DNA of 64,000 nucleotides, taken from Antedon mediterranea (taxonomy: Eukaryota > Echinodermata > Crinoidea > Comatulida > Antedonidae). Location of the stretch: NCBI RefSeq assembly GCF_964355755.1, contig NC_092674.1:20734001-20798000 (forward strand), written 5' to 3'. This document shows, piece by piece, positions 1-64,000 of the stretch (the stretch's first letter is position 1; the number at the start of each line of letters is the position of its first letter). A program made the translations under genes and the position numbers. Under the pieces are notes generated by a model. The model made no database searches. It had not been told where the DNA came from and saw only the letters and a program-made list of their open reading frames with translations.

Positions 1-1650
1 GATACTGTTTGTAAACCTACATAGTTATACATAACTTTTCATATAGTTTGTACTTAACTTAGCCTTAAAAATGTTTGGTAATTAAACATATAAATCTACA
101 AATGTTCGTGTCATAACGCCTCGCCTTTGTTGTGTAGTCTACAAATTTGTTTTAGTGTAATATTATAATGTTAACATGGCACACAGTCAAAGAGTGTATA
201 CTATTGTAATTTGTATTGTACGTTAAAATTGAATATTAATTGATAGGCTCACATTGATATCTTCATAATTTTACTTTAATTATGTTGAAGACGTTTGCTA
301 GTTATTCGACAGCACAACAAGGGGAACACATAAAGAGAAAGTGCATGCAGGCCTATTGAGCGAAACAACAGTAAGAAATTGTGTTGTTAGTTGAGCAGAA
401 ATATATAGTTTTAATTTAAAATACTTTATTTTTTTCGGGTCAACCAAATTGTGACTTTTTGTGGTCACCAATCAGAAACTACATAATTATTACCTTAGCC
501 ACAAGCTCTGCAACTTTTTCTGGCTGTTTTACTTTTTTTTATTTAGCTTTTTGCTTATTTTATTTTGTATCTCTAATGAGACCCAGCCACTAATCCAACA
601 GCATTGTCATTATTTTCAGTAATTTGCCTTTGGATATATTGTGTATATATATAAATTGCGCACATTCACATAATGTGCATATTTGTGCGCATGTGGATAC
701 GAAATAATATATATTACTCCTTGCGGAGGGTTGAAACTTTCCGATTGCTCTTGTTTTAGGACTGGTGCGGTCAGGAGAAGATATATTTAACTATAACGGC
801 AACAGAAAATATCGTTATTTATAAGTACAGATTGGTATAGTTCATAATGATGTCATTGTTTTCACTTAGTTTCTTTTTTCAGGTTTATTCTTTATGCATA
901 AGCCATAAATTATACATTGGCCTATTATTTTAATACATAGAAAGTGTAGTGTAGTGCAGTTATTTCCGAGACAACCAATTAAACACAGTGTACTTTTATT
1001 CTGTGATTTCCGTATCCCTACATCAAGGTGATCGCCTCACCCGCTCTAAAGCTTGAAGCGAACCCAAATCAATACGCCTACAAGATACTGTATATACCAT
1101 GACATTTTAAAAATCATGTTTGTGTGTACAAATGTACGTACTAGTCGAGTCAAACTGTTTCATTACCCCAAAAAAATTTGCAAGAAAATGTTTTTTGATG
1201 GATTACAATAAAAAATGGTCTCAAAAAACATATATCAAAAGTTTACCAAAGTTAAAAAATTTGACGTTAAAAAAGATGGCCGCCAATTTTTGAAAATCGG
1301 TAACCGCTTGTATAGTAGACAGCTATACTATACTGTACAACGATGCGTTTGATATAATCAAAATGATGGCCTTATGTGAATGGATGACTGTGAATAATTT
1401 GATTATTCATAATCGTTCATTCACATAAAGGCATTATTTTAATCTCATGAAATGTTTATATGGTGCTCGTACAACAATATTGTTCGAGATATTGATGTAA
1501 TATTCACACGAATTTGGTGATATGAAGGTATGATAAAAATATGACCCCACATATTTTGTTTCCTTGTTTCTGTGGGCCCATACTCAATCTATTCAATGTA
1601 CAGATTGCAGATTCTGCTAAAACTACAGAATGTCTGCAAAGTAAAAATTG
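1..1650. other. Non-coding flank, part of a duplicated block
   Basis: No convincing coding exon is visible. The first 75 bases resemble 27064-27130, with the shared order of a GATACTGT-type start, a TAAGCCTACATA-like word, a GTTTGTACT-like word and TTTAGCCTTAAA. Scattered words around 265-450, such as GAGCAGAAATAT followed by GGTCAACCAA, recur near 27480-27550. I infer that this flank is one side of a segmental duplication whose other copy is split by insertions between 27 and 38 kb. AT content is high and nothing else is recognisable apart from a hairpin at 1359-1440. Confidence 0.5.
1359..1440. repeat. Hairpin with arms of about 35 bp
   Basis: The left arm starts with AAAATGATGGCCTTATGTGA. 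The right arm reads the near-complement, TTCACATAAAGGCATTATTTT. A short central TTTGATTA loop separates them. It looks like a small MITE-type or fold-back insertion. No target duplication was identified. Confidence 0.6.
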
Positions 1651-1734
1651 TGTTATTATAATCCTAGGCCTATATTTAGGTTTGTAATGCCTATCCTACA
1701 ATTACCGTGAACCGGTATTGGTGGAATGCATAAT

Positions 1735-1840
1735 TCCTTGAATTTAATCAAGCTGAACTTTACTCCAAAGTTAGTGAGAACGTATTCGTCTCCTGACTTT
1801 TGTATCTTCAGATATTTATGGTCACTTTGCTTCTTGTACA
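1735..1840 (-). pseudogene. Relic exon, possibly of a fatty-acid-binding-protein gene
   Basis: The minus-strand reading contains KIQKSGDEYVLTNFGVKFS followed by LIKFK. The pattern GD-x-Y-x-L-T then F-x-x-IKFK resembles the second exon of FABP-family lipid carriers. The exon edge is visible by comparison with 38110-38200. There the acceptor is TTCGCAG before TGTACAAG; here it reads TTCGAAG, so the splice site is lost. No neighbouring FABP exons were found on either side. The family assignment rests on a short stretch and is tentative. That the exon is shared by the two duplicated flanks is clear. Confidence 0.35.
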
Positions 1841-2071
1841 CTTCGAAACAAAAATGTAGTCAATTAAAATTCATTCAATCAATTCTTAATAGGCAGACTT
1901 TTTTTTAAAAAATACGTCAACTTGGGTGCGCTAAACTAATCCAAAATATGCGAGTCTAAAAAATACGTCAACTCGAAGGCGATATTAATTTTCCAAAATA
2001 CGTCAACTTGTGGGAACTATTCATTTTCCAAAATACGCGAATTGTTAACAATATTTTTATTAACTTTCTTT
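1841..2071. other. Flank with repeated AAAATACGTCAACT words
   Basis: The words AAATACGTCAACTTG, AAATACGTCAACTCG and AAATACGCGAATT recur at short intervals. The matching flank at 38270-38330 carries AAAATATGCGAGTC and AAAATACGGAAAT. It looks like a degenerate short tandem repeat shared by both flanks. No gene is seen. Confidence 0.4.
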
Positions 2072-2955
2072 ACCTTCTAAAAATATATTTTAAAGCAATC
2101 AATTCCGCTGTTAAGCAATCACAAAACCCTTCACAGTCAATGAGACCACTTGTATTACAAGTATATGTAACCCCATTTCCATTTAGTCATCAAGTCAACC
2201 TTAAGTAATGCTTTACTGTTTGTTTCCTCTTTGAAATATCAGTAACTTTTGAGAACTTCATCATCTGTATTTTGACTCTTCTAAATCACTAATAGTTAAG
2301 TTAAAATATAACAATGCAATAGTGTTAATTTACATCACTCGGTGATACTGCTACTGATAGATTGTACATGTAATCATTTTTTTTAAACTTTGTTTCCACT
2401 GCTTGTGCGTTAGCAACTTTACTGATATTTACCATTTCTAGCAGTGTTTGGAACGAATGTTCAATAAAACCCAGTATTGTTATAGTCTGCATACCTCGTT
2501 TTGAGTAACATGAGAAAGAATGACTTGACTGGTAATATTGAGATCCAGTGAGTTGTTAATCAGATTATAACTAACCTGAATCGGTGAATCTGTGCATGAG
2601 TAGATAACAATGTCCCGTGTGCAATTTCCGTCCGGCACAGGACATTTTCTGGTTGAATATTCTCAATTTGATCTATTAACCTATAACCTACAGTACTTCA
2701 CCTTAGCTGTTTTTGACAATCTTCGCAACATTCATTTTTTTGAATAGGAATTCCGACTAATTTACTTATTAACATAATTAACATAATGTTTTCAATACAA
2801 GATTAACCACAGCAGTAAACACGTTATGGTTTAGACTAATGGTTACATTGGTCGTTGGTATATAAAAGCAGTATCTCAGTAACAACTGCTGATTCTACGG
2901 AACATATCCGTATACACATCTTCTACGTTGGTAACAACTTTACTGTTTTTCTTGT
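2072..2955 (-). pseudogene. Copy C: decayed fragment of the EGF/Sushi/Ig receptor gene
   Basis: This stretch aligns over most of its length with the middle of the large exon of copies A (about 5705-7265) and B (about 41820-43370). Shared words include AAGCAATCAATTCCGCTGTT, GATAGATTGTACATGTAATC and AATATTGAGATCCAGTGAGT. About 380-400 bp corresponding to copy A 6430-6830 are missing, and many short indels break the reading frame. The flanking domains, including Ig, EGF and Sushi exons, are absent. It is therefore a third, older and incomplete paralogue in the same orientation as A and B. No expression or function is implied. Confidence 0.85.
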
Positions 2956-4230
2956 TTTTTAAGTGAATTGAAATTATGTTTACCGTTACTTTTTACAATT
3001 AGGCTATTCATAAAATGATGATGAAGTTCATACTCACTCGACATTGAGTAATATATTGAAAGTCGGAAGGGTTTTGGATTTAAGGGAATCCATTAATAAG
3101 CGTATTAATTATTTGATACCCACTGATTTAATTTACTAAATATTTGAGGAAGCGAATTGTCAAGTCAAAATTATGTCAAGCGTTAGATGTAAGCCATTTG
3201 ATCTGGGCAAGCGGTCTGTTGTTATATTGCCTTGGTAACTCAAATTTTGCGATAGTCAGTTAGACTCTATCTACTGACAACTGCAGAATAGAGTGTCTGA
3301 GACGTCATACTGTTAAATACCGAAATACTAAAAATGTATAATTGTTATTGGAACAATATATGTTGGATACTTCCCGTACACATGACCCCTCCAATTAGAC
3401 TCATTCGTCACATTTACATTTTACTCGGATCCACGTAGCCTACTGAACAGCCTATGTAACTGGATTAATAACTAATTCAGTTAGGCTACCAACAAGTAGA
3501 TTATCTAGTACCGCAATTATTACTAAACAACCAATACACCCGTAACAATTTGGATAATTATTTAGGGCATTTCTCAAAAAATATGGTAGTTGCATTGATT
3601 ACAGATTATTTAATTTGTACAGTTTCAGTCGCTTGCTATTTACAGAGACTACATAACATTAATGTTGTTAGCATTTTAATATTATCAACAAACCAAACAA
3701 TATAGCAATATGAGTCTAGAAATATGACTATTGTCATTATCAAAACAGATATAACATTATATAATACAATGTGTTCAATTCTCGTTCCTAACACAGCATG
3801 TTTGCATCACATTATGAACGTATTATGAAAAACTCTGGAAACAGTCTTGCAACATGGTAATCTAGTCTTCCTGTATTAACCTAAAGATGTGTGGATGAGA
3901 TTTCAATAAGTAATAAAATCTATTTCTACTGTAGCATCGAGAATAACAATTACGTTATAGAAAGCAACTGCAGGCAAGCATACATTGAAAGTTAAAACCC
4001 ATAATAAACCTATCTTAACCTTATGCTACGTTTATTTACAGGAATGTGCTTTTGTTAACAAAAGTTTAGTTGAAAAATAGTTTCTAATTTACGTAGAAAG
4101 TCAAAAAGTGCAGCAACTAGAAGCATCAACAATAGACACACAGTCTATTCGTGATACGTACGTTTTACGTTTTCTATAGTGTAGTCTAACAAATGTGATT
4201 TCTACATTATTTTCAGAAAGTTAAAAAGAA
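2956..4230. other. Intergenic, nothing recognised
   Basis: AT-rich sequence between copy C and the 3' end of copy A. I looked for counterparts of copy B's 3' exons (62-bp linker exon and transmembrane exon) and found none. Copy A may have lost them. Confidence 0.4.
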
Positions 4231-4322
4231 AAACCATTAGGTAAAATCTGTTTTTCCTTCTTCAGGCTGACAAACTGCATGCAGGTTTTCATTTCCACTG
4301 TATGACTCAGGAGGACAGTTCA
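4231..4322 (-). pseudogene. Copy A: truncated Cys-rich ephrin-receptor-like exon
   Basis: It opens after a good acceptor (TTCTTTAG) and encodes NCPPESYSGNENLHAVCQ, then jumps to PEEGKTDFT and a stop. Copy B has [22 protein letters not shown] at the same point. About 24 bp and the rest of the Cys repeat are lost. Confidence 0.75.
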
Positions 4323-4575
4323 CTAAAGAAGAAACAAAGATATTATGAATAAATGTACAAGGTAAAATACGAATTAGATGGTAAATACTTCTATGACAGT
4401 TTCGTTGTTCCTTACACGAACCGATTCTTCCAAAGATCAACATTATGACAATTTTATAAAAATATTTTAAAATATATATGATAAAAAAAGATAAATTAAC
4501 AGGTGACCATATAACAATTTAAATATTATTTGTTGTAAAACAGACCAACCTGAATTTAGAAAGATTTCAACTCAC

Positions 4576-7500
4576 CACATATGTATCCATCCTCGTGTGC
4601 ATATTGAGTCTTTGGACATATTGGACCATGTAAATCAGCATTAAATACTACCATTTCAACAGGTTCACCTCTGTGATCAAATATTTCACCAGGTTTCAGC
4701 ACGTTTTGAAGTTTAACAACTTTAGCGACGATATTGTCAATTTTGTCTTTCACTTTATACGCTGATTCTTGTCGACTTACATTTACCATATCAATGGATG
4801 TCACGTTGGTACTTGTTATTTCAAATGTTATTTTCCTTAGAAATGATTTACCATTTGGAGTCAACTCCTGATAGTTGAGACGCTCTAGGTCTGGGTCATC
4901 ACTACTAATGACTTTCTCAATAACATCGTTCAAAGTTTCATTTGTTAAATTAGTGGAATCTACTCGGTAAAGTCCTATGGATATTTTGCTGGAGAACTCC
5001 GGCATGGATATGTCAAGAACGTGAAGTCTTGCGGGATTTGAAAGCTTTTTTTTCGTGATTGTTTGATGCTTCACATACATACCATCCATCTTGGTTAAAT
5101 GTTGGGCTTAATATCTCAATAATCGAGCCATTCTGACCTGGGATTAGTTCCATATCTGACGAAGAAGCCTGAAAGTACCATTGATAGTCTGCCAGTGGCC
5201 GAGCGGACGCCTGACAAGTGAAATATGCGCCTTCAATATTACCATGTTCGATTACAGTGTCCTGCGGATGCTCGGTGATCAGTGGTGCAAATTCAATTGT
5301 GACGTCACATTGTAATGATGAAACCTTTGTAACTTTATTGCAAGCCTGACAACTGTAAGTTCCAGAATTAGATGAATTTACTTGGTTTAAATGCAATGAG
5401 TTTGAATTCATTCCACTCAGTATTTGGCCATTAAACTTCCAACTAAATGTTGGTAATGGATTTCCAGTGGCTTGGCACGTCAGATTAATATTCTCTCCTT
5501 CAATGGTAGTTAATTTTGGCTCAGGATGCTGAGTAATGATGGGAGCTTCTAAACATACATCATTATATTCTTTAAGAAAAATAACCTGAGTTAGTAAAAT
5601 CGTCCCACTTGTTTCTACTTCTTCGGAACTTGACAAATTACCATTCAGAAACGTTGATACATATTCATCGAGAGCGATGACATTCTGGTAACTCTCTGTA
5701 CCTTCTGACAAATATTTTAAGGCAATCAATTCCGCTGTTAAGCAGTCATAAATCCCTACGCAGTCAGTGACACCACTTGCATTACGAGTATATTGGTCCA
5801 TAACAGTTTTCCAGTTATTCATCACGTCAACCTCAAGTAATGCTTTGTTGTTTGTTTTCCTCTTTGAAGAATCAATAACCTTCGATAACGCATTTTTTTC
5901 AACTCCATCACCTGTATTGGAGTCTTCTAAATCACTCATAGTTAAGTTAAAAACTAACAATGCACTCGTGTTTACATCACTCGATGATACTGCTACTGAT
6001 AGATTGTACATGTAATCGTTTTGAAACTTTGTTTCCAATGCTTTTGCATGCACATTAGCAACTTTACTGATATTTACCATTTCTAGCAATGTCTGGAACG
6101 ACTGTTCAATAAAATCCAGTATGCTGGTATAGTCTGTACATCTTTCTTCGTTTTGAATAACGTGTTGATCTCGAGAAAGGCTGTTGTTAATATTGAGATC
6201 CAGTGAGTTGTTTATCAGATTATAACTGACCCTTTGTATCGGGGGCTGTTCAATAATTGCATTTGTGTCACGTCTATTACGATGTCCAAAACGTCTTTGT
6301 GTCATTCCTCTCCTTCTTCTTATTGATCTTGTTACGTCACCAAACAATTCCTCCGTAATGAAAAGTGCAGCATTTTGAATAGTATAATTGAAATTGTTGG
6401 CATCAATTATTACTTGAATCTGTACAGGAGTAGATGACAACGTTATATAACATAAAAATGGAATCATGGAAGTGTCTTCTTCAACTAGATCAATGTTAAA
6501 GTGAAGTTTCTTTAACTCTAAACTTTCTTCAAGTGATCCGTTTATCTGATGTTGTTTTATATTCAGACCTGCTTTAACATCTTTTCGTATTTTCCGCAAT
6601 GCATCTTGAGTATTGTTGAAGTGTTTCTTCAGTATCGTAACCCTGTCTGATACTTCTATTTGCTGGTTCAATGCATCGTCTAAATCGATTAATGCTTCGT
6701 GCAATGCTGCTTCTGAAACAGATGCACGTAAAACAGCATCATCCAACTCTTTAATTGGTATAGTAAGGTTGGTGGTTTCGTTTTTTATTTGATAAAATGC
6801 TCGACTTCGTTGTTTTCGGCAATGTTCATTTTCCCGTACACAATTGGCGTCCGGAACATGTACGCTGCAAGGAACACTTTCTGTTTGAAGCTTCTCAATT
6901 TGACCTATAATTTTATACCTAGCACATGTGCTACACGACTGCAACGTAGCTGTTACTAAAACAGTTGTTTGACATTCTTCACAACATTCACCTTTTGAAT
7001 AGGAATCTCGAGTGCCCTTCTTTATGGAAGTTATAAAAGCTATTGTATCTAGTACTGCGCTAACAAATCTTTTCAATACAAGATTAACCGCAGCAGTAAC
7101 AAGCTTTATAGGGTTTAAACTAAGGGTTTTGACGGGCGTTGGTATATAACAAATATCACAGCAGCCGGTCGTCTCAGTAACAACTGTTGATTCTTCTTTG
7201 TTAATACAACATTCATATGGAACATTTCCATACACATCTTCTACGAAGGTAACAAGTTTACTTCCGGGTAGACATACACCACTACATTCATGTATTTCAC
7301 ATACATTGGCCAGGGCTTCTTCTAATTCTCTTGTGTCATGGCGTGAATCTTCAAATGTTTCGCGTGCTATTTCAACTTCGTTGTTTGCAGCAACCAAACT
7401 TCCCAAAGCGGACTCATGTTTCATGCTAGCTTTAGCAAGATTGTCAATGAGATTGGCTTCTTCCTCCAATGCATCCCGCAATGTTGATGTTGCTATTTCG

Positions 7501-8610
7501 AGAGCCTTTGAAGCTTGGCCAATTGTCTTCGTTCGCTGTCGTCAATTGATTTTTGCGATAAAGAGATGATTTTGTTTTTCAGTGTTCTTCCTAATGATAA
7601 TGGACCTTCAACCGTTGCTTCTCCATTTACAGATAGCACCATCGACTCAAATGATGTCATTATTGAAGTAGCGTTACCCATCACATCAAATAAACCCCAA
7701 AGCTTACTAAAAAAACTAAAATAAATCCCGTTCATTTTCAGGTGCATAGTCGTGTATTGTTCAATTCCAAGAAGATTGGTGTTAATCGGTATGCTTCCTA
7801 TCCAATGATTAACGTTGCATGCAAATGCTAATCTCAATATCGATCCAGCTGGAACACGGATGTATTTATTTAGGGTTTGAGTATCAGAGTATTCTCCTGT
7901 CATACATACATTAGGTACAGGTTGATTATCCTGGTGTTGGTCTTTAAAGTTTGTACAATTGTTAAATGAATTTAAGACTTTTACCCCTAATGACGGAAAA
8001 CAGAGATTTTTTGGCAAACATATGCTGAAATAAATGCGAAAACCAGACCCCGATGTCTTTAAATAACCGAAAAGATTCTGAACTTCTACAAGAACTTTGT
8101 TACTAAGATGCTCTATTCCAGCTGTAAAATTTAAAAGATCAGTTTGTAAATTGATTGTACCGGGGTTGTTGGACAGTTTGTCATTAACATTCCAAAGCGT
8201 ATTTATAATAACCTTACATTGTAGACGTAACTCAGCCAGAGACTTAGCAATCTGTTTCAAATATTTTTGAGTTAACGCTTGGAAATACTGATTAATATTG
8301 TAATTTAATTAATTGACTGTAGACAGCAGATTGGAATACAATTCGTCATATTCAACAGTCATTAGTTGTTCACATAACTCTTTCAGTTGAGATGATATGT
8401 TATGAAGATCACTTATAATCTCTGTCATATTGCTAAGATCTGATGGAATGCCAAGCTCCGGTGACAAATCGTAGTCCACAGACACTTCTACAGTAGATTC
8501 AACAGTATTTAGCAGCCAGGAAAAAGGTGTGTCATAAAAAAATTCAAATGATGTAGATGATTCCATTGTTATTCCTCGATCATGAAACAAAGGCCCATCT
8601 ACAAGAAAAC
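4576..8610 (-). pseudogene. Copy A: large exon, frame broken several times
   Basis: Counterpart of the 4026-bp exon of copy B, with the same donor (GTG|GTGAG) and acceptor (ATTAG|GTTTTC). Three long open pieces remain, at about 7493-8260, 5013-7481 and 4556-5089, separated by lesions. These are a stop at 8309-8311 (copy B has Asp), a 2-bp shift near 7520-7535, and a 1-bp shift in a T8 run near 5047. Coiled-coil-like Glu/Lys-rich stretches, paired Cys (CCINKEE, CCDIC), a basic site RRRRGMTQRR near 6300 and two Ig domains at 5080-5560 are still readable. The Ig part is nearly identical to copy B. Confidence 0.85.
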
Positions 8611-8752
8611 CTAATATAAATTTAACTGTTAAATTATATTCATTGTAATCATTAGAATTCTTAAATACAGTATATCACAATGATAATTATTGGCAGGTAA
8701 ATAATAATCTGCTTATTATAAGTTAACAACAACGTCTGTAAATAAAACTCAC

Positions 8753-8903
8753 CACCAACACTGACGTACAAACTCGGCCTACCAGCCTTATTTGAGATGA
8801 AATTCAATACTATGTCTTCACCAAGCATCTTCCAGAATAAGCTAATTTTGGAATTTCCGAATTGTTGCAACGCCCAGCGTTCTATAAATAGATGACTGAA
8901 TAA
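8753..8903 (-). pseudogene. Copy A: 151-bp linker exon
   Basis: Same length and splice phases as copy B 56125-56275, with acceptor TTTTCTAG and donor GTG|GTGAG. It encodes a conserved hydrophobic stretch containing [17 protein letters not shown]. In copy A the following intron is only 142 bp. In copy B the same intron holds an 11-kb transposon. Confidence 0.8.
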
Positions 8904-9020
8904 CTAGAAAATAGATAGATACATACTAAAATGATTTAGGGATAAAAAGTTGTAGGAACATTTAAAGCTACCAATTATTTATGTTTATTGAAACAAGGAC
9001 AATTTAAGAAAAATGACTAC

Positions 9021-10300
9021 CTGTGCTACATTTTCTACAGAAACTTGAACATCTCCACTACCTTCGACTTTAGCAGATACTGTGTTGTTGATGTAGTAGG
9101 AGTATTGCAAATTCATCAAGATGCTGACTTTATCGACTTCATTGTTATAATTAACATTTGGATTATGCATACCATTTTTTGAAAAAGCCAGGAAATTGAC
9201 ATTAACTTCAAAGGAATCATCATATTCTATATTCCTGATGTACTTAGAAATATCTCTTGAACCTTCTGGAAATACCATCATTACTTCTCCAGATGTCATT
9301 GTGCACATACCCACTATAAAACAGTACTTTCCTTTGAACGGTGGTTGTGGCAAAGATACATGTCTGCCTCCAATCATCAATTCTGCTTTCGAGAGTAATA
9401 AGACAGAGTACTGGCCATCACTTACGACGGGTGCAGCTTCACACCACTCTATCGATTTTATTTCAGCTCCAAGAAGACTCAATGCTGAAAAAGATGTTGT
9501 AGCATCCATCGGATCTATGTCAACGGATATAAACGTTATCAAATCTGGGAAGACATTTTCAAGTTGCCGTGTGTAATTGCGATACAAAGAATTATACCGA
9601 ACAAAATATTGAATATCATCTAATGTTATGGCTTTACTTTGGCAGTTGTCATTTTGTAACACTGTTGACATGTTACTTGTGACTATCTGTCCGTGAAGAC
9701 TAAGTGGTAATTCCAACATTCCTGTTGCCAGCGATGTAATTCCTTTGGTCTCAACAGTAAAGTTATTTTTATTTGTCCATTTGTTAGTAGATACATAATA
9801 ATGTCCTGTGCATGTGGAATAATTCGATAGTACAAAACAACCTGATGGTAATCGATGGCCTGGTGTAAACATTGTGTCCACATCGTGTGACATGTTCTTG
9901 AAAACGAATATATTGTCATGGTGTGGTGTAAGAAACGCTGCTGCCTCCCGTCCTCTTAGGACATATGATATTTTCACAAAACCTTGTCTAACTCCACGAA
10001 CTGAACACGTAAGGTTATTTATTTTTTATGAAAACGATAACGTGTCTGGCTCAACATTAATTTTATCAGAATCTGTTTTGATAGTTAGGTCAAGCACTAG
10101 TTTTGGTTTAGCAATAAATTTCAAATCATAAACATCTCCTACCCAAACATCATGCCACTCTGGTGTTGTTACAAACCCTTCTGCGCATGTCTTTCCCGTA
10201 TAACCAGTCCCAGAGCAGTCACATGTATAACCACCCACCGCGTTTTGGGACGTCTGACAAACACCATTTAAACATGGCGATGGAGAACATACCTGGATTT
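9021..10300 (-). pseudogene. Copy A: EGF plus unassigned extracellular exon with a stop
   Basis: It is 1280 bp against 1283 bp in copy B. It begins with an EGF domain (Cys spacing C-x5-C-x3-C, then [15 protein letters not shown]), followed by about 380 residues of unassigned sequence. After SFS the codon TAA at 10026-10028 replaces a Ser/Thr position of copy B, ending the frame. The rest of the exon stays open and similar to B, so this lesion looks recent. Confidence 0.85.
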
Positions 10301-10615
10301 CTAAAATAAAACAAGGTGTGTTGACATTATTGGTATGATGAATTTCTAATCGTTTCGCACAGGTTGCTGTTCTATCATGTAAACAATAGTTTATAAAAAG
10401 GCAAGTGCCCTCATTGTTATCAGATACACCCGAGTAAGCGTGATTGTGATTTTTGCAAGATTGATTTTATCATCTTGCATTATTTTGAAGTTCGCCATTT
10501 CCGTTTGTCTGTCCGTAGAGATATGTTTCCTTTCAAATTAAGACATCCATTTGTTATGAATATATATAAGAAAATGTTGTTACGTGATGTAATAAATTTG
10601 TTGACTGCATCTTAC

Positions 10616-10792
10616 CAGAACATTTTGGAAAAGTGCTATTCCATTTTCCAGATATTAAACATTTCGTCACAATATTTCCTTCCAAGAAATATCCGGAATC
10701 ACAGCCAAAACTGCACTGACTTTCTACATTATTTTCGCATGGAATTCTGACGTAACCATTTTTAGGCAATGGAACTTCGGAACATAGAATTT
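10616..10792 (-). pseudogene. Copy A: second Sushi exon
   Basis: A phase-symmetric 177-bp exon encoding a complement-control-protein module: LCSEVPLPKNGYV, then C-x3[14 protein letters not shown], then [14 protein letters not shown]. Splice sites are good (TTGTAG and CTG|GTAAGA). The exon is intact by itself within a broken gene. Confidence 0.8.
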
Positions 10793-10916
10793 CTACAAGA
10801 CACTGTCGAGTTTAACTTTATAATATATACAAAACTAAAATGATTAGTTATAATTTAAGAATAAAAATAATAGAAATATAAATACCTTTACCTTTTAATA
10901 TATTTTAGCCACATAC

Positions 10917-11035
10917 CTTCACAACATAGACATTCTCTAACATCAGATCCCAATAACCGAAAATTCCATTTGCACTCAAAGACACACGTTTCTCCTGTTG
11001 TGAATCCAGTCCATCGATTTCAACACAAGGGCTTG
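10917..11035 (-). pseudogene. Copy A: first Sushi exon, internally deleted
   Basis: It is 119 bp against 174 bp in copy B. Two deletions of about 25 and 30 bp remove the start and end of the Sushi module and shift the frame, although both splice sites remain (AACAG and AAG|GTATGT). Confidence 0.8.
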
Positions 11036-11827
11036 CTGTTAATTAATACATAACAATGTGATATTATTGTATTAAATTAATAGATTTTTTCAATAGATTA
11101 CTAGCTGATGGCAACAATACAAAACCAGGTTCTCAAAATGTATCAATGTTCCAAAAAAAACAATGAAAAAAAAAGAGCTCTCCGGAACAGCATCCCAAAA
11201 CAACAGGCCTATATTAAAATAATATGACATTGATAATGATATGAAAAGGCTGATTTGTTGAAAAGGGAAACCACAAAGGTTAGTAATAATAGTAATAGGT
11301 CAGTAACGAGAGTAATACGTAAGCATTGATTTAGTGAGAGTGGTTACCAATTTTCGAGTGAAGTGTGTTTTAGTAAAGCCTCGTATTATTTGTAGTTATA
11401 AAAAAAACGTATAATACTGACGTTTTTTTCTGGATTGTATATAATTTGCACTTTATGCAAAAACAATTAAAAGATAATATTGTCCCCGTGAAACAAAATA
11501 ATTGTTTTAAATATTTTTGTTGAATATGTCATTTCAATATCACATACGAGTATTCACTTTTACCAAAACAAAATTAATTACCTGAAAAAACTGTAATTTA
11601 AAGCAAAAAATAGTAAATTTTACTAAAAGACATTAGGTTTTTGGCTGAATTCAACCGTTTATTTTGTCTTTTTATAAGTGAAAACATTATTTATTTAAGA
11701 TTTTTTTTACGGAAGTGATTAACATTATTAAAACAGCGAATTAACATATTCAACATTTTGATTTTATTAATCTTCATTTTTCATGTTTTTTGGGGACAAT
11801 ACATCTTAAAATCACATTCAGTCGTAC

Positions 11828-11950
11828 CTGTGCAGCCTTTCTTATCATAATCAAGTGTCCATCCTTCATGGCAATCACAGCTGAAGCTACCGATTGAGTT
11901 GGAACATTGTTGCGCACATTCGTCTATTCCAACAAAACATTCGTCAATAT
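11828..11950 (-). pseudogene. Copy A: EGF exon with a lost acceptor site
   Basis: It encodes an EGF module, IDECFVGIDECAQQCSNS followed by GSFSCDCHEGW. It has 123 bp and phase 1-1, as in copy B. The base before the exon is changed so that the acceptor reads CAA instead of copy B's CAG. Because the exon is phase-symmetric, skipping it would keep the frame. Confidence 0.8.
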
Positions 11951-12113
11951 TTGATATAATAAAAAGACATGCGATTACATTTTGTTTCCATGTATTCTTA
12001 TTATTCAACTAAATACATTTATTTTTTTATTTTTTAGCAGAATGTTAGAAGAATTATCTAAAGTTATAAATAAAATAATTTCAAAAACGTTATACTATAC
12101 TAGTATTTCGTAC

Positions 12114-12224
12114 CTTTACAATTGTATGAATCGTATACTTCATATCCGGCGTTACAAATACACTCAAAACTACCAGGTGAGTTTGTACAATTGTGACAAT
12201 TAGCGTAGGAACATTCATCAATGT
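12114..12224 (-). pseudogene. Copy A: EGF exon
   Basis: A 111-bp phase 1-1 EGF exon with [13 protein letters not shown], then CICNAGYE. Good acceptor (TTCCAG) and donor (AAAG|GTACG). Nearly identical to copy B 59132-59242. Confidence 0.85.
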
Positions 12225-12638
12225 CTGGAAAAATACAATGGCAAATAAAGAAATAATCATTATTTATTATGTGGAGACCATTGAGAAAGCCGATTATTAA
12301 CTACAGTCTACACAGTAGTCTTGTGAAAGTTGGTATTTCTGTGTTTTTAATGGCATTAAAATACAGCAATCTTTATCGATTAGTTTCAGATTAATATATT
12401 ATTCACTTCACCTCACTAGATAGCCCAGCCTACCTGGTTGCATTATCATTCGGATATATTTTTTCATTTTTTGTGTTTGCTTTCGACGTAGTCAACGGAA
12501 TTCTTTACACAGGCCTACTTAACCGTTTAAAGAGTGGCCAACAATGATATGTGTATAGTGACGTCGATTGTCAGTATTGGCAATTCACTTCAAACGTATT
12601 GGCAAAGTTGAAACGGCTGTATTTTGTAATTACATTAC

Positions 12639-12752
12639 CTGTGCAGCTATTAGTGCCAGAATATCCATCGTCGCAAGAGCATCTAAATGTGCCATGAAGG
12701 TTTTCACAAAAGTGTTCGCAGTTGCCATTGTTCAATAAGCATTCATTGACAT
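12639..12752 (-). pseudogene. Copy A: most upstream EGF exon retained
   Basis: A 114-bp phase 1-1 EGF exon: [16 protein letters not shown], then [13 protein letters not shown]. It corresponds to copy B 59845-59958. No counterpart of the next B exon (60076-60171) was found upstream, so copy A appears cut off here, just before the palindrome region. Confidence 0.85.
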
Positions 12753-14275
12753 CTATTATTAAAGTAAAATAACAAGATAATTGAAAAAAACAAAATCTCA
12801 ATAATTTTTTGCACACAGGATTCGTTTTTTGTGCCACGTTATGTGACACTGAAACCTATTATCTATTTGTGGTTATTGTTGGGCTGGGAAGGAAATATCA
12901 GTAAAGAGATTAAATACCGAATTGAAAACTTAAAGGTACTGGGTAGAGCGGGGAAATAATTGGTTCGTCTGTGCAAACGCTTGACTCTTTCTACAGCAAT
13001 CGACTTGCCGATGTGTTCCATGCTATATTGGAAGACACCAAGGATTAGCAATAGTAAATGAATTACTGTCCTATAAGATAGGTGGTAAACCCCCTGATAA
13101 AGGGGCTATTTTGAGAACCAGTTCACCGGAGTAACCCCCTACTTTTCTCGAATAATGAACTGGGTTCTTTAAAGTGCACACAGGTTATAACTGTGTACAC
13201 TGGACCTCCAGTTTATAGTCCTTATCCGAGAAGACTTGTTCCGCCACCAGAACTAGGAGCGAGTCGGCCTCGAACACTTGCCGATGTTGTTGGCTCTTTA
13301 GGTACGGTAAACGGCGCGCGATTTTTTTTTCCGTACGAGAGTTCCTCCATCGGTTCGTTTCGGACTCAATCGACTCTCTTCGGTATTCGGTAAAGTCAGC
13401 TCACTGATGCGTGACAACCTAATACAATTTACATTTACAAACCGCGAGCTTACTTTCACCATGGATGTATATACCTCCATGCTTTCACACAAGCTCTCAC
13501 AATAGTAAAATGAATCTACACTAATACGAGTTTTGATGACATTAATTGATAAATACTAGGCCTACTTAGTAATTACTAAGAACCCAATAGCATATTGAAG
13601 ATATTTAGGTCTACGACCCAATAGTAGGTCGTATCAGATATTATTTTTTGAAGTTGTTGAACATGGAGTAAAATTCTTTACTCCATGAGTTGAACGACCT
13701 TTTGTCACGAACGAGAGGCTCTTTTCTTATCGTTTATGGTATTGTAGCTAGCCCATGGCTAGCCTAGCCAAGCTTGTGTAAGCCTATGCAAGGTATTACT
13801 TTTGAATTTAAAATGATTATGTACAGTAGGAATTCCTATGCACAGTGTATGTTTTTGATACCTTTAAAAATAATATTATTAAATTAATATTATTAAATTA
13901 ATATTTATATTGTAAGGTAATGGAAATTTTACGTTAAAGGTGTAGGCCTACGTATTATCCCCAATCTTGAAAAAGATTTCAGACTTTTAATAATAGGCAA
14001 TTTTGGAGTTTTAATTAAGTTATAGGCCTACAACTAATATTATTGTTTATTATGTGTATATGTAATTTGGAAAATCATAAAAAATACATGCAAAGTAAAA
14101 AACATTCAATTACGGTACTGACACGACTGCAAGAGTACAAATACATTTAATAATAACACATTTTCCAGGAAGCTTATAATTATATGTGATACTATCATCA
14201 ATTATTAAATTAACACGATATTAAACGCTTTATAAGCAAGCATGTGTTTCTATACATTACTGTACAACTTACAAG
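12753..14275. other. Intergenic between copy A and the palindrome
   Basis: No gene is seen. It contains an outer inverted-repeat arm (13311-13419), a GAACCAGTTCA/TGAACTGGGTTC inverted pair near 13116-13166, and a C+G-richer stretch at about 13195-13310 that reads like a dispersed repeat but that I cannot assign. Confidence 0.4.
13311..13419 (+). repeat. Outer inverted repeat, left arm
   Basis: The core CCGTACGAGAGTTCCTCCAT, CGGTTCGTTTCGGACTCAAT and CGACTCT recurs in reverse complement at 22190-22300, followed by a matching GCTCACTGA and GCGTGACA. The two arms enclose the giant palindrome but are about 0.85 kb and 0.72 kb away from its ends, so this may be a separate, larger element. Confidence 0.75.
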
Positions 14276-17200
14276 AATATATATGGCAAGCCTCAGCTGT
14301 CTGAAGTATTCAAAATATTATATTATTATATCATTTTTTAATTATATTATATATTGTATTGTAATGAATTATACGTTTTGCATTATATTACTTGGTTTTA
14401 GCATTATATTATATCTATTTCTAATATATTATGTGAAAAATGTAACAAATTATTGACTTTTTGTATTATATTATTTGGTTTTAGCATTATATTATGAACA
14501 TTTAATATTATATTATTAATAAAATACATTATATTATAATATAATTGTATTATATTAAACGCATTTACTTTACTTTATAACATACAACATTATTATATTA
14601 TACGGATTCGTTAGTTATATTATTATTTTGTATGATGTTTATTATACGTCACGGCTTATTTCAGTTCTTCTAACTCTTTCTCTCCCTCCCCCTGTTCACT
14701 AGCAATCAGCGGCCGGCAGAATCTGAATTGTGACTGTTGAAGAATAACTACGTACTAGGCCTAGCCTAGGGGATCTAGACAAGTGACCAAGGATCACCGG
14801 ACAGCTACAACTAATACTACAATACAATAATACTACTACAATAACTACTACTGCTACTACCTAGGCCTAGCTAGTGAGTAGTAGGTAGCTACTACTAGGC
14901 TCTAGGGCGTATGTATGATGTTAACTACTAGGGCCTAGGCCTAGGCTAGGCCTAGAGGCCTACTAGTACTAGGCTAGGCCTAGACTTAAGTTGTAGTAGG
15001 CTAGGGCCGGGCCTGCTGCCTTAGGCTAGGCTACTACTACTACTACTACTAGGCAGCCCAGGATGGGTACGAGTAAGCCAAAATTTTGGATATATGTAAA
15101 CCAAAATTTGGGTACGAGCGTTTTGGCATGGCATGGGTACGGGTTGACCTGTATCCTTCTAGCTAATTGTACTATGCCTAGGCCTCAAGTAAGTCTACGC
15201 TACCCAGTCCGGCTACAATATGGTCTATTTTGTTTTATAGCTTTATTGATAGCTGGGTTCAAATCTGGGTTGGGACGGCTTTTTCTCATTCTAAAACAGA
15301 TTTCCTTATCATAATAAAATAATATATGAATTTATTTGTAATATTATTGTAATGTATACATAATATAAGTAATTGCCATTGCCTTTATTACTATTAATTA
15401 TGTATTATACGGTTACCCCTTAATTATACTATAGTATAATTTCCTTGTTATATTTTACAATATTTTCTTCCTAATTCTACAATTTTGTCTTTCACAGCAC
15501 AAATTTATCATACTGAATCATCACACACCAAGTCTCATAAATCTCTACTGTATTTGTCCAAGCTACTCCAGCTACATGGTATTGCCTTGAGGCTAAACTA
15601 CACGGTATACTGGCACTACCATCATTCCTGGCTCGTCAACCTGTACCACATAAGCACAGTTTCAGTTTCAGTTTATTTACCATTTCAATTTCTGAACATA
15701 AGAGATGAACAACTTATATGGATGGATAACCGTAAGAGCGAAGCTCGTTTACCGGTCACCCGTTAGTGCAGTGACATTACAGACAACATAAAGACAGGAC
15801 AAAGGTGCAATACTTAACAAGACATGTGAACACTTGTGTTTGCAACCCCTTGGATAAAATAATATATTTATATAAAGGAGAAAGTTAGATATTATAATAT
15901 TTCTTTTTGATCATACAATGATAATTTTTAAATTACTTCTTAAGAAGTCATACTACTGATTCAAAATAGTGACTTACACCCTGTGGTCAAGGCTTTATTT
16001 GCTCTTATGCGTATTTCCTCCAACATACAGAGTACATAGGACTTTTAGTATTGGTATTATATCTAAAAATACAAAGGCGGCTAACACAGATAGTTCCATA
16101 TATACAGTACTCTTTTATAGATAGATGTATCTCTCCAAACTACTCCCAACTACCTAATCTAATAATAGTACTATTAGCATACTACTATACACTTTGTAGA
16201 CAAGAAATAAGTTGTATACACCTACAGGACTTATGGTAGTACAGTCGAACGCCCTCTCACTGGCCCGGTAAACATAATCTATACCTAGATTATTACAGTA
16301 ATTAAAGTACATTATTACAGAGTTTTGTTTTTTTTTGCAGAAATCAAAGTTATGTGTATAGAAAGCAGTACTCGTATTAAAAACTAAGCAGGTTGCAGGT
16401 CTTGAATGCAAACTGGCAGGATATTTTGAATATTTTTTGTTGTTGAAATGATGGAATCCTAACTTCAATTTCCACGAACTGGAGACGAAGACATATTATG
16501 ACCCTTTTATTTAAATTTATTTGAATAGACCTCCATGTAAAGTCATTAAAGGCTAAATGATTGTTTTGTATTTTAATATGTGATAGTAGGAAATCATTGT
16601 GTATAATGAGGACTATGAATCTGATATTTTCTTGCATTCTTATCTTTTTAAAATATTATTTATAATGCCGGTAATGAGTTTAAAATTTAATTATATTGAC
16701 TATTTTTGATAATCATCATGTCCTTATAAATTCATTTATACTTTTTTTGTGTAATATAGTTCATATATTATGTATTAAATAAATTGGTAAGGCCCTATAC
16801 TGTTATTATTTAAGGAAAGTTTATATACACTATTATTTTATGCCTACCAATATTAGTATTAATTGTTTATGTAAATATTTTGTCTAATTGCCTTGATTTT
16901 TGTATAGGCCAATGGCATCAATGTTTTTCTCAAAGCAAATTAGCCTAATAATGCCACATTTAGACACATGATTCATTGATTTCTGATATTCTGTACTTGT
17001 GTATGCATTACTAAAACAGTAGTTAATATATTTCATTTATAATGTATGTATAAACATATATTCATTTCATATTTTTTGTAACATTTTTAAATTTAAAAAT
17101 TATTACAATACCTATCTACCTTTCTGATATTGTTACTATTATATAATGTTTTTTGAGGCAGCAATAAAAAAAATTAGAACAATTAATTTGACTTATACTG

Positions 17201-20200
17201 TACTATGTTAGTTCAGGAGATGAAGTGTGTGTGGGCAGAAACTAGTGTGTTGGAGGTTGGTGGTGTGAGGTGTATAGTTGTCACTTTAAGATCTAAATTA
17301 GATGTTTTCTGAAGAAAAGAAGTAAGCGGATACGCTTTCAAACAACTCCAAGAAGATTCACACAAAAATAATTACTTTCCAATAAAATAGTATAACAGTG
17401 TATATTACAGTACATTGAATAAACTCGAGCGGAATAATAACACACATAAAAAACATTCATTTTCTTGTCGAAAAGTGCCCTCTCTAGTTTTCTATTAATT
17501 TATTAATAATTATTATCAATTAATGAGTAATATGAACATATTTTTAAAATTTAATGCTGGAAACTGTATCTACTCCTAACAAAGTTTCATATCTCCAAAT
17601 TTCATCAACGTATTCAAAGCACTTAAATAAATTACATTTAACATTACAAATTCAGGTTTTGGATATAATTTTGCTTAAAAACATATACAAAAAACATCGA
17701 TAAAAAATACTTTTCGTATTCAAAAACATTTGATACTTGGAATAAATGTTCAATATAGGTTGCTCCATCCATATTGCAAACCAAAAATAACTATCAAGCC
17801 ATATCACTGATTTTTTAAATTTACGTTTTTACAAAATGTACACTTATGAAAGACCATACAATTCCAACTCATTTTTTTCAAGCTAATAACTATTTTGAAA
17901 AAACAACCAACAAAAAACGTTCATGAATGCAATTTTTTTCTGTGAATAGAGCAACCTATAGTGAACATTTATACCAAGTATCAAATGTTTTTGAATACGA
18001 AAAGTATTTTTATCGATGTTTTTTGTATATGTTTTTAAGCAAAATTCTATCCAAAACCCGAATTTTTATGTTAAATGTGATATTTAATATTGAAGTGCTT
18101 TGAATACGTTGATGAAATTTGGAGATATGAAACTTTGTTAGGAGTAGAACCAGCTTCCAGCATTGAATGTTAAAAATATGTTCATATTACTCATTAATTA
18201 ATAATAATTATTAATAAATTAATAGAAAATTAGAGAGGGCACTTTTCGAAAAGAAAATGAATGTTTTTTTATGTGTGTTATTATTCCGCTCGAGTTTATT
18301 CAATGTACTGTAATATACACTGTTATACTACTTTATTGGAAAGTAATTATTTTTGTGTGAATCTTCTTGGAGTTGTTTGAAACCGTATGCGCTTACTTCT
18401 TTTCTTCAGAAAACATCTAATTTAGATCTTAAAGTGACAACTAAACTATACACCTCACACCACCAACCTCCAACACACTAGTTTCTGCCCACACACACTT
18501 CATCTCCTGAACTAACATAGTACAGTATAACTCAAATTAATTGTTCTAATTTTTTTTTTATTGCTGCCTCAAAAAATATTATATAATAGTAACAATATCA
18601 GAAAGGTAGATAGGTATTGTAATAATTTTTAAATTTAAAAATGTTTAAAAAAATATGAATATATGTTTATACATACATTATAAATGAAATATATTAACTA
18701 CTATTTTAGTAATGCATACACAAGTACAGAATATCAGAAATCAATGAATCATGTGTCTAAATGTGGCATTATTAGGCTAATTTGCTTTGAGAAAAACATT
18801 GATGCCATTGGCCTATACAAAAAATCAAGGCAATTAGACAAAATATTTACATAAACAATTAATACTAATATTGGTAGGCATAAAATAATAGTGTATATAA
18901 ACTTTCCTTAAATAGTAACAGTATAGGGCCTTACCAATTTACTTAATACATAATATATGAACTATATTACACAAAAGAAATATAAATGAATTTATAAGGA
19001 CATGATGATTATCAAACATAGTCAATATAATTAAATTTTAAACTCATTACCGGCATTATAAATAATAATTTAAAAAGATGAGAATGCAAGTAAATATCAG
19101 ATTCATAGTCCTCATTATACACAATGATTTTCTACTATCACATATTAAAATATAAAACAATCATGTAGCCTTTAATGAGTTTACATGGAGGTCTATTCAA
19201 ATAAATTTAAATAAAAGGGTTCGTGGAAATTGAAGTTAGGATTCCATCATTTCAACAACAAAAAATATTCAAAATATCCTGCCAGTCTGCGTTCAAAAAC
19301 CTGCTTAGTTTTTAATACGAGTACTGCTTTCTATACACATAAATTTGATTTCTGCAAAAAAAAAAAAACTCTGTAATAATGTACTTTAATTACTGTAATA
19401 ATCTAGGTATAGATTATGTTGACCGGGCCAGTGAGAGGGCGATCGACTGTACTACCATAAGTCCTCTAGTGTATACAACTTATTTCTTGTCTACAAAGTG
19501 TATAGTAGTATGCTAATAGTACTATTATTAGATTAGGTAGTTGGGAGTAGTTTGGAGAGATACATTTATTTATAAAAGAGTACTGTATATATGGAACTAT
19601 CTGTGTTAGCCGCCTTTGTATTTTTAGATATAATACCAATAGGTACTATGTATTGGGAAACAATTCAACAGTTATGAATAAAAAAAGTCCTATTTACTCT
19701 GTATGTTGGAGGAAATAAGCATAAGAGCAAAGAAAGCCTTGACCACAGGGTGTAAGTCACTATTTTGAATCAGTAGTATGACTTCTTAAGAAGTAATTTA
19801 AAAATTATCATTGTATGATCAAAAAGAAATATTATAATATCTAACTTTCTCCATTATATAAATATATTATTTTATCCAAGGGGTTGCAAACACAACTGTT
19901 CACATGTCTTGTTAAGTATTGCACCTTTGTCCTGTCTTTATGTTGTCTGTAATGTCACTGCACTAACGGGTGACTGGTAAACGAGCTTTCGCTCTTACGG
20001 TTATCCATCCATATAAGTTGTTCATCTCTTATGTTCAGAAATTGAAATGGTAAATAAACTGAAACTGAAACTGTGCTAATGTGGTACAGGTTGACGAGCC
20101 AGGAATGATGGTAGTGCCAGTATACCGTGTAGTTTAGCCTCAAGGCAATACCATGTAGCTGGAGTAGCTTGGACAAATACAGTAGAGATTTATGAGACTT

Positions 20201-21472
20201 GGTGTGTGATGATTCAGTATGATAAATTTGTGCTGTGAAAGACAAAATTGTAGAATTAGGAAGAAAATATTGTAAAATATAACAAGGAAATTATACTATA
20301 GTATAATTAAGGGGTAACCGTATAATACATAATTAATAGTAATAAAGGCAATGGCAATTACTTATATTATGTATACATTACAATATTACAAATAAATTCA
20401 TATATTATTTTATTATAAGGAAATCTGTTTTAGAATGAGAAAAAGCCGTCCCAACCCAGATTTGAACCCAGCTATCAATAAAGCTATAAAACAAAATAGA
20501 CCATATTGTAGCCGGACTGGGTAGCGTAGACTTACTTGAGGCCTAGGCATAGTACGATTAGCTAGAAGGATACAGGTTAACCCGTACCCATGCATGCCAT
20601 GCCAACACGCTCGTACCCAAATTTTGGTTTACATATATCCAAAATTTTGGCTTACTTGTACCCATCATGGGCTGCCTAGTAGTAGTAGTAGTAGTAGCCT
20701 AGCCTAAGGCAGCAGGCCCGGCCCTAGCCTACTACAACTTAAGTCTAGGCCTAGCCTAGTACTAGTAGGCCTCTAGTTAGGCCTAGCCCTAGGCCCTACC
20801 TAGTAGTTAACATCATACATACGCCCTAGAGCCTAGTAGTAGCTACCTACTACTCACTAGCTAGGCCTAGGTAGTAGCAGTAGTAGTTATTGTAGTAGTA
20901 TTATTGTATTGTAGTATTAGTTGTAGCTGTCCAGTGATCCTTGGTCACTTGTCTAGATCCCCTAGTAGGCCTAGGCTAGGCCTAGGCCTAGTACGTAGTT
21001 ATTCTTCAACAGTCACACAATTCAGATTCTGCCGGCCGCTGATTGCTAGTGAACAGGGGGAGGGAGAGAAAGAGTTAGAAGAACTGAAATAAGCCGTGAC
21101 GTATAATAAACATCATACAACATAATAATATAACTAACGAATCCGTATAATATAATAATGTTGTATGTTATAAAGTAAAGTAAATGCGTTTAATATAATA
21201 CAATTATATTATAATATAATGTATTTTATTAATAATATAATATTAAATGTTCATAATATAATGCTAAAACCAAATAATATAATACAAAAAGTCAATAATT
21301 TGTTACATTTTTCACATAATATATTAGAAATAGATATAATATAATGCTAAAACCAAGTAATATAATGCAAAACGTATAATTCATTACAATACAATATATA
21401 ATACAATAAAAAAATGATATAATAATATAATATTTTGAATACTTCAGACAGCTGAGGCTTGCCATAAATATA
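14276..21472. repeat. Giant 7.2-kb imperfect palindrome (fold-back element)
   Basis: The left arm (about 14276-17765) and right arm (about 17949-21472) are long inverted copies, about 3.5 kb each, around a 183-bp spacer (17766-17948). Matching points can be followed throughout: TATGGCAAGCCTCAGC at 14282 with its complement ending at 21466; a CTAGGC-rich block at 14755-15060 with 20670-20990; and GGTTGCTC at 17758 with GAGCAACC at 17949. Divergence is low, with scattered substitutions and one extra stretch of about 45 bp in the right arm near 19640-19685. No conserved protein is encoded. The longest mirrored ORFs (15063-15314 and 15485-15766 with their images) have no recognisable domain. It could be a non-autonomous fold-back transposon or a local inverted duplication. 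Confidence 0.9.
14640..15060. other. CTAGGC/CTACTA-rich block inside the palindrome arm
   Basis: Dense AGGCCTAG, CCTAGGCC and (CTA)n words, mirrored at about 20670-21070. Similar CTAGGC words occur across the window, for example at 52790-52810 and 53800-53960, so this is a genome-wide compositional habit rather than a local gene feature. Confidence 0.6.
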
Positions 21473-21670
21473 CATGTCTGCATAACCTGTTTTAATTGAA
21501 ATTTTTTATGGCATGACAATCTATGTTTTATATTTATATATTTATATATTTTATCTGTATTTTATTGTTAACCGTTTTTGATGTTGTATTGTTTTATGTT
21601 TCAAACCTGTTAGTGGCGGTATTTATCGCTGTTGGTTTTGATTGAATAAAATAAAAATAAAAATAAAATG
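21473..21670 (+). mobile_element. Possible LINE 3' tail
   Basis: A T-rich stretch with GTTTCAAACCTGTTAGTGGC and a GATTGAATAAAATAAAAATAAAAATAAAA-type A-rich end. This shape is typical of a 5'-truncated non-LTR retrotransposon ending in a simple A-rich tail. No reverse transcriptase is present, so the call is tentative. Confidence 0.35.
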
Positions 21671-22189
21671 TTACTAATAGTTACTAGGCCTATTATAATG
21701 TATATAATTCTTCAAATGTAACACTTAAAAACCTGAAGAAAATTGTAATTTTCTTGATAAAAACATCTGTTAGTGTTACTTCTGTACATATAATTTATAA
21801 CCTACTACTTCATTTTATTAAAATAAAAAAAAGTACTGTAGATGGAAATGACTACATTGAAGCACACGTACGTAGGGCTAGGCTAGCTAGGCCTTGCTTG
21901 TGACGACCAACAAAGTGCTGCTGCTGTGTGAGTGTTACTGTTTGTTGTGAATCTGATGGTACATACATTGGTTTGTGGCTGCCTATACAGTATTATATTA
22001 TTACAATTCTAGGCCTATTATTATTATTACAATGACGTTCAGTACTACTATTAATATTTATTATTATATTTACAGTGAGTATAGTATTAGCATGGACTCC
22101 ATGGTATTAGGCCTCTCTAGTACAGCTAGTAGTACAGTATGTATAAATCTGTCACTCGTGCAAAAAAGCTGCTCACGTTTTGTCTTGTG

Positions 22190-22300
22190 GTTGCTGTCAC
22201 GCCTCAGTGAGCATCGGTGGCTTACCGAAGAGTCGATTGAGTCCGAAACGAACCGATGGAGGAACTCTCGTACGGAAAAAAAATCGCAAACGGCGCCCCT
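22190..22300 (-). repeat. Outer inverted repeat, right arm
   Basis: Reverse complement of 13311-13419, sharing the words for CCGTACGAGAGTTCCTCCAT and CGACTCT. It is directly followed at 22301-22320 by a tRNA-like box A on the minus strand, which the left arm lacks. Confidence 0.75.
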
Positions 22301-22325
22301 GCCTTAACCGCTCGGCCATTTGATT
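22291..22325 (-). other. tRNA-Ser/Leu-like 5' half (SINE head or tRNA relic)
   Basis: The minus strand reads TGGCCGAGCGGTTAAGGC, which matches an internal promoter box A of type II tRNAs. No anticodon arm, box B or matching acceptor stem follows, because the sequence runs into the inverted repeat. It is not a functional tRNA gene as it stands. Confidence 0.45.
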
Positions 22326-23099
22326 TGGTAACATCGGATAAACTATTGTAACTACTGAAAAATATCTTAATTCTGATTTCTGTTACACATACATAACATT
22401 TAACACAGATGTTATTTAAAATCATGAATGGAGCTGAACTTTAAAGTTATCTGACAAAGTTTTTAAGTCGACCTATTTTTCATATTTTATTTAGGCATTA
22501 TGAGTAGACCTATAAGTATAATAATTATGTGTTTCAAGGCCAGTATAACACTCAACAGCAGAACATATATCATGGTATGTTCAAATTACATTATTATTAT
22601 TACGAATGTCATAATTGCACACATGGCTACTCACGAATTGTACAGCCTCTTAGTCTGTCTTCAGACCATCCACCACAGTAAAAGTAGTTTGTTGAGGTGA
22701 CCAAGTATCTTTCAGTGCGGTACGCTCGACTGTACCGACGACTTTAAACAAATGCACATTTAGTCAAAGGTATGGTGAAAACAAATACCAACACATATAA
22801 GGTAAGTTCAAATTAATTGTATGCCTAAGTGAGTTAACTATCAATATCTTAATAGAAGAATTAGGTGATCCGTACAAACGACAAAATTAAATCTGTTTAT
22901 TTAATTACACAACAAAAACATATCAAAGGATTAAAAGTAAATAATTTATGTGAAATATCACATGTTACTAAATTGTATGAGAATAAGGCGCAGTATTGGT
23001 CTAAAGCAGTAGGCTAGGCAATATATCTATAAAAAAAACAGCCCAAAGTGAAACAAACTGCAAACGGAGATTTTTCTTTGTGAAATGGTCACATCTGAT
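22326..23099. other. Intergenic, nothing recognised
   Basis: AT-rich sequence without a supported exon or repeat. Confidence 0.35.
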
Positions 23100-24175
23100 G
23101 AGGAGATCAAAATTTGAGCATCACAACTCTGTCACTCATCCTGATGATATGCAAATTAGCTTAAATATGCAAATTATGGTGAAATTACAGGGTTACCATC
23201 TCAAAAACTACTAGTCTGGGAGAGTTAATTTTTTTCAATAGTTGACTTTTACCTCGACCCCATTTCTCAATGTTTGCATACATAATGTGACTAAAATGTT
23301 CTGTAGATAAATGACCAAGATATAGGTTCCTAATAGCAATAGTAATCCCCAAAATCACACCTTTGTCACACACATTGAGAGTATGCAAATTAGCAGTACA
23401 AGTTAAATAAAATATGCAAATAAGGGGAATATTTACAGTTGTCCTATATCTAAAAAACCACTAATGCTAGAGAGTTGATTTTTTTCACAGCCGTATTCAG
23501 AATGTACATATTTCTATTTGCTCCAATGAAACATTTTACAAAAAAATGACCGGAAGTACGACATTTGACCCTCAACCCCACTTCTCAATATTGCATATAA
23601 TTATAATGAAACTAAAATGTCTGAGACTTTGTTCTGCCCTCAAATGACTCCGATACAGGTTTCTAATAGACAACATAGGACTGTAAATCTCAAAATCACA
23701 CCTGTATCACTCACCTCAAAAGTATGCAAATTATTAGTACAAGTTACATGAAGTATGCAAATTAAGGGATGCAATTACAGGTTCATATATATCGAAAACA
23801 CTAAGGTTAGAGAGGTGATTTTTTTAAAAAATGTGTTCAGAATGTACATATTAATATTTGCTCTAAATTGAAACATTTTACGACAAAATGACCGGAAATA
23901 CAACAGTGGACTTTCGACCCCATTTATCAATGTTTGTATACATAATGCGACTTAAATGTCTTTAGAGACTTTATTTTGGACTCAAATTACTGGGATACAG
24001 GTTTCCTATAGTCGGCATAGGACCGCTTTGTAATTCCCAAAATCCTTTGTAACACCTCGAAAGTATGCAAATTAGTAATACAAATTACATGAAATATGCA
24101 ATAATGGGGTGAAATTACTGTCTTCCCATATCACAAAAACCATTATTGATAGAGAATTTTTCAAAGCAAATAAGG
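23100..24175. repeat. Tandem repeat of about 340 bp, 3-4 degenerate units
   Basis: Landmarks recur in order: AGTATGCAAATTA near 23381, 23722 and 24062 (spacing about 340), each followed by a TACAAGTTA-like word. Then come an ATCTAAAAAACCACTAATG-like word, GAGAGTTGATTTTTT, an ACCCCATTTCTCAATGTTTG-like word and AAAATCACACCT. The first unit (from 23100) is about 100 bp shorter. It is non-coding. Confidence 0.75.
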
Positions 24176-24690
24176 CAAAAAGAAATTGCCATAGAAAAAA
24201 AAAGCGGTGTAAAGCAATAAAATATCAATAAATAGCTATACTGTAGCAACGTATTAAAGCAAATAACAATGTAAAGCAAAGAAATTGTCAAAAAAAGAAT
24301 CAGTTCCAATGATTAAACAAAATAAAGAAATAGTCATAGCAAAGTATTAAAGCAAAATGACTTAAAGCAGTATAAGCAGATCATCACTAAATCGAAAAGA
24401 AATTGGCATTATAGCCAAAAAAGCAGTGTAAATTAGCATTAAAGTAAAGTATTAAAATAAACAGTATAATGCAAAACAAATTTCCATAGCAAGAAAAGAA
24501 GTTTAAAGCATTATCAAAATAAAGAATAGTCTTAAAGCAAATAAGGCTAAACAGTAAATACAGTATAATATGTTTTCCTCCATGGTCACACTTAGTTGCA
24601 ATAGTGCAAAAAGCATAATTATGAAGCAGTGCGTCAGGCTACTGAATCAAATAAAGCAGTCTGTTAAGTCTTGTATAGATAGCAAAGAAA
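24150..24690. repeat. Degenerate AAAGCA phrase repeat
   Basis: Some 25 occurrences of AAAGCA or close variants (TAAAGCAAA, TAAAGCAGT, ATAGCAAAG) lie at irregular 15-35-bp spacing over about 540 bp, with a few GAAATTGCCATAG words between. It looks like an old short-period satellite. No open frame. Confidence 0.55.
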
Positions 24691-25655
24691 TAGCCAAACA
24701 TAATTATGTATGTCACAATACAGGGAAAACCAAAAGCAAATCATAAAAAACCATCCTGCGCCTCTCTCGTATTATCACGCTATGTACCACGCCCACAACA
24801 ATAATATAAAGTCAATGAACAGCACTAAAGTTTGGTTCCCACTTGGAAGCAACGCAAGTGAGTCAAATCAAATGCGACAGTTCAGGATGTCTTCCTTCGC
24901 GTCGATAACCTGGGCTTACATTCTTTATTAGAACTAGACATTATTTACCTGTACGTTGATAGGCCTACACCTCCACCAATTAAATAATCCGCAACGTGTT
25001 GTACCCGAGGTCCGTCGAGAGATTGGGTACGAGACTCGACGTGTCATCCACACCGATACGTCTCTGCTGCAAACATGTGCACTAATAAAAGAGTATACAT
25101 TTGCTAAGATATGGTAACCGCAAACACATGGAAATTAGTAGGCCAATTTACTCCATGATAGGTCGTCTGTAGGTTGCCTGACGCTTATGTGCAAGCTGGC
25201 AACCTAATAATTTTGTCAATTGATATAACAATAAATAAAACTATTGAACTTACATGATCATACAAAATATGTAGTAAACACATTTCAATGTTATTATTTA
25301 CATTGCAATGAGTAGAACGATGTTTATGATGGAGCTTCTTCTGAATAAATGCTTCTTAAGTTTTGGCGCAACAATAACAGTTCACATTCATGAGGTCATA
25401 TATCAACAGCTGCGGCATGTCTCCAGTATAAGTTACTGGAATTGTATTGTATATCACTTCCTCATTCTTTTTTCTTTGATAAGCCCAATATGTATAATAT
25501 TTGTATCTCGAACCACCGAAAACACCTAAACGTCATGTTTAAATCATGGTATATTTTATATTGTTTTATGAACCTATACAGATGAAGAACTACGAATCTT
25601 AAAAAAGCAAACCAAACTTTTATGATGCTTTATTCGTTTGCAGAACACGTAGACT
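24691..25655. other. Intergenic, nothing recognised
   Basis: No coding exon or repeat could be supported. The small open frames here have no domain features. Confidence 0.35.
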
Positions 25656-26215
25656 TAGGTTTCTGAACGTTCATAACGCAAGACGGCGGCTTTCGGTTTC
25701 CTTGCCTTGTACGTTTTTGTTTTCTAGTTTGAAATACGTTTCAAAATGTTGGAACGTATAGAATGGTCATAAAGCGTCTAATTAACGTTTGTAAAAGACA
25801 TAGTCATTGACCTTTAAAAATAAAAAAAAAAACAAGGTTTTATGGAAACGTTTAGGAAACTTTGTTCCAAAAAAAACCTTTAAAGTTTTATAAACGTATG
25901 TAAACCGTTGTAAAAACAAGAAAAACATTAATTAAAAAAAAGGTTTTAAAACGTTTATTTAAAGATAAAGATTTAGACTTATTAAAAAACGTCAGTAAAA
26001 GCATTTTATACGTCTTAAAACATTGTCTTTTAAAAGGTTTTATCAACGTTTATAAACATTTATTATTAGACAAAATCACAGCCTTTAAAAATCAAATCAA
26101 AATGTTTTATGAAAACGTTTAGAAAACAGTATATAAGAACCATGGTCTTTAAAACGTGTTCTTGGATTTTTAAAAACAAAACCAAAACGCCATAGAAACG
26201 TTTTATAAAACTGGA
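25656..26215. repeat. Degenerate AAACGTTT phrase repeat
   Basis: Variants of AAACGTTTA, TATAAACGT and CTTTAAAA recur every 20-40 bp across about 560 bp, on both strands because the core AAACGTTT is palindromic. Non-coding. Confidence 0.5.
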
Positions 26216-29200
26216 TCCAGGATGTCTTCTGTAGAATTATCGTGGTGGTAGATAGACCCATGCACAATTGAAATAGTAATTACACATATCAAATTATTGA
26301 ACTTACCGTCCTGGTCTGGGGTCAGACACAATAACATTAATAAAACAAAGAAGAAATATGCCTAAGGCACCTTCATCATTGTGTGTTGTTACATTTGAAA
26401 CACTTTAACAATTACAAAGTGTTTGGTTTCTGGTTTAGTTATGTTATTAGAAATGTTAGAAATTCCAATCATGTCAAAGGTGTTACCGAGTGTGGCCGTT
26501 GGGAAGTATATTTGTGCGATTTACGAGCCTCAGATTGACTCCGAATAACAATGACATTCGATTATGTGAATTTCGGATTTCTGTCCGAAAGAAAAAAGAA
26601 TTTAAGCTAGCAAGGTAGCTTCATCAGGGGTGAACCTTATCCTTATTTTATGTTACATTATTTTTTCAATGTCTTGTATTCTACAATCGTTCGATTTAGA
26701 TTGATGTGCACCTATTATTCAAGTCGGGCCAAATCATTACATAATACTTACCAACGCGATGATTTTATGTATTTTATACTCCATGGATTAATACAGTAGG
26801 CCCTATGTCCAATGATTTAACATTGACAGTCACTTAAATGCCACAGATGTTTATTGTAGATTTGATTTACCAAAACATATAAAAAAAAACACAAAAAATA
26901 GCTATTTTTAATTTCAAAAAGATACTAAATTTATAGATTGAAGAAGTTATTATTGTGAATGTATTGTGTGCACTTACAGAAATCAATCCATTCAACAATT
27001 TAGTATCGTGTGTTTGTTGGCCTTTCATATTTGATAGACCTCTATTAATGCGAAAATGAACTTGATACTGTGTGTAAGCCTACATAATTTATTCATAATA
27101 CAGTTTGTACTAAAATTTAGCCTTAAATGAGGGTGTCTAGAAAACTCAGATCTTCAAAACGGTTTCTATATCTATAAAACTCAGATATCAACATCTAGGT
27201 TTTCTAGTTCCAGAATGGAACTAGAAAACTTCCATTATTAATCAGAGGGTAGGTTAAATACTCAATATTATACGTTTTTTTACTAATTGTAACTTGTAGT
27301 AGCCGCCTCTACGACTTAAATCATAAAGAAATACAGTACACATTTTCCTTAAGTAGCTTTAGCATTTAGCCTAGCCTAGCTGCACTAGATACAGTAGCAA
27401 ATAGCATGTTAAATTAAAAGGCAGCCAGGCTCCCGTTAATACCTTCATAATTTGATCGAAAGAATAGTAAAAACTGTTTATGGACATTAACATTGTGTTG
27501 TTGCTGTTTGATTACGTTGAGCAGAAATATCGTTTATGAGGTCAACCAAGCACCATATGTGTACCGCCAAACCAAAACCAGGCGTTTGTCGGCAGCAAGG
27601 GATTTCTGTAAAATGCTTCTGAATGTGTAAAACCTATATCTTGACCATTTTTAGTTTTTTAAATAATCTTACAGAAAATTTACCGTAGATTCCAAAAATC
27701 TATGTATTTTAAAGAAATTATAAGTATAAATCAATGAAAATAACATTTTAATGAGACCCCCTTTTTCGTCTTTGGTGAAAAAATCAAGTTCTATTCTGTA
27801 ATTTGTGTCTATTTCTAACCAACTTTTACCTCTTTGATTATGAGAAGACCCCTTAATGTGTGGTATTTTTAGAAAGCTCGTGAAAAAATCTTTCCAAAGA
27901 TAAAGGTTGTAGGTCATGTAAAATAATAGTATAGCCAATCAAACACATTCTTTAATAACCTTTTGGTATAAGCAAACCAGTCTTGTTGCTACGGAATCCT
28001 GAAACAGGCAATTTGATTGGCTAACAGAGTGGCTCAAGTCATTGAAGCGTTAAATTTGCCTTTAACAGCTATTCAAAGTACACTGAGGAAGCGGTAAGGT
28101 TTTAACAAAACATTCTTACTGTAAAAAACATTCAATATTAATTTATACTTGCTATTTATGCATCCTAGATAATAATAAAACAACATAGAATAGTTTAATG
28201 ATTTATATAATATGAAAAGTAGAAATATTGGCTTCGCTAGCGAATCATAAACAACAAGAGGTTAGAAAGTACGAAATGACTTTCTAGCGCGACACACTCA
28301 GTTTGGTGAACACAGAAACACTTTTGATCAAAATATTAGGCCTAGCCTAGGCATAAGATAAGAGATGAACTGTATGCCAGCTTAGTACTTCAAGTTAGCC
28401 TAGTAAAACCACCTAGCATACCTTGGTCAATGTGTTTAAAAAAGTTTAATTTAATTTTTCATTCTGTTTTCAGATCTTGATTGGTAATACTGTAATGTAA
28501 TACCAATAATAGTTTTGACAGTGGTGGTGATGCTGTTGCTACTTTCTCTTCTCAAACAACTCCAATAATGGTGATACGGTGCTTAATATAACTTTACAAA
28601 AATGACTTTGATTCTGATGATACATGAAACATGTATTCTATTATGCAACGTAACCCTAAATAAAACCGTGAAATAACTGTATCGAAAAATATGTATGTAT
28701 TTAAAAGACCCGGCACAAAAGATGAAAATACTGTTGTTGTAACACGCAGCCTGAAATGACCAAAATGTTATAATTTAAAGTGTACCAATTGTAAATAAAT
28801 TTAAACACATCAAACACAATCAACTGTCTGTGTATCTTTAATTTTGGTTCGTTTCTATGTGTTGTATTTTTATTGTCACTTTATTAATAGTACTTATTAT
28901 AGTTATTATTACAAGCCTCACACATAACATAAGTTTAGTAAAAAAAAGTTTACTAACGTATGTTGTTATTTGAAGTCTCATTTGACAATGTTAATGTTAC
29001 TGGATTTCTTTGAAATTTTCAATAATTATAGAAAAATGTATTAGTTACATTTGTGCTAAATTTCAAAGTCATAGGTATACTAGAAGTTAGCGTTGTCAAG
29101 GTGAACATGAGTCGCTGTCTGCCAGCACATATAAACTTCCTGTTTGAACTATTGTTTATCTTTGAATGCATTTTTCACTGCTAAATAAAAATTAATTCTT

Positions 29201-29368
29201 ACTTGTATTTCTTTACTTATTGTATCATAACTCTAAAAATACTTGACCAAATTGAATAATTTTTTCAGTATTTTAAAGCAAATTATGTGCTCTGTACAAA
29301 TATCTTTAAAACTCAAAATGTCACATTTACGACAAATGCCTGGTTTTGATTTGGCTGTACACATATAG
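26216..29368. other. Intergenic with pieces of the duplicated flank
   Basis: No gene is supported. About 27064-27130 and parts of 27420-27560 resemble 1-75 and 265-450, marking the copy-B side of the segmental duplication. The rest is AT-rich and unassigned. Confidence 0.4.
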
Positions 29369-29398
29369 GCCGGTGTAAGATTGAATTGTGTCCAGCAT

Positions 29399-29422
29399 TC
29401 AAAAGTGTCCGGGCGGACACTT
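29399..29422. repeat. 24-bp palindrome in the left terminus
   Basis: AAAAGTGTCCG and its exact complement CGGACACTTTT flank two bases. The right terminus carries the related words GTCCAGTGGACACTTTCAAA at about 36217-36237. Confidence 0.8.
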
Positions 29423-29654
29423 TTCAGCATTGGATAGTGTCCAGTTGCATGTTTCAACGGGTTCGTGGGCGTTTTTCAACAATTTAATGCTGTCCGGCCC
29501 GTTTAATAATGTCTGACCCATGGATTGAAATGCGTCCACTATTAAATACTGTATCATACGTTTTATGATAGGTGGTTGTTTTTATCACGCCTGCACTTGT
29601 CTTGTCTTCTTTTAATAACCAATAATACTTAATGATGCCAAACTAATTTTTTTT

Positions 29655-30920
29655 TCTAATTAAAGATCGCTTTGCCTAAACACCTCCAATTAGGGACCAT
29701 TATATTATTTGGTATGTGAAAAGACAAGAAGAATAAATAATTGTTAAGTATGTGACAAAAACAAGTAAATGAAGTGGTCCTCTAATTAAAAATCACTTTA
29801 CCTAAAACACCTCCAATTAGCGACCATTATATTATTTAGTATTAATAAAGCAAGAAGAATATATATTTATTAATTATGTGACAAAAAACAAGTAATTGTA
29901 CTGGTCCTCCTTCAATAAAGATCCACTTTACTTAAAACACCTCCAATTAGCGACCATTTTATTAATTGGTATGAGTAAAGACAATAATAATTAATAGTTT
30001 TAATTATGTGACAAAATTAAGTAACTGTACTGACTGGTCCGCTTCCAATTAAAGATCACTTTACTTTAAGACACCTCTAATTAGCGACCATTTTATTAAT
30101 TGGTAGGAGTAAATACAAGAAGAATACATAGTTTTAATTATGATAGTGACAAAATTAAGTAACTGTACTAGTCCTCTTCCAGTTATAGATCACTTTACTT
30201 AAAGAAACCTCCAATTAGCGACCATTATATTATTTAGTATGAATAAAGACAAAAAGAATACATAGTTTTAATTTTGTGACAAAAACAAGTAATATTGTAC
30301 TGGTCCTCTTCCATTAAAAACCACTTTACTTATAGACACCTCCAATTAGCGACCATTTTATTAATTGGTATGAGTAAAGACAATAATAATTAATAGTTTT
30401 AATTATGTGACAAAATTAAGTAACTGTACTGGTCCGCTTCCAATTAAAGATCACTTTACTTTAAGACACCTCTAATTAGTGACCATTTTTATTAATTGGT
30501 ATGAGTAAAGGCAAGAATAATTAATAGTATAATTATGTGACAAAATTAAGTAAATGTACTGGTCCTCTTCCAATTAAAGATCACTTCAGTTTAAGAAACT
30601 TCCAATTAGCGACCGTTATATTATTTTGTATGAATAAAGACAAGAAGAAGAAATAGTTTATAATCATGTGATAAAAAACAAGTAATTGTACTGGTCCTCT
30701 TCCATTTAAAGATCACTTCAATTTAAACACTTCCATTTAGCGACCGTTTTATTATTTTGTATGAGTACAGACAAGAGGAATAAATAGTTTATAATCATGT
30801 GATAAAAAACAAGTAATTGTACTGGTCCTCTTCCAATTAAAGATCACTTTACTTTAAGACACTTCCAATTAGCGACCGTTTTATTATTTTGTATGAGCAC
30901 AGCCCGGAGCACAGACAAGA
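29655..30920. repeat. 131-bp satellite, about 10 units (left block)
   Basis: The landmark CCAATTAGCGACCA recurs near 29685, 29811, 29943, 30075, 30210, 30340, 30470, 30600, 30732 and 30864, giving a period of about 131 bp. Each unit also has GGTCCTCTTCCAATTAAAGA, TATGAGTAAAGACAAGAAGAA and a TTATGTGACAAAAACAAGTAA-like segment. The array is interrupted at 30920 by the fold-back element and resumes at 34638. Confidence 0.85.
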
Positions 30921-31059
30921 TAGTAGGCATGTTAAGGTGCATATTTTAGGCAAATCCTTCAAATTGTGATAATATTTTGAAACTTTGCACAGTTATTCAT
31001 TAGGGTGTCAAAAACATGAAATGGAAGGGTTGCACAAAATTTGGTCAGGGGAAAGCCGC

Positions 31060-31660
31060 CATTTTGGATTTCAAAATGGCGGACCCCAAATTTTCACTTT
31101 TCAGGTATATCTCTGCTAAAAAGGCACCTAGAGTTCTGATTTTAGGTGCAAATTATATGGTAGTGGGGTCACCAAACATATTGGTATAACTAACATTTTG
31201 ATTGCATGGCGGCCATGTTTGATTTCAAAATGGCGGACCCCAAATTTTCACTTTTCAGGTATATCTCTGCTAAAAAGGCACCTAGAGTTCTGATTTTAGG
31301 TGCAAATTATATGGTAGTGGGGTCACCAAACATATTGGTATAACTAACATTTTGATTGCATGGCGGCCATGTTTGATTTCAAAATGGCGAACCCCAAATT
31401 TTCACTTTTCAGGTATATCTCTGCTAAAAAGGCACCTAGAGTTCTGATTTTAGGTGCAAATTATAATGGTAGTGGGGTCACCAAACATATTGGTATAACT
31501 AACATTTTGATTGCATGGCGGCCATGTTGGATTTCAAAATGGCGGACTTCAAATTTTCACTTTTCAGGTATATCTCTGCTAAAGAGGCACCTAGAGTTCT
31601 GATTTTAGGTGCAAATGATATGGTAATGGGTAACTTCTTTGATTGCATTGCCGCCGGCGG
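31060..31660 (+). repeat. Subterminal tandem repeat of about 155 bp (left)
   Basis: Four units containing CCCCAAATTTTCACTTTTCA, GGTATATCTCTGCTAAAAAG, CACCTAGAGTTCTGATTTTA and GCATGGCGGCCATGTTTGAT. The repeated AAAATGGCGGA and TCCGCCATTTT words give short local palindromes. Confidence 0.85.
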
Positions 31661-31871
31661 CCATTTTGAACGTAGCTCAAACTGTACTGGCTTTACACTA
31701 TTTGTTTATGTTTATAGTTACATGCATTTAACATGGACACTTATTGTAGGTCACATTTTCCCTGGCAACCACACAGCTCTGTATATCGTAAATCACTCTT
31801 TCTGCATTTACAGCGTCCAAGATCACAGTCGGTGTGTCCACAGCGAATTAAAACCTTTGTGACATCTGAGA

Positions 31872-32168
31872 TGTGGAGCACTGTGGCGCAGTGGTTAGAG
31901 CATTGGACTTGCAATCAAGAGGTTGCTGGTTCAAGCCCGGTCGGTCACTGCAGTGTTGAGTCCTTAAGCAAGATTCTTTATCCACATTGTTCCTCCCCAC
32001 CCGGATGATAGAAATGGGTACCGGTATGTAAAAAGTACTGGGAAGGTAAATCAGACTCGTTTGTGCAGGAGGAGTGGCATACCCCCACAAACATACACAC
32101 TTAGTGGAGTCTGGCTCAAACGCTAAAGAAATGGAGATGGGCACCACGGCCATTATCATTAGCTTAGG
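31872..32168 (+). mobile_element. tRNA-derived SINE
   Basis: The head is tRNA-like: box A in TGGCGCAGTGGTTAGAGCAT and box B in GGTTCAAGCCC, with a TTGGACTTGCAATC anticodon-arm-like segment between them. A conserved body follows with GAGTCCTTAAGCAAGATTCT and TTATCCACATTG. It breaks the symmetry of the fold-back element: the right arm runs uninterrupted through the equivalent point near 33570, so the SINE inserted after the palindrome formed. The 3' boundary is approximate. Confidence 0.85.
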
Positions 32169-32220
32169 TCTCGACACTTTACCTTACAGACAATGACATC
32201 CTATCGAAAACTGAAGTCAT

Positions 32221-32841
32221 TCATGGCATCTTTTTCCAAGTCGGGTTAAATGTAGCTTTACCTTTTCCTTGAACAGATGAAGTTGTATCACAACCGCTAA
32301 AGGAATGAAAGAACAAGTAAGCGGCTGATGCTTGTGGTCCAAGAGAAGAAACAATCTCGTGTATTGGGATGTGCTTCCCCACTCCAAACTCGATCCAAAG
32401 CTCGTGGATCCTAGGTATTCTGTGGAAAGCTGACAATGCAATAACAATAACATCACTGTCTACAGTCTTGACAAGAATGCGCGGAAAAATTTCAGCGGCA
32501 TGTTTAACATGAACAAACATACATTCATCTGCCTCTATGTTACATGGCATCAGCAGTTGTATATTTACAGACTGGTTTGTTGCAGCTCTGTCTCCTAGAG
32601 ACCCTACAAACATTCCGTGATTTGTGTCAACTTCGATCAGTGACACGACTAGATTTGTTTTTCGATAGATAAATGACAGTTTAAAGTCTGGTACGCGTTC
32701 AAACCGCGTTTCTGGTGTAAGGAGGGTCGTTAAAGCCAGCGGGAGCATGCCCAACAATTGGACCACATTTTTTAGATTTGATGACAACAAATCAGAGTTG
32801 TTTTCATTTATTGTAACTGAAGTAGTAGAGAACATTGGCAC
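32221..32841 (-). pseudogene. SGCDTTS-family protein fragment (left copy)
   Basis: About 206 codons are open, with the blocks EADECMFVHVKHAAEI, KTVDSDVIVIALSAFHRI, LWIEFGVGKHIPIHEI and FHSFSGCDTTSSVQGKGK. This order is typical of a large family of uncharacterised, transposon-associated proteins in marine invertebrates and arthropods. The spacing of acidic residues (EAD, DSD, GCDT) recalls FEN/PIN-type 5'-nucleases; that is inference only. The N-terminus and the C-terminal Cys-rich tail are missing on this side. A mirrored copy lies at 32880-33506. Confidence 0.6.
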
Positions 32842-32879
32842 AAATCACGGAATGTTTGTAGGGTCTTTGGGAGACAGAG

Positions 32880-33690
32880 CTGTAACAAACCAGTAAATAT
32901 ACAATCGCTGATGCCATGTAACATAGAAGAGGCAGATGAACGTATGTTTGTTCACGTTAAACTTGCCGCTGAAATTTTCCACGCATTGTCAAGACTGTAC
33001 ACAGTGATGTTGTTGTCAGCTTTCCACAGAATACCTGGCATCCACAAGCTTCTGATCGAGTTTGGAGTGGGGAAGCACTTGAAGTACATCCCAATACACG
33101 AGATTGCTTCTTCTCTTGGATCACAAGCATCAGCCGCTTACTTGTTCTTTCATACCATTAGCTGTTGTGATAGAACTTCATCTGTTTAAGGAAAAGGTAA
33201 AGCTACAGTACATTTAACGAGACTTTGAAAAAGATGCCATGTATTACTCCAGTTTTTGAGAGGATGTCATTGTCTGTAGGGCATGTTAGTGAAACAGACA
33301 GATTATCTAGAACAGTTTGTTGTAAGTATGTCTACTGCAGAACATTTAATGATGCAATACGATATCTTTTTACAACAAGAGAAAGACTATTGAAAATATC
33401 CCCCAACATCTGCGGCATTAAGAGAACATGTGAAACGGAAGCCAGGAAGTGGTACGACTGTCTAGATGCATTCAGGGTTGGACAGGACCCAGCGAACTGG
33501 GGATAGAGGAAGGGCGGCAACAAATTTAGTCCAGCTTGGAGTTCATTGCTTGGAGAACTTTCAGATGTCACAAAGGTTTTAATTCGCTTTGGACACACCG
33601 ACTGTGATCTTGGATGCTGTAAATGCAGAAAGAGTGATTTACGATGTACAGAGCTGTGTGGTTGCCAGGGAAAATGTGACCTACAATAAG
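32880..33690 (+). pseudogene. SGCDTTS-family protein fragment (right mirrored copy)
   Basis: Plus-strand mirror of 32221-32640. EEADERMFVHVKLAAEI, FHRIPGIHKLLIEFGVGKH and a mutated FHTISCCDRTSSV are followed by a stop at about 33187-33189. The frame reopens at 33225-33506 (ARKWYDCLDAFRVGQDPANWG region) and a Cys-rich tail reads GHTDCDLGCCKCRKSDL then CTELCGCQGKC near 33590-33688. The key DSD block is degraded to YTVM, so this copy is dead. The Cys-rich tail is also mirrored in the left terminus (31640-31870). Confidence 0.6.
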
Positions 33691-33739
33691 TGTCCGTGTT
33701 AAATGCATGTAATTACGAACATAAACAAATAGTGTAAAG

Positions 33740-34620
33740 CCAGTACGGGTTGAGCTACATTCAAAATGGCCGCCATGCAATCAATGACGTTATACTAATA
33801 TGTTTGTTGACCTCAATATTATATTATACTTTGTAGGCCTACCTAAAATTATAACTGTAGGTACCGCACTGAAACATTTTGAGTTCGCCATTTTGAAATT
33901 CAAAATGACGACCGCCATGCAATAAAAATGTCAGTTAAAAACCAATATGTTTGGTTACCCATTACCATATAATTGGCACCTAAAATCAGAACTCTGTACC
34001 TGAAAAGTGAAAATTTGAAGTCCGCCATTTTGAAATCCAAAATGGTCGCCGTGCAATCAAAATGTTAGTTATACCAATATGTTTGGTGACCCCATTAACA
34101 TATAATTTGCACCTAAAATCAGAACTCTATGTGCCTTTTTAGCAGAGATATACCTGAAAAAAGAAAATTTGAAATCCGCCATTTTGAAATCCAACATGGC
34201 CGCCATGGAATCAAAATGTTAGTTATACCAGTATGTTTGGTGACCCCCCACTACCATATAATTTGCACCTAAAATCAGAACTCTAGGTGCCTCTTTAGCA
34301 GAGAAATACTTAAAAAGTGAAAATTTGAAGTCCGCCATTTTGAAATCCAAAATGGCCGCCATGCAATTAAAATGTTAGTTATACCAATATGTTGGGTGAC
34401 CCCATTACCATATAATTTGCACCTAAATTCAGAACTCTAGGTGCCTATTTAGCAGAGATATACCTGAAAAGTGAACAATTTGGGTCCGCCATTTTGAAAT
34501 CCAGAATGGCGGCTTTCCCCTGACCAAATTTTGTGCAACCCTTCCATTTCATATTTTTGACACCCTAATGAATAACTGTGCAAAGTTTCAGAATGTTATC
34601 ACAATTTGAAGGATTGGGTC
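33740..34620 (-). repeat. Subterminal tandem repeat of about 155 bp (right)
   Basis: Inverted copies of the left subterminal units, four to five of them, with landmarks near 33895, 34021, 34177, 34333 and 34488. Confidence 0.85.
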
Positions 34621-34637
34621 ACTTAACAGGCCTACTA

Positions 34638-34855
34638 AGAGGAATAAATAGTTTATAATCATGTGATAAAAAACAAGTAATTGTACTGGTCCTCTTCCAA
34701 TTAAAGATCACTTTAAGACACTTCCAATTAGCGACGGTTTTATTATTTTGTATGAGTAAAGACAAGAAGTTTAAATAGTTTATAAACATGTGACAAAAAA
34801 CAAGTAATTGTACTGGTCCTCTTCCAATTAAAGATCACTTTACTGTAAGACAGAC
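34638..34855. repeat. 131-bp satellite, continuation after the insertion
   Basis: Nearly two more units with the same landmarks (CTGGTCCTCTTCCAATTAAA, CCAATTAGCGACGG). The array ends at about 34855. Confidence 0.8.
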
Positions 34856-34984
34856 AGATGACAGTTATCACGACTAAAAGGTGAAATATCTCCCGAGAGC
34901 CGCTGTTTTGAGGTTGACCTGACAATTGTGGCCATTACCAATTGGGACATTACCCTTGCTGGACATCTGGTAAAAATAAATACT

Positions 34985-35235
34985 GATTATGCTGCCACTC
35001 GCAAATCTGTTAAGGGACCGCTTCTCACAATGGACAACCTCCTGAAGTGGTAACCACCTCTCATAACGGACTGCTTTTCATAAACTACCACCGCTCGTAG
35101 ACGACCACTTCTTTTACCGACTACACCTCCCGTACGTGACCACCTCAATAGAGGTGGTAATGTGCGAAAGGTGGTCGTTACGGAAGGTAGTCGATTAAGA
35201 GAAGTGGTCCCTTAGGAGAGGTGGACGTTTTTTTT
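34985..35235. repeat. Degenerate minisatellite of ACCACCTCT/GAGGTGGT words
   Basis: About ten variants of a 17-23-bp unit such as GACCACCTCTCATAACGGAC change orientation near 35145, where GACCACCTCAATAGAGGTGGTAA forms a palindrome centre. The block is therefore partly self-complementary. Confidence 0.55.
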
Positions 35236-35725
35236 TTAGAGATTATTCGAAAAAAACAAAAAAACGAATACCCTTGAGTGAACGTATAATTATGATGCGC
35301 AATTAAGGTGTTTATTTTGCCATATAAAATATAAAAAAATAAATATTTTTTGGTAATATGCATCAACAATATTTTTCAAATGTATTTTAGATAGATAAAT
35401 AAATAATGTAAAATCTCTAGAAACAAAAAAAATATTGTTACTAACCAATTCAATGTTTTATTAAATAAAACCAAAAATCAGGCATCTGTGAAAAAAAATG
35501 TAATGAAAAAGAACTCACTTTAACAATGACGAACTTACTTGTTTAAAGCACTTTTGTTATCAGTTAATATTATTAAATTAGTAACAGCATTATGAATATT
35601 ACAAAATAATATTTTGAGAACTGAAAAATATTTTGAGGGAACAAATATATTTAGGGAGAACAAAATAAGATTTCAAGAACTGAACAATATAAAAAACGAA
35701 TTACTACTTCGAGACAAGGAATGAT

Positions 35726-35769
35726 CGAGAGAACGAAATAATTTCGAGGGAAATTATTTCGTTCTCTCG
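35726..35769. repeat. Perfect 19-bp-arm hairpin
   Basis: The left arm CGAGAGAACGAAATAATTT (35726-35744) and its exact complement (35751-35769) are separated by 6 bases. More CGAGAGAACGAAA and ATTTCGAG words surround it. Confidence 0.85.
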
Positions 35770-36264
35770 CGAATTAGTAATTCGAATTCCAATGAAATAA
35801 TATTTCGAGAGAACGAAAATAGGTAGGCCCTATGCCTATATGATTTAGTGATATTCATTCCCTAGAAATAATAATACAGTACCGGTAGGCTATATTTTTT
35901 CAAGTTGTCGATTTACTTCAAATTGACAACAGGTTGTATTTACTCAATCAAAAACAAACAATTTAATTTGATTAGACTATATGTCTCCAGATATAATAAT
36001 AGTAATATTTATTTCAATCGACTTGATATTTTGCGATTCAAGTTGGTATTCTAAGGAATTATAATTACCCTAACGGGAGTTGGTGACCGTCCAGTGCCCT
36101 AGTTTTTACGGGGTTAATATGATGTCGATGGTCCTACTTTTTTATCGATGAAAGCTGCCCGGGTGGTTGCAGCCATTTTCAACAGCTGATATTACACTAT
36201 TCAATGCTGAAAATTGTCCAGTGGACACTTTCAAACACCGGACACATTTAAATCTTACACCGGC

Positions 36265-36794
36265 TACACGAATCTGATGATGAACATGACCACACACTTT
36301 GTAGAAGGTGCTGTAGCAGAGCGTACGGTGTGCAATTTATTCTATAAATATATTATTTCTGAAAAGTAAACATTGTGTCTACACCATGGCTTTGTAACAT
36401 TATACATATCATCCCTAACGGAGCCCCGTATATCAATAAAATTTAGGCCTGCTGGTAAGGTACGGTACTGCATAAGTTACAAATAGAGTTCTGAAAGTGA
36501 CTTTATTGGTCGTTCATAATGTAATAATGAAAGTATACTGCTATCTTTATCGTTATTGGTAACCAACAATAATTCGATATGATTGTTACGTTTGTTTGGT
36601 CCGATAATTAATAAATAAAACCCAGAGCTTTATATTTAGGTTAGTATAAGGCCTATCCTACTATTACCGTGGACCGGGATTGTAATGTATAATTTCTTGA
36701 ATTCAATTATGCAGAAATAATGACATTAAAAATGAGAAAAAGAACACAGATTATATTAATAACAATAACTTCATAATTTATTATATTCTTTCGA
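36265..36794. other. Duplicated flank, copy-B side
   Basis: 36635-36710 resembles 1667-1750 (TATATTTAGGTT, GCCTATCCTAC, ATTACCGTG-ACCGG, TTCTTGAATT). The alignment stops where a LINE fragment begins and resumes at about 38110. Confidence 0.5.
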
Positions 36795-36956
36795 TAATTT
36801 AAACTTGATAGTAGAAGGCCTTTGACAGTGTGGACCACACTATTGCTGTGAACAAGCTAGTTAAATTAGGATGTAGACCAGAAATAATACCTTGGATCAT
36901 AAGTTTTGTTTCAGAACGTACACAAAAAGTGAAGTATAACTCCGTCTTGTTTAATA

Positions 36957-37442
36957 GTGTTCAAAGTGTTAAAAGTATGTAAATACGTTGATGATTTATG
37001 TATCGGTGAAGTGGTTAAAAGAAACAATTCTTCTAATATCCAACAAACAGTTAAGGATTTTTTTATATGGTCAAATGAAAATAAACTCAATCTTAATGTT
37101 GATAAATGTAAAATGATGTACTTTTCGTTTCAAAAAGCACTTCCAGTCATTGATCCCATTGTAATTGACGACCGACAACTGGAATGTGTCACAGAAGTGA
37201 ATATCATAGGTGTTTGGGTCCAAAACAACCTTAAATGGGATACAAATGTTAGTGAAATCATCTTTAAAAGTAGTAGAAAACTTTATATGTTATGTCGTCT
37301 AAACAAATTCAGTGTCCCTGTAGAAGATCTAGTAGCGGTTTATACTGGCTACATTAGATCTACCCTTGAATATGCGGCTCAAGTGTGGCATTCAGGTATA
37401 ACTATAAAAAAATACAGAAGAGAGCATTCCGAATCATTCTAG
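36957..37442 (+). pseudogene. LINE reverse-transcriptase remnant
   Basis: 161 open codons spanning the catalytic YVDD motif and the C-terminal side of the RT domain. The first Asp-containing motif (AFDSVDH) lies upstream in another frame after a deletion. Confidence 0.75.
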
Positions 37443-37816
37443 GTCATAAATATATAGATTATCCCCACGCATTACGTAACCTTAACCTCCTAATCGGAAC
37501 GTAGAACAAAGCTGTGCCTTAAACTTGCCAAAACTTGCGCAAAAGACGATCGTTTTTCATGGCGGTTCAATAAAAATAACACAGCTCACAATATGGTTCT
37601 TCGAAACCCAAAAAATGTTGAGCCATTAGCCAAAGTCAACCGTTATCATAATAGTGCAATCCCGTATTTTACCAGAATTTTTAATAAAAATAATAATAAT
37701 ATATAAAGATTTTTAAAACAACTACAGCGTGCAACATCTGTTGGCTCCCTTGTGTTTTTTAGTGAATTTTTATACTTTTTTAATGTTTTTAATGAATTGT
37801 TAATCAGTTTAGTTTT

Positions 37817-37820
<4 letters not shown>

Positions 37821-37850
<30 letters not shown>
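37821..37850. repeat. (AT)15 microsatellite
   Basis: An uninterrupted run of 15 AT units inside the LINE 3' part. Confidence 0.95.
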
Positions 37851-37855
<5 letters not shown>

Positions 37856-38109
37856 AGTGCATATCCGTACCGTAATTTTTATACTTAGTAATTTAAAGAT
37901 AATTCTTCAACCATATATTTTTATATCTAATTGGTAAATTTGTTATTGTCTTTATATGTGTATATTGATCTGTGCAATTTTTATTGTTATGTAAATCCCA
38001 AGCAATTCAGTTTCTTTTCTGTGATTTGTGGATATATTAAAATAAATTAAATAAATAAAAATAAATTACAATTAACAAACAAAGGATCAGAGCTTTTACA
38101 GATTTCCCT

Positions 38110-38200
38110 TTTGGGCACAAAGTATGCTTCTTAGTGGGAACGTATTCGTCTCCTGACTTTTGCATCTTCTGATATTGGTAGTCATTTTGCTTCTTGTACA
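38110..38200 (-). pseudogene. Second copy of the FABP-like relic exon
   Basis: The minus strand reads VYKKQNDYQYQKMQKSGDEY then VPT, after an intact acceptor TTCGCAG. It is the paralogue of 1735-1840 but diverges after VPT. No further exon is found. Confidence 0.35.
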
Positions 38201-39166
38201 CTGCGAAAAAAAAGCAATCATTTAAATTTCTCTCGCTCAATCCAAATTTCTTGGAGGCGCTAAACTATTCCAAAATATGCGAGTCTTTCCAAAATACGGA
38301 AATGGTGGAGGGCTTTTATTTATTTTTTTTTTAGATTTATCAAATACGGAAATATAGTAACTGCAATAACATAAACAACTAGAAAGCCACTCCGAGAGTG
38401 CATACCTCCACCTACTGTAAAATTCTCCTTCTTAAAGGTTATGTAACCAGCCTTTCAACTAACAATAGTTTCAGTTGTCAGGAACGCCAAAAACAAACGA
38501 GTGAATTTGAACAGAAATAGGTTTTTAAAAACTACTCGTTTAAAAAAAACCCTGTACATTAATTCAAATTATGTTTTAAAATTACAAATTACAAATTATA
38601 ACTTTTGCTTCTTGCACAAAAGAAATTTTTTGGACAAGTAGTTCTCGAGAAAATGCAATTTCAGTTACTTGTTACTTTAAGACTGCTCGCTGGCTTTTGG
38701 AACTTCTGTCCTATCTTTTAACACTAGGTCTGAAAATAATACTAAAAAGTGTTCCGAATTGCCTCCAAAATTTAATGGAGTGGTCCTTGACCACATATCT
38801 ATCTGTATTTTCTTATTGGTAAAGATATTGCAATACCTTTTTGAGTAATTCTGCTAAGAAACAGACACACGCGATCGATTACACAAACCTCATTGGCGGA
38901 GATAAATAATACATGAGCGTTTTTGTATTTCTGTGTTAACCTTATAGCATACTTTCTTGTTAATTGTTTCCAGAATTGATTCATTTAAATGGTGGTCTTT
39001 CCTTTAAAAGGGTAGTTATGGGTGACAGGAGGAAGGTGATGAGGTGGGGGAGGAGAAATTTGCGTTGTGGTATGAATTTAGCTACCATGCTGTTATTTAC
39101 CACATCATAGTATCTTCATCTTCATCGGTATGAGTTCCCACAATCATCATGTTGATTATTACGGAA
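38201..39166. other. 3' flank of copy B, no supported exon
   Basis: 38225-38330 still matches the duplicated flank near 1925-2030. A C+T-rich block on the minus strand (39000-39060) has no assigned role. It may include the 3' untranslated region of copy B. Confidence 0.35.
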
Positions 39167-39484
39167 CTAAGTTGGTGTGGTGGCAGTATTCACAGCTGAT
39201 TTTGGCTTTAATTGTTTGGATTTATTTCTTATATTATTTTATTTATCTATTTTTGTAAGGCCGGCGGAAATGATCAGAATATTGAATCTAAAGTTGTTAT
39301 TTTTATTTATTTATTCATTTCCCAACCAACAGTGAGCTCATGGTTCACCACTTACAGGAGGGAACAGTTGAAAATGTATTAGTGTAAAACAATGCTTATA
39401 CTAATAATTCATTCTTTGGTAAGATATCAATGAGATGTGTTATTATACCTGGTTAGATTAACTATCTTTTAACACGCCACGTAC

Positions 39485-40574
39485 CTTTACTCTTGATTAC
39501 TCTTCCTATGCGTACAACAATCAAGATAACCATTACACCTACGGCGCTGTTGGTCCACTTACTGCCGTCCTTAAAACAGAAACAATTGAATTAAATTAAG
39601 CGTACGTAGAAAAGCATGTTTCATTGCCCAGAAAGGTTGGTGATTCTTACACCCGATGTTCTTACGAGTTAAAGAGGGTAGTACATATTTGTATGAAAGT
39701 GATACATAATGGAATCAATCATTCATTCGTAGTAAGCTGTCATTAGAAAGACTCCTATCATTGTACGATTTATCGGTAGCAAGAATGCTAGTTGATCTAA
39801 ACCCAGTACCGTATGATTTTTACAATCATTCATGAAGTTTAATTTGTGTATAATGTGTATGTGCAGTTTTCGTCCAGCCATTTGTAGGTTTTGTAAATAT
39901 TACTAAGTTGACTTTTTACTTTACCTAATTCAATGGTCAAACAACAATAAGCGTATAACTACTCCAAATATCCATATAATGTTACAGAAGAGTTTTCTAA
40001 ACAGTGACTGATTTTATAGAATGGTTACCTTTTTGGCGACATGCTTCTCTTCAGATATCATCGTTCTAGACAGCATACTTGAAGAAGCAGCTAAAATAAA
40101 AACAAAATAAATAGCATGTTAACATAACTCAAAACAATAAACAAAGTGGATGTAGCCATGTTCTATAAAAACAGTAATCTACTTACTTAATTATTTTGAA
40201 GATACGAACATCAAAACATGCTTGGTGGAAAATTAAAAAGCGCAATGATTTTGTACAGTGTATTCTTATTTTTTTGTGAATGACTTTACTTTGACCAGCA
40301 TGGTCACTAAGCAAGAATGCGGACGTGTACAACATATAAAAAAGAATCTTACAGAGGCAAACGCCGATATCAATTTTTTAAACAAAAATGTAAAAAATCG
40401 TATACATACGAGGAAGCTTATTGTGTTTGTGTGCTTCAAAATCAGCATCGCTACATCCATCACATCTCAGACATTTCGTCTGTCCTTCTTTAGGCTGGTG
40501 AAACCCTTGTGGGCATTTCTGACACACTGCAGGCAAGTTATCATTTCCACGGTATGACCCGGGAGGACAGTTCA
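39485..40574 (-). CDS. Copy B: Cys-rich repeat and transmembrane exons
   Basis: Exon 40410-40574 encodes [24 protein letters not shown] and [11 protein letters not shown], an ephrin-receptor/GCC2-GCC3-like Cys repeat. Exon 40029-40090 (62 bp) is a Ser/Lys-rich linker. Exon 39485-39569 encodes DGSKWTNS, then the hydrophobic [11 protein letters not shown] and a basic stop-transfer stretch RIGRVIKSK. Phases 1, 2 and 0 join without a break. The membrane segment is short, about 15 residues. Confidence 0.7.
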
Positions 40575-43500
40575 CTAAGAAATGAAAAGTAACATGTGAT
40601 TGTTCTACCTTTTCAAAACTACATAAATAAAAACAGAACATACGAACATTTTAATTTAAACAAAATCAACAACAAAATCAACTCACCACATATATATCCA
40701 TCAGTGTGTGCGTACTGAGTGTTCGGACATATAGGACCATTTAAAGCAGCATTAAACTCTACCATTTCAACAATTTCACCTCTATGTTTGAATGTTTCAC
40801 CAGGAGTGAGCATATTTTTAAGCTGGACTACTTTTTCATGGATGCTTTCAATCTTGTCTTTAACCCGATATGCTGATTCTTCTCGGCTTACAGTTACCAC
40901 ATCAATAGATGTTGCATTTGTACTTTTTATTTCAAATGTTGTCTGCCTTAGAAATGATTTACCATTTTGCGTGAATTCCTGATAGTTGAGACGTTCTAAT
41001 TCTGCATCAGTGTTACTCATGACATTTGCAATAGTATCTTCCAATGATGTCTTTTTTGACTTGAAAGAGCCTACACTGAAAAATGATATAGCGATTTTGC
41101 TCGAGAATTCTGGCATCGATATTCCTAGAACGTGAAGTTTTGCCGCACTTGATAGCTGTTGCCCGTGATTGTTTGAAGCTTTACATGTATACCATCCATC
41201 TTGGTTAAATGTTGGGCTTAATATCTCAATAATCGAGCCATTCTGACCTGGGATTAGTTCCATATCTGACGATAAAGACTGAAAGTACCATTGATAGTCT
41301 GCCAGTGGCCGAGCGGACGCCTGACAAGTGAAATATGCGCCTTCAATATTACCATGTTCGATTACAGTGTCTTGCGGATGCTCGGTGATCAGTGGTGCAA
41401 ATTCAATTGTGACGTCACATTGTAATGATGAAACCTTTGTAACTTTATTGCAAGCCTGACAACTGTAAGTTCCAGAATTAGATGAATTTACTTGGTTTAA
41501 ATGCAATGAGTTTGAATTCATTCCACTCAGTATTTGGCCATTAAACTTCCAACTAAATTTTGGTAATGGATTTCCAGTGGCTTGGCACGTCAGAGTAATG
41601 TCCTCTCCTTCAACAGTAGATATGTTTGGTTTTGGGTGCTCGGTAATGACGGGAGCTTCTAAACATATATCATTGTAATTTTTGAGAAAAATAACCCGAG
41701 TTAGTACAATCTTTCCACTTGTTTCTAGTTTATCGGAGCTTGACAAATTAGCATTCAGAAAAGTTGATACATATTCATCGAGGGCAGAAACATTCTGGTA
41801 AATCTCTTTACCTTCTGACAAATATTTTAAAGCAATCAATTCCGCTGTTAAGCAATCATAAAACCCTTCGCAGTCAGTGATACCACTTGCATTACGAGTA
41901 TATTGATCCATAACAGTTTTCCAATTAGTCATCAAGTCAACCTCAAGTAATGATTTGGTGTTGTTTGTTTTCCTCTTTAAAGAATTAATAACTTTTGACA
42001 ACGCTTTTTCCTCAACTCCATTACCTGTATTGGACTCTTCTAAATCACTCATAGTTAAGTTAAAATATAACAATGCACTTCTATTTACATCACTCGGTGA
42101 TGTTACCACTGATAGATTGTACAAGTAGTCATGTTGAAACATTTCTTCTGTTTCCAGTGATTTTGCATTAGCAACTTTACTAATATTTACAGTCTCTAAT
42201 AGTGTTTGGAAAGAATGTTTAACAAAATCCAGTATGTTGTTATAATCTGCACACCTCTCCTCATTTCGAATGACATTTTGATCTCGCGAAAGGCTGCTTG
42301 TAATATTGAGATCTTGAGAATCGTTCACCAGAATATAACCGATCTTTTGAATTGGTGGCTGTTGAATAAAGGTAGTGATGTCACGTCTTCTACGAAATCC
42401 ATCACGGTTTTGGTTTACTCCTCTCCTTCTTCCAACTGATCTTGTTACGTCACCAAACAATTCTCCCGTAATGAAAAGTGCAGCATTTTCAATAGTGTAA
42501 TTTAAATTGTTGGCATCAATAAATACTTGAATCTGTACAGGAGTAGATGACAACGTCATATAACATACAACTGGAATCATGGAAGTGTCTTCTTCAACTA
42601 GATCAATGTTAAAGTGAAGTTTCTTTAACTCTAAACTGTCTTCAAGTGATCCGTTTATTTGATGTTGTTTTATATTCAGACCTGCTTCAACTTCTCTTCG
42701 TATTTTGTCCAATGCATCTTGGGTATTGTTGAAATGTTTCTTCAGTATCATAACCCTATCTGATACTTCTTTTTGCTGGTTCAATGCATTGTCGAGATCG
42801 ATTAGTGCTTCGTTCAATACTGCCTCTGCAACTGATGCACTTAAAACAGCATCATCACACTCTTTAATAGGCACAGCAAGGTCGGGTGTTTCTTTTTTTA
42901 TTTGATCAAATGCTCGACTTCTTTGTTTTCGGCATTGTTCATTTGTTTGCACACAATTGGCGTCCGGTATATGAGTACTGCAAAAGACTTCTTCTGTTTT
43001 AGACCTCTTTATTTGACCTATGATTTCATAATTGACACATGTGCTACATGATTGCAACGTAGCTGTTACTAAAACTGGTTTTTGGCATTCTTCACAACAT
43101 TCACCTTTTGAATAAGAATTTCGACTGCCTTTCTTTATGGACGTTATAACAGCTATTACACCACTAATATATTTTTTCATAATAAAATCATACGCAGCAG
43201 TAATAAGTTTTATAGGATCTAAACTCATGGTCTTAACCGGGGTTGCTAAATAACAAATATCGCAACAGGCGGTTGTCTCGTTAACAACTGTTGATTCTTC
43301 TTTGTTAATACAACATTCATATGGAACATATCCATACACATCTTCTACGTAGGGAACAAGTTTACTTCCGGGTAGACATACACCACTACATTCATGTATT
43401 TCGCAAACATTGTCCACGGCTTCTTCTAAATCCCTTGTATCATGGCGTAAATCTTCAAGCGTTTTGCGAGCTCTTTCAACTGCATTGTTTGCTTCAACAA

Positions 43501-46500
43501 TATCTTTTAAAGCAGAATCATGTTTATCCCTAGCTTCAGCAACATTAGCTGTTTGAATGGCTTCTTCTTTCAATGTATTCTGCAATGTTGATATTGCTAT
43601 GTCGAGGGACTTTGAAACTTGGCTAAGTCTTCGTTCGCTATCGTCAACTAATTTATGGGATAAAGAGATTATGTTGTTTTTCAATATTTTCCCTAATGAC
43701 AATGGACCTTCAACTGCTACTTCTCCATTTGCAGATAACACCATCGACTCAAACGATCCCAATCTTGATGTAACGTTACCACTCACATCAAATAAACCCC
43801 AAAGCTTACCAGAAAAACTAAAATAAATATCATCCATTGTCAGGTGCATAGTGGTATCTTGTTCAATTCCAAGTAGTTTTATATACACTGGTATATTTCC
43901 TATCCAATGATTAACATTGCATGCAAATGCTAATCTTAATTTTGATCCAGCTGGAACACGGATGAATTGATTGAGGGTTTGAGTAATAAAGTACTCTCCT
44001 GTCATGCAGACATTAGGAACGGGTTGATTAATCTGGTGTTGGTCTTTTAGGTTTGGACAATTGTTAAATGAATTTAAGACGTTTACCTCCAAAGACGGAA
44101 AACAGAAATTATTTGATAAACATATTCTAGAGTTAATGCGGAAACCAGACCCTGACGTAGTTTCATAAACGAAAAGATTCTGTACTTCTACAAGAACTTT
44201 GTTACTGAGATGCTCTATTCTAGCTGTAACATTAAGAACATCATTTTGCAGATTATTCTTACTGGGATTGGTAGACAATTTATCATTAACATTCCAAAGA
44301 GAATTCAAAATACGTTTACACTGTACACGTAAATCTGCCAGAGAAATAGCAATCTGTTTCAAATCTTTTTGGGTTAACGCTTGAAAATACTGATTAATAT
44401 TGTAAGTTAAATCATTGACTGTAGATAACAGAAAAGAATATAAGTCGTCATTTTCAACAGCCAATAGTTGTTTACTCAATTCTTTCACTTGAGGTGGCAT
44501 GTTTTTAAGATCACTTATAATCTTTGTCATCATGTTTAGATCTGATGGAATATCAAGATTCGGTGACAAATCATAATTCACAAACACTTCTACAGTAGAT
44601 TCCTCAGTATTGAGTAGCCAGGAAAAAGGCGTGTCATCAAAAGATGCAAATGACGTAGATGATTCCATTCTTATTCCTCGATCAGGAGAAAAGAATCCAT
44701 CTACAACAAAACCTAAACAGACACAACATTATCATTAAATTGTATTGATTAACATTTTAAAAAAGATTGTAGAGATGTCACTGTACGCTACAATAGTGCA
44801 ACCTAGCAAGTAATTTTTTGTCGTTCTTGTCTTTCTTGTTTACTTAATAATATCAGGGAAGAGTTAAAGAGTTAAATTACATGGAAAACTCACGGACCTT
44901 ACATCAAACGTTACAACGCGCGGCACCACCGATTCGATTACATAATCAACGGATGTTCGCTCAAGACGAAGTAATTGCTTTGCGCATGCCCAGAAGCGAT
45001 TGTTTTCCGGTCGGTGACCGCTAGACTTGCTCCAAGTCTGTATTTATTGTCTTTTTTTATTTCATTCAACACGTCGTCGTTTTGATTTTTGTCTGAAAAT
45101 ACAGACTTGTGAAACACGTATAGAAATCGATTTGCAGACCGCAAACCTCCGATAAGAATGACGTAGGTTATCATACCGTATTTAGCTATGTGGGGCGGGT
45201 TTATGTAAATATGTGGCTGTAGAATCAACCAATCAACGGACCTCATTTTGGGGCTCTAATTAATTGCATTGTGCAATACAGGATGAAAGTTATCGCGAGC
45301 GAGTTTCGTGGTGGTAACACTCGTTATTGAGCTAGTATTAAGTAGCCTAGGCTTACATCACCGATAGACCCATAGCCACAAAAACATGGATGAGTTCCAA
45401 AAGAAAACACCGAAAAAACAACATACGCGAGAAGTACTGTCTCCGCACAAACTTCAGTGCGTATGTATAGTTTGTGGGGAAGCAACTCTGAAATCAAGGA
45501 GGCTTTCATTATTCCATGGGGAGACAGCCTTGGACGTTTTCAAGCGATTAGACATCATCCTTAGCCCTCAACAATGTACGTCACTCACCCAAATCAAAGG
45601 TAGCGGAATATCGTGTTGTCGATTATGCGACATGAAAATAAAAACGATACATAGAAATATTGAGAAACTAAAAGGGCAAGTTAAAAACACATTTGCTCGC
45701 TTTGTAAAGCAGGTAACCGTTTTAAAAAGAGCTGCCCCAGCAGTGCCTTCTTCTAATACAAAAAGAAGCTTGGAAATGGAGCTGAGCTTAGGATGTCGCG
45801 GAGAAAGCCCCTCACCACTCGGTAGCATCCCTCTCAACGAGAACAGGGGATTAAGTTTAAATGCTGGAAGTACTAGTAATACTATCAAGGTGCGTTTAAA
45901 TACTTAGACCTATTCTTTATTGTTCATAACTAATATATTTTTATTTAGGTATTACATATTTAGTAGTAGGCCTAGCTAGTTCGGCTAGCAATTATGCCTA
46001 GGCCTAGCCAATAATTAATAAATTCACAATCAAAATAAATATTAAATAAATGACAATAATATAATTTATATTATTATTTATAATACAAAAAAAATCGATT
46101 AAAAAATGATGCATTCCGATTGAATTTTGGGTCATAAAAACTTTTCTTTTTTAATATTAACAAATACAATAATAAAAATGAATTAACTCAAAGATTTATT
46201 ACAGTATAAATCTAGAGGCCAACATTTAATCAATAATATAACTTAATAGAGTGTTACTGTGTGTGGTTTTTGTAGATTATTTTACCGTTTCCTGGTGGTA
46301 CCCAGACAAGAACAGCAAAACACAAATTCAACACTGTCCTCAAGCAGATTGTTGTTGGTGATTCTTCCAGTATTGGTAGAGCTGTTTTAAGTTGTGATGA
46401 TCATCTTAAGGAATGTGTTTTTACAGAATGTTGTAATATCATCAAACAGGAGGTAGGCATGTAGTATAATAATAACTTTATTTGGGATGATGTTTTGCAA

Positions 46501-49500
46501 AAACAGAACAAACTAACCAGTAGTGCATCAAAATAATTAAAAAAAATACAAATAACTAAAATACAATGTAAAACAATACAAATATTAATTTTTATATGAT
46601 ATGTTATTTACAAAGTAACCTTGTTTCTGGTACTGGTAATACTTAAAAACTGTCAGAAAATGCAAGTTTTTTTTTCATTCAATATTTTTTGAAGAGGGAA
46701 CTATGTAAATGAATTATAAAATTTGTGTTGAATTATATAGATTAGCAAATTGCAATTGTTTGCAGGTATATACAATTTGCTCAAAAGTGGATGAGTCAGT
46801 GCTCAGAAAAACAACAAAGGAAGAGCTTGCCAAATTTAGTTGGGATGTCTTCCACGAAGAGCTGAAGGAAAAAGCACCTTATTTTCTACAGTTCATTATG
46901 ACTGCTGTCAGCAACATCAAACAATTACAACGTAATGTTAAAAAAAACACCACAACCGTGATGCCAGCAATTTTAGATTGCATTTCCAAACTTCTAAACA
47001 TCTACAATGAGCAAATGAATGCAATGAAAAAGCTTAAGGGAATAATTCTTAAGAAAGCTGGGCTCAAAAAGGTAATAAACCTCAATTTCAATAATATACT
47101 TTTATTTGACTTGTTACGTTGGATATTGCTGTTGGAAAAACATGTAAATGATAAGTATGAAAATTCTGTATTTTATTAGGTTGGATTTCAACGGCTTGCA
47201 GCACTGTATGACACCATGTCATACAGGTCTGCAAATGATACACTTGAAGCCTTTGGTGAATCATTTGCAGAACCACTTCTAGAATGGAAAGAGACAGAAG
47301 AGAAAGTACATCAAGAAGAGAAAGACTTAATAATAGACAGATTGCATGATGGTCACCACAACTCTAGGCTGAAAGATTTCAGACAAGGAATGCCACCTGG
47401 TTATTCATTTACAGGTAAATTCAGCATGCATTAGTTAAGTTTATGGTGACTAACCTAACCTTTTTTAATTAATAAAACTGAGATTTAATATTTCTCAATT
47501 TTAGTTATGTAATGATGACATAATTGAATATAGTGGAGCTGTAGCTTGTAAACATGTTTGTCTTCCAATCCCAGTGTCCAGGAATCAATTCTGGCCATAA
47601 TTGATTATCATGTATCATGTACATGATATCATTGGGTTGTGGACAGACACACAGTGATATATTTTATTTTTTAACAAGGCGACAATGTTGATGTCAGATT
47701 CAAAGTGAGGCATATGACTTCAAAAAGACAGCATAAAGACCACCATCTCTACCAGTTGATTGCATATCAAAATCGCATAAGTGGAAAGCACCTTCCCGAT
47801 GAAAATCCAATTTTAGATTCAAAATCTGTACCATGCACTTTATTCCTGCCATCGACTACAGACAATGAGATATTGACAAGTGAATTTGTGTGGCTCATTT
47901 GTCAAATCTGGACAAAGTACATTCCTTCACTTAGTTGGTTCAAAGAATTTATGCCTAATTGCATTTCTCATCCATTTATGAGAGACGTGAAATCAAAGAC
48001 CAAAAAGGTAAATTTTAAATATGCATGAAAATGACAAAATATGACTGAGTGTCAGGCAAATTATAAGTTTTGTCCTGGCAGCCAATTAAAACATGCAGAA
48101 CACAATATTGCAATGTCATAGCAAGGTGTTTTGCTCACTCCCATCAAAAAAAGTTAAATTGTTTACTTTTTGAGAAACAAATTCAAGAACCATTTACACA
48201 TTTCATTTAAATCAACATATTCAAAATACTTATTTGTTTACATTCACAGGTACACCTTGGAGTCTTGGAAAAGAATGAATCTAAAGAGGAGGACATGCTT
48301 GATATTTGTAAGTACTTGCATCAATATGTACCAGGTCATTCTGATGATGCCACAAGTATGCAGAAACCAGTAAAGGTATTATTATTATATTTAATATTAG
48401 ATTTTAAAAGGAGATGTTTGTTTTCTTCAATAGTAATTAATGTCGTTTAACAAATTCATTTATTATGTAAAATTAATGAATCAAATGGTTTTTAATAAGT
48501 GCAACTTGAATTACCAATATTTGGATGAATAAATCAAGTTTTCATAATTTATCAAACAGATTCTGAGTGGTGGTGACTATCTCACTTTTGAGAGACACAA
48601 AGGAGCACAGTCGACTATGCAAGATGCTCGAACACCATCAAAACGATTGGAAGGTTTGATTCCGAAAATGGAGGACTTTCATCAACAAGCAGAATGGTTA
48701 GAAGCTGTAAGTCTGTAGTTCAGTATTGTACTTAATATACAGTAATCAACCATACAGACCTAAATCAATAAGCAATAAAGTGGAACCTATTTCCTCACCT
48801 AGGATGTAGAGTTAGATGTGTGTAGGGCTGAAAAATGCATAAACACACCTTAAAATTACCTCGGTTTTATTACATATCCTAAAGGCCAAAGTCTGTGTAA
48901 ATTGGCCTTACCAGTAATTGTGAAGACTTTCACATCAGACATATCATGATATTGATACAATTGTTCATGTATTCTTTCAGGTATGTTGGAAGCAGCTATA
49001 TGACACCAGATCAGCACGTGACATTGGTACTCTTTATGCTGCAAGAAATGTATTAAATGCCAGAAATGTGACAAAACATCCTCATAACTGCTACTATGCT
49101 GCATCTGACTTGTTGGATAAGTACACTGATAGCTATCTTGTATCTGGTGCTCTATCCTTTTTTGGTATGGCTAATGTTAACTCTGCACCATCAGTAAATG
49201 CATTTATTGGATCCCCATTAGATGTTGTTGGTAAGGAAGAGTATGTCAAGTCGACTATCACTAACTTTATAGGGACTCACATTTTTTCAGAGACGCCTAC
49301 TATTTGTGAAATCTCAACAGAAAAAACAGATTTTCAATGCAAGTTCTGTACAAAAGTGTACAAACGATCTACAGCACTAATCAAGCATGAAGAAAGAGTG
49401 CACAGGTTCCGACGAACAAAAGAATGCCCTCCAATACCTACACATGAGGAAGACCACATTTACAACTATACCAGAAAAGTACTGATACTCTCCATGCTTC

Positions 49501-52500
49501 GTTGCAACCACAACAATGCAATAAAGATGGGAGATGGTGGTAGAGTAGTCAGATTATATAAGTACTTCCTGTTATTTTACAAAGCAACCTCTCGCACACC
49601 AAAGTATGGTTATGGAACTTTTGAGACACTAGCCCAGATATTATGTTTGTTGACTCCAAGGCAAGCATTCAACCTTACATGGAACAGATTTGTAAATTAC
49701 AGAGGTCAACGAGACACTAATTTTCCAATGGACTTAGACGTTGAACATGCAAACAAACAGTTTAAGGAAGAATTGCATTCTTATAGAGGTGAGGTCACTG
49801 AGAAAACTATCAACCGTATAAGCAGAAGTTTGTTTTTCACCGAGGAAATTGTTAACAATTTTGACAAACAATCAAATGTCAAAAAACCAAGTGGGAAACA
49901 TAGTGATGTCGACTTCACTGAAGATGTACTTACTCTAGTAGCTCAGTTCAGCAACCTTGACTTATTTAAGTATATTCCGGGTAGGGCGTACACCACATAC
50001 CCATACGTTGAAAGCAATATGCTGAATAAGCTGGACATGGAGAAAATGAAAACATGGATGGATAAATCACTAAAGACAATTTCCAGAAAACACTATTACC
50101 CTCAACGCAGCAATTGAATGAAGGTGGGAGTGAATGACTGTAGGCCTATGTAAATTCTGTTACACTTTATCTTTAGGATTGCAACAAAAGTAAAACTACA
50201 GTCATTACTGTATAAAACATCTTCACAACACATTTATTGTGCTATTAATTTGGAGTAAATATTATAATTAAATCATCTGGAGTGTTTGTTCAGCCAGATT
50301 AACTTGATAATTTATACAAAATGAGTGTTATAAATGAAAGTTATGAAGGGATGTGCAATTTCTTTTTCCTAAATTTATGTGAATATCGACATGCTTACTA
50401 ATCATAATTTTAAAGTTTACCACAAAAGAGTTGATGTCTTGTCTTGTTTGCAAAATATGACCAATGGAAAAAAAAGGAATTTTACATTTAATACAACAGG
50501 CAGATTACTGTACTTTAAACAAAATAAAACTACTGTACTGTATAAAACGTTTCTTGACATATCTCATCATCTGTTAATTATCAGTACTCTATTGTTGAAT
50601 TGTCCTAAGGTTGTCTGTATACCACTACAGTAGACTACCTGTTGAACTTGAATAATGTAGTATTTATTGATTAAAGTATAACAACATATATCAATGTATT
50701 GTATGCATTAAAAAATTAGCGTTATAAATAGAGTGGAGTCATACAGTATTGTATATTATTATATACAGTAGATAGTTATGAAGTATAATTTGTTGCTTAA
50801 CATTGCTATACAGCCTCATTAGCAAAAAGAAAGGTTAACATTAAATCTATTATAAACCATTACCAATTACTTAATCATCATCACTGCTATTTAGTAAAGG
50901 ATGTTTTGCATGATTGTCAGAATCACTTTCACTGGACTGAGTTGAAGACTCAGATGAAGAAATGTTGTCACTATGTAACTGGTCATTAACTAATATCTGT
51001 GAATCACTAATTACAGATTTTACAATATCCCAGGAACATTCTGCATGTTCAGATGAATAAAATAAGAAATGTTGCATAAACACTGAACGATTTGGTATGT
51101 AGGGCAAATCCTTTATGATATGTTCAATAAGTTGATTACTGTACTGTGTTGAAATATTTACATTTGTGAATAATTTGTCATCTGTTAGACCACCTGCCAG
51201 TTCATTTCTATATCTATATAAATCATTTCTAATCTGGGATGTCTTTTCGATAGATACACAATTCACTTTTTTATGAAAACAAGCAGAATGCCGTGCATCT
51301 AGTTGATGGATTATCTTTTTGATGGAAATTTCTAATTGGTTGTCGTTATATGTGCATTTTGTATCACAGTTACAAGCACCATTGCATGCACATTCACATG
51401 TGCACACGGCAGCACAGACATCGCAGCACAAATGTTTCACCACACTGCATGGTTCACACTCAAAAAAGCTCATTAGTGTTTTTCTTCTACATTTATTACC
51501 CGAAATATATTCTTTCATTGATTCAGAAGTTCTACTTGTACTGTGGCTGTATTTAAGTAGTATTGCAAAACTCTGTTTCAATGAATCACGCCCGGCACGG
51601 CCAGTTTCTTGTAAATAATCATCCAGGTCTGCTGGTGGGCCAAGATGAATTACTGTTTGCAGTCCCTTGACATCCATTCCCATACCAAATGCAATTGTTG
51701 AAAATAAGACACGGATTACTCCATTCGGATCGGCAAATGATGACATTACGCTCTCTTTAACATCAACATCTGTTCCCTGCTGGAACATTGCCACAAATCT
51801 TCCTCTGTCATCTACATGTTTACATGTGGCGTCATATGCTTCAACACCTAAAGCCGTCATGAACATTTCGTAGAGATCTCTACAGTGACTCCTCCTCCTA
51901 CAAAACACTATTGTTCTGGATGCTTCTATTTTTTTAATTTTTAATTCTTCAATGATTGGCACAAATATGCTAAATAAAGCATCAACATCACGGAACCCTT
52001 GCTTCGTCTTAATTACTGTGTACCGAATGTTTGGTTTATTTACACCCAAATCCACTAACACTGGGACTTTCATGTGTAGATCATTAATAATAGTTGCTCT
52101 TGTTTTCTTGCTAGCAGTTGCTGTAAGAGCAATCATTGGTACAGACATTGGCAATATAGACCGTAATTCACCAATCCTGGCGTAGTGTTCACGAAATGGG
52201 ACACTCTCTCCTCCAACGGTGTGACCCCTATAAAATATGGAATACACAATTATTACAATTTTCTTGTTGTGCAAAACATATTTTCACAACAATACAATAA
52301 ACCCCAGACTTATTAATTAAAACATTGTTTGAAAGTTATTTATTTAACTACAGGTAGATCGATCACTCAAAAATGAACATTTTAATTTTCAACAGACTCA
52401 ACCTCAGCTACTCTAGTTTAATTGTGCTTAAGTTACTGTCTGTATGTAATACTGTTTTTCGTTATCCCAGTCCCATCGATTGACTAAAATGTCTTAATGT

Positions 52501-55500
52501 TGAAATATCAATCTTACGAAAAAATCTTACCACTTTTCTATACAGTGGCTCTCATCAACAAACACAGCTTTAACAGATTTTTGGTATGGATTGGACAACA
52601 ACATCTGCCTATGAGTTGTTAAAACAGTTTCAGGGCTTGAAAATACAATGTTGAACTTCCCACTTCTTAAATCATTGTCATCGCCAGTTTTACCAATATA
52701 AGTTGCATTCAGCTTCTTCTGATTCAGAGATTTGGTCTATAAAAAAGATACTACTAGGCTAGCACAGAATATAATCAACACATCATCATTCATAGGCCTA
52801 GGCCTAGGCCCTAATACTATTTGAAAAAAAAATATTATTATTAGTATAGGAGTAATAGTATGCCTAACCTGCCTAAATAGGCTACAGACATACATAGAGA
52901 GATAGATAATTAATAATAGAGGGGAATCATAATGCCTATACATACCTGTTCTTGCATGAGCGATAATAACGGTGTAATCACAAGTACAATGTTACAGGTT
53001 GGAGCAGCTATTCCGGTTGATAGATGTTCTAGGACAAACGGTAAAGCTGAGTAGCAAAAAGATTTACCACTTCCAGTAGGCGAACACAACAAAACATCAT
53101 TCCCTCGAATTATTTCTTCTAAAACCTTACATTGGTGGGTTTTCGCGTTTTCATATCCAAATAACTGAGTCACAGAAGCGATGCTTATCTTCACGTCTTC
53201 CATAATACAGTACTTCTTCGGCAATTGTTAATTGTAATTGAGTTGTCAATTTGTATTGTATTAATATTAATAACAAAAGAAAAGACAAAAGCACACTACA
53301 CACGTGAAAAATTTAACACCCTGGTGATCTTTTCAACGTAACAGAGCGCATGCGCAATCTAAGTTGTTAGATTTCTCAACATTCTGAAATATGAATATTA
53401 AAACAGTGTACGAGTGAGTAGCCAATCGCATGCAGCTGAAACTAGTCAACCGGATAATCGTATGCACCAAGAATTCTTGGTGTCAAACCACGTGACTTGT
53501 GCGTGTTTCCCCAGACGGAGTATCCAACTCAAGTAATACACGTATGAAACGCCATATGTGCAAAAATATTTATATTTTTACTAATATTAAGACAAAACTC
53601 CGTCTGGAGCCCAGACTAGGTGACCGCATGCAACAACACACTACTGATGACGTCTTCGTCGAACCGCCCCCCCCCCCTTGGTAACCTGACGCATTAAACT
53701 TTTTCGATATATATCGCGACGTAGTCGTCGTCGTATTTGTATTTTCCGTTTTTAGAAAATTTCCGTACGCACATTTCAAGTATATGTAATAGGCTAGGCC
53801 TACTTGCTACACCAGGTCCTACTTCAATCTAGGGCTAGTAGGCCTAGGCCTAGGCCTAGAATGTAATAGGCACTCCTTCCTAGCTAGGCCTAGGCTAGTT
53901 ACTTTAGCCTAAAAAAAAATAGGCCCTACTCAACTACTATTAGGCTAGGCCTACAATCTTCTCTTCTGGCTAGCTACCTAGGCCTATTTAGAATTGATAT
54001 GCTTACCAAACTAAGTTAGCCTGATCCTGTTTTAACAATAACAGTGTATTTGTAGGCTACTCGGCCATTAAAAGTATCTCCTGTGCGCGCCAGTTGCATG
54101 TACCGGTAGCCTACCTAGGTCTAGGGCCAGGCCCAGAGTTCTTCCCTGCCTGAAAATAATTCTGCATTGTATTATATGATTTTATGTGAACTTTATTGTG
54201 CTGGGAGGTCAAAAGTATAGAAGAAACTAATTCTTTCCTATAGACTACACCAATGACTGGTTGAAGTGACGTTCAAAGGGGGAGGGGGTGCTTTTCACAT
54301 AAAAGATGATGTGTATTATTTGTTTTTTAGAAACTTAGATTTAGAAATGGAGAGGTTTTTGTCGCTAAAGGGAATGTGTAATTCCAATATCAAACAGAGT
54401 ATTATCACACACTGGTGTAACTTAACAAATAATAAAATAAAAGCAAAAGACAAAAAAAGTTTAAGGTTGGAGTTGTAAATTTATTTTGTATAAAAATCAG
54501 TACTGTATAATCATGTCAATAAAGGTATATTTCAAAGTATGTATTCATCAAATTATGTGTTTTGTTTTTAGTCAAACCAACATACAATTTAGAATATACT
54601 TTATTTACAAAACAATTTTTTATTAAAATTGTTACATGATGTCATAATGTTTATCAATACCAGAGTAAAAAAAGAGATTCTTCGTAAGTACTGAAATATA
54701 TTTTGTTCCGTGACATTCTTTATCTACTTCAAATGGCTGAATCAACAGATTACAAAACAAGTATCAATTTAAAATAACTAATAAGTTATGACTGTCAGAT
54801 TTTCCCATCTCCCAAGGCAACTCCTTTCTATACTGGAATAGTTTTCTAGAGCATCCTGGTTGTTTTTCTCACGGAAAAAGTACACAATCCGTCTTGTACC
54901 ATCAGGCTTCTTCTGTGAAAGGAATATCTTGGCCATGTCAACAAATGAAGAAACTGTGGATGAAAAAAGGGAAACATTATTATATACAGTATTCAAATAA
55001 AAAAATTCAGAAACCAATACCTTCTGTAGGCAGCATCTTGGGTACCATCATTGGGATGAATTGCACTTGGATGAAGAGAGGACGGCCTAGGCCCTAGCTT
55101 ATTAGCTAGCCTAGCCCTAGGTAAACCTACTCTAATAGAAGTTTGTTTTAATTAGGGGCCTAGGTCTAGAACTTTCATTTTATGTTAGCCTGGTATTTTT
55201 GACTTATTTAACAATTGAAAAACTAAAACAGGTTGCTTGACAGAATAGCAATACAGTAGGTGGCCGATAGGCCTAGCAACAGCGTCTATCTGGAATAGCA
55301 TGTGGGCGGAGCTTACCAGCATCTCGCCGCCGATCTTAGTCTCTAAAACTGAGTAAAGGTGGTTCAGAAATCTTTTATTTTTGGTATTTGGTCGGAATTG
55401 GTCGCAAATAAAAACTGGACCACAATATATATAGATGTTATTGGTTTCACATATCTGAGCTAGACATTAGGCAATTTTAGGCATATGTCTCTAAATGGCG

Positions 55501-58500
55501 AATGCTGATATAAAAGACGATACATTTCGTAAAAGGCCATTGCATACTTACCGAAAATCCACCTAAAAAGCGTGTTTCTTTGTGAAAATACACATTTTAA
55601 AAAATGGAAACGCTTGTGTAACGTGTGCAAAATAGTCTCAAATCAGTCGTTAAGTGTTAAAGCACTTATTTTATTTTAAAAAACCAAAAAGGATTTCTGA
55701 AAAAAAACGACTGGTAACAAGTCTAATGCCAATCTACACGTTGGTGGCAGCATATTCAGTAATTGGCGGTGCCGCGCGTATGGGACTAAAGGGGAAGTTA
55801 GTTTATTCACAAAACAATAGAGAACAATAGCGATTTAATTGCATTAACACGCCTCAACGGCTCGTGAGTTTTCCATGTAACTTAACTCTTCCCTGATAAT
55901 ATGGTCTCAAAACTATTTCTATTATTATATTATTTTTCATCTTCAGTTTCAAAGATATTGTTAGTTGTCTTTCTAACTAATTATTATGAAGTGATGGAGA
56001 TAGATATGTCAAACATTGTTTTCCGGTAATTCTTTTAAGAACTAATAACCTGGTGTACCGCAAACTTATATCAACATTTGATTCCGCCATGCAAACCTTC
56101 AAACAATATAAAAATGGAACTCACCACCGATACCGGCGTGCAATGTTGATCTTTTCATTTTATTGGAGATGAAATTCAGTACAATGTCTTCACCAAGCAT
56201 TTTCCAGAATAAGCTAAATTTTGAATCTCCAAATTGATGTAACACCCAACGTTGTATGAATAGATGACTAAATAACTGGAAAAATACACAACGAAATATA
56301 TAATTAAACGATACATTGAAAAAGTTTGACTGCTTTTAATAAGAATAATACAGAATTGTGCAATAGAAGATTTTACAAAGACATATTAAGGGAAATACAT
56401 ACATGTGCTGCATTTTCGAGGGAAACTTGAACATCTCCACTACCTTCAACTTTAGCAGATACTGTGTTGTTGATGTAGTACAGATATTGCAAATTTATCA
56501 AGATGCTGACTGTACCCTTTTCATTGTTATAATTAACATTTGAATTTCGCATACCATGTTTTGAAAAAGTCAATACATTTACATTAACTTTAAAGGAATC
56601 ATCATATTCTATATTCCTGATGTAACTCAAAATATCTCGTGAACCTTCTGGAAATACCATCATTACTTCTTCAGATGTCATTGTGCACATACCCACTATA
56701 AAACAGTACTTTCCTTTGAACGGTGGTTGTGGCAAAGATACATGTCTGCCTCCAATCATCAATTCTGCCTTCGAGAGTAATAAGACAGAGTACTGGCCAT
56801 CACTCACGATGGGAGCAGCTTCACACCACTCAATCGATTTTATTTCAGCTCCAAGAATACTCAATGCTGAAAAAGATGCTGTAGCATCCATGGGATCTAT
56901 GTCAACGGATAAAAACGTTATCCAATCTGGGAAGACATTTTCAAGTTGACGTGTGTAATTGCGATACAAAGAGTTATACCGAACAAAATATTGAATGCCA
57001 TCTAATGTTATGACTTTATTTTTGCATTTATCACGTGACAATGTAGTTTTCATGCTACTTGTGACTACCTGTCCGTGAAGACTAAGTGGTAATTCCAACA
57101 TTTCTGTAGCCAACGATGTAATTCCAGTAGTTTCTAAAGTATCGTTACCTTTCTTTGTCCATTCATTAGTTGAAACATAATATTTTCCTTTACACGTGGA
57201 ATAATTCGAGAGTACAAAACAACCCGATGGTAGACGATTGCCGGGTGTAACTATTTTGTCAACATTGTTCTGCGAGTTCTTCTTTAGAACGAATATTTTG
57301 TCATCACTTGGGGCTAGAAAATCCGCTGCTTCCCTTCCTCTTAGGACATATGATATTTTCACAAACCCCTGATTCATACCATGAACCGAACACGTAAGCT
57401 TATTTATTGTTGAAGAAAACGATAACTTGTCTGGCTTAAAAACTACTTTATCACAATCTGTCTTAATAATTAAGTCAAGCGCTTGCTTTGGTTTAGCAAT
57501 AAATTCCAAATCATACACATCTCCTACCCAAACATCAGGCCACTCTGGTGTTGTTACAAATCCTTCTGCGCATATCTTTCCCATATAACCAGTCCCAGAG
57601 CAATCACATGTATAACCACCTACCGCGTTTTGAGATGTCTGACAGAAACCGTTTACACATGGCGAGGGAGCACATACTTGGATTTCTAAAATAAAAAGTG
57701 TTTTTTTATGAATTATTATTTTTCTTTGAATAATTTGAGGCCATTATGACATATCGACACTTTCAAGTCTTTAATTAGTATAACATTTCTTTAAATAATT
57801 AAAATTAATTTATTACAAAGACGTTTTTAAAAATTAAATTAACATTATCTTACCAATACATTTTGGAAATGTGCTGTTCCAGTTTCCAGATAATAGACAT
57901 TTCGCCACAATATTTTTTTTCAATGAATATCCTGAATCACAGCCAAAACTGCAGTAACTTCCGACATGATTTTCGCATGGCAATTGAATGTAACCATTTT
58001 GAGGCGACGGAACATCGGGACAAAGAATTTCTGCAAGATATATATATATGGAAGTGTCCTTGAATGCTATTTTACTACCCAGGAACAGTGAAATGTCCAA
58101 AAATAATGTAAACAGGGTTATCAAGGATGCAAGTATTATACAGGAACTTAATAAGATGAAATTGTTTGTGGCACACCATGTTTAGTTCTGAAAAGAATTG
58201 TTTGAGTTTTTCTCGAAATTGTTACAGGCCACATTTTCTTTCGTGCCATACGACAATGTATACATACTTTGAGATTTCTTTTGTAACTGAGAACCTGATC
58301 TTAAAATGTTTCAAGTTTAATGCAAATAATTTTATTTTCACGACAAACCTTCGCAACGTGTTGCATGACCACTCCACACACCGTTCGATAGGCATTTTCT
58401 CGTTGAAGACCCCAACATACGATAATTCCATTCACACTCAAAGGCACACGTTTCTCCGGTTGTAAGTCCAGTACATGTCCGGTTGCCACCAAACGGTACA

Positions 58501-60171
58501 CCGATTTCAACACAAGGATTTGCTGTTAATAGCATGTTCATGATGATTATTACAGATACCAAAATACATAATATGTCAGTATAGAGACGGTTTTGTCGGT
58601 ATTTTGTATATACCGTTTTACTAGTATTGTAAACCGTATATATAGTTTTCAAAAAATACAAAAAGGTACATAATCATTATAGACAGAAAATAATCAAATA
58701 ATACTGTAATATTATAATCTTAAACTGTACCTGTGCATCCTTTCATATCCTGAGAAAGTGTACATCCTTCGTGGCATTCACAACTAAAGCTACCGATTGC
58801 GTTGGCGCATATTTGTGCACATTTGTCTATTCCAATAGAACATTCGTCAATATCTGATAAATAAAGCAATTAGATTAACGTACTTTTGTTGAATTTTTTT
58901 CTAATGACGAAAACATACTATTTGAAATTATAAAATAAATTATGTTTATGTAAAAAAGTCTCAGCCAAGTAAGTAAATACTTTAGAACTGTTTGAATGAT
59001 TGAAATGCTTACCCAATAAAAGAAATATGGGTTTGCTGTAACTAATGTGCAATGTTGGTAGTGTGTCAGCAAGAATAGTGGTAATTTTAGCCGTATCCGA
59101 AATAAAATACTGTAATGTTAGAATTTCATACCTTCACAATTGTATGAATCGTATGCTTCATATCCCTCATTACAAATACACTCAAAACTACCAGGTGAGT
59201 TTGTACAGTTGTGACAATTAGCGTAGGAACATTCATCAATATCTGAACAAAAATAATTTACCAAATATATGAATGTTAGAATTTAACTTAACAGTGAAGC
59301 TCTCCCAAACGACATTAATCTACGGTCTCAAAAGTTAAATCTTGTCTCCCATGAACAATACATTAAAATAGAAAAGTATGCAATCATTTAAATAGCGTTG
59401 TGTTTATTATGGTAGAGAACCGTGATGCACTGTAGCTGCTGTGGGTCGGCAAAGTTGCACCTGTTCCATTGGTCGAATAATCGCAAATACTGGAAAATTA
59501 CGTTGAGACCAAAAGTGGCCCATTTATGTGGTGGTCTATAATCAGGAAGAACATGGACATGTCGAAACTAACATTTTTCTCTTATTAATGCAATCAAGGA
59601 ATTCCGCTGTATTTATACCACAAACTGTAAAGACATCGGAAAACAATGCATGCTGTGGTTTCTTAAAGTTGGGCTAGGTTAGCTAGTACTGTGGTCTGGG
59701 CAAACGTTTATCGTTGTGTAGCTCTGTTTGAATTGCTAGCCGATTGACCACAAAGCATTTCCATGGTGTCAGTGACTCAATTCGTTATTTCATATTATGG
59801 TGAGAACTGCGTAGTTATACTACATGGTATTTACGATTACATACCGGTGCAGTTATTTGTGCCAGAATATCCATCGTCACAAAAACATCTAAATGTTCCA
59901 GGAATGTTTTCACACCGTTGTTCACAGTTGCCATTGTTTATTTTGCACTCATCGATGTCTATTACCAAAACCAAGGAAATATACGAAAGTAATATCTCTT
60001 TTTAAATGTAGAAATAGTTATATTTCGATGTATAATAGTATCAGTCTATGGAAAAAAAGATTTAGTTCTAGTTACCATTTTCGCATCTGTCACCTTCATA
60101 TGTATCGGGACAATCACAGTTGTTAGGTCCAACACAGTTACCATTATTTTCACACCGAGGCTCACAAATAG
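39485..60171 (-). CDS. Copy B: EGF/Sushi/Ig transmembrane receptor-like gene
   Basis: Twelve exons with GT-AG sites and consistent phases: 60076-60171, 59845-59958, 59132-59242, 58731-58853, 58349-58522, 57854-58030, 56403-57685, 56125-56275, 40687-44712, 40410-40574, 40029-40090 and 39485-39569. Together they give 6567 bp, 2189 codons, with no stop. Domain order is EGF x4, Sushi x2, EGF, about 430 unassigned residues, a 1342-codon exon (coiled-coil-like, Cys-rich and furin-like sites, two Ig domains), a Cys-rich ephrin-receptor-like repeat and a transmembrane segment. The signal peptide and first exons lie beyond 60171. A possible last exon, ending at a stop at 39167-39169, would add a very short tail. 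I infer a type I cell-surface protein for adhesion or recognition. The 11.4-kb intron 44713-56124 holds the transposon. The exact family is not recognised. Confidence 0.85.
40687..44712 (-). CDS. Copy B: 4-kb exon with furin-like site and two Ig domains
   Basis: One exon of 4026 bp, 1342 codons, completely open. The first half has Leu/Asn-rich and heptad-like stretches and paired Cys ([21 protein letters not shown]). Near 42395-42450 a strongly basic site (RSVGRRRG, then FRRRRD) fits a proprotein-convertase cut. Ig 1 (about 41420-41660) has [16 protein letters not shown] and SGTYSCQAC. Ig 2 (about 41140-41420) has [17 protein letters not shown] and DGWYTCKAS. About 155 further residues lead to the Cys repeat. 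Such a long exon beside one-domain exons suggests fusion with, or insertion of, an intronless module. Copy A 4576-8610 is its broken paralogue. Confidence 0.88.
44847..44853. other. Target-site duplication ATAATAT (left)
   Basis: Seven bases directly before the left terminal CAGGG, repeated exactly at 55896-55902 after the right terminus. Confidence 0.85.
44854..44932 (+). repeat. Left terminal inverted repeat of the 11-kb element
   Basis: CAGGGAAGAGTTAA followed by a second AGAGTTAA, then TTACATGGAAAACTCACG. The subterminal CGCGCGGCACCACCG pairs with the other end. Confidence 0.85.
45386..50117 (+). CDS. DUF6589-like zinc-finger protein, candidate transposase
   Basis: Eight exons join in frame: 45386-45889, 46276-46452, 46766-47071, 47180-47414, 47679-48007, 48250-48375, 48560-48706 and 48981-50117. 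They give about 986 residues from [12 protein letters not shown] to a stop after YPQRSN. The N-terminal part has Cys pairs ([16 protein letters not shown]) that may bind zinc. The middle carries [20 protein letters not shown], then [11 protein letters not shown], and [17 protein letters not shown]. These blocks resemble the DUF6589 family found in fungal and animal repeats, from memory only. A C2H2 finger ([20 protein letters not shown], then ERVH) sits near residue 700. Conserved acidic residues could form a nuclease site, but I cannot assign one. Convergent with the RecQ gene, 753 bp apart. Confidence 0.75.
50118..50870. other. Shared 3' region between two convergent genes
   Basis: AT-rich, with AATAAA-type signals on each strand (AAAATAAAACT near 50520 plus; AATAAATAC near 50661-50668 minus). 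No exon. Confidence 0.4.
50871..53203 (-). CDS. RecQ-type DNA helicase carried by the transposon
   Basis: Three exons, 52946-53203, 52531-52736 and 50871-52227, give 606 residues. The start is the ATG at 53203 ([10 protein letters not shown]), because the frame upstream has no ATG. Superfamily 2 motifs in order: Walker A in [12 protein letters not shown]; motif Ia near [17 protein letters not shown] box in [12 protein letters not shown]; motif [10 protein letters not shown]; motif [14 protein letters not shown]; motif [19 protein letters not shown]; motif [14 protein letters not shown]. After it comes a RecQ-like zinc region ([21 protein letters not shown]) extended by [18 protein letters not shown] recognisable HRDC domain is lacking and the acidic Ser-rich tail is short. 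It probably unwinds DNA 3'-5' during excision, integration or repair of the element (inference). Confidence 0.88.
53204..54330. other. RecQ upstream region and CTAGGC-rich spacer
   Basis: Contains the 5' side of the RecQ gene (probable promoter near 53225-53420, no clear TATA box), a C-run near 53668 and dense CTAGGC words at 53790-54130. An upstream exon of the 54331-54478 exon is expected here but could not be fixed. Confidence 0.35.
54331..54478 (+). CDS. Candidate terminal exon of a third element gene
   Basis: A strong acceptor (TTATTTGTTTTTTAG) precedes an open stretch with [19 protein letters not shown] and [17 protein letters not shown], then a TAA at 54476-54478. An AATAAA signal lies 40 bp downstream at 54518-54523. 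No domain recognised and upstream exons not found, so it is low in certainty. Confidence 0.35.
54778..55086 (-). CDS. Candidate last two exons of a fourth element gene
   Basis: Exon 55021-55086 ([18 protein letters not shown]) has a GTATTG donor in phase 1. It joins exon 54778-54953, whose acceptor has a long pyrimidine tract (TTTCCCTTTTTTCATCCACAG). The joined frame stays open through [40 protein letters not shown] and ENLTVITY to a stop at 54778. AATAAA follows at 54605-54600. The matching phases and signals support a real transcript end. No family recognised, and the 5' part is not found before the right terminus. Confidence 0.45.
55087..55760. other. Right non-coding part of the 11-kb element
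   Basis: No exon supported. The sequence leads into the right terminal repeat and may hold the promoter of the short minus-strand gene. Confidence 0.35.
55765..55895 (-). repeat. Right terminal inverted repeat of the 11-kb element
   Basis: Read on the minus strand from 55895: CAGGGAAGAGTTAAGTTACA, then TGGAAAACTCACG, then the subterminal CGCGCGGCACCGCC near 55780. Confidence 0.85.
55896..55902. other. Target-site duplication ATAATAT (right)
   Basis: Exact repeat of 44847-44853 directly after the right terminus. Confidence 0.85.
56125..56275 (-). CDS. Copy B: 151-bp linker exon
   Basis: It starts in phase 0 and ends in phase 1, and contains [17 protein letters not shown]. The donor (GTG|GTGAG) opens the intron that carries the 11-kb transposon. 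The exon joins in frame to the large exon at 44712. Confidence 0.85.
56403..57685 (-). CDS. Copy B: EGF plus unassigned extracellular exon
   Basis: A 1283-bp exon. The first 40 residues form an EGF ([28 protein letters not shown]). The rest, about 385 residues, is rich in beta-strand-like hydrophobic alternation, N-glycosylation sequons (NYST, NYTR, NNTV) and a few Cys. It matches no domain I recognise. It is conserved between A and B, including [15 protein letters not shown] and SLPQPP. Confidence 0.85.
57854..60171 (-). CDS. Copy B: EGF and Sushi exon cluster
   Basis: Six one-domain, phase 1-1 exons. Exon 60076-60171 (96 bp) is a compact EGF ([24 protein letters not shown]). Exons 59845-59958, 59132-59242 and 58731-58853 are EGF modules opening DIDEC, the Ca-binding type. 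Exon 58349-58522 is a Sushi module ([33 protein letters not shown]). Exon 57854-58030 is a second Sushi module ([30 protein letters not shown]). Such symmetric exons can be shuffled or skipped without shifting the frame. All splice sites are canonical here, unlike in copy A. Introns are 200-800 bp. Confidence 0.88.
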
Positions 60172-60319
60172 CTAAAACATTTCATTAAAAAAAGGCCTAA
60201 GTTATTGATTGATTTTTAAAACTTTCGTTAAAAGCTGACAACTGGCTCCTACTCTCTCAAATACTGTACATCGTCCATTCTGTTGACACAATTAATCATT
60301 TTATTGCGATATTTGGAAC

Positions 60320-61015
60320 GTATCCGGACATCTACCTCCTGGACAATCACCACCCGGACAACTACCACCCGGACAGTGACCCCCATAGGACAACTATCAC
60401 CCGGACAATTACCCCCTAGGACAATTACCCTCTAGGACAACTACCCCCTTAGGACAACTCCCACCCGGACAACTACCCCCTAGGACAACTACCTCTAGGA
60501 CAACTACCCCTTAGGACAACTACCCTCTAGGACAACTACCCTCCTAGGACAACTTCTATGCCCCTAGGACAATAACACCTATATCATGACATCTACGCCT
60601 TAGGTTATAATTACAATCTTGTAAAACTTACTGAACTTCAAAACATAGGAAAAGATATTAATCTTGAATGAAAGCTTTTGAATGTTTTAATATGCGTATC
60701 GTTAGCATTTATCTTACATTAAACGAGAATCGATCAAATTATTAAAAAGTATTCCAATCTTGAAAAATAAAGGGGTGGGCTTATTTTATTTTTGTGTGAC
60801 ATGAAGATGTGTATATAAATCTAGGAACATACAGTTTACCTAGCTGCACCAGTCAATCAAATAGTCATTTAAGATCAATCTCTCTCCCTATGTTTTGAAA
60901 TTCAGCAAGTTTTACAAGATCGTAATTATACCCTAAGGTGTAGGTGGTGTTGTTGTTCTAGAGGGGTAGTTGTCCTAGGTGCATATCAGTTGGACTAGAG
61001 GGTAGTTGTAAGATA
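60320..61015. repeat. GGACAACTACCC minisatellite in a fold-back
   Basis: About 16 units of 13-20 bp (GGACAACTACCCCCTA variants) fill 60320-60570. A unique stretch 60570-60700 recurs in reverse complement at about 60845-60985, including GATCGTAATTATACCCTAAG against CTTAGGTTATAATTACAATC, with a few units of the same minisatellite (GGGTAGTTGTCCTAG) at the far end. The whole is a fold-back with about 150-bp arms and about 150 bp between them. Confidence 0.8.
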
Positions 61016-61749
61016 GTGGGACTGGAGCAGCCCCTTAATATCGATAAAAATGGCTCAAATTTGTTCTCTCTTTTCTTTTTTAAAAATGTTTTACCGCAAG
61101 AGCTTATGTTATGCTGTTTAATGACATTATACGTTTACTACTACAAGTCCAGTAATAATGGAATATTGGTTTGGCTGTTACTACTTCATAGAAGGACTTT
61201 AATTGATTTGTTTTTTACATTTTTTCCCCACTCCTGAGAAAATAGGACAATAAACGTTTTTGTTTTGATGTGTTTATGACTTAAACATTTCTACTTATTT
61301 CATTGTATTCCAATTCGTATTCTACAGCAAAGAACCTCCTAATTTTACTTTAGATTAAAAAAAAAACCTACACTATTAATCAATTGATTACATTAGACGA
61401 TTTGAAAATCAATCTCTCTTTCTCCCTCTCTCTCCCGTTTGACAGGTTCATACATTTCTTAGTCTACATATTATGAAAACATAGCTAACTGTGCCAATTG
61501 AAGAAATCCTTTTTCATAGTTTGTCCTAGAAGGTTTTAAAAAATAAATATCGGTACAGTTATTACAAAATAGACTACAAATCTTAGATACATACGTGGAT
61601 ATTTTAATAATTTCACTTCAAATATTGTTAAATGTGTAGTGTGGTACAACGCCCTCGTAGTCCCCTCTTCACACACAATTTGATTTTACAATACAATTGG
61701 CACCAAAAGAAGCAGCTTGTTAATTTGGTTATCAATCGTAGTTGTCCAA
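61016..61749. other. Spacer before the LTR retroelement
   Basis: No supported gene. It includes a short CTCTCTCTCC tract near 61412-61436. Confidence 0.35.
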
Positions 61750-62166
61750 AGCTGTAGTGGTCTGTAGTGAATATATTTTAGTTGGTTCCGAGCTTTCTCA
61801 GGCGTATATATTTCCACGCGACGTACACAGCTGTCACTGAATGATAACTCATACAAAAAGTATATTTAACTCAACTAGAACTTTTATTCCTTGTAATTCG
61901 ATTAATAAATCTTTCTACCACTACCAGTCAAGCCTTAATATTTTCTTTATCAACTTTCCGTTTATCTACTCTGATCTTATTCTCTCTTCTCCCCCTAATA
62001 TCTATTACATTCCACTTTTATACTGGACATGCAAATTTTAGGCTTCAGAGGAGGATAACATTTTCCCTCCAAAAATTATACGATTTTGATTGGCTAATAA
62101 TAAGGCGGACCTGGTCTAAAGCATCCTTCTCTAAACACAGAGAATCACAACATCAATAATATGACA
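61750..62166 (-). repeat. 3' long terminal repeat (approximate inner-to-outer span)
   Basis: The LTR begins with TGTCATATTATTGATG at 62166, right after the polypurine tract. It contains a TATAAAA box (62022-62016) and an AATAAA signal (61888-61883). The outer end is estimated near 61750 from CACTACA words and is not fixed, because the 5' LTR lies outside the window. Confidence 0.6.
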
Positions 62167-62177
62167 TTCCCCTTTTT
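62167..62177 (-). other. Polypurine tract of the LTR element
   Basis: AAAAAGGGGAA directly precedes the TG that starts the LTR; this is the usual plus-strand primer site of LTR elements. Confidence 0.75.
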
Positions 62178-62266
62178 GGGAAAAAGATTGTGTCAATCTT
62201 TCCAAAAATTTAACATTTAAAACCATTTTACTTTAAACTATCTACTAATAACACCTCTATAATATA

Positions 62267-64000
62267 TTATGCACGGCTTAATCCATCTGCATTTCCATTT
62301 AATGATCCTTTCTTGTAAATAACTTTAAATTTATATCTTTGTAAAAACAGAGCCCATCTAATAAGTCTAACATTGGCACCCTTCATTGAGTCCATCCATC
62401 TCAATGCCTGGTGGTCAGTATGAACTTGAAATTCACAACCATACAGATAATACTTAAGTTTATTGATAGCCCAAACAATAGAGAGGCACTCTTTTTCTGG
62501 CACAGAATATCTCTGCTCATGTACAGATAACTTTCTACTTAAGTACACAATGGGATAATCATTACCCTCACCATCTATTTGGCTCAGCACTGCACCTATG
62601 CCATAATTTGAGGCATCGGTTTGCAATATAAACATCTTATCAAAATTTGGGGCTTTTAATACATTATCATCAGTAAGTCGTTTCTTTAAAGATACAAAGG
62701 CATTTTCACATTGTTCATTCCACTTAACGGTATTACTTTTACTCTTTAAAGTTAAATCAATCAATGGCTTAGCAATATCGGCATAGTTCTGTACAAATTT
62801 TCTGTAATAGCCAGTTAATCCGAGAAATGATCGGACTTGTTTCTTAGACAAAGGTCTGGGGAACTTTTCCACAGCCTCAACCTTATCAATCATGGGTCTA
62901 ATTTCTCCATTACCAATCTTATGCCCCAGAAATTCTACCTGTGCACAGGCAATTTTACATTTCAAAGGCTTTGCTGTCAATCCAGCACTACTTAATCTTT
63001 CTAATACATCATTCAAATGAAAACTATGATCTTTCCAAGTTTGACTATAAATACATATGTCATCTATATATGCCTTAGCATATCCCTCAGTACCTTGTAA
63101 TACCTTATCCATTAATCTTTGGAAAGTACTAGAGCTATTTTGCATACCAAATGGAAGTACATTGTAACAATACTGTCCAAATTGTGTAATAAATGCTGAT
63201 TTGTCTTTGGTCTTAGGATCCAGAGGCACCTGGTAAAATCCTTTAGTTAGATCTAACGTAGTTATGTATATTGCGGATGATACCTCATCCAACATTTCGT
63301 CTATGCGAGGCATAACATAAGGGTCAAATTGTGTAGTCTTATTTAGTGATCTAAAATCTGTCACCATTCTAATTTGATTCTGGCCTGTCTTCAGGGCAAT
63401 AATAGGTGCAGCATAGGCACTAACTTTAGGTTCTATTATACCCATAGCCAACATACTATCTAATTCCTCTTTCAATTTACCCTTTAATGCTTGGGGCGTT
63501 CTATATGCCCTATGCCTTATAGGCATTTCACCACTAGTCTTAATTTCATGTGTCACTAAGTGAGTTCTACCTGGTACATCCGAGAATACATTCTGTTGGT
63601 ACTTTAACAATTCTGTTAATTGTTTAGTTTGTATATCATTTAAATTACTACTAACGTTAACATCTCTCCATGTTTGTGATTGATGATAAGACAATCCTAT
63701 GTCTATTTCACTATCTAACTCATTGTCATGGACTGTTTCATTTAAGTCTACTTCTTCTATCGACTGAACATTAGTTACTACATAATAACCATCTTTACTT
63801 ATTTCTACTTTATCATACCATCTCTTTAACATATTAACATGTAGAATTTGTTTTTCTTTTCTTCTACCTCCTATGTATATTTCATAATTTACATCATTGA
63901 CCTTTTTTGTAACAGTGAAGGGGCCTTGCCATTTACTGTCTAACTTACTATTTCCTACTGGAAGGAATATCAACACTTTGTCCCCTTCTACAAATTCTCT
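62267..64000 (-). CDS. LTR retrotransposon pol: integrase end, RT, RNase H (partial)
   Basis: The open frame runs from the window edge to a stop at 62267, at least 569 codons. The first 55 residues match the C-terminal GPY/F region of an integrase (SKWQGPFTV, ILHVNMLKRW). After a linker of about 90 residues comes a Ty3/gypsy-type reverse transcriptase (IRMVTDFRSLN, LDLTKGFYQ, LPFGMQN, catalytic AYIDD). RNase H follows (LQTDASNYGIGAVLSQ, EKECLSIVWAI, HTDHQALRW) and ends ADGLSRA. Integrase before reverse transcriptase is the reverse of the usual gypsy order and fits the Gmr1-like group. Catalytic residues look intact. The gag, protease and integrase core are beyond 64000. Confidence 0.85.
   Translation of the reverse strand, partial: REFVEGDKVLIFLPVGNSKLDSKWQGPFTVTKKVNDVNYEIYIGGRRKEKQILHVNMLKRWYDKVEISKDGYYVVTNVQSIEEVDLNETVHDNELDSEIDIGLSYHQSQTWRDVNVSSNLNDIQTKQLTELLKYQQNVFSDVPGRTHLVTHEIKTSGEMPIRHRAYRTPQALKGKLKEELDSMLAMGIIEPKVSAYAAPIIALKTGQNQIRMVTDFRSLNKTTQFDPYVMPRIDEMLDEVSSAIYITTLDLTKGFYQVPLDPKTKDKSAFITQFGQYCYNVLPFGMQNSSSTFQRLMDKVLQGTEGYAKAYIDDICIYSQTWKDHSFHLNDVLERLSSAGLTAKPLKCKIACAQVEFLGHKIGNGEIRPMIDKVEAVEKFPRPLSKKQVRSFLGLTGYYRKFVQNYADIAKPLIDLTLKSKSNTVKWNEQCENAFVSLKKRLTDDNVLKAPNFDKMFILQTDASNYGIGAVLSQIDGEGNDYPIVYLSRKLSVHEQRYSVPEKECLSIVWAINKLKYYLYGCEFQVHTDHQALRWMDSMKGANVRLIRWALFLQRYKFKVIYKKGSLNGNADGLSRA

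Follow-up and report, generated by a model that had tools for sequence, protein, structure and literature searches.

Inverted repeats that enclose intact genes can mark the ends of one transposon, or they can belong to an element into which a second transposon has inserted. This question is raised by a locus in the feather star Antedon mediterranea (NC_092674.1, positions 20,734,001-20,798,000 of the forward strand). This whole stretch, 64,000 nt in length, is referred to as the window, and all coordinates below are window positions. Between 44854 and 55895, matching inverted termini surround two long genes, and the original prediction was of a single 11-kb transposon in which a DUF6589-like recombinase is paired with its own RecQ helicase. 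However, the interval consists of two elements, a gene-bearing transposon of 8,597 bp inside an older, gene-less TIR element of approximately 2.4 kb. The favoured reading, held with a probability of about 0.9, is that an AcademH-like autonomous cut-and-paste transposon (45022-53618, with a 9-bp target duplication) is nested in a TIR element (44854-55895, with a 7-bp duplication), hereafter the carrier, which is older, non-coding, and CAGGG-ended. All genome searches were performed in the window's own genome (354 Mb, 18 contigs).

Two nested elements

The outer termini are real. The carrier has inverted CAGGG...CCCTG ends, with inverted pairs of 28 nt and 21 nt at 44854 and 55895, and the sequence directly outside them reads ATAATAT on both sides (44847-44853 and 55896-55902), a 7-bp target duplication. 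The second inverted pair that had been noticed further in is also present (GCGCGGCACC and GGTGCCGCGC) and, by eye, is located just within the carrier ends. When the genome was searched with the left 107 bases and the right 136 bases of the carrier, at least 16 and at least 22 matches were obtained, respectively. Nine loci outside the window were sampled. Both ends were read in six of them (L002-L007), and the other three (L008-L010) gave only short partial matches. The six copies read at both ends (two on C9 and one each on C8, C5, C4, and C2) are 2,419-3,197 bp in length, and carrier copies are 98.0-99.8% alike.

The interval 45022-53618 is missing from every one of these six copies. BLAST comparison of the window unit with them gives one common gap, from unit position 168 to 8766, with an overlap of 9 bp. 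The corresponding 9-mer, GGTGACCGC, is single and identical in five of the six empty copies and differs by one substitution in the sixth (C9:9385162). In the window, the same 9-mer is doubled around 45022-53618, with its left copy at 45013-45021 and its right copy at 53619-53627 (both forward strand). Therefore, 45022-53618 was inserted with a 9-bp target duplication. Comparison with the other copies also delimits what remains of the carrier, namely a non-coding left part that starts with CAGGG (44854-45021, forward strand) and a non-coding right part that ends in CCCTG (53628-55895, forward strand).

If the locus were instead a single two-protein transposon, 11 kb in length and CAGGG-ended, then the short copies would be its internal-deletion derivatives. 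The outer ends do speak for such a unit, being genuine inverted repeats with a 7-bp duplication that are both common to the six short copies. However, it is the same stretch that is missing from six of six copies, and this stretch is bounded by a perfect 9-bp repeat. Moreover, the missing stretch has ends of its own that recur elsewhere with 9-10-bp duplications, and a gene-bearing copy on C9 begins at the equivalent of 45022, without the outer end. On the basis of the six empty carrier copies and the start of the C9 copy, the 11-kb unit was rejected, and it is considered very improbable. Thus, the outer ends that were predicted to be those of the gene-bearing transposon belong to the carrier. 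The proposed search with these termini did find further copies, but all six that were read at both ends are gene-less.

Carrier target duplications are 7 bp in five of the seven copies, counting the window (window, C9:9385162, C8, C5, and C2), and 8 bp in the remaining two (C4 and C9:10917394). An 8-nt tandem duplication is present in the left end of the window carrier and is not found in the six other copies read. No ATG-started ORF longer than 65 aa was found in the carrier copies. Given this, and the absence of the carrier around the other gene-bearing copy, the carrier was rejected as part of a two-gene system. ORF 54778-55047 has weak domain matches (RT_RNaseH, E 0.0047, below the cut-off). 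Elements of the hAT superfamily encode a transposase and produce 8-bp duplications, and CAGGG ends with 7-8-bp duplications are hAT-like. The carrier resembles hAT-like and other 8-bp TIR elements in both respects, although its copies have no transposase gene by which to assign it to a family and its duplications are mostly 7 bp.

Ends and copies of the gene-bearing transposon

The nested transposon (45022-53618, forward strand) begins with TAGACTTGCTCCAAGTCTG... and finishes with ...CCGTCTGGAGCCCAGACTA. Its limits are given by the empty sites, by a second copy with the same start, and by the recurrence of its termini. Both termini contain a palindrome: AGACTTG-CTC-CAAGTCT in the left one (45022-45040, forward strand; arms 45023-45029 and 45033-45039), and GTCTGG-GCT-CCAGAC, read inward, in the right one (53600-53618, reverse strand; arms 53611-53616 and 53602-53607).

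The other gene-bearing copy (L017 and L018, on C9) starts at exactly the base that matches 45022, and its flank has no carrier match. It is approximately 99% identical to the window element over the aligned parts and is broken: exon 1 of its DUF6589 gene (gene A, below) has a length change, exons 2 and 5 are interrupted, and neither a match to helicase exon 1 nor a right end was found in it. The nesting, the ends, and the two target duplications are those of two independent insertions, and both reading frames of the inner element are intact. Among the copies found in the genome, the window copy alone has both genes and both ends intact, and because of this the window copy, which is predicted to be intact, may be active.

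The encoded proteins

As was originally described, the two genes are long, spliced, intact, and convergent; their splice sites were assigned on the basis of open frames and border consensus. The helicase gene (53203-50871, reverse strand) has three exons and encodes 605 aa. Exon 1 (52947-53203) contains the start codon and a GSGKS motif, exon 2 is located at 52532-52737, and exon 3 (50871-52225) encodes Helicase_C and a Cys-rich tail and contains the stop codon. In Pfam, the DEAD (E 1.1e-16) and Helicase_C (E 1.4e-15) matches are both over the cut-off, and the closest relatives in the PDB are WRN, RecQ, and BLM (E down to 7.7e-36). By its DEAD and Helicase_C core, the predicted protein is a member of the RecQ helicase family, in agreement with the identity first given to it.

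Gene A (45386-50117, forward strand) encodes 986 aa in an intact frame of eight exons (45386-45889, 46276-46452, 46766-47071, 47180-47414, 47679-48007, 48250-48375, 48560-48706, and 48981-50117, the last with the stop codon). The predicted DUF6589 identity is borne out by the Pfam profile (PF20231, E 4.8e-38, over the cut-off). Residues 726-749 have a C2H2 zinc-finger-like match below the Pfam cut-off. When gene A was aligned regionally with three other DUF6589 proteins of the same genome (L019, L020, and L021), residues D409, D412, H429, D565, H600, E722, D859, and E863 were invariant; in a longer alignment, of these eight, this held for D565 and H600 alone. Both of the latter are encoded by exon 7. 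The DNVD motif of exon 5 (D409/D412) and the D859/E863 pair of exon 8 are conserved in the regional alignment only. A candidate set of catalytic acidic residues, as anticipated for a recombinase, is thus recovered in part, with D565 as its constant member and with the first D and last E dependent on the alignment. The D, D, H, E layout plausibly fits a DDE transposase, the first and last acids being insecure, and the gene A protein is probably a DDE recombinase.

Other DUF6589 elements in the genome

The DUF6589 profile has seven matches in the genome, six of them over the cut-off. Two are the gene A copies and five are others, of which four (L019-L022) were examined and one (C2:20236350) was left out. 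L020 and L022 are two copies of one element, 99.987% identical over 7,744 bp, with 16-bp ends (TAGGCCATCGGGTGAA), 3-bp duplications (CCA and ACA), and a single open frame of 1,247 aa. No clear element ends were found for L019 and L021. Whole-protein DUF6589 scores are 31.8 bits for L019 and 28.3 bits for L020, over the Pfam cut-off of 27, and 23.5 bits for L021, below it; L022 is also over the cut-off. The C-termini of L019-L021 have acidic and GCD motifs in common, which, judged by eye, we take to resemble those of XPG-type nucleases. No XPG match was obtained for these proteins in Pfam, and a PDB profile search with the C-termini gave lin-54 (E 0.053) as the best match and EXO1 at E 0.3. In the literature searched, no text combining Academ, XPG, and transposon was found, and neither was a paper naming DUF6589, although papers outside that set may exist.

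The 3-bp duplications of L020 and L022 are of the length reported for the AcademX group of Academ transposons, which is 3 or 4 bp (PMC10045372), and therefore DUF6589 is linked to Academ. L019, L020, and L022, together with L021 below the cut-off, are accordingly described here as AcademX-like. They have DUF6589 in common with gene A, and the DUF6589 regions of gene A and L020 are 14% identical.

A family of short elements with the same ends

Searches with the termini of the nested transposon gave 977 first-look candidates for the left end and 1401 for the right end, 40 per end being scored. Because of these first-look numbers, the family sharing both ends looks large. A census was made of 30 loci, consisting of ten loci outside the window from the end searches and the next 20 left-end matches by rank, and including the C9 gene-bearing copy (L024). 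Both ends are present at 23 of the 30 loci and not at the other seven. The target duplications of the two-ended copies are perfect in 21 cases (18 of 9 bp and three of 10 bp), and the remaining two are of nine bp with one mismatch. Their sequences vary among copies, and a perfect 9-bp match would occur by chance at approximately four in a million per copy, if even base use is assumed. All but one of the 23 copies are 874-992 bp in length, and the exception is 672 bp; therefore, none of them can hold the genes. The left palindrome (AGACTTG-CYC-CAAGTCT) is intact in 22 of the 23, and the right one (GTCTGG-GCT-CCAGAC) in 20, with an arm change in the other three. The machinery of the window element probably moves these non-autonomous copies of about 1 kb, which have both of the same ends.

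Relationship to described transposons

The original prediction regarded the two-protein combination as unusual and held that no standard cut-and-paste superfamily normally carries a RecQ gene. Published descriptions contradict both statements. AcademH is already reported with a helicase (PMC10045372), fungal Academ copies are described with DEAD/DEAH helicase (PF00270) and recQ_fam domains (PMC6416283), and KolobokH comes with a RecQ helicase gene (PMC9587614). Academ belongs to the DDD/E superfamilies (PMC9587614), and AcademH is its helicase-encoding lineage, described by Kojima in 2020 from animals and fungi (according to the title as cited in PMC10045372 and PMC10799480). PMC10799480 also names AcademH as a source of fungal helicase domains. 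As summarised in PMC10045372, AcademH produces 9- or 10-bp duplications, and its author relates the duplication lengths to the encoded proteins, a helicase in AcademH and a nuclease in AcademX.

The window element and AcademH, which is known here from descriptions, have in common a transposase (a probable one in the window element) with a helicase and duplications of 9 or 10 bp. The helicase is RecQ-like (superfamily 2), and the duplication is 9 bp in the window copy and a perfect 9 or 10 bp at 21 of the 23 two-ended loci. Gene A may encode an Academ-type DDD/E transposase; its DUF6589 domain is shared with the element that has 3-bp duplications, and the first D and last E are invariant in one alignment only. 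In contrast, AcademX elements combine a nuclease with 3- or 4-bp duplications. Because it has the helicase and the 9-/10-bp duplications reported for AcademH, the window element most likely belongs to this described type, by signature features and not by comparison with Academ sequences. That the assignment was made in this way, and that the AcademX-like DUF6589 proteins encoded elsewhere in the genome are far removed from gene A in sequence, would also suit a new lineage or superfamily that carries a helicase but stands outside Academ, in which a DUF6589 recombinase and RecQ were paired independently and produce 9-10-bp duplications. However, both features reported for AcademH are present (PMC10045372), and the L020/L022 element, whose duplications are of AcademX length, has a DUF6589 protein as well, so that an origin outside Academ is regarded as unlikely.

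The target duplication of Kolobok elements is TTAA, whereas the duplications here are 9-10 bp and varied in sequence. KolobokH is a DDD/E transposon in which, as in the window element, a RecQ helicase is an accessory protein, and in the rhodophyte element Kolobok-1_CCri a RecQ helicase lies on the complementary strand (PMC9587614). For these reasons, the window element could be taken for KolobokH or another RecQ-bearing Kolobok element. However, the account of KolobokH in that source places it in fungi only (PMC9587614), and its transposase is of another family, gene A matching DUF6589. KolobokH was rejected on duplication length and sequence, and a Kolobok identity is the least probable of the explanations considered.

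Proposed mechanism and significance

The older CAGGG-ended carrier inserted first, with a 7-bp duplication, and the AcademH-like element then inserted into the carrier, with a 9-bp duplication. Judging from sequence features, the DUF6589 protein may be a DDE transposase of RNase H fold, which would bind the palindromic ends, excise the element, and join it to the target with a 9-10-bp stagger between the strands. The RecQ-like helicase could unwind the ends or clear intermediates in transposition or repair. The idea of a DUF6589 recombinase with a RecQ helper therefore survives from the original prediction as plausible, with both proteins paired in one mobile element, but its 11-kb boundaries do not.

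A broader proposal is more tentative and is given somewhat less than an even chance. DUF6589 would be the catalytic core of Academ transposases in both the helicase and the nuclease lineages; the window copy, which alone among the gene-bearing copies found is intact, would be a present or past source of mobility for the large non-autonomous family; and the palindromic ends would be bound by the transposase and opened by the RecQ-like helicase.

New here are the exact nesting, the palindromic ends and their non-autonomous family, and DUF6589 as the proposed core of Academ transposases. The corrected unit of this helicase-bearing transposon now has defined ends, a target duplication, an insertion site, and exact empty sites. 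DUF6589 proteins, a Pfam family of unknown function, are suggested to be Academ transposases, and, if this is true, it would aid genome annotation. The apparently intact window copy, accompanied in the genome by many short non-autonomous relatives, would also be a good starting point for asking why the helicase is carried.

Flanks and left end of the carrier

On either side of the nested pair (the older, non-coding carrier and the AcademH-like transposon inside it) are long open frames on the same strand, at window positions 40619-44728 (-) and 56373-57743 (-). When read by eye, these frames have Ig-like and EGF-like stretches, which suggests that the nested pair may lie inside an intron of a single large host gene. 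At the left end of the carrier (44854-44890), 8 nt are duplicated in tandem (AGAGTTAA); this duplication is absent from all six other carrier copies read. The carrier also has a stop-to-stop open frame of 89 aa (54778-55047, -) with a weak match to RT_RNaseH (E = 0.0047, under the cut-off).

Related sequences elsewhere in the genome

In the same genome, contig C2 has an above-cut-off DUF6589 match (20236350-20236766), and roughly 2 kb away (20238499-20240242) are termini belonging to the family of the nested element; these are perhaps another degraded gene-bearing copy. Fragments with 49-80% identity to the nested element's helicase (contig C4, 13452867-13460642) are perhaps older relatives of that element.

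Other DUF6589 loci include L019, with a long open frame (3686-7876, -; 1396 aa) and 552-nt inverted arms (961-1512 and 8324-8875), and L021, with a 1259-aa frame (4683-8462, +) whose match is under Pfam's cut-off. A distinct AcademX-like DUF6589 element of 7,742 bp, with 16-bp ends and 3-bp duplications, is present at L020:1662-9403 (contig C5) and L022:1609-9350 (contig C8). These copies are 99.987% identical, and thus the element probably moved very recently.
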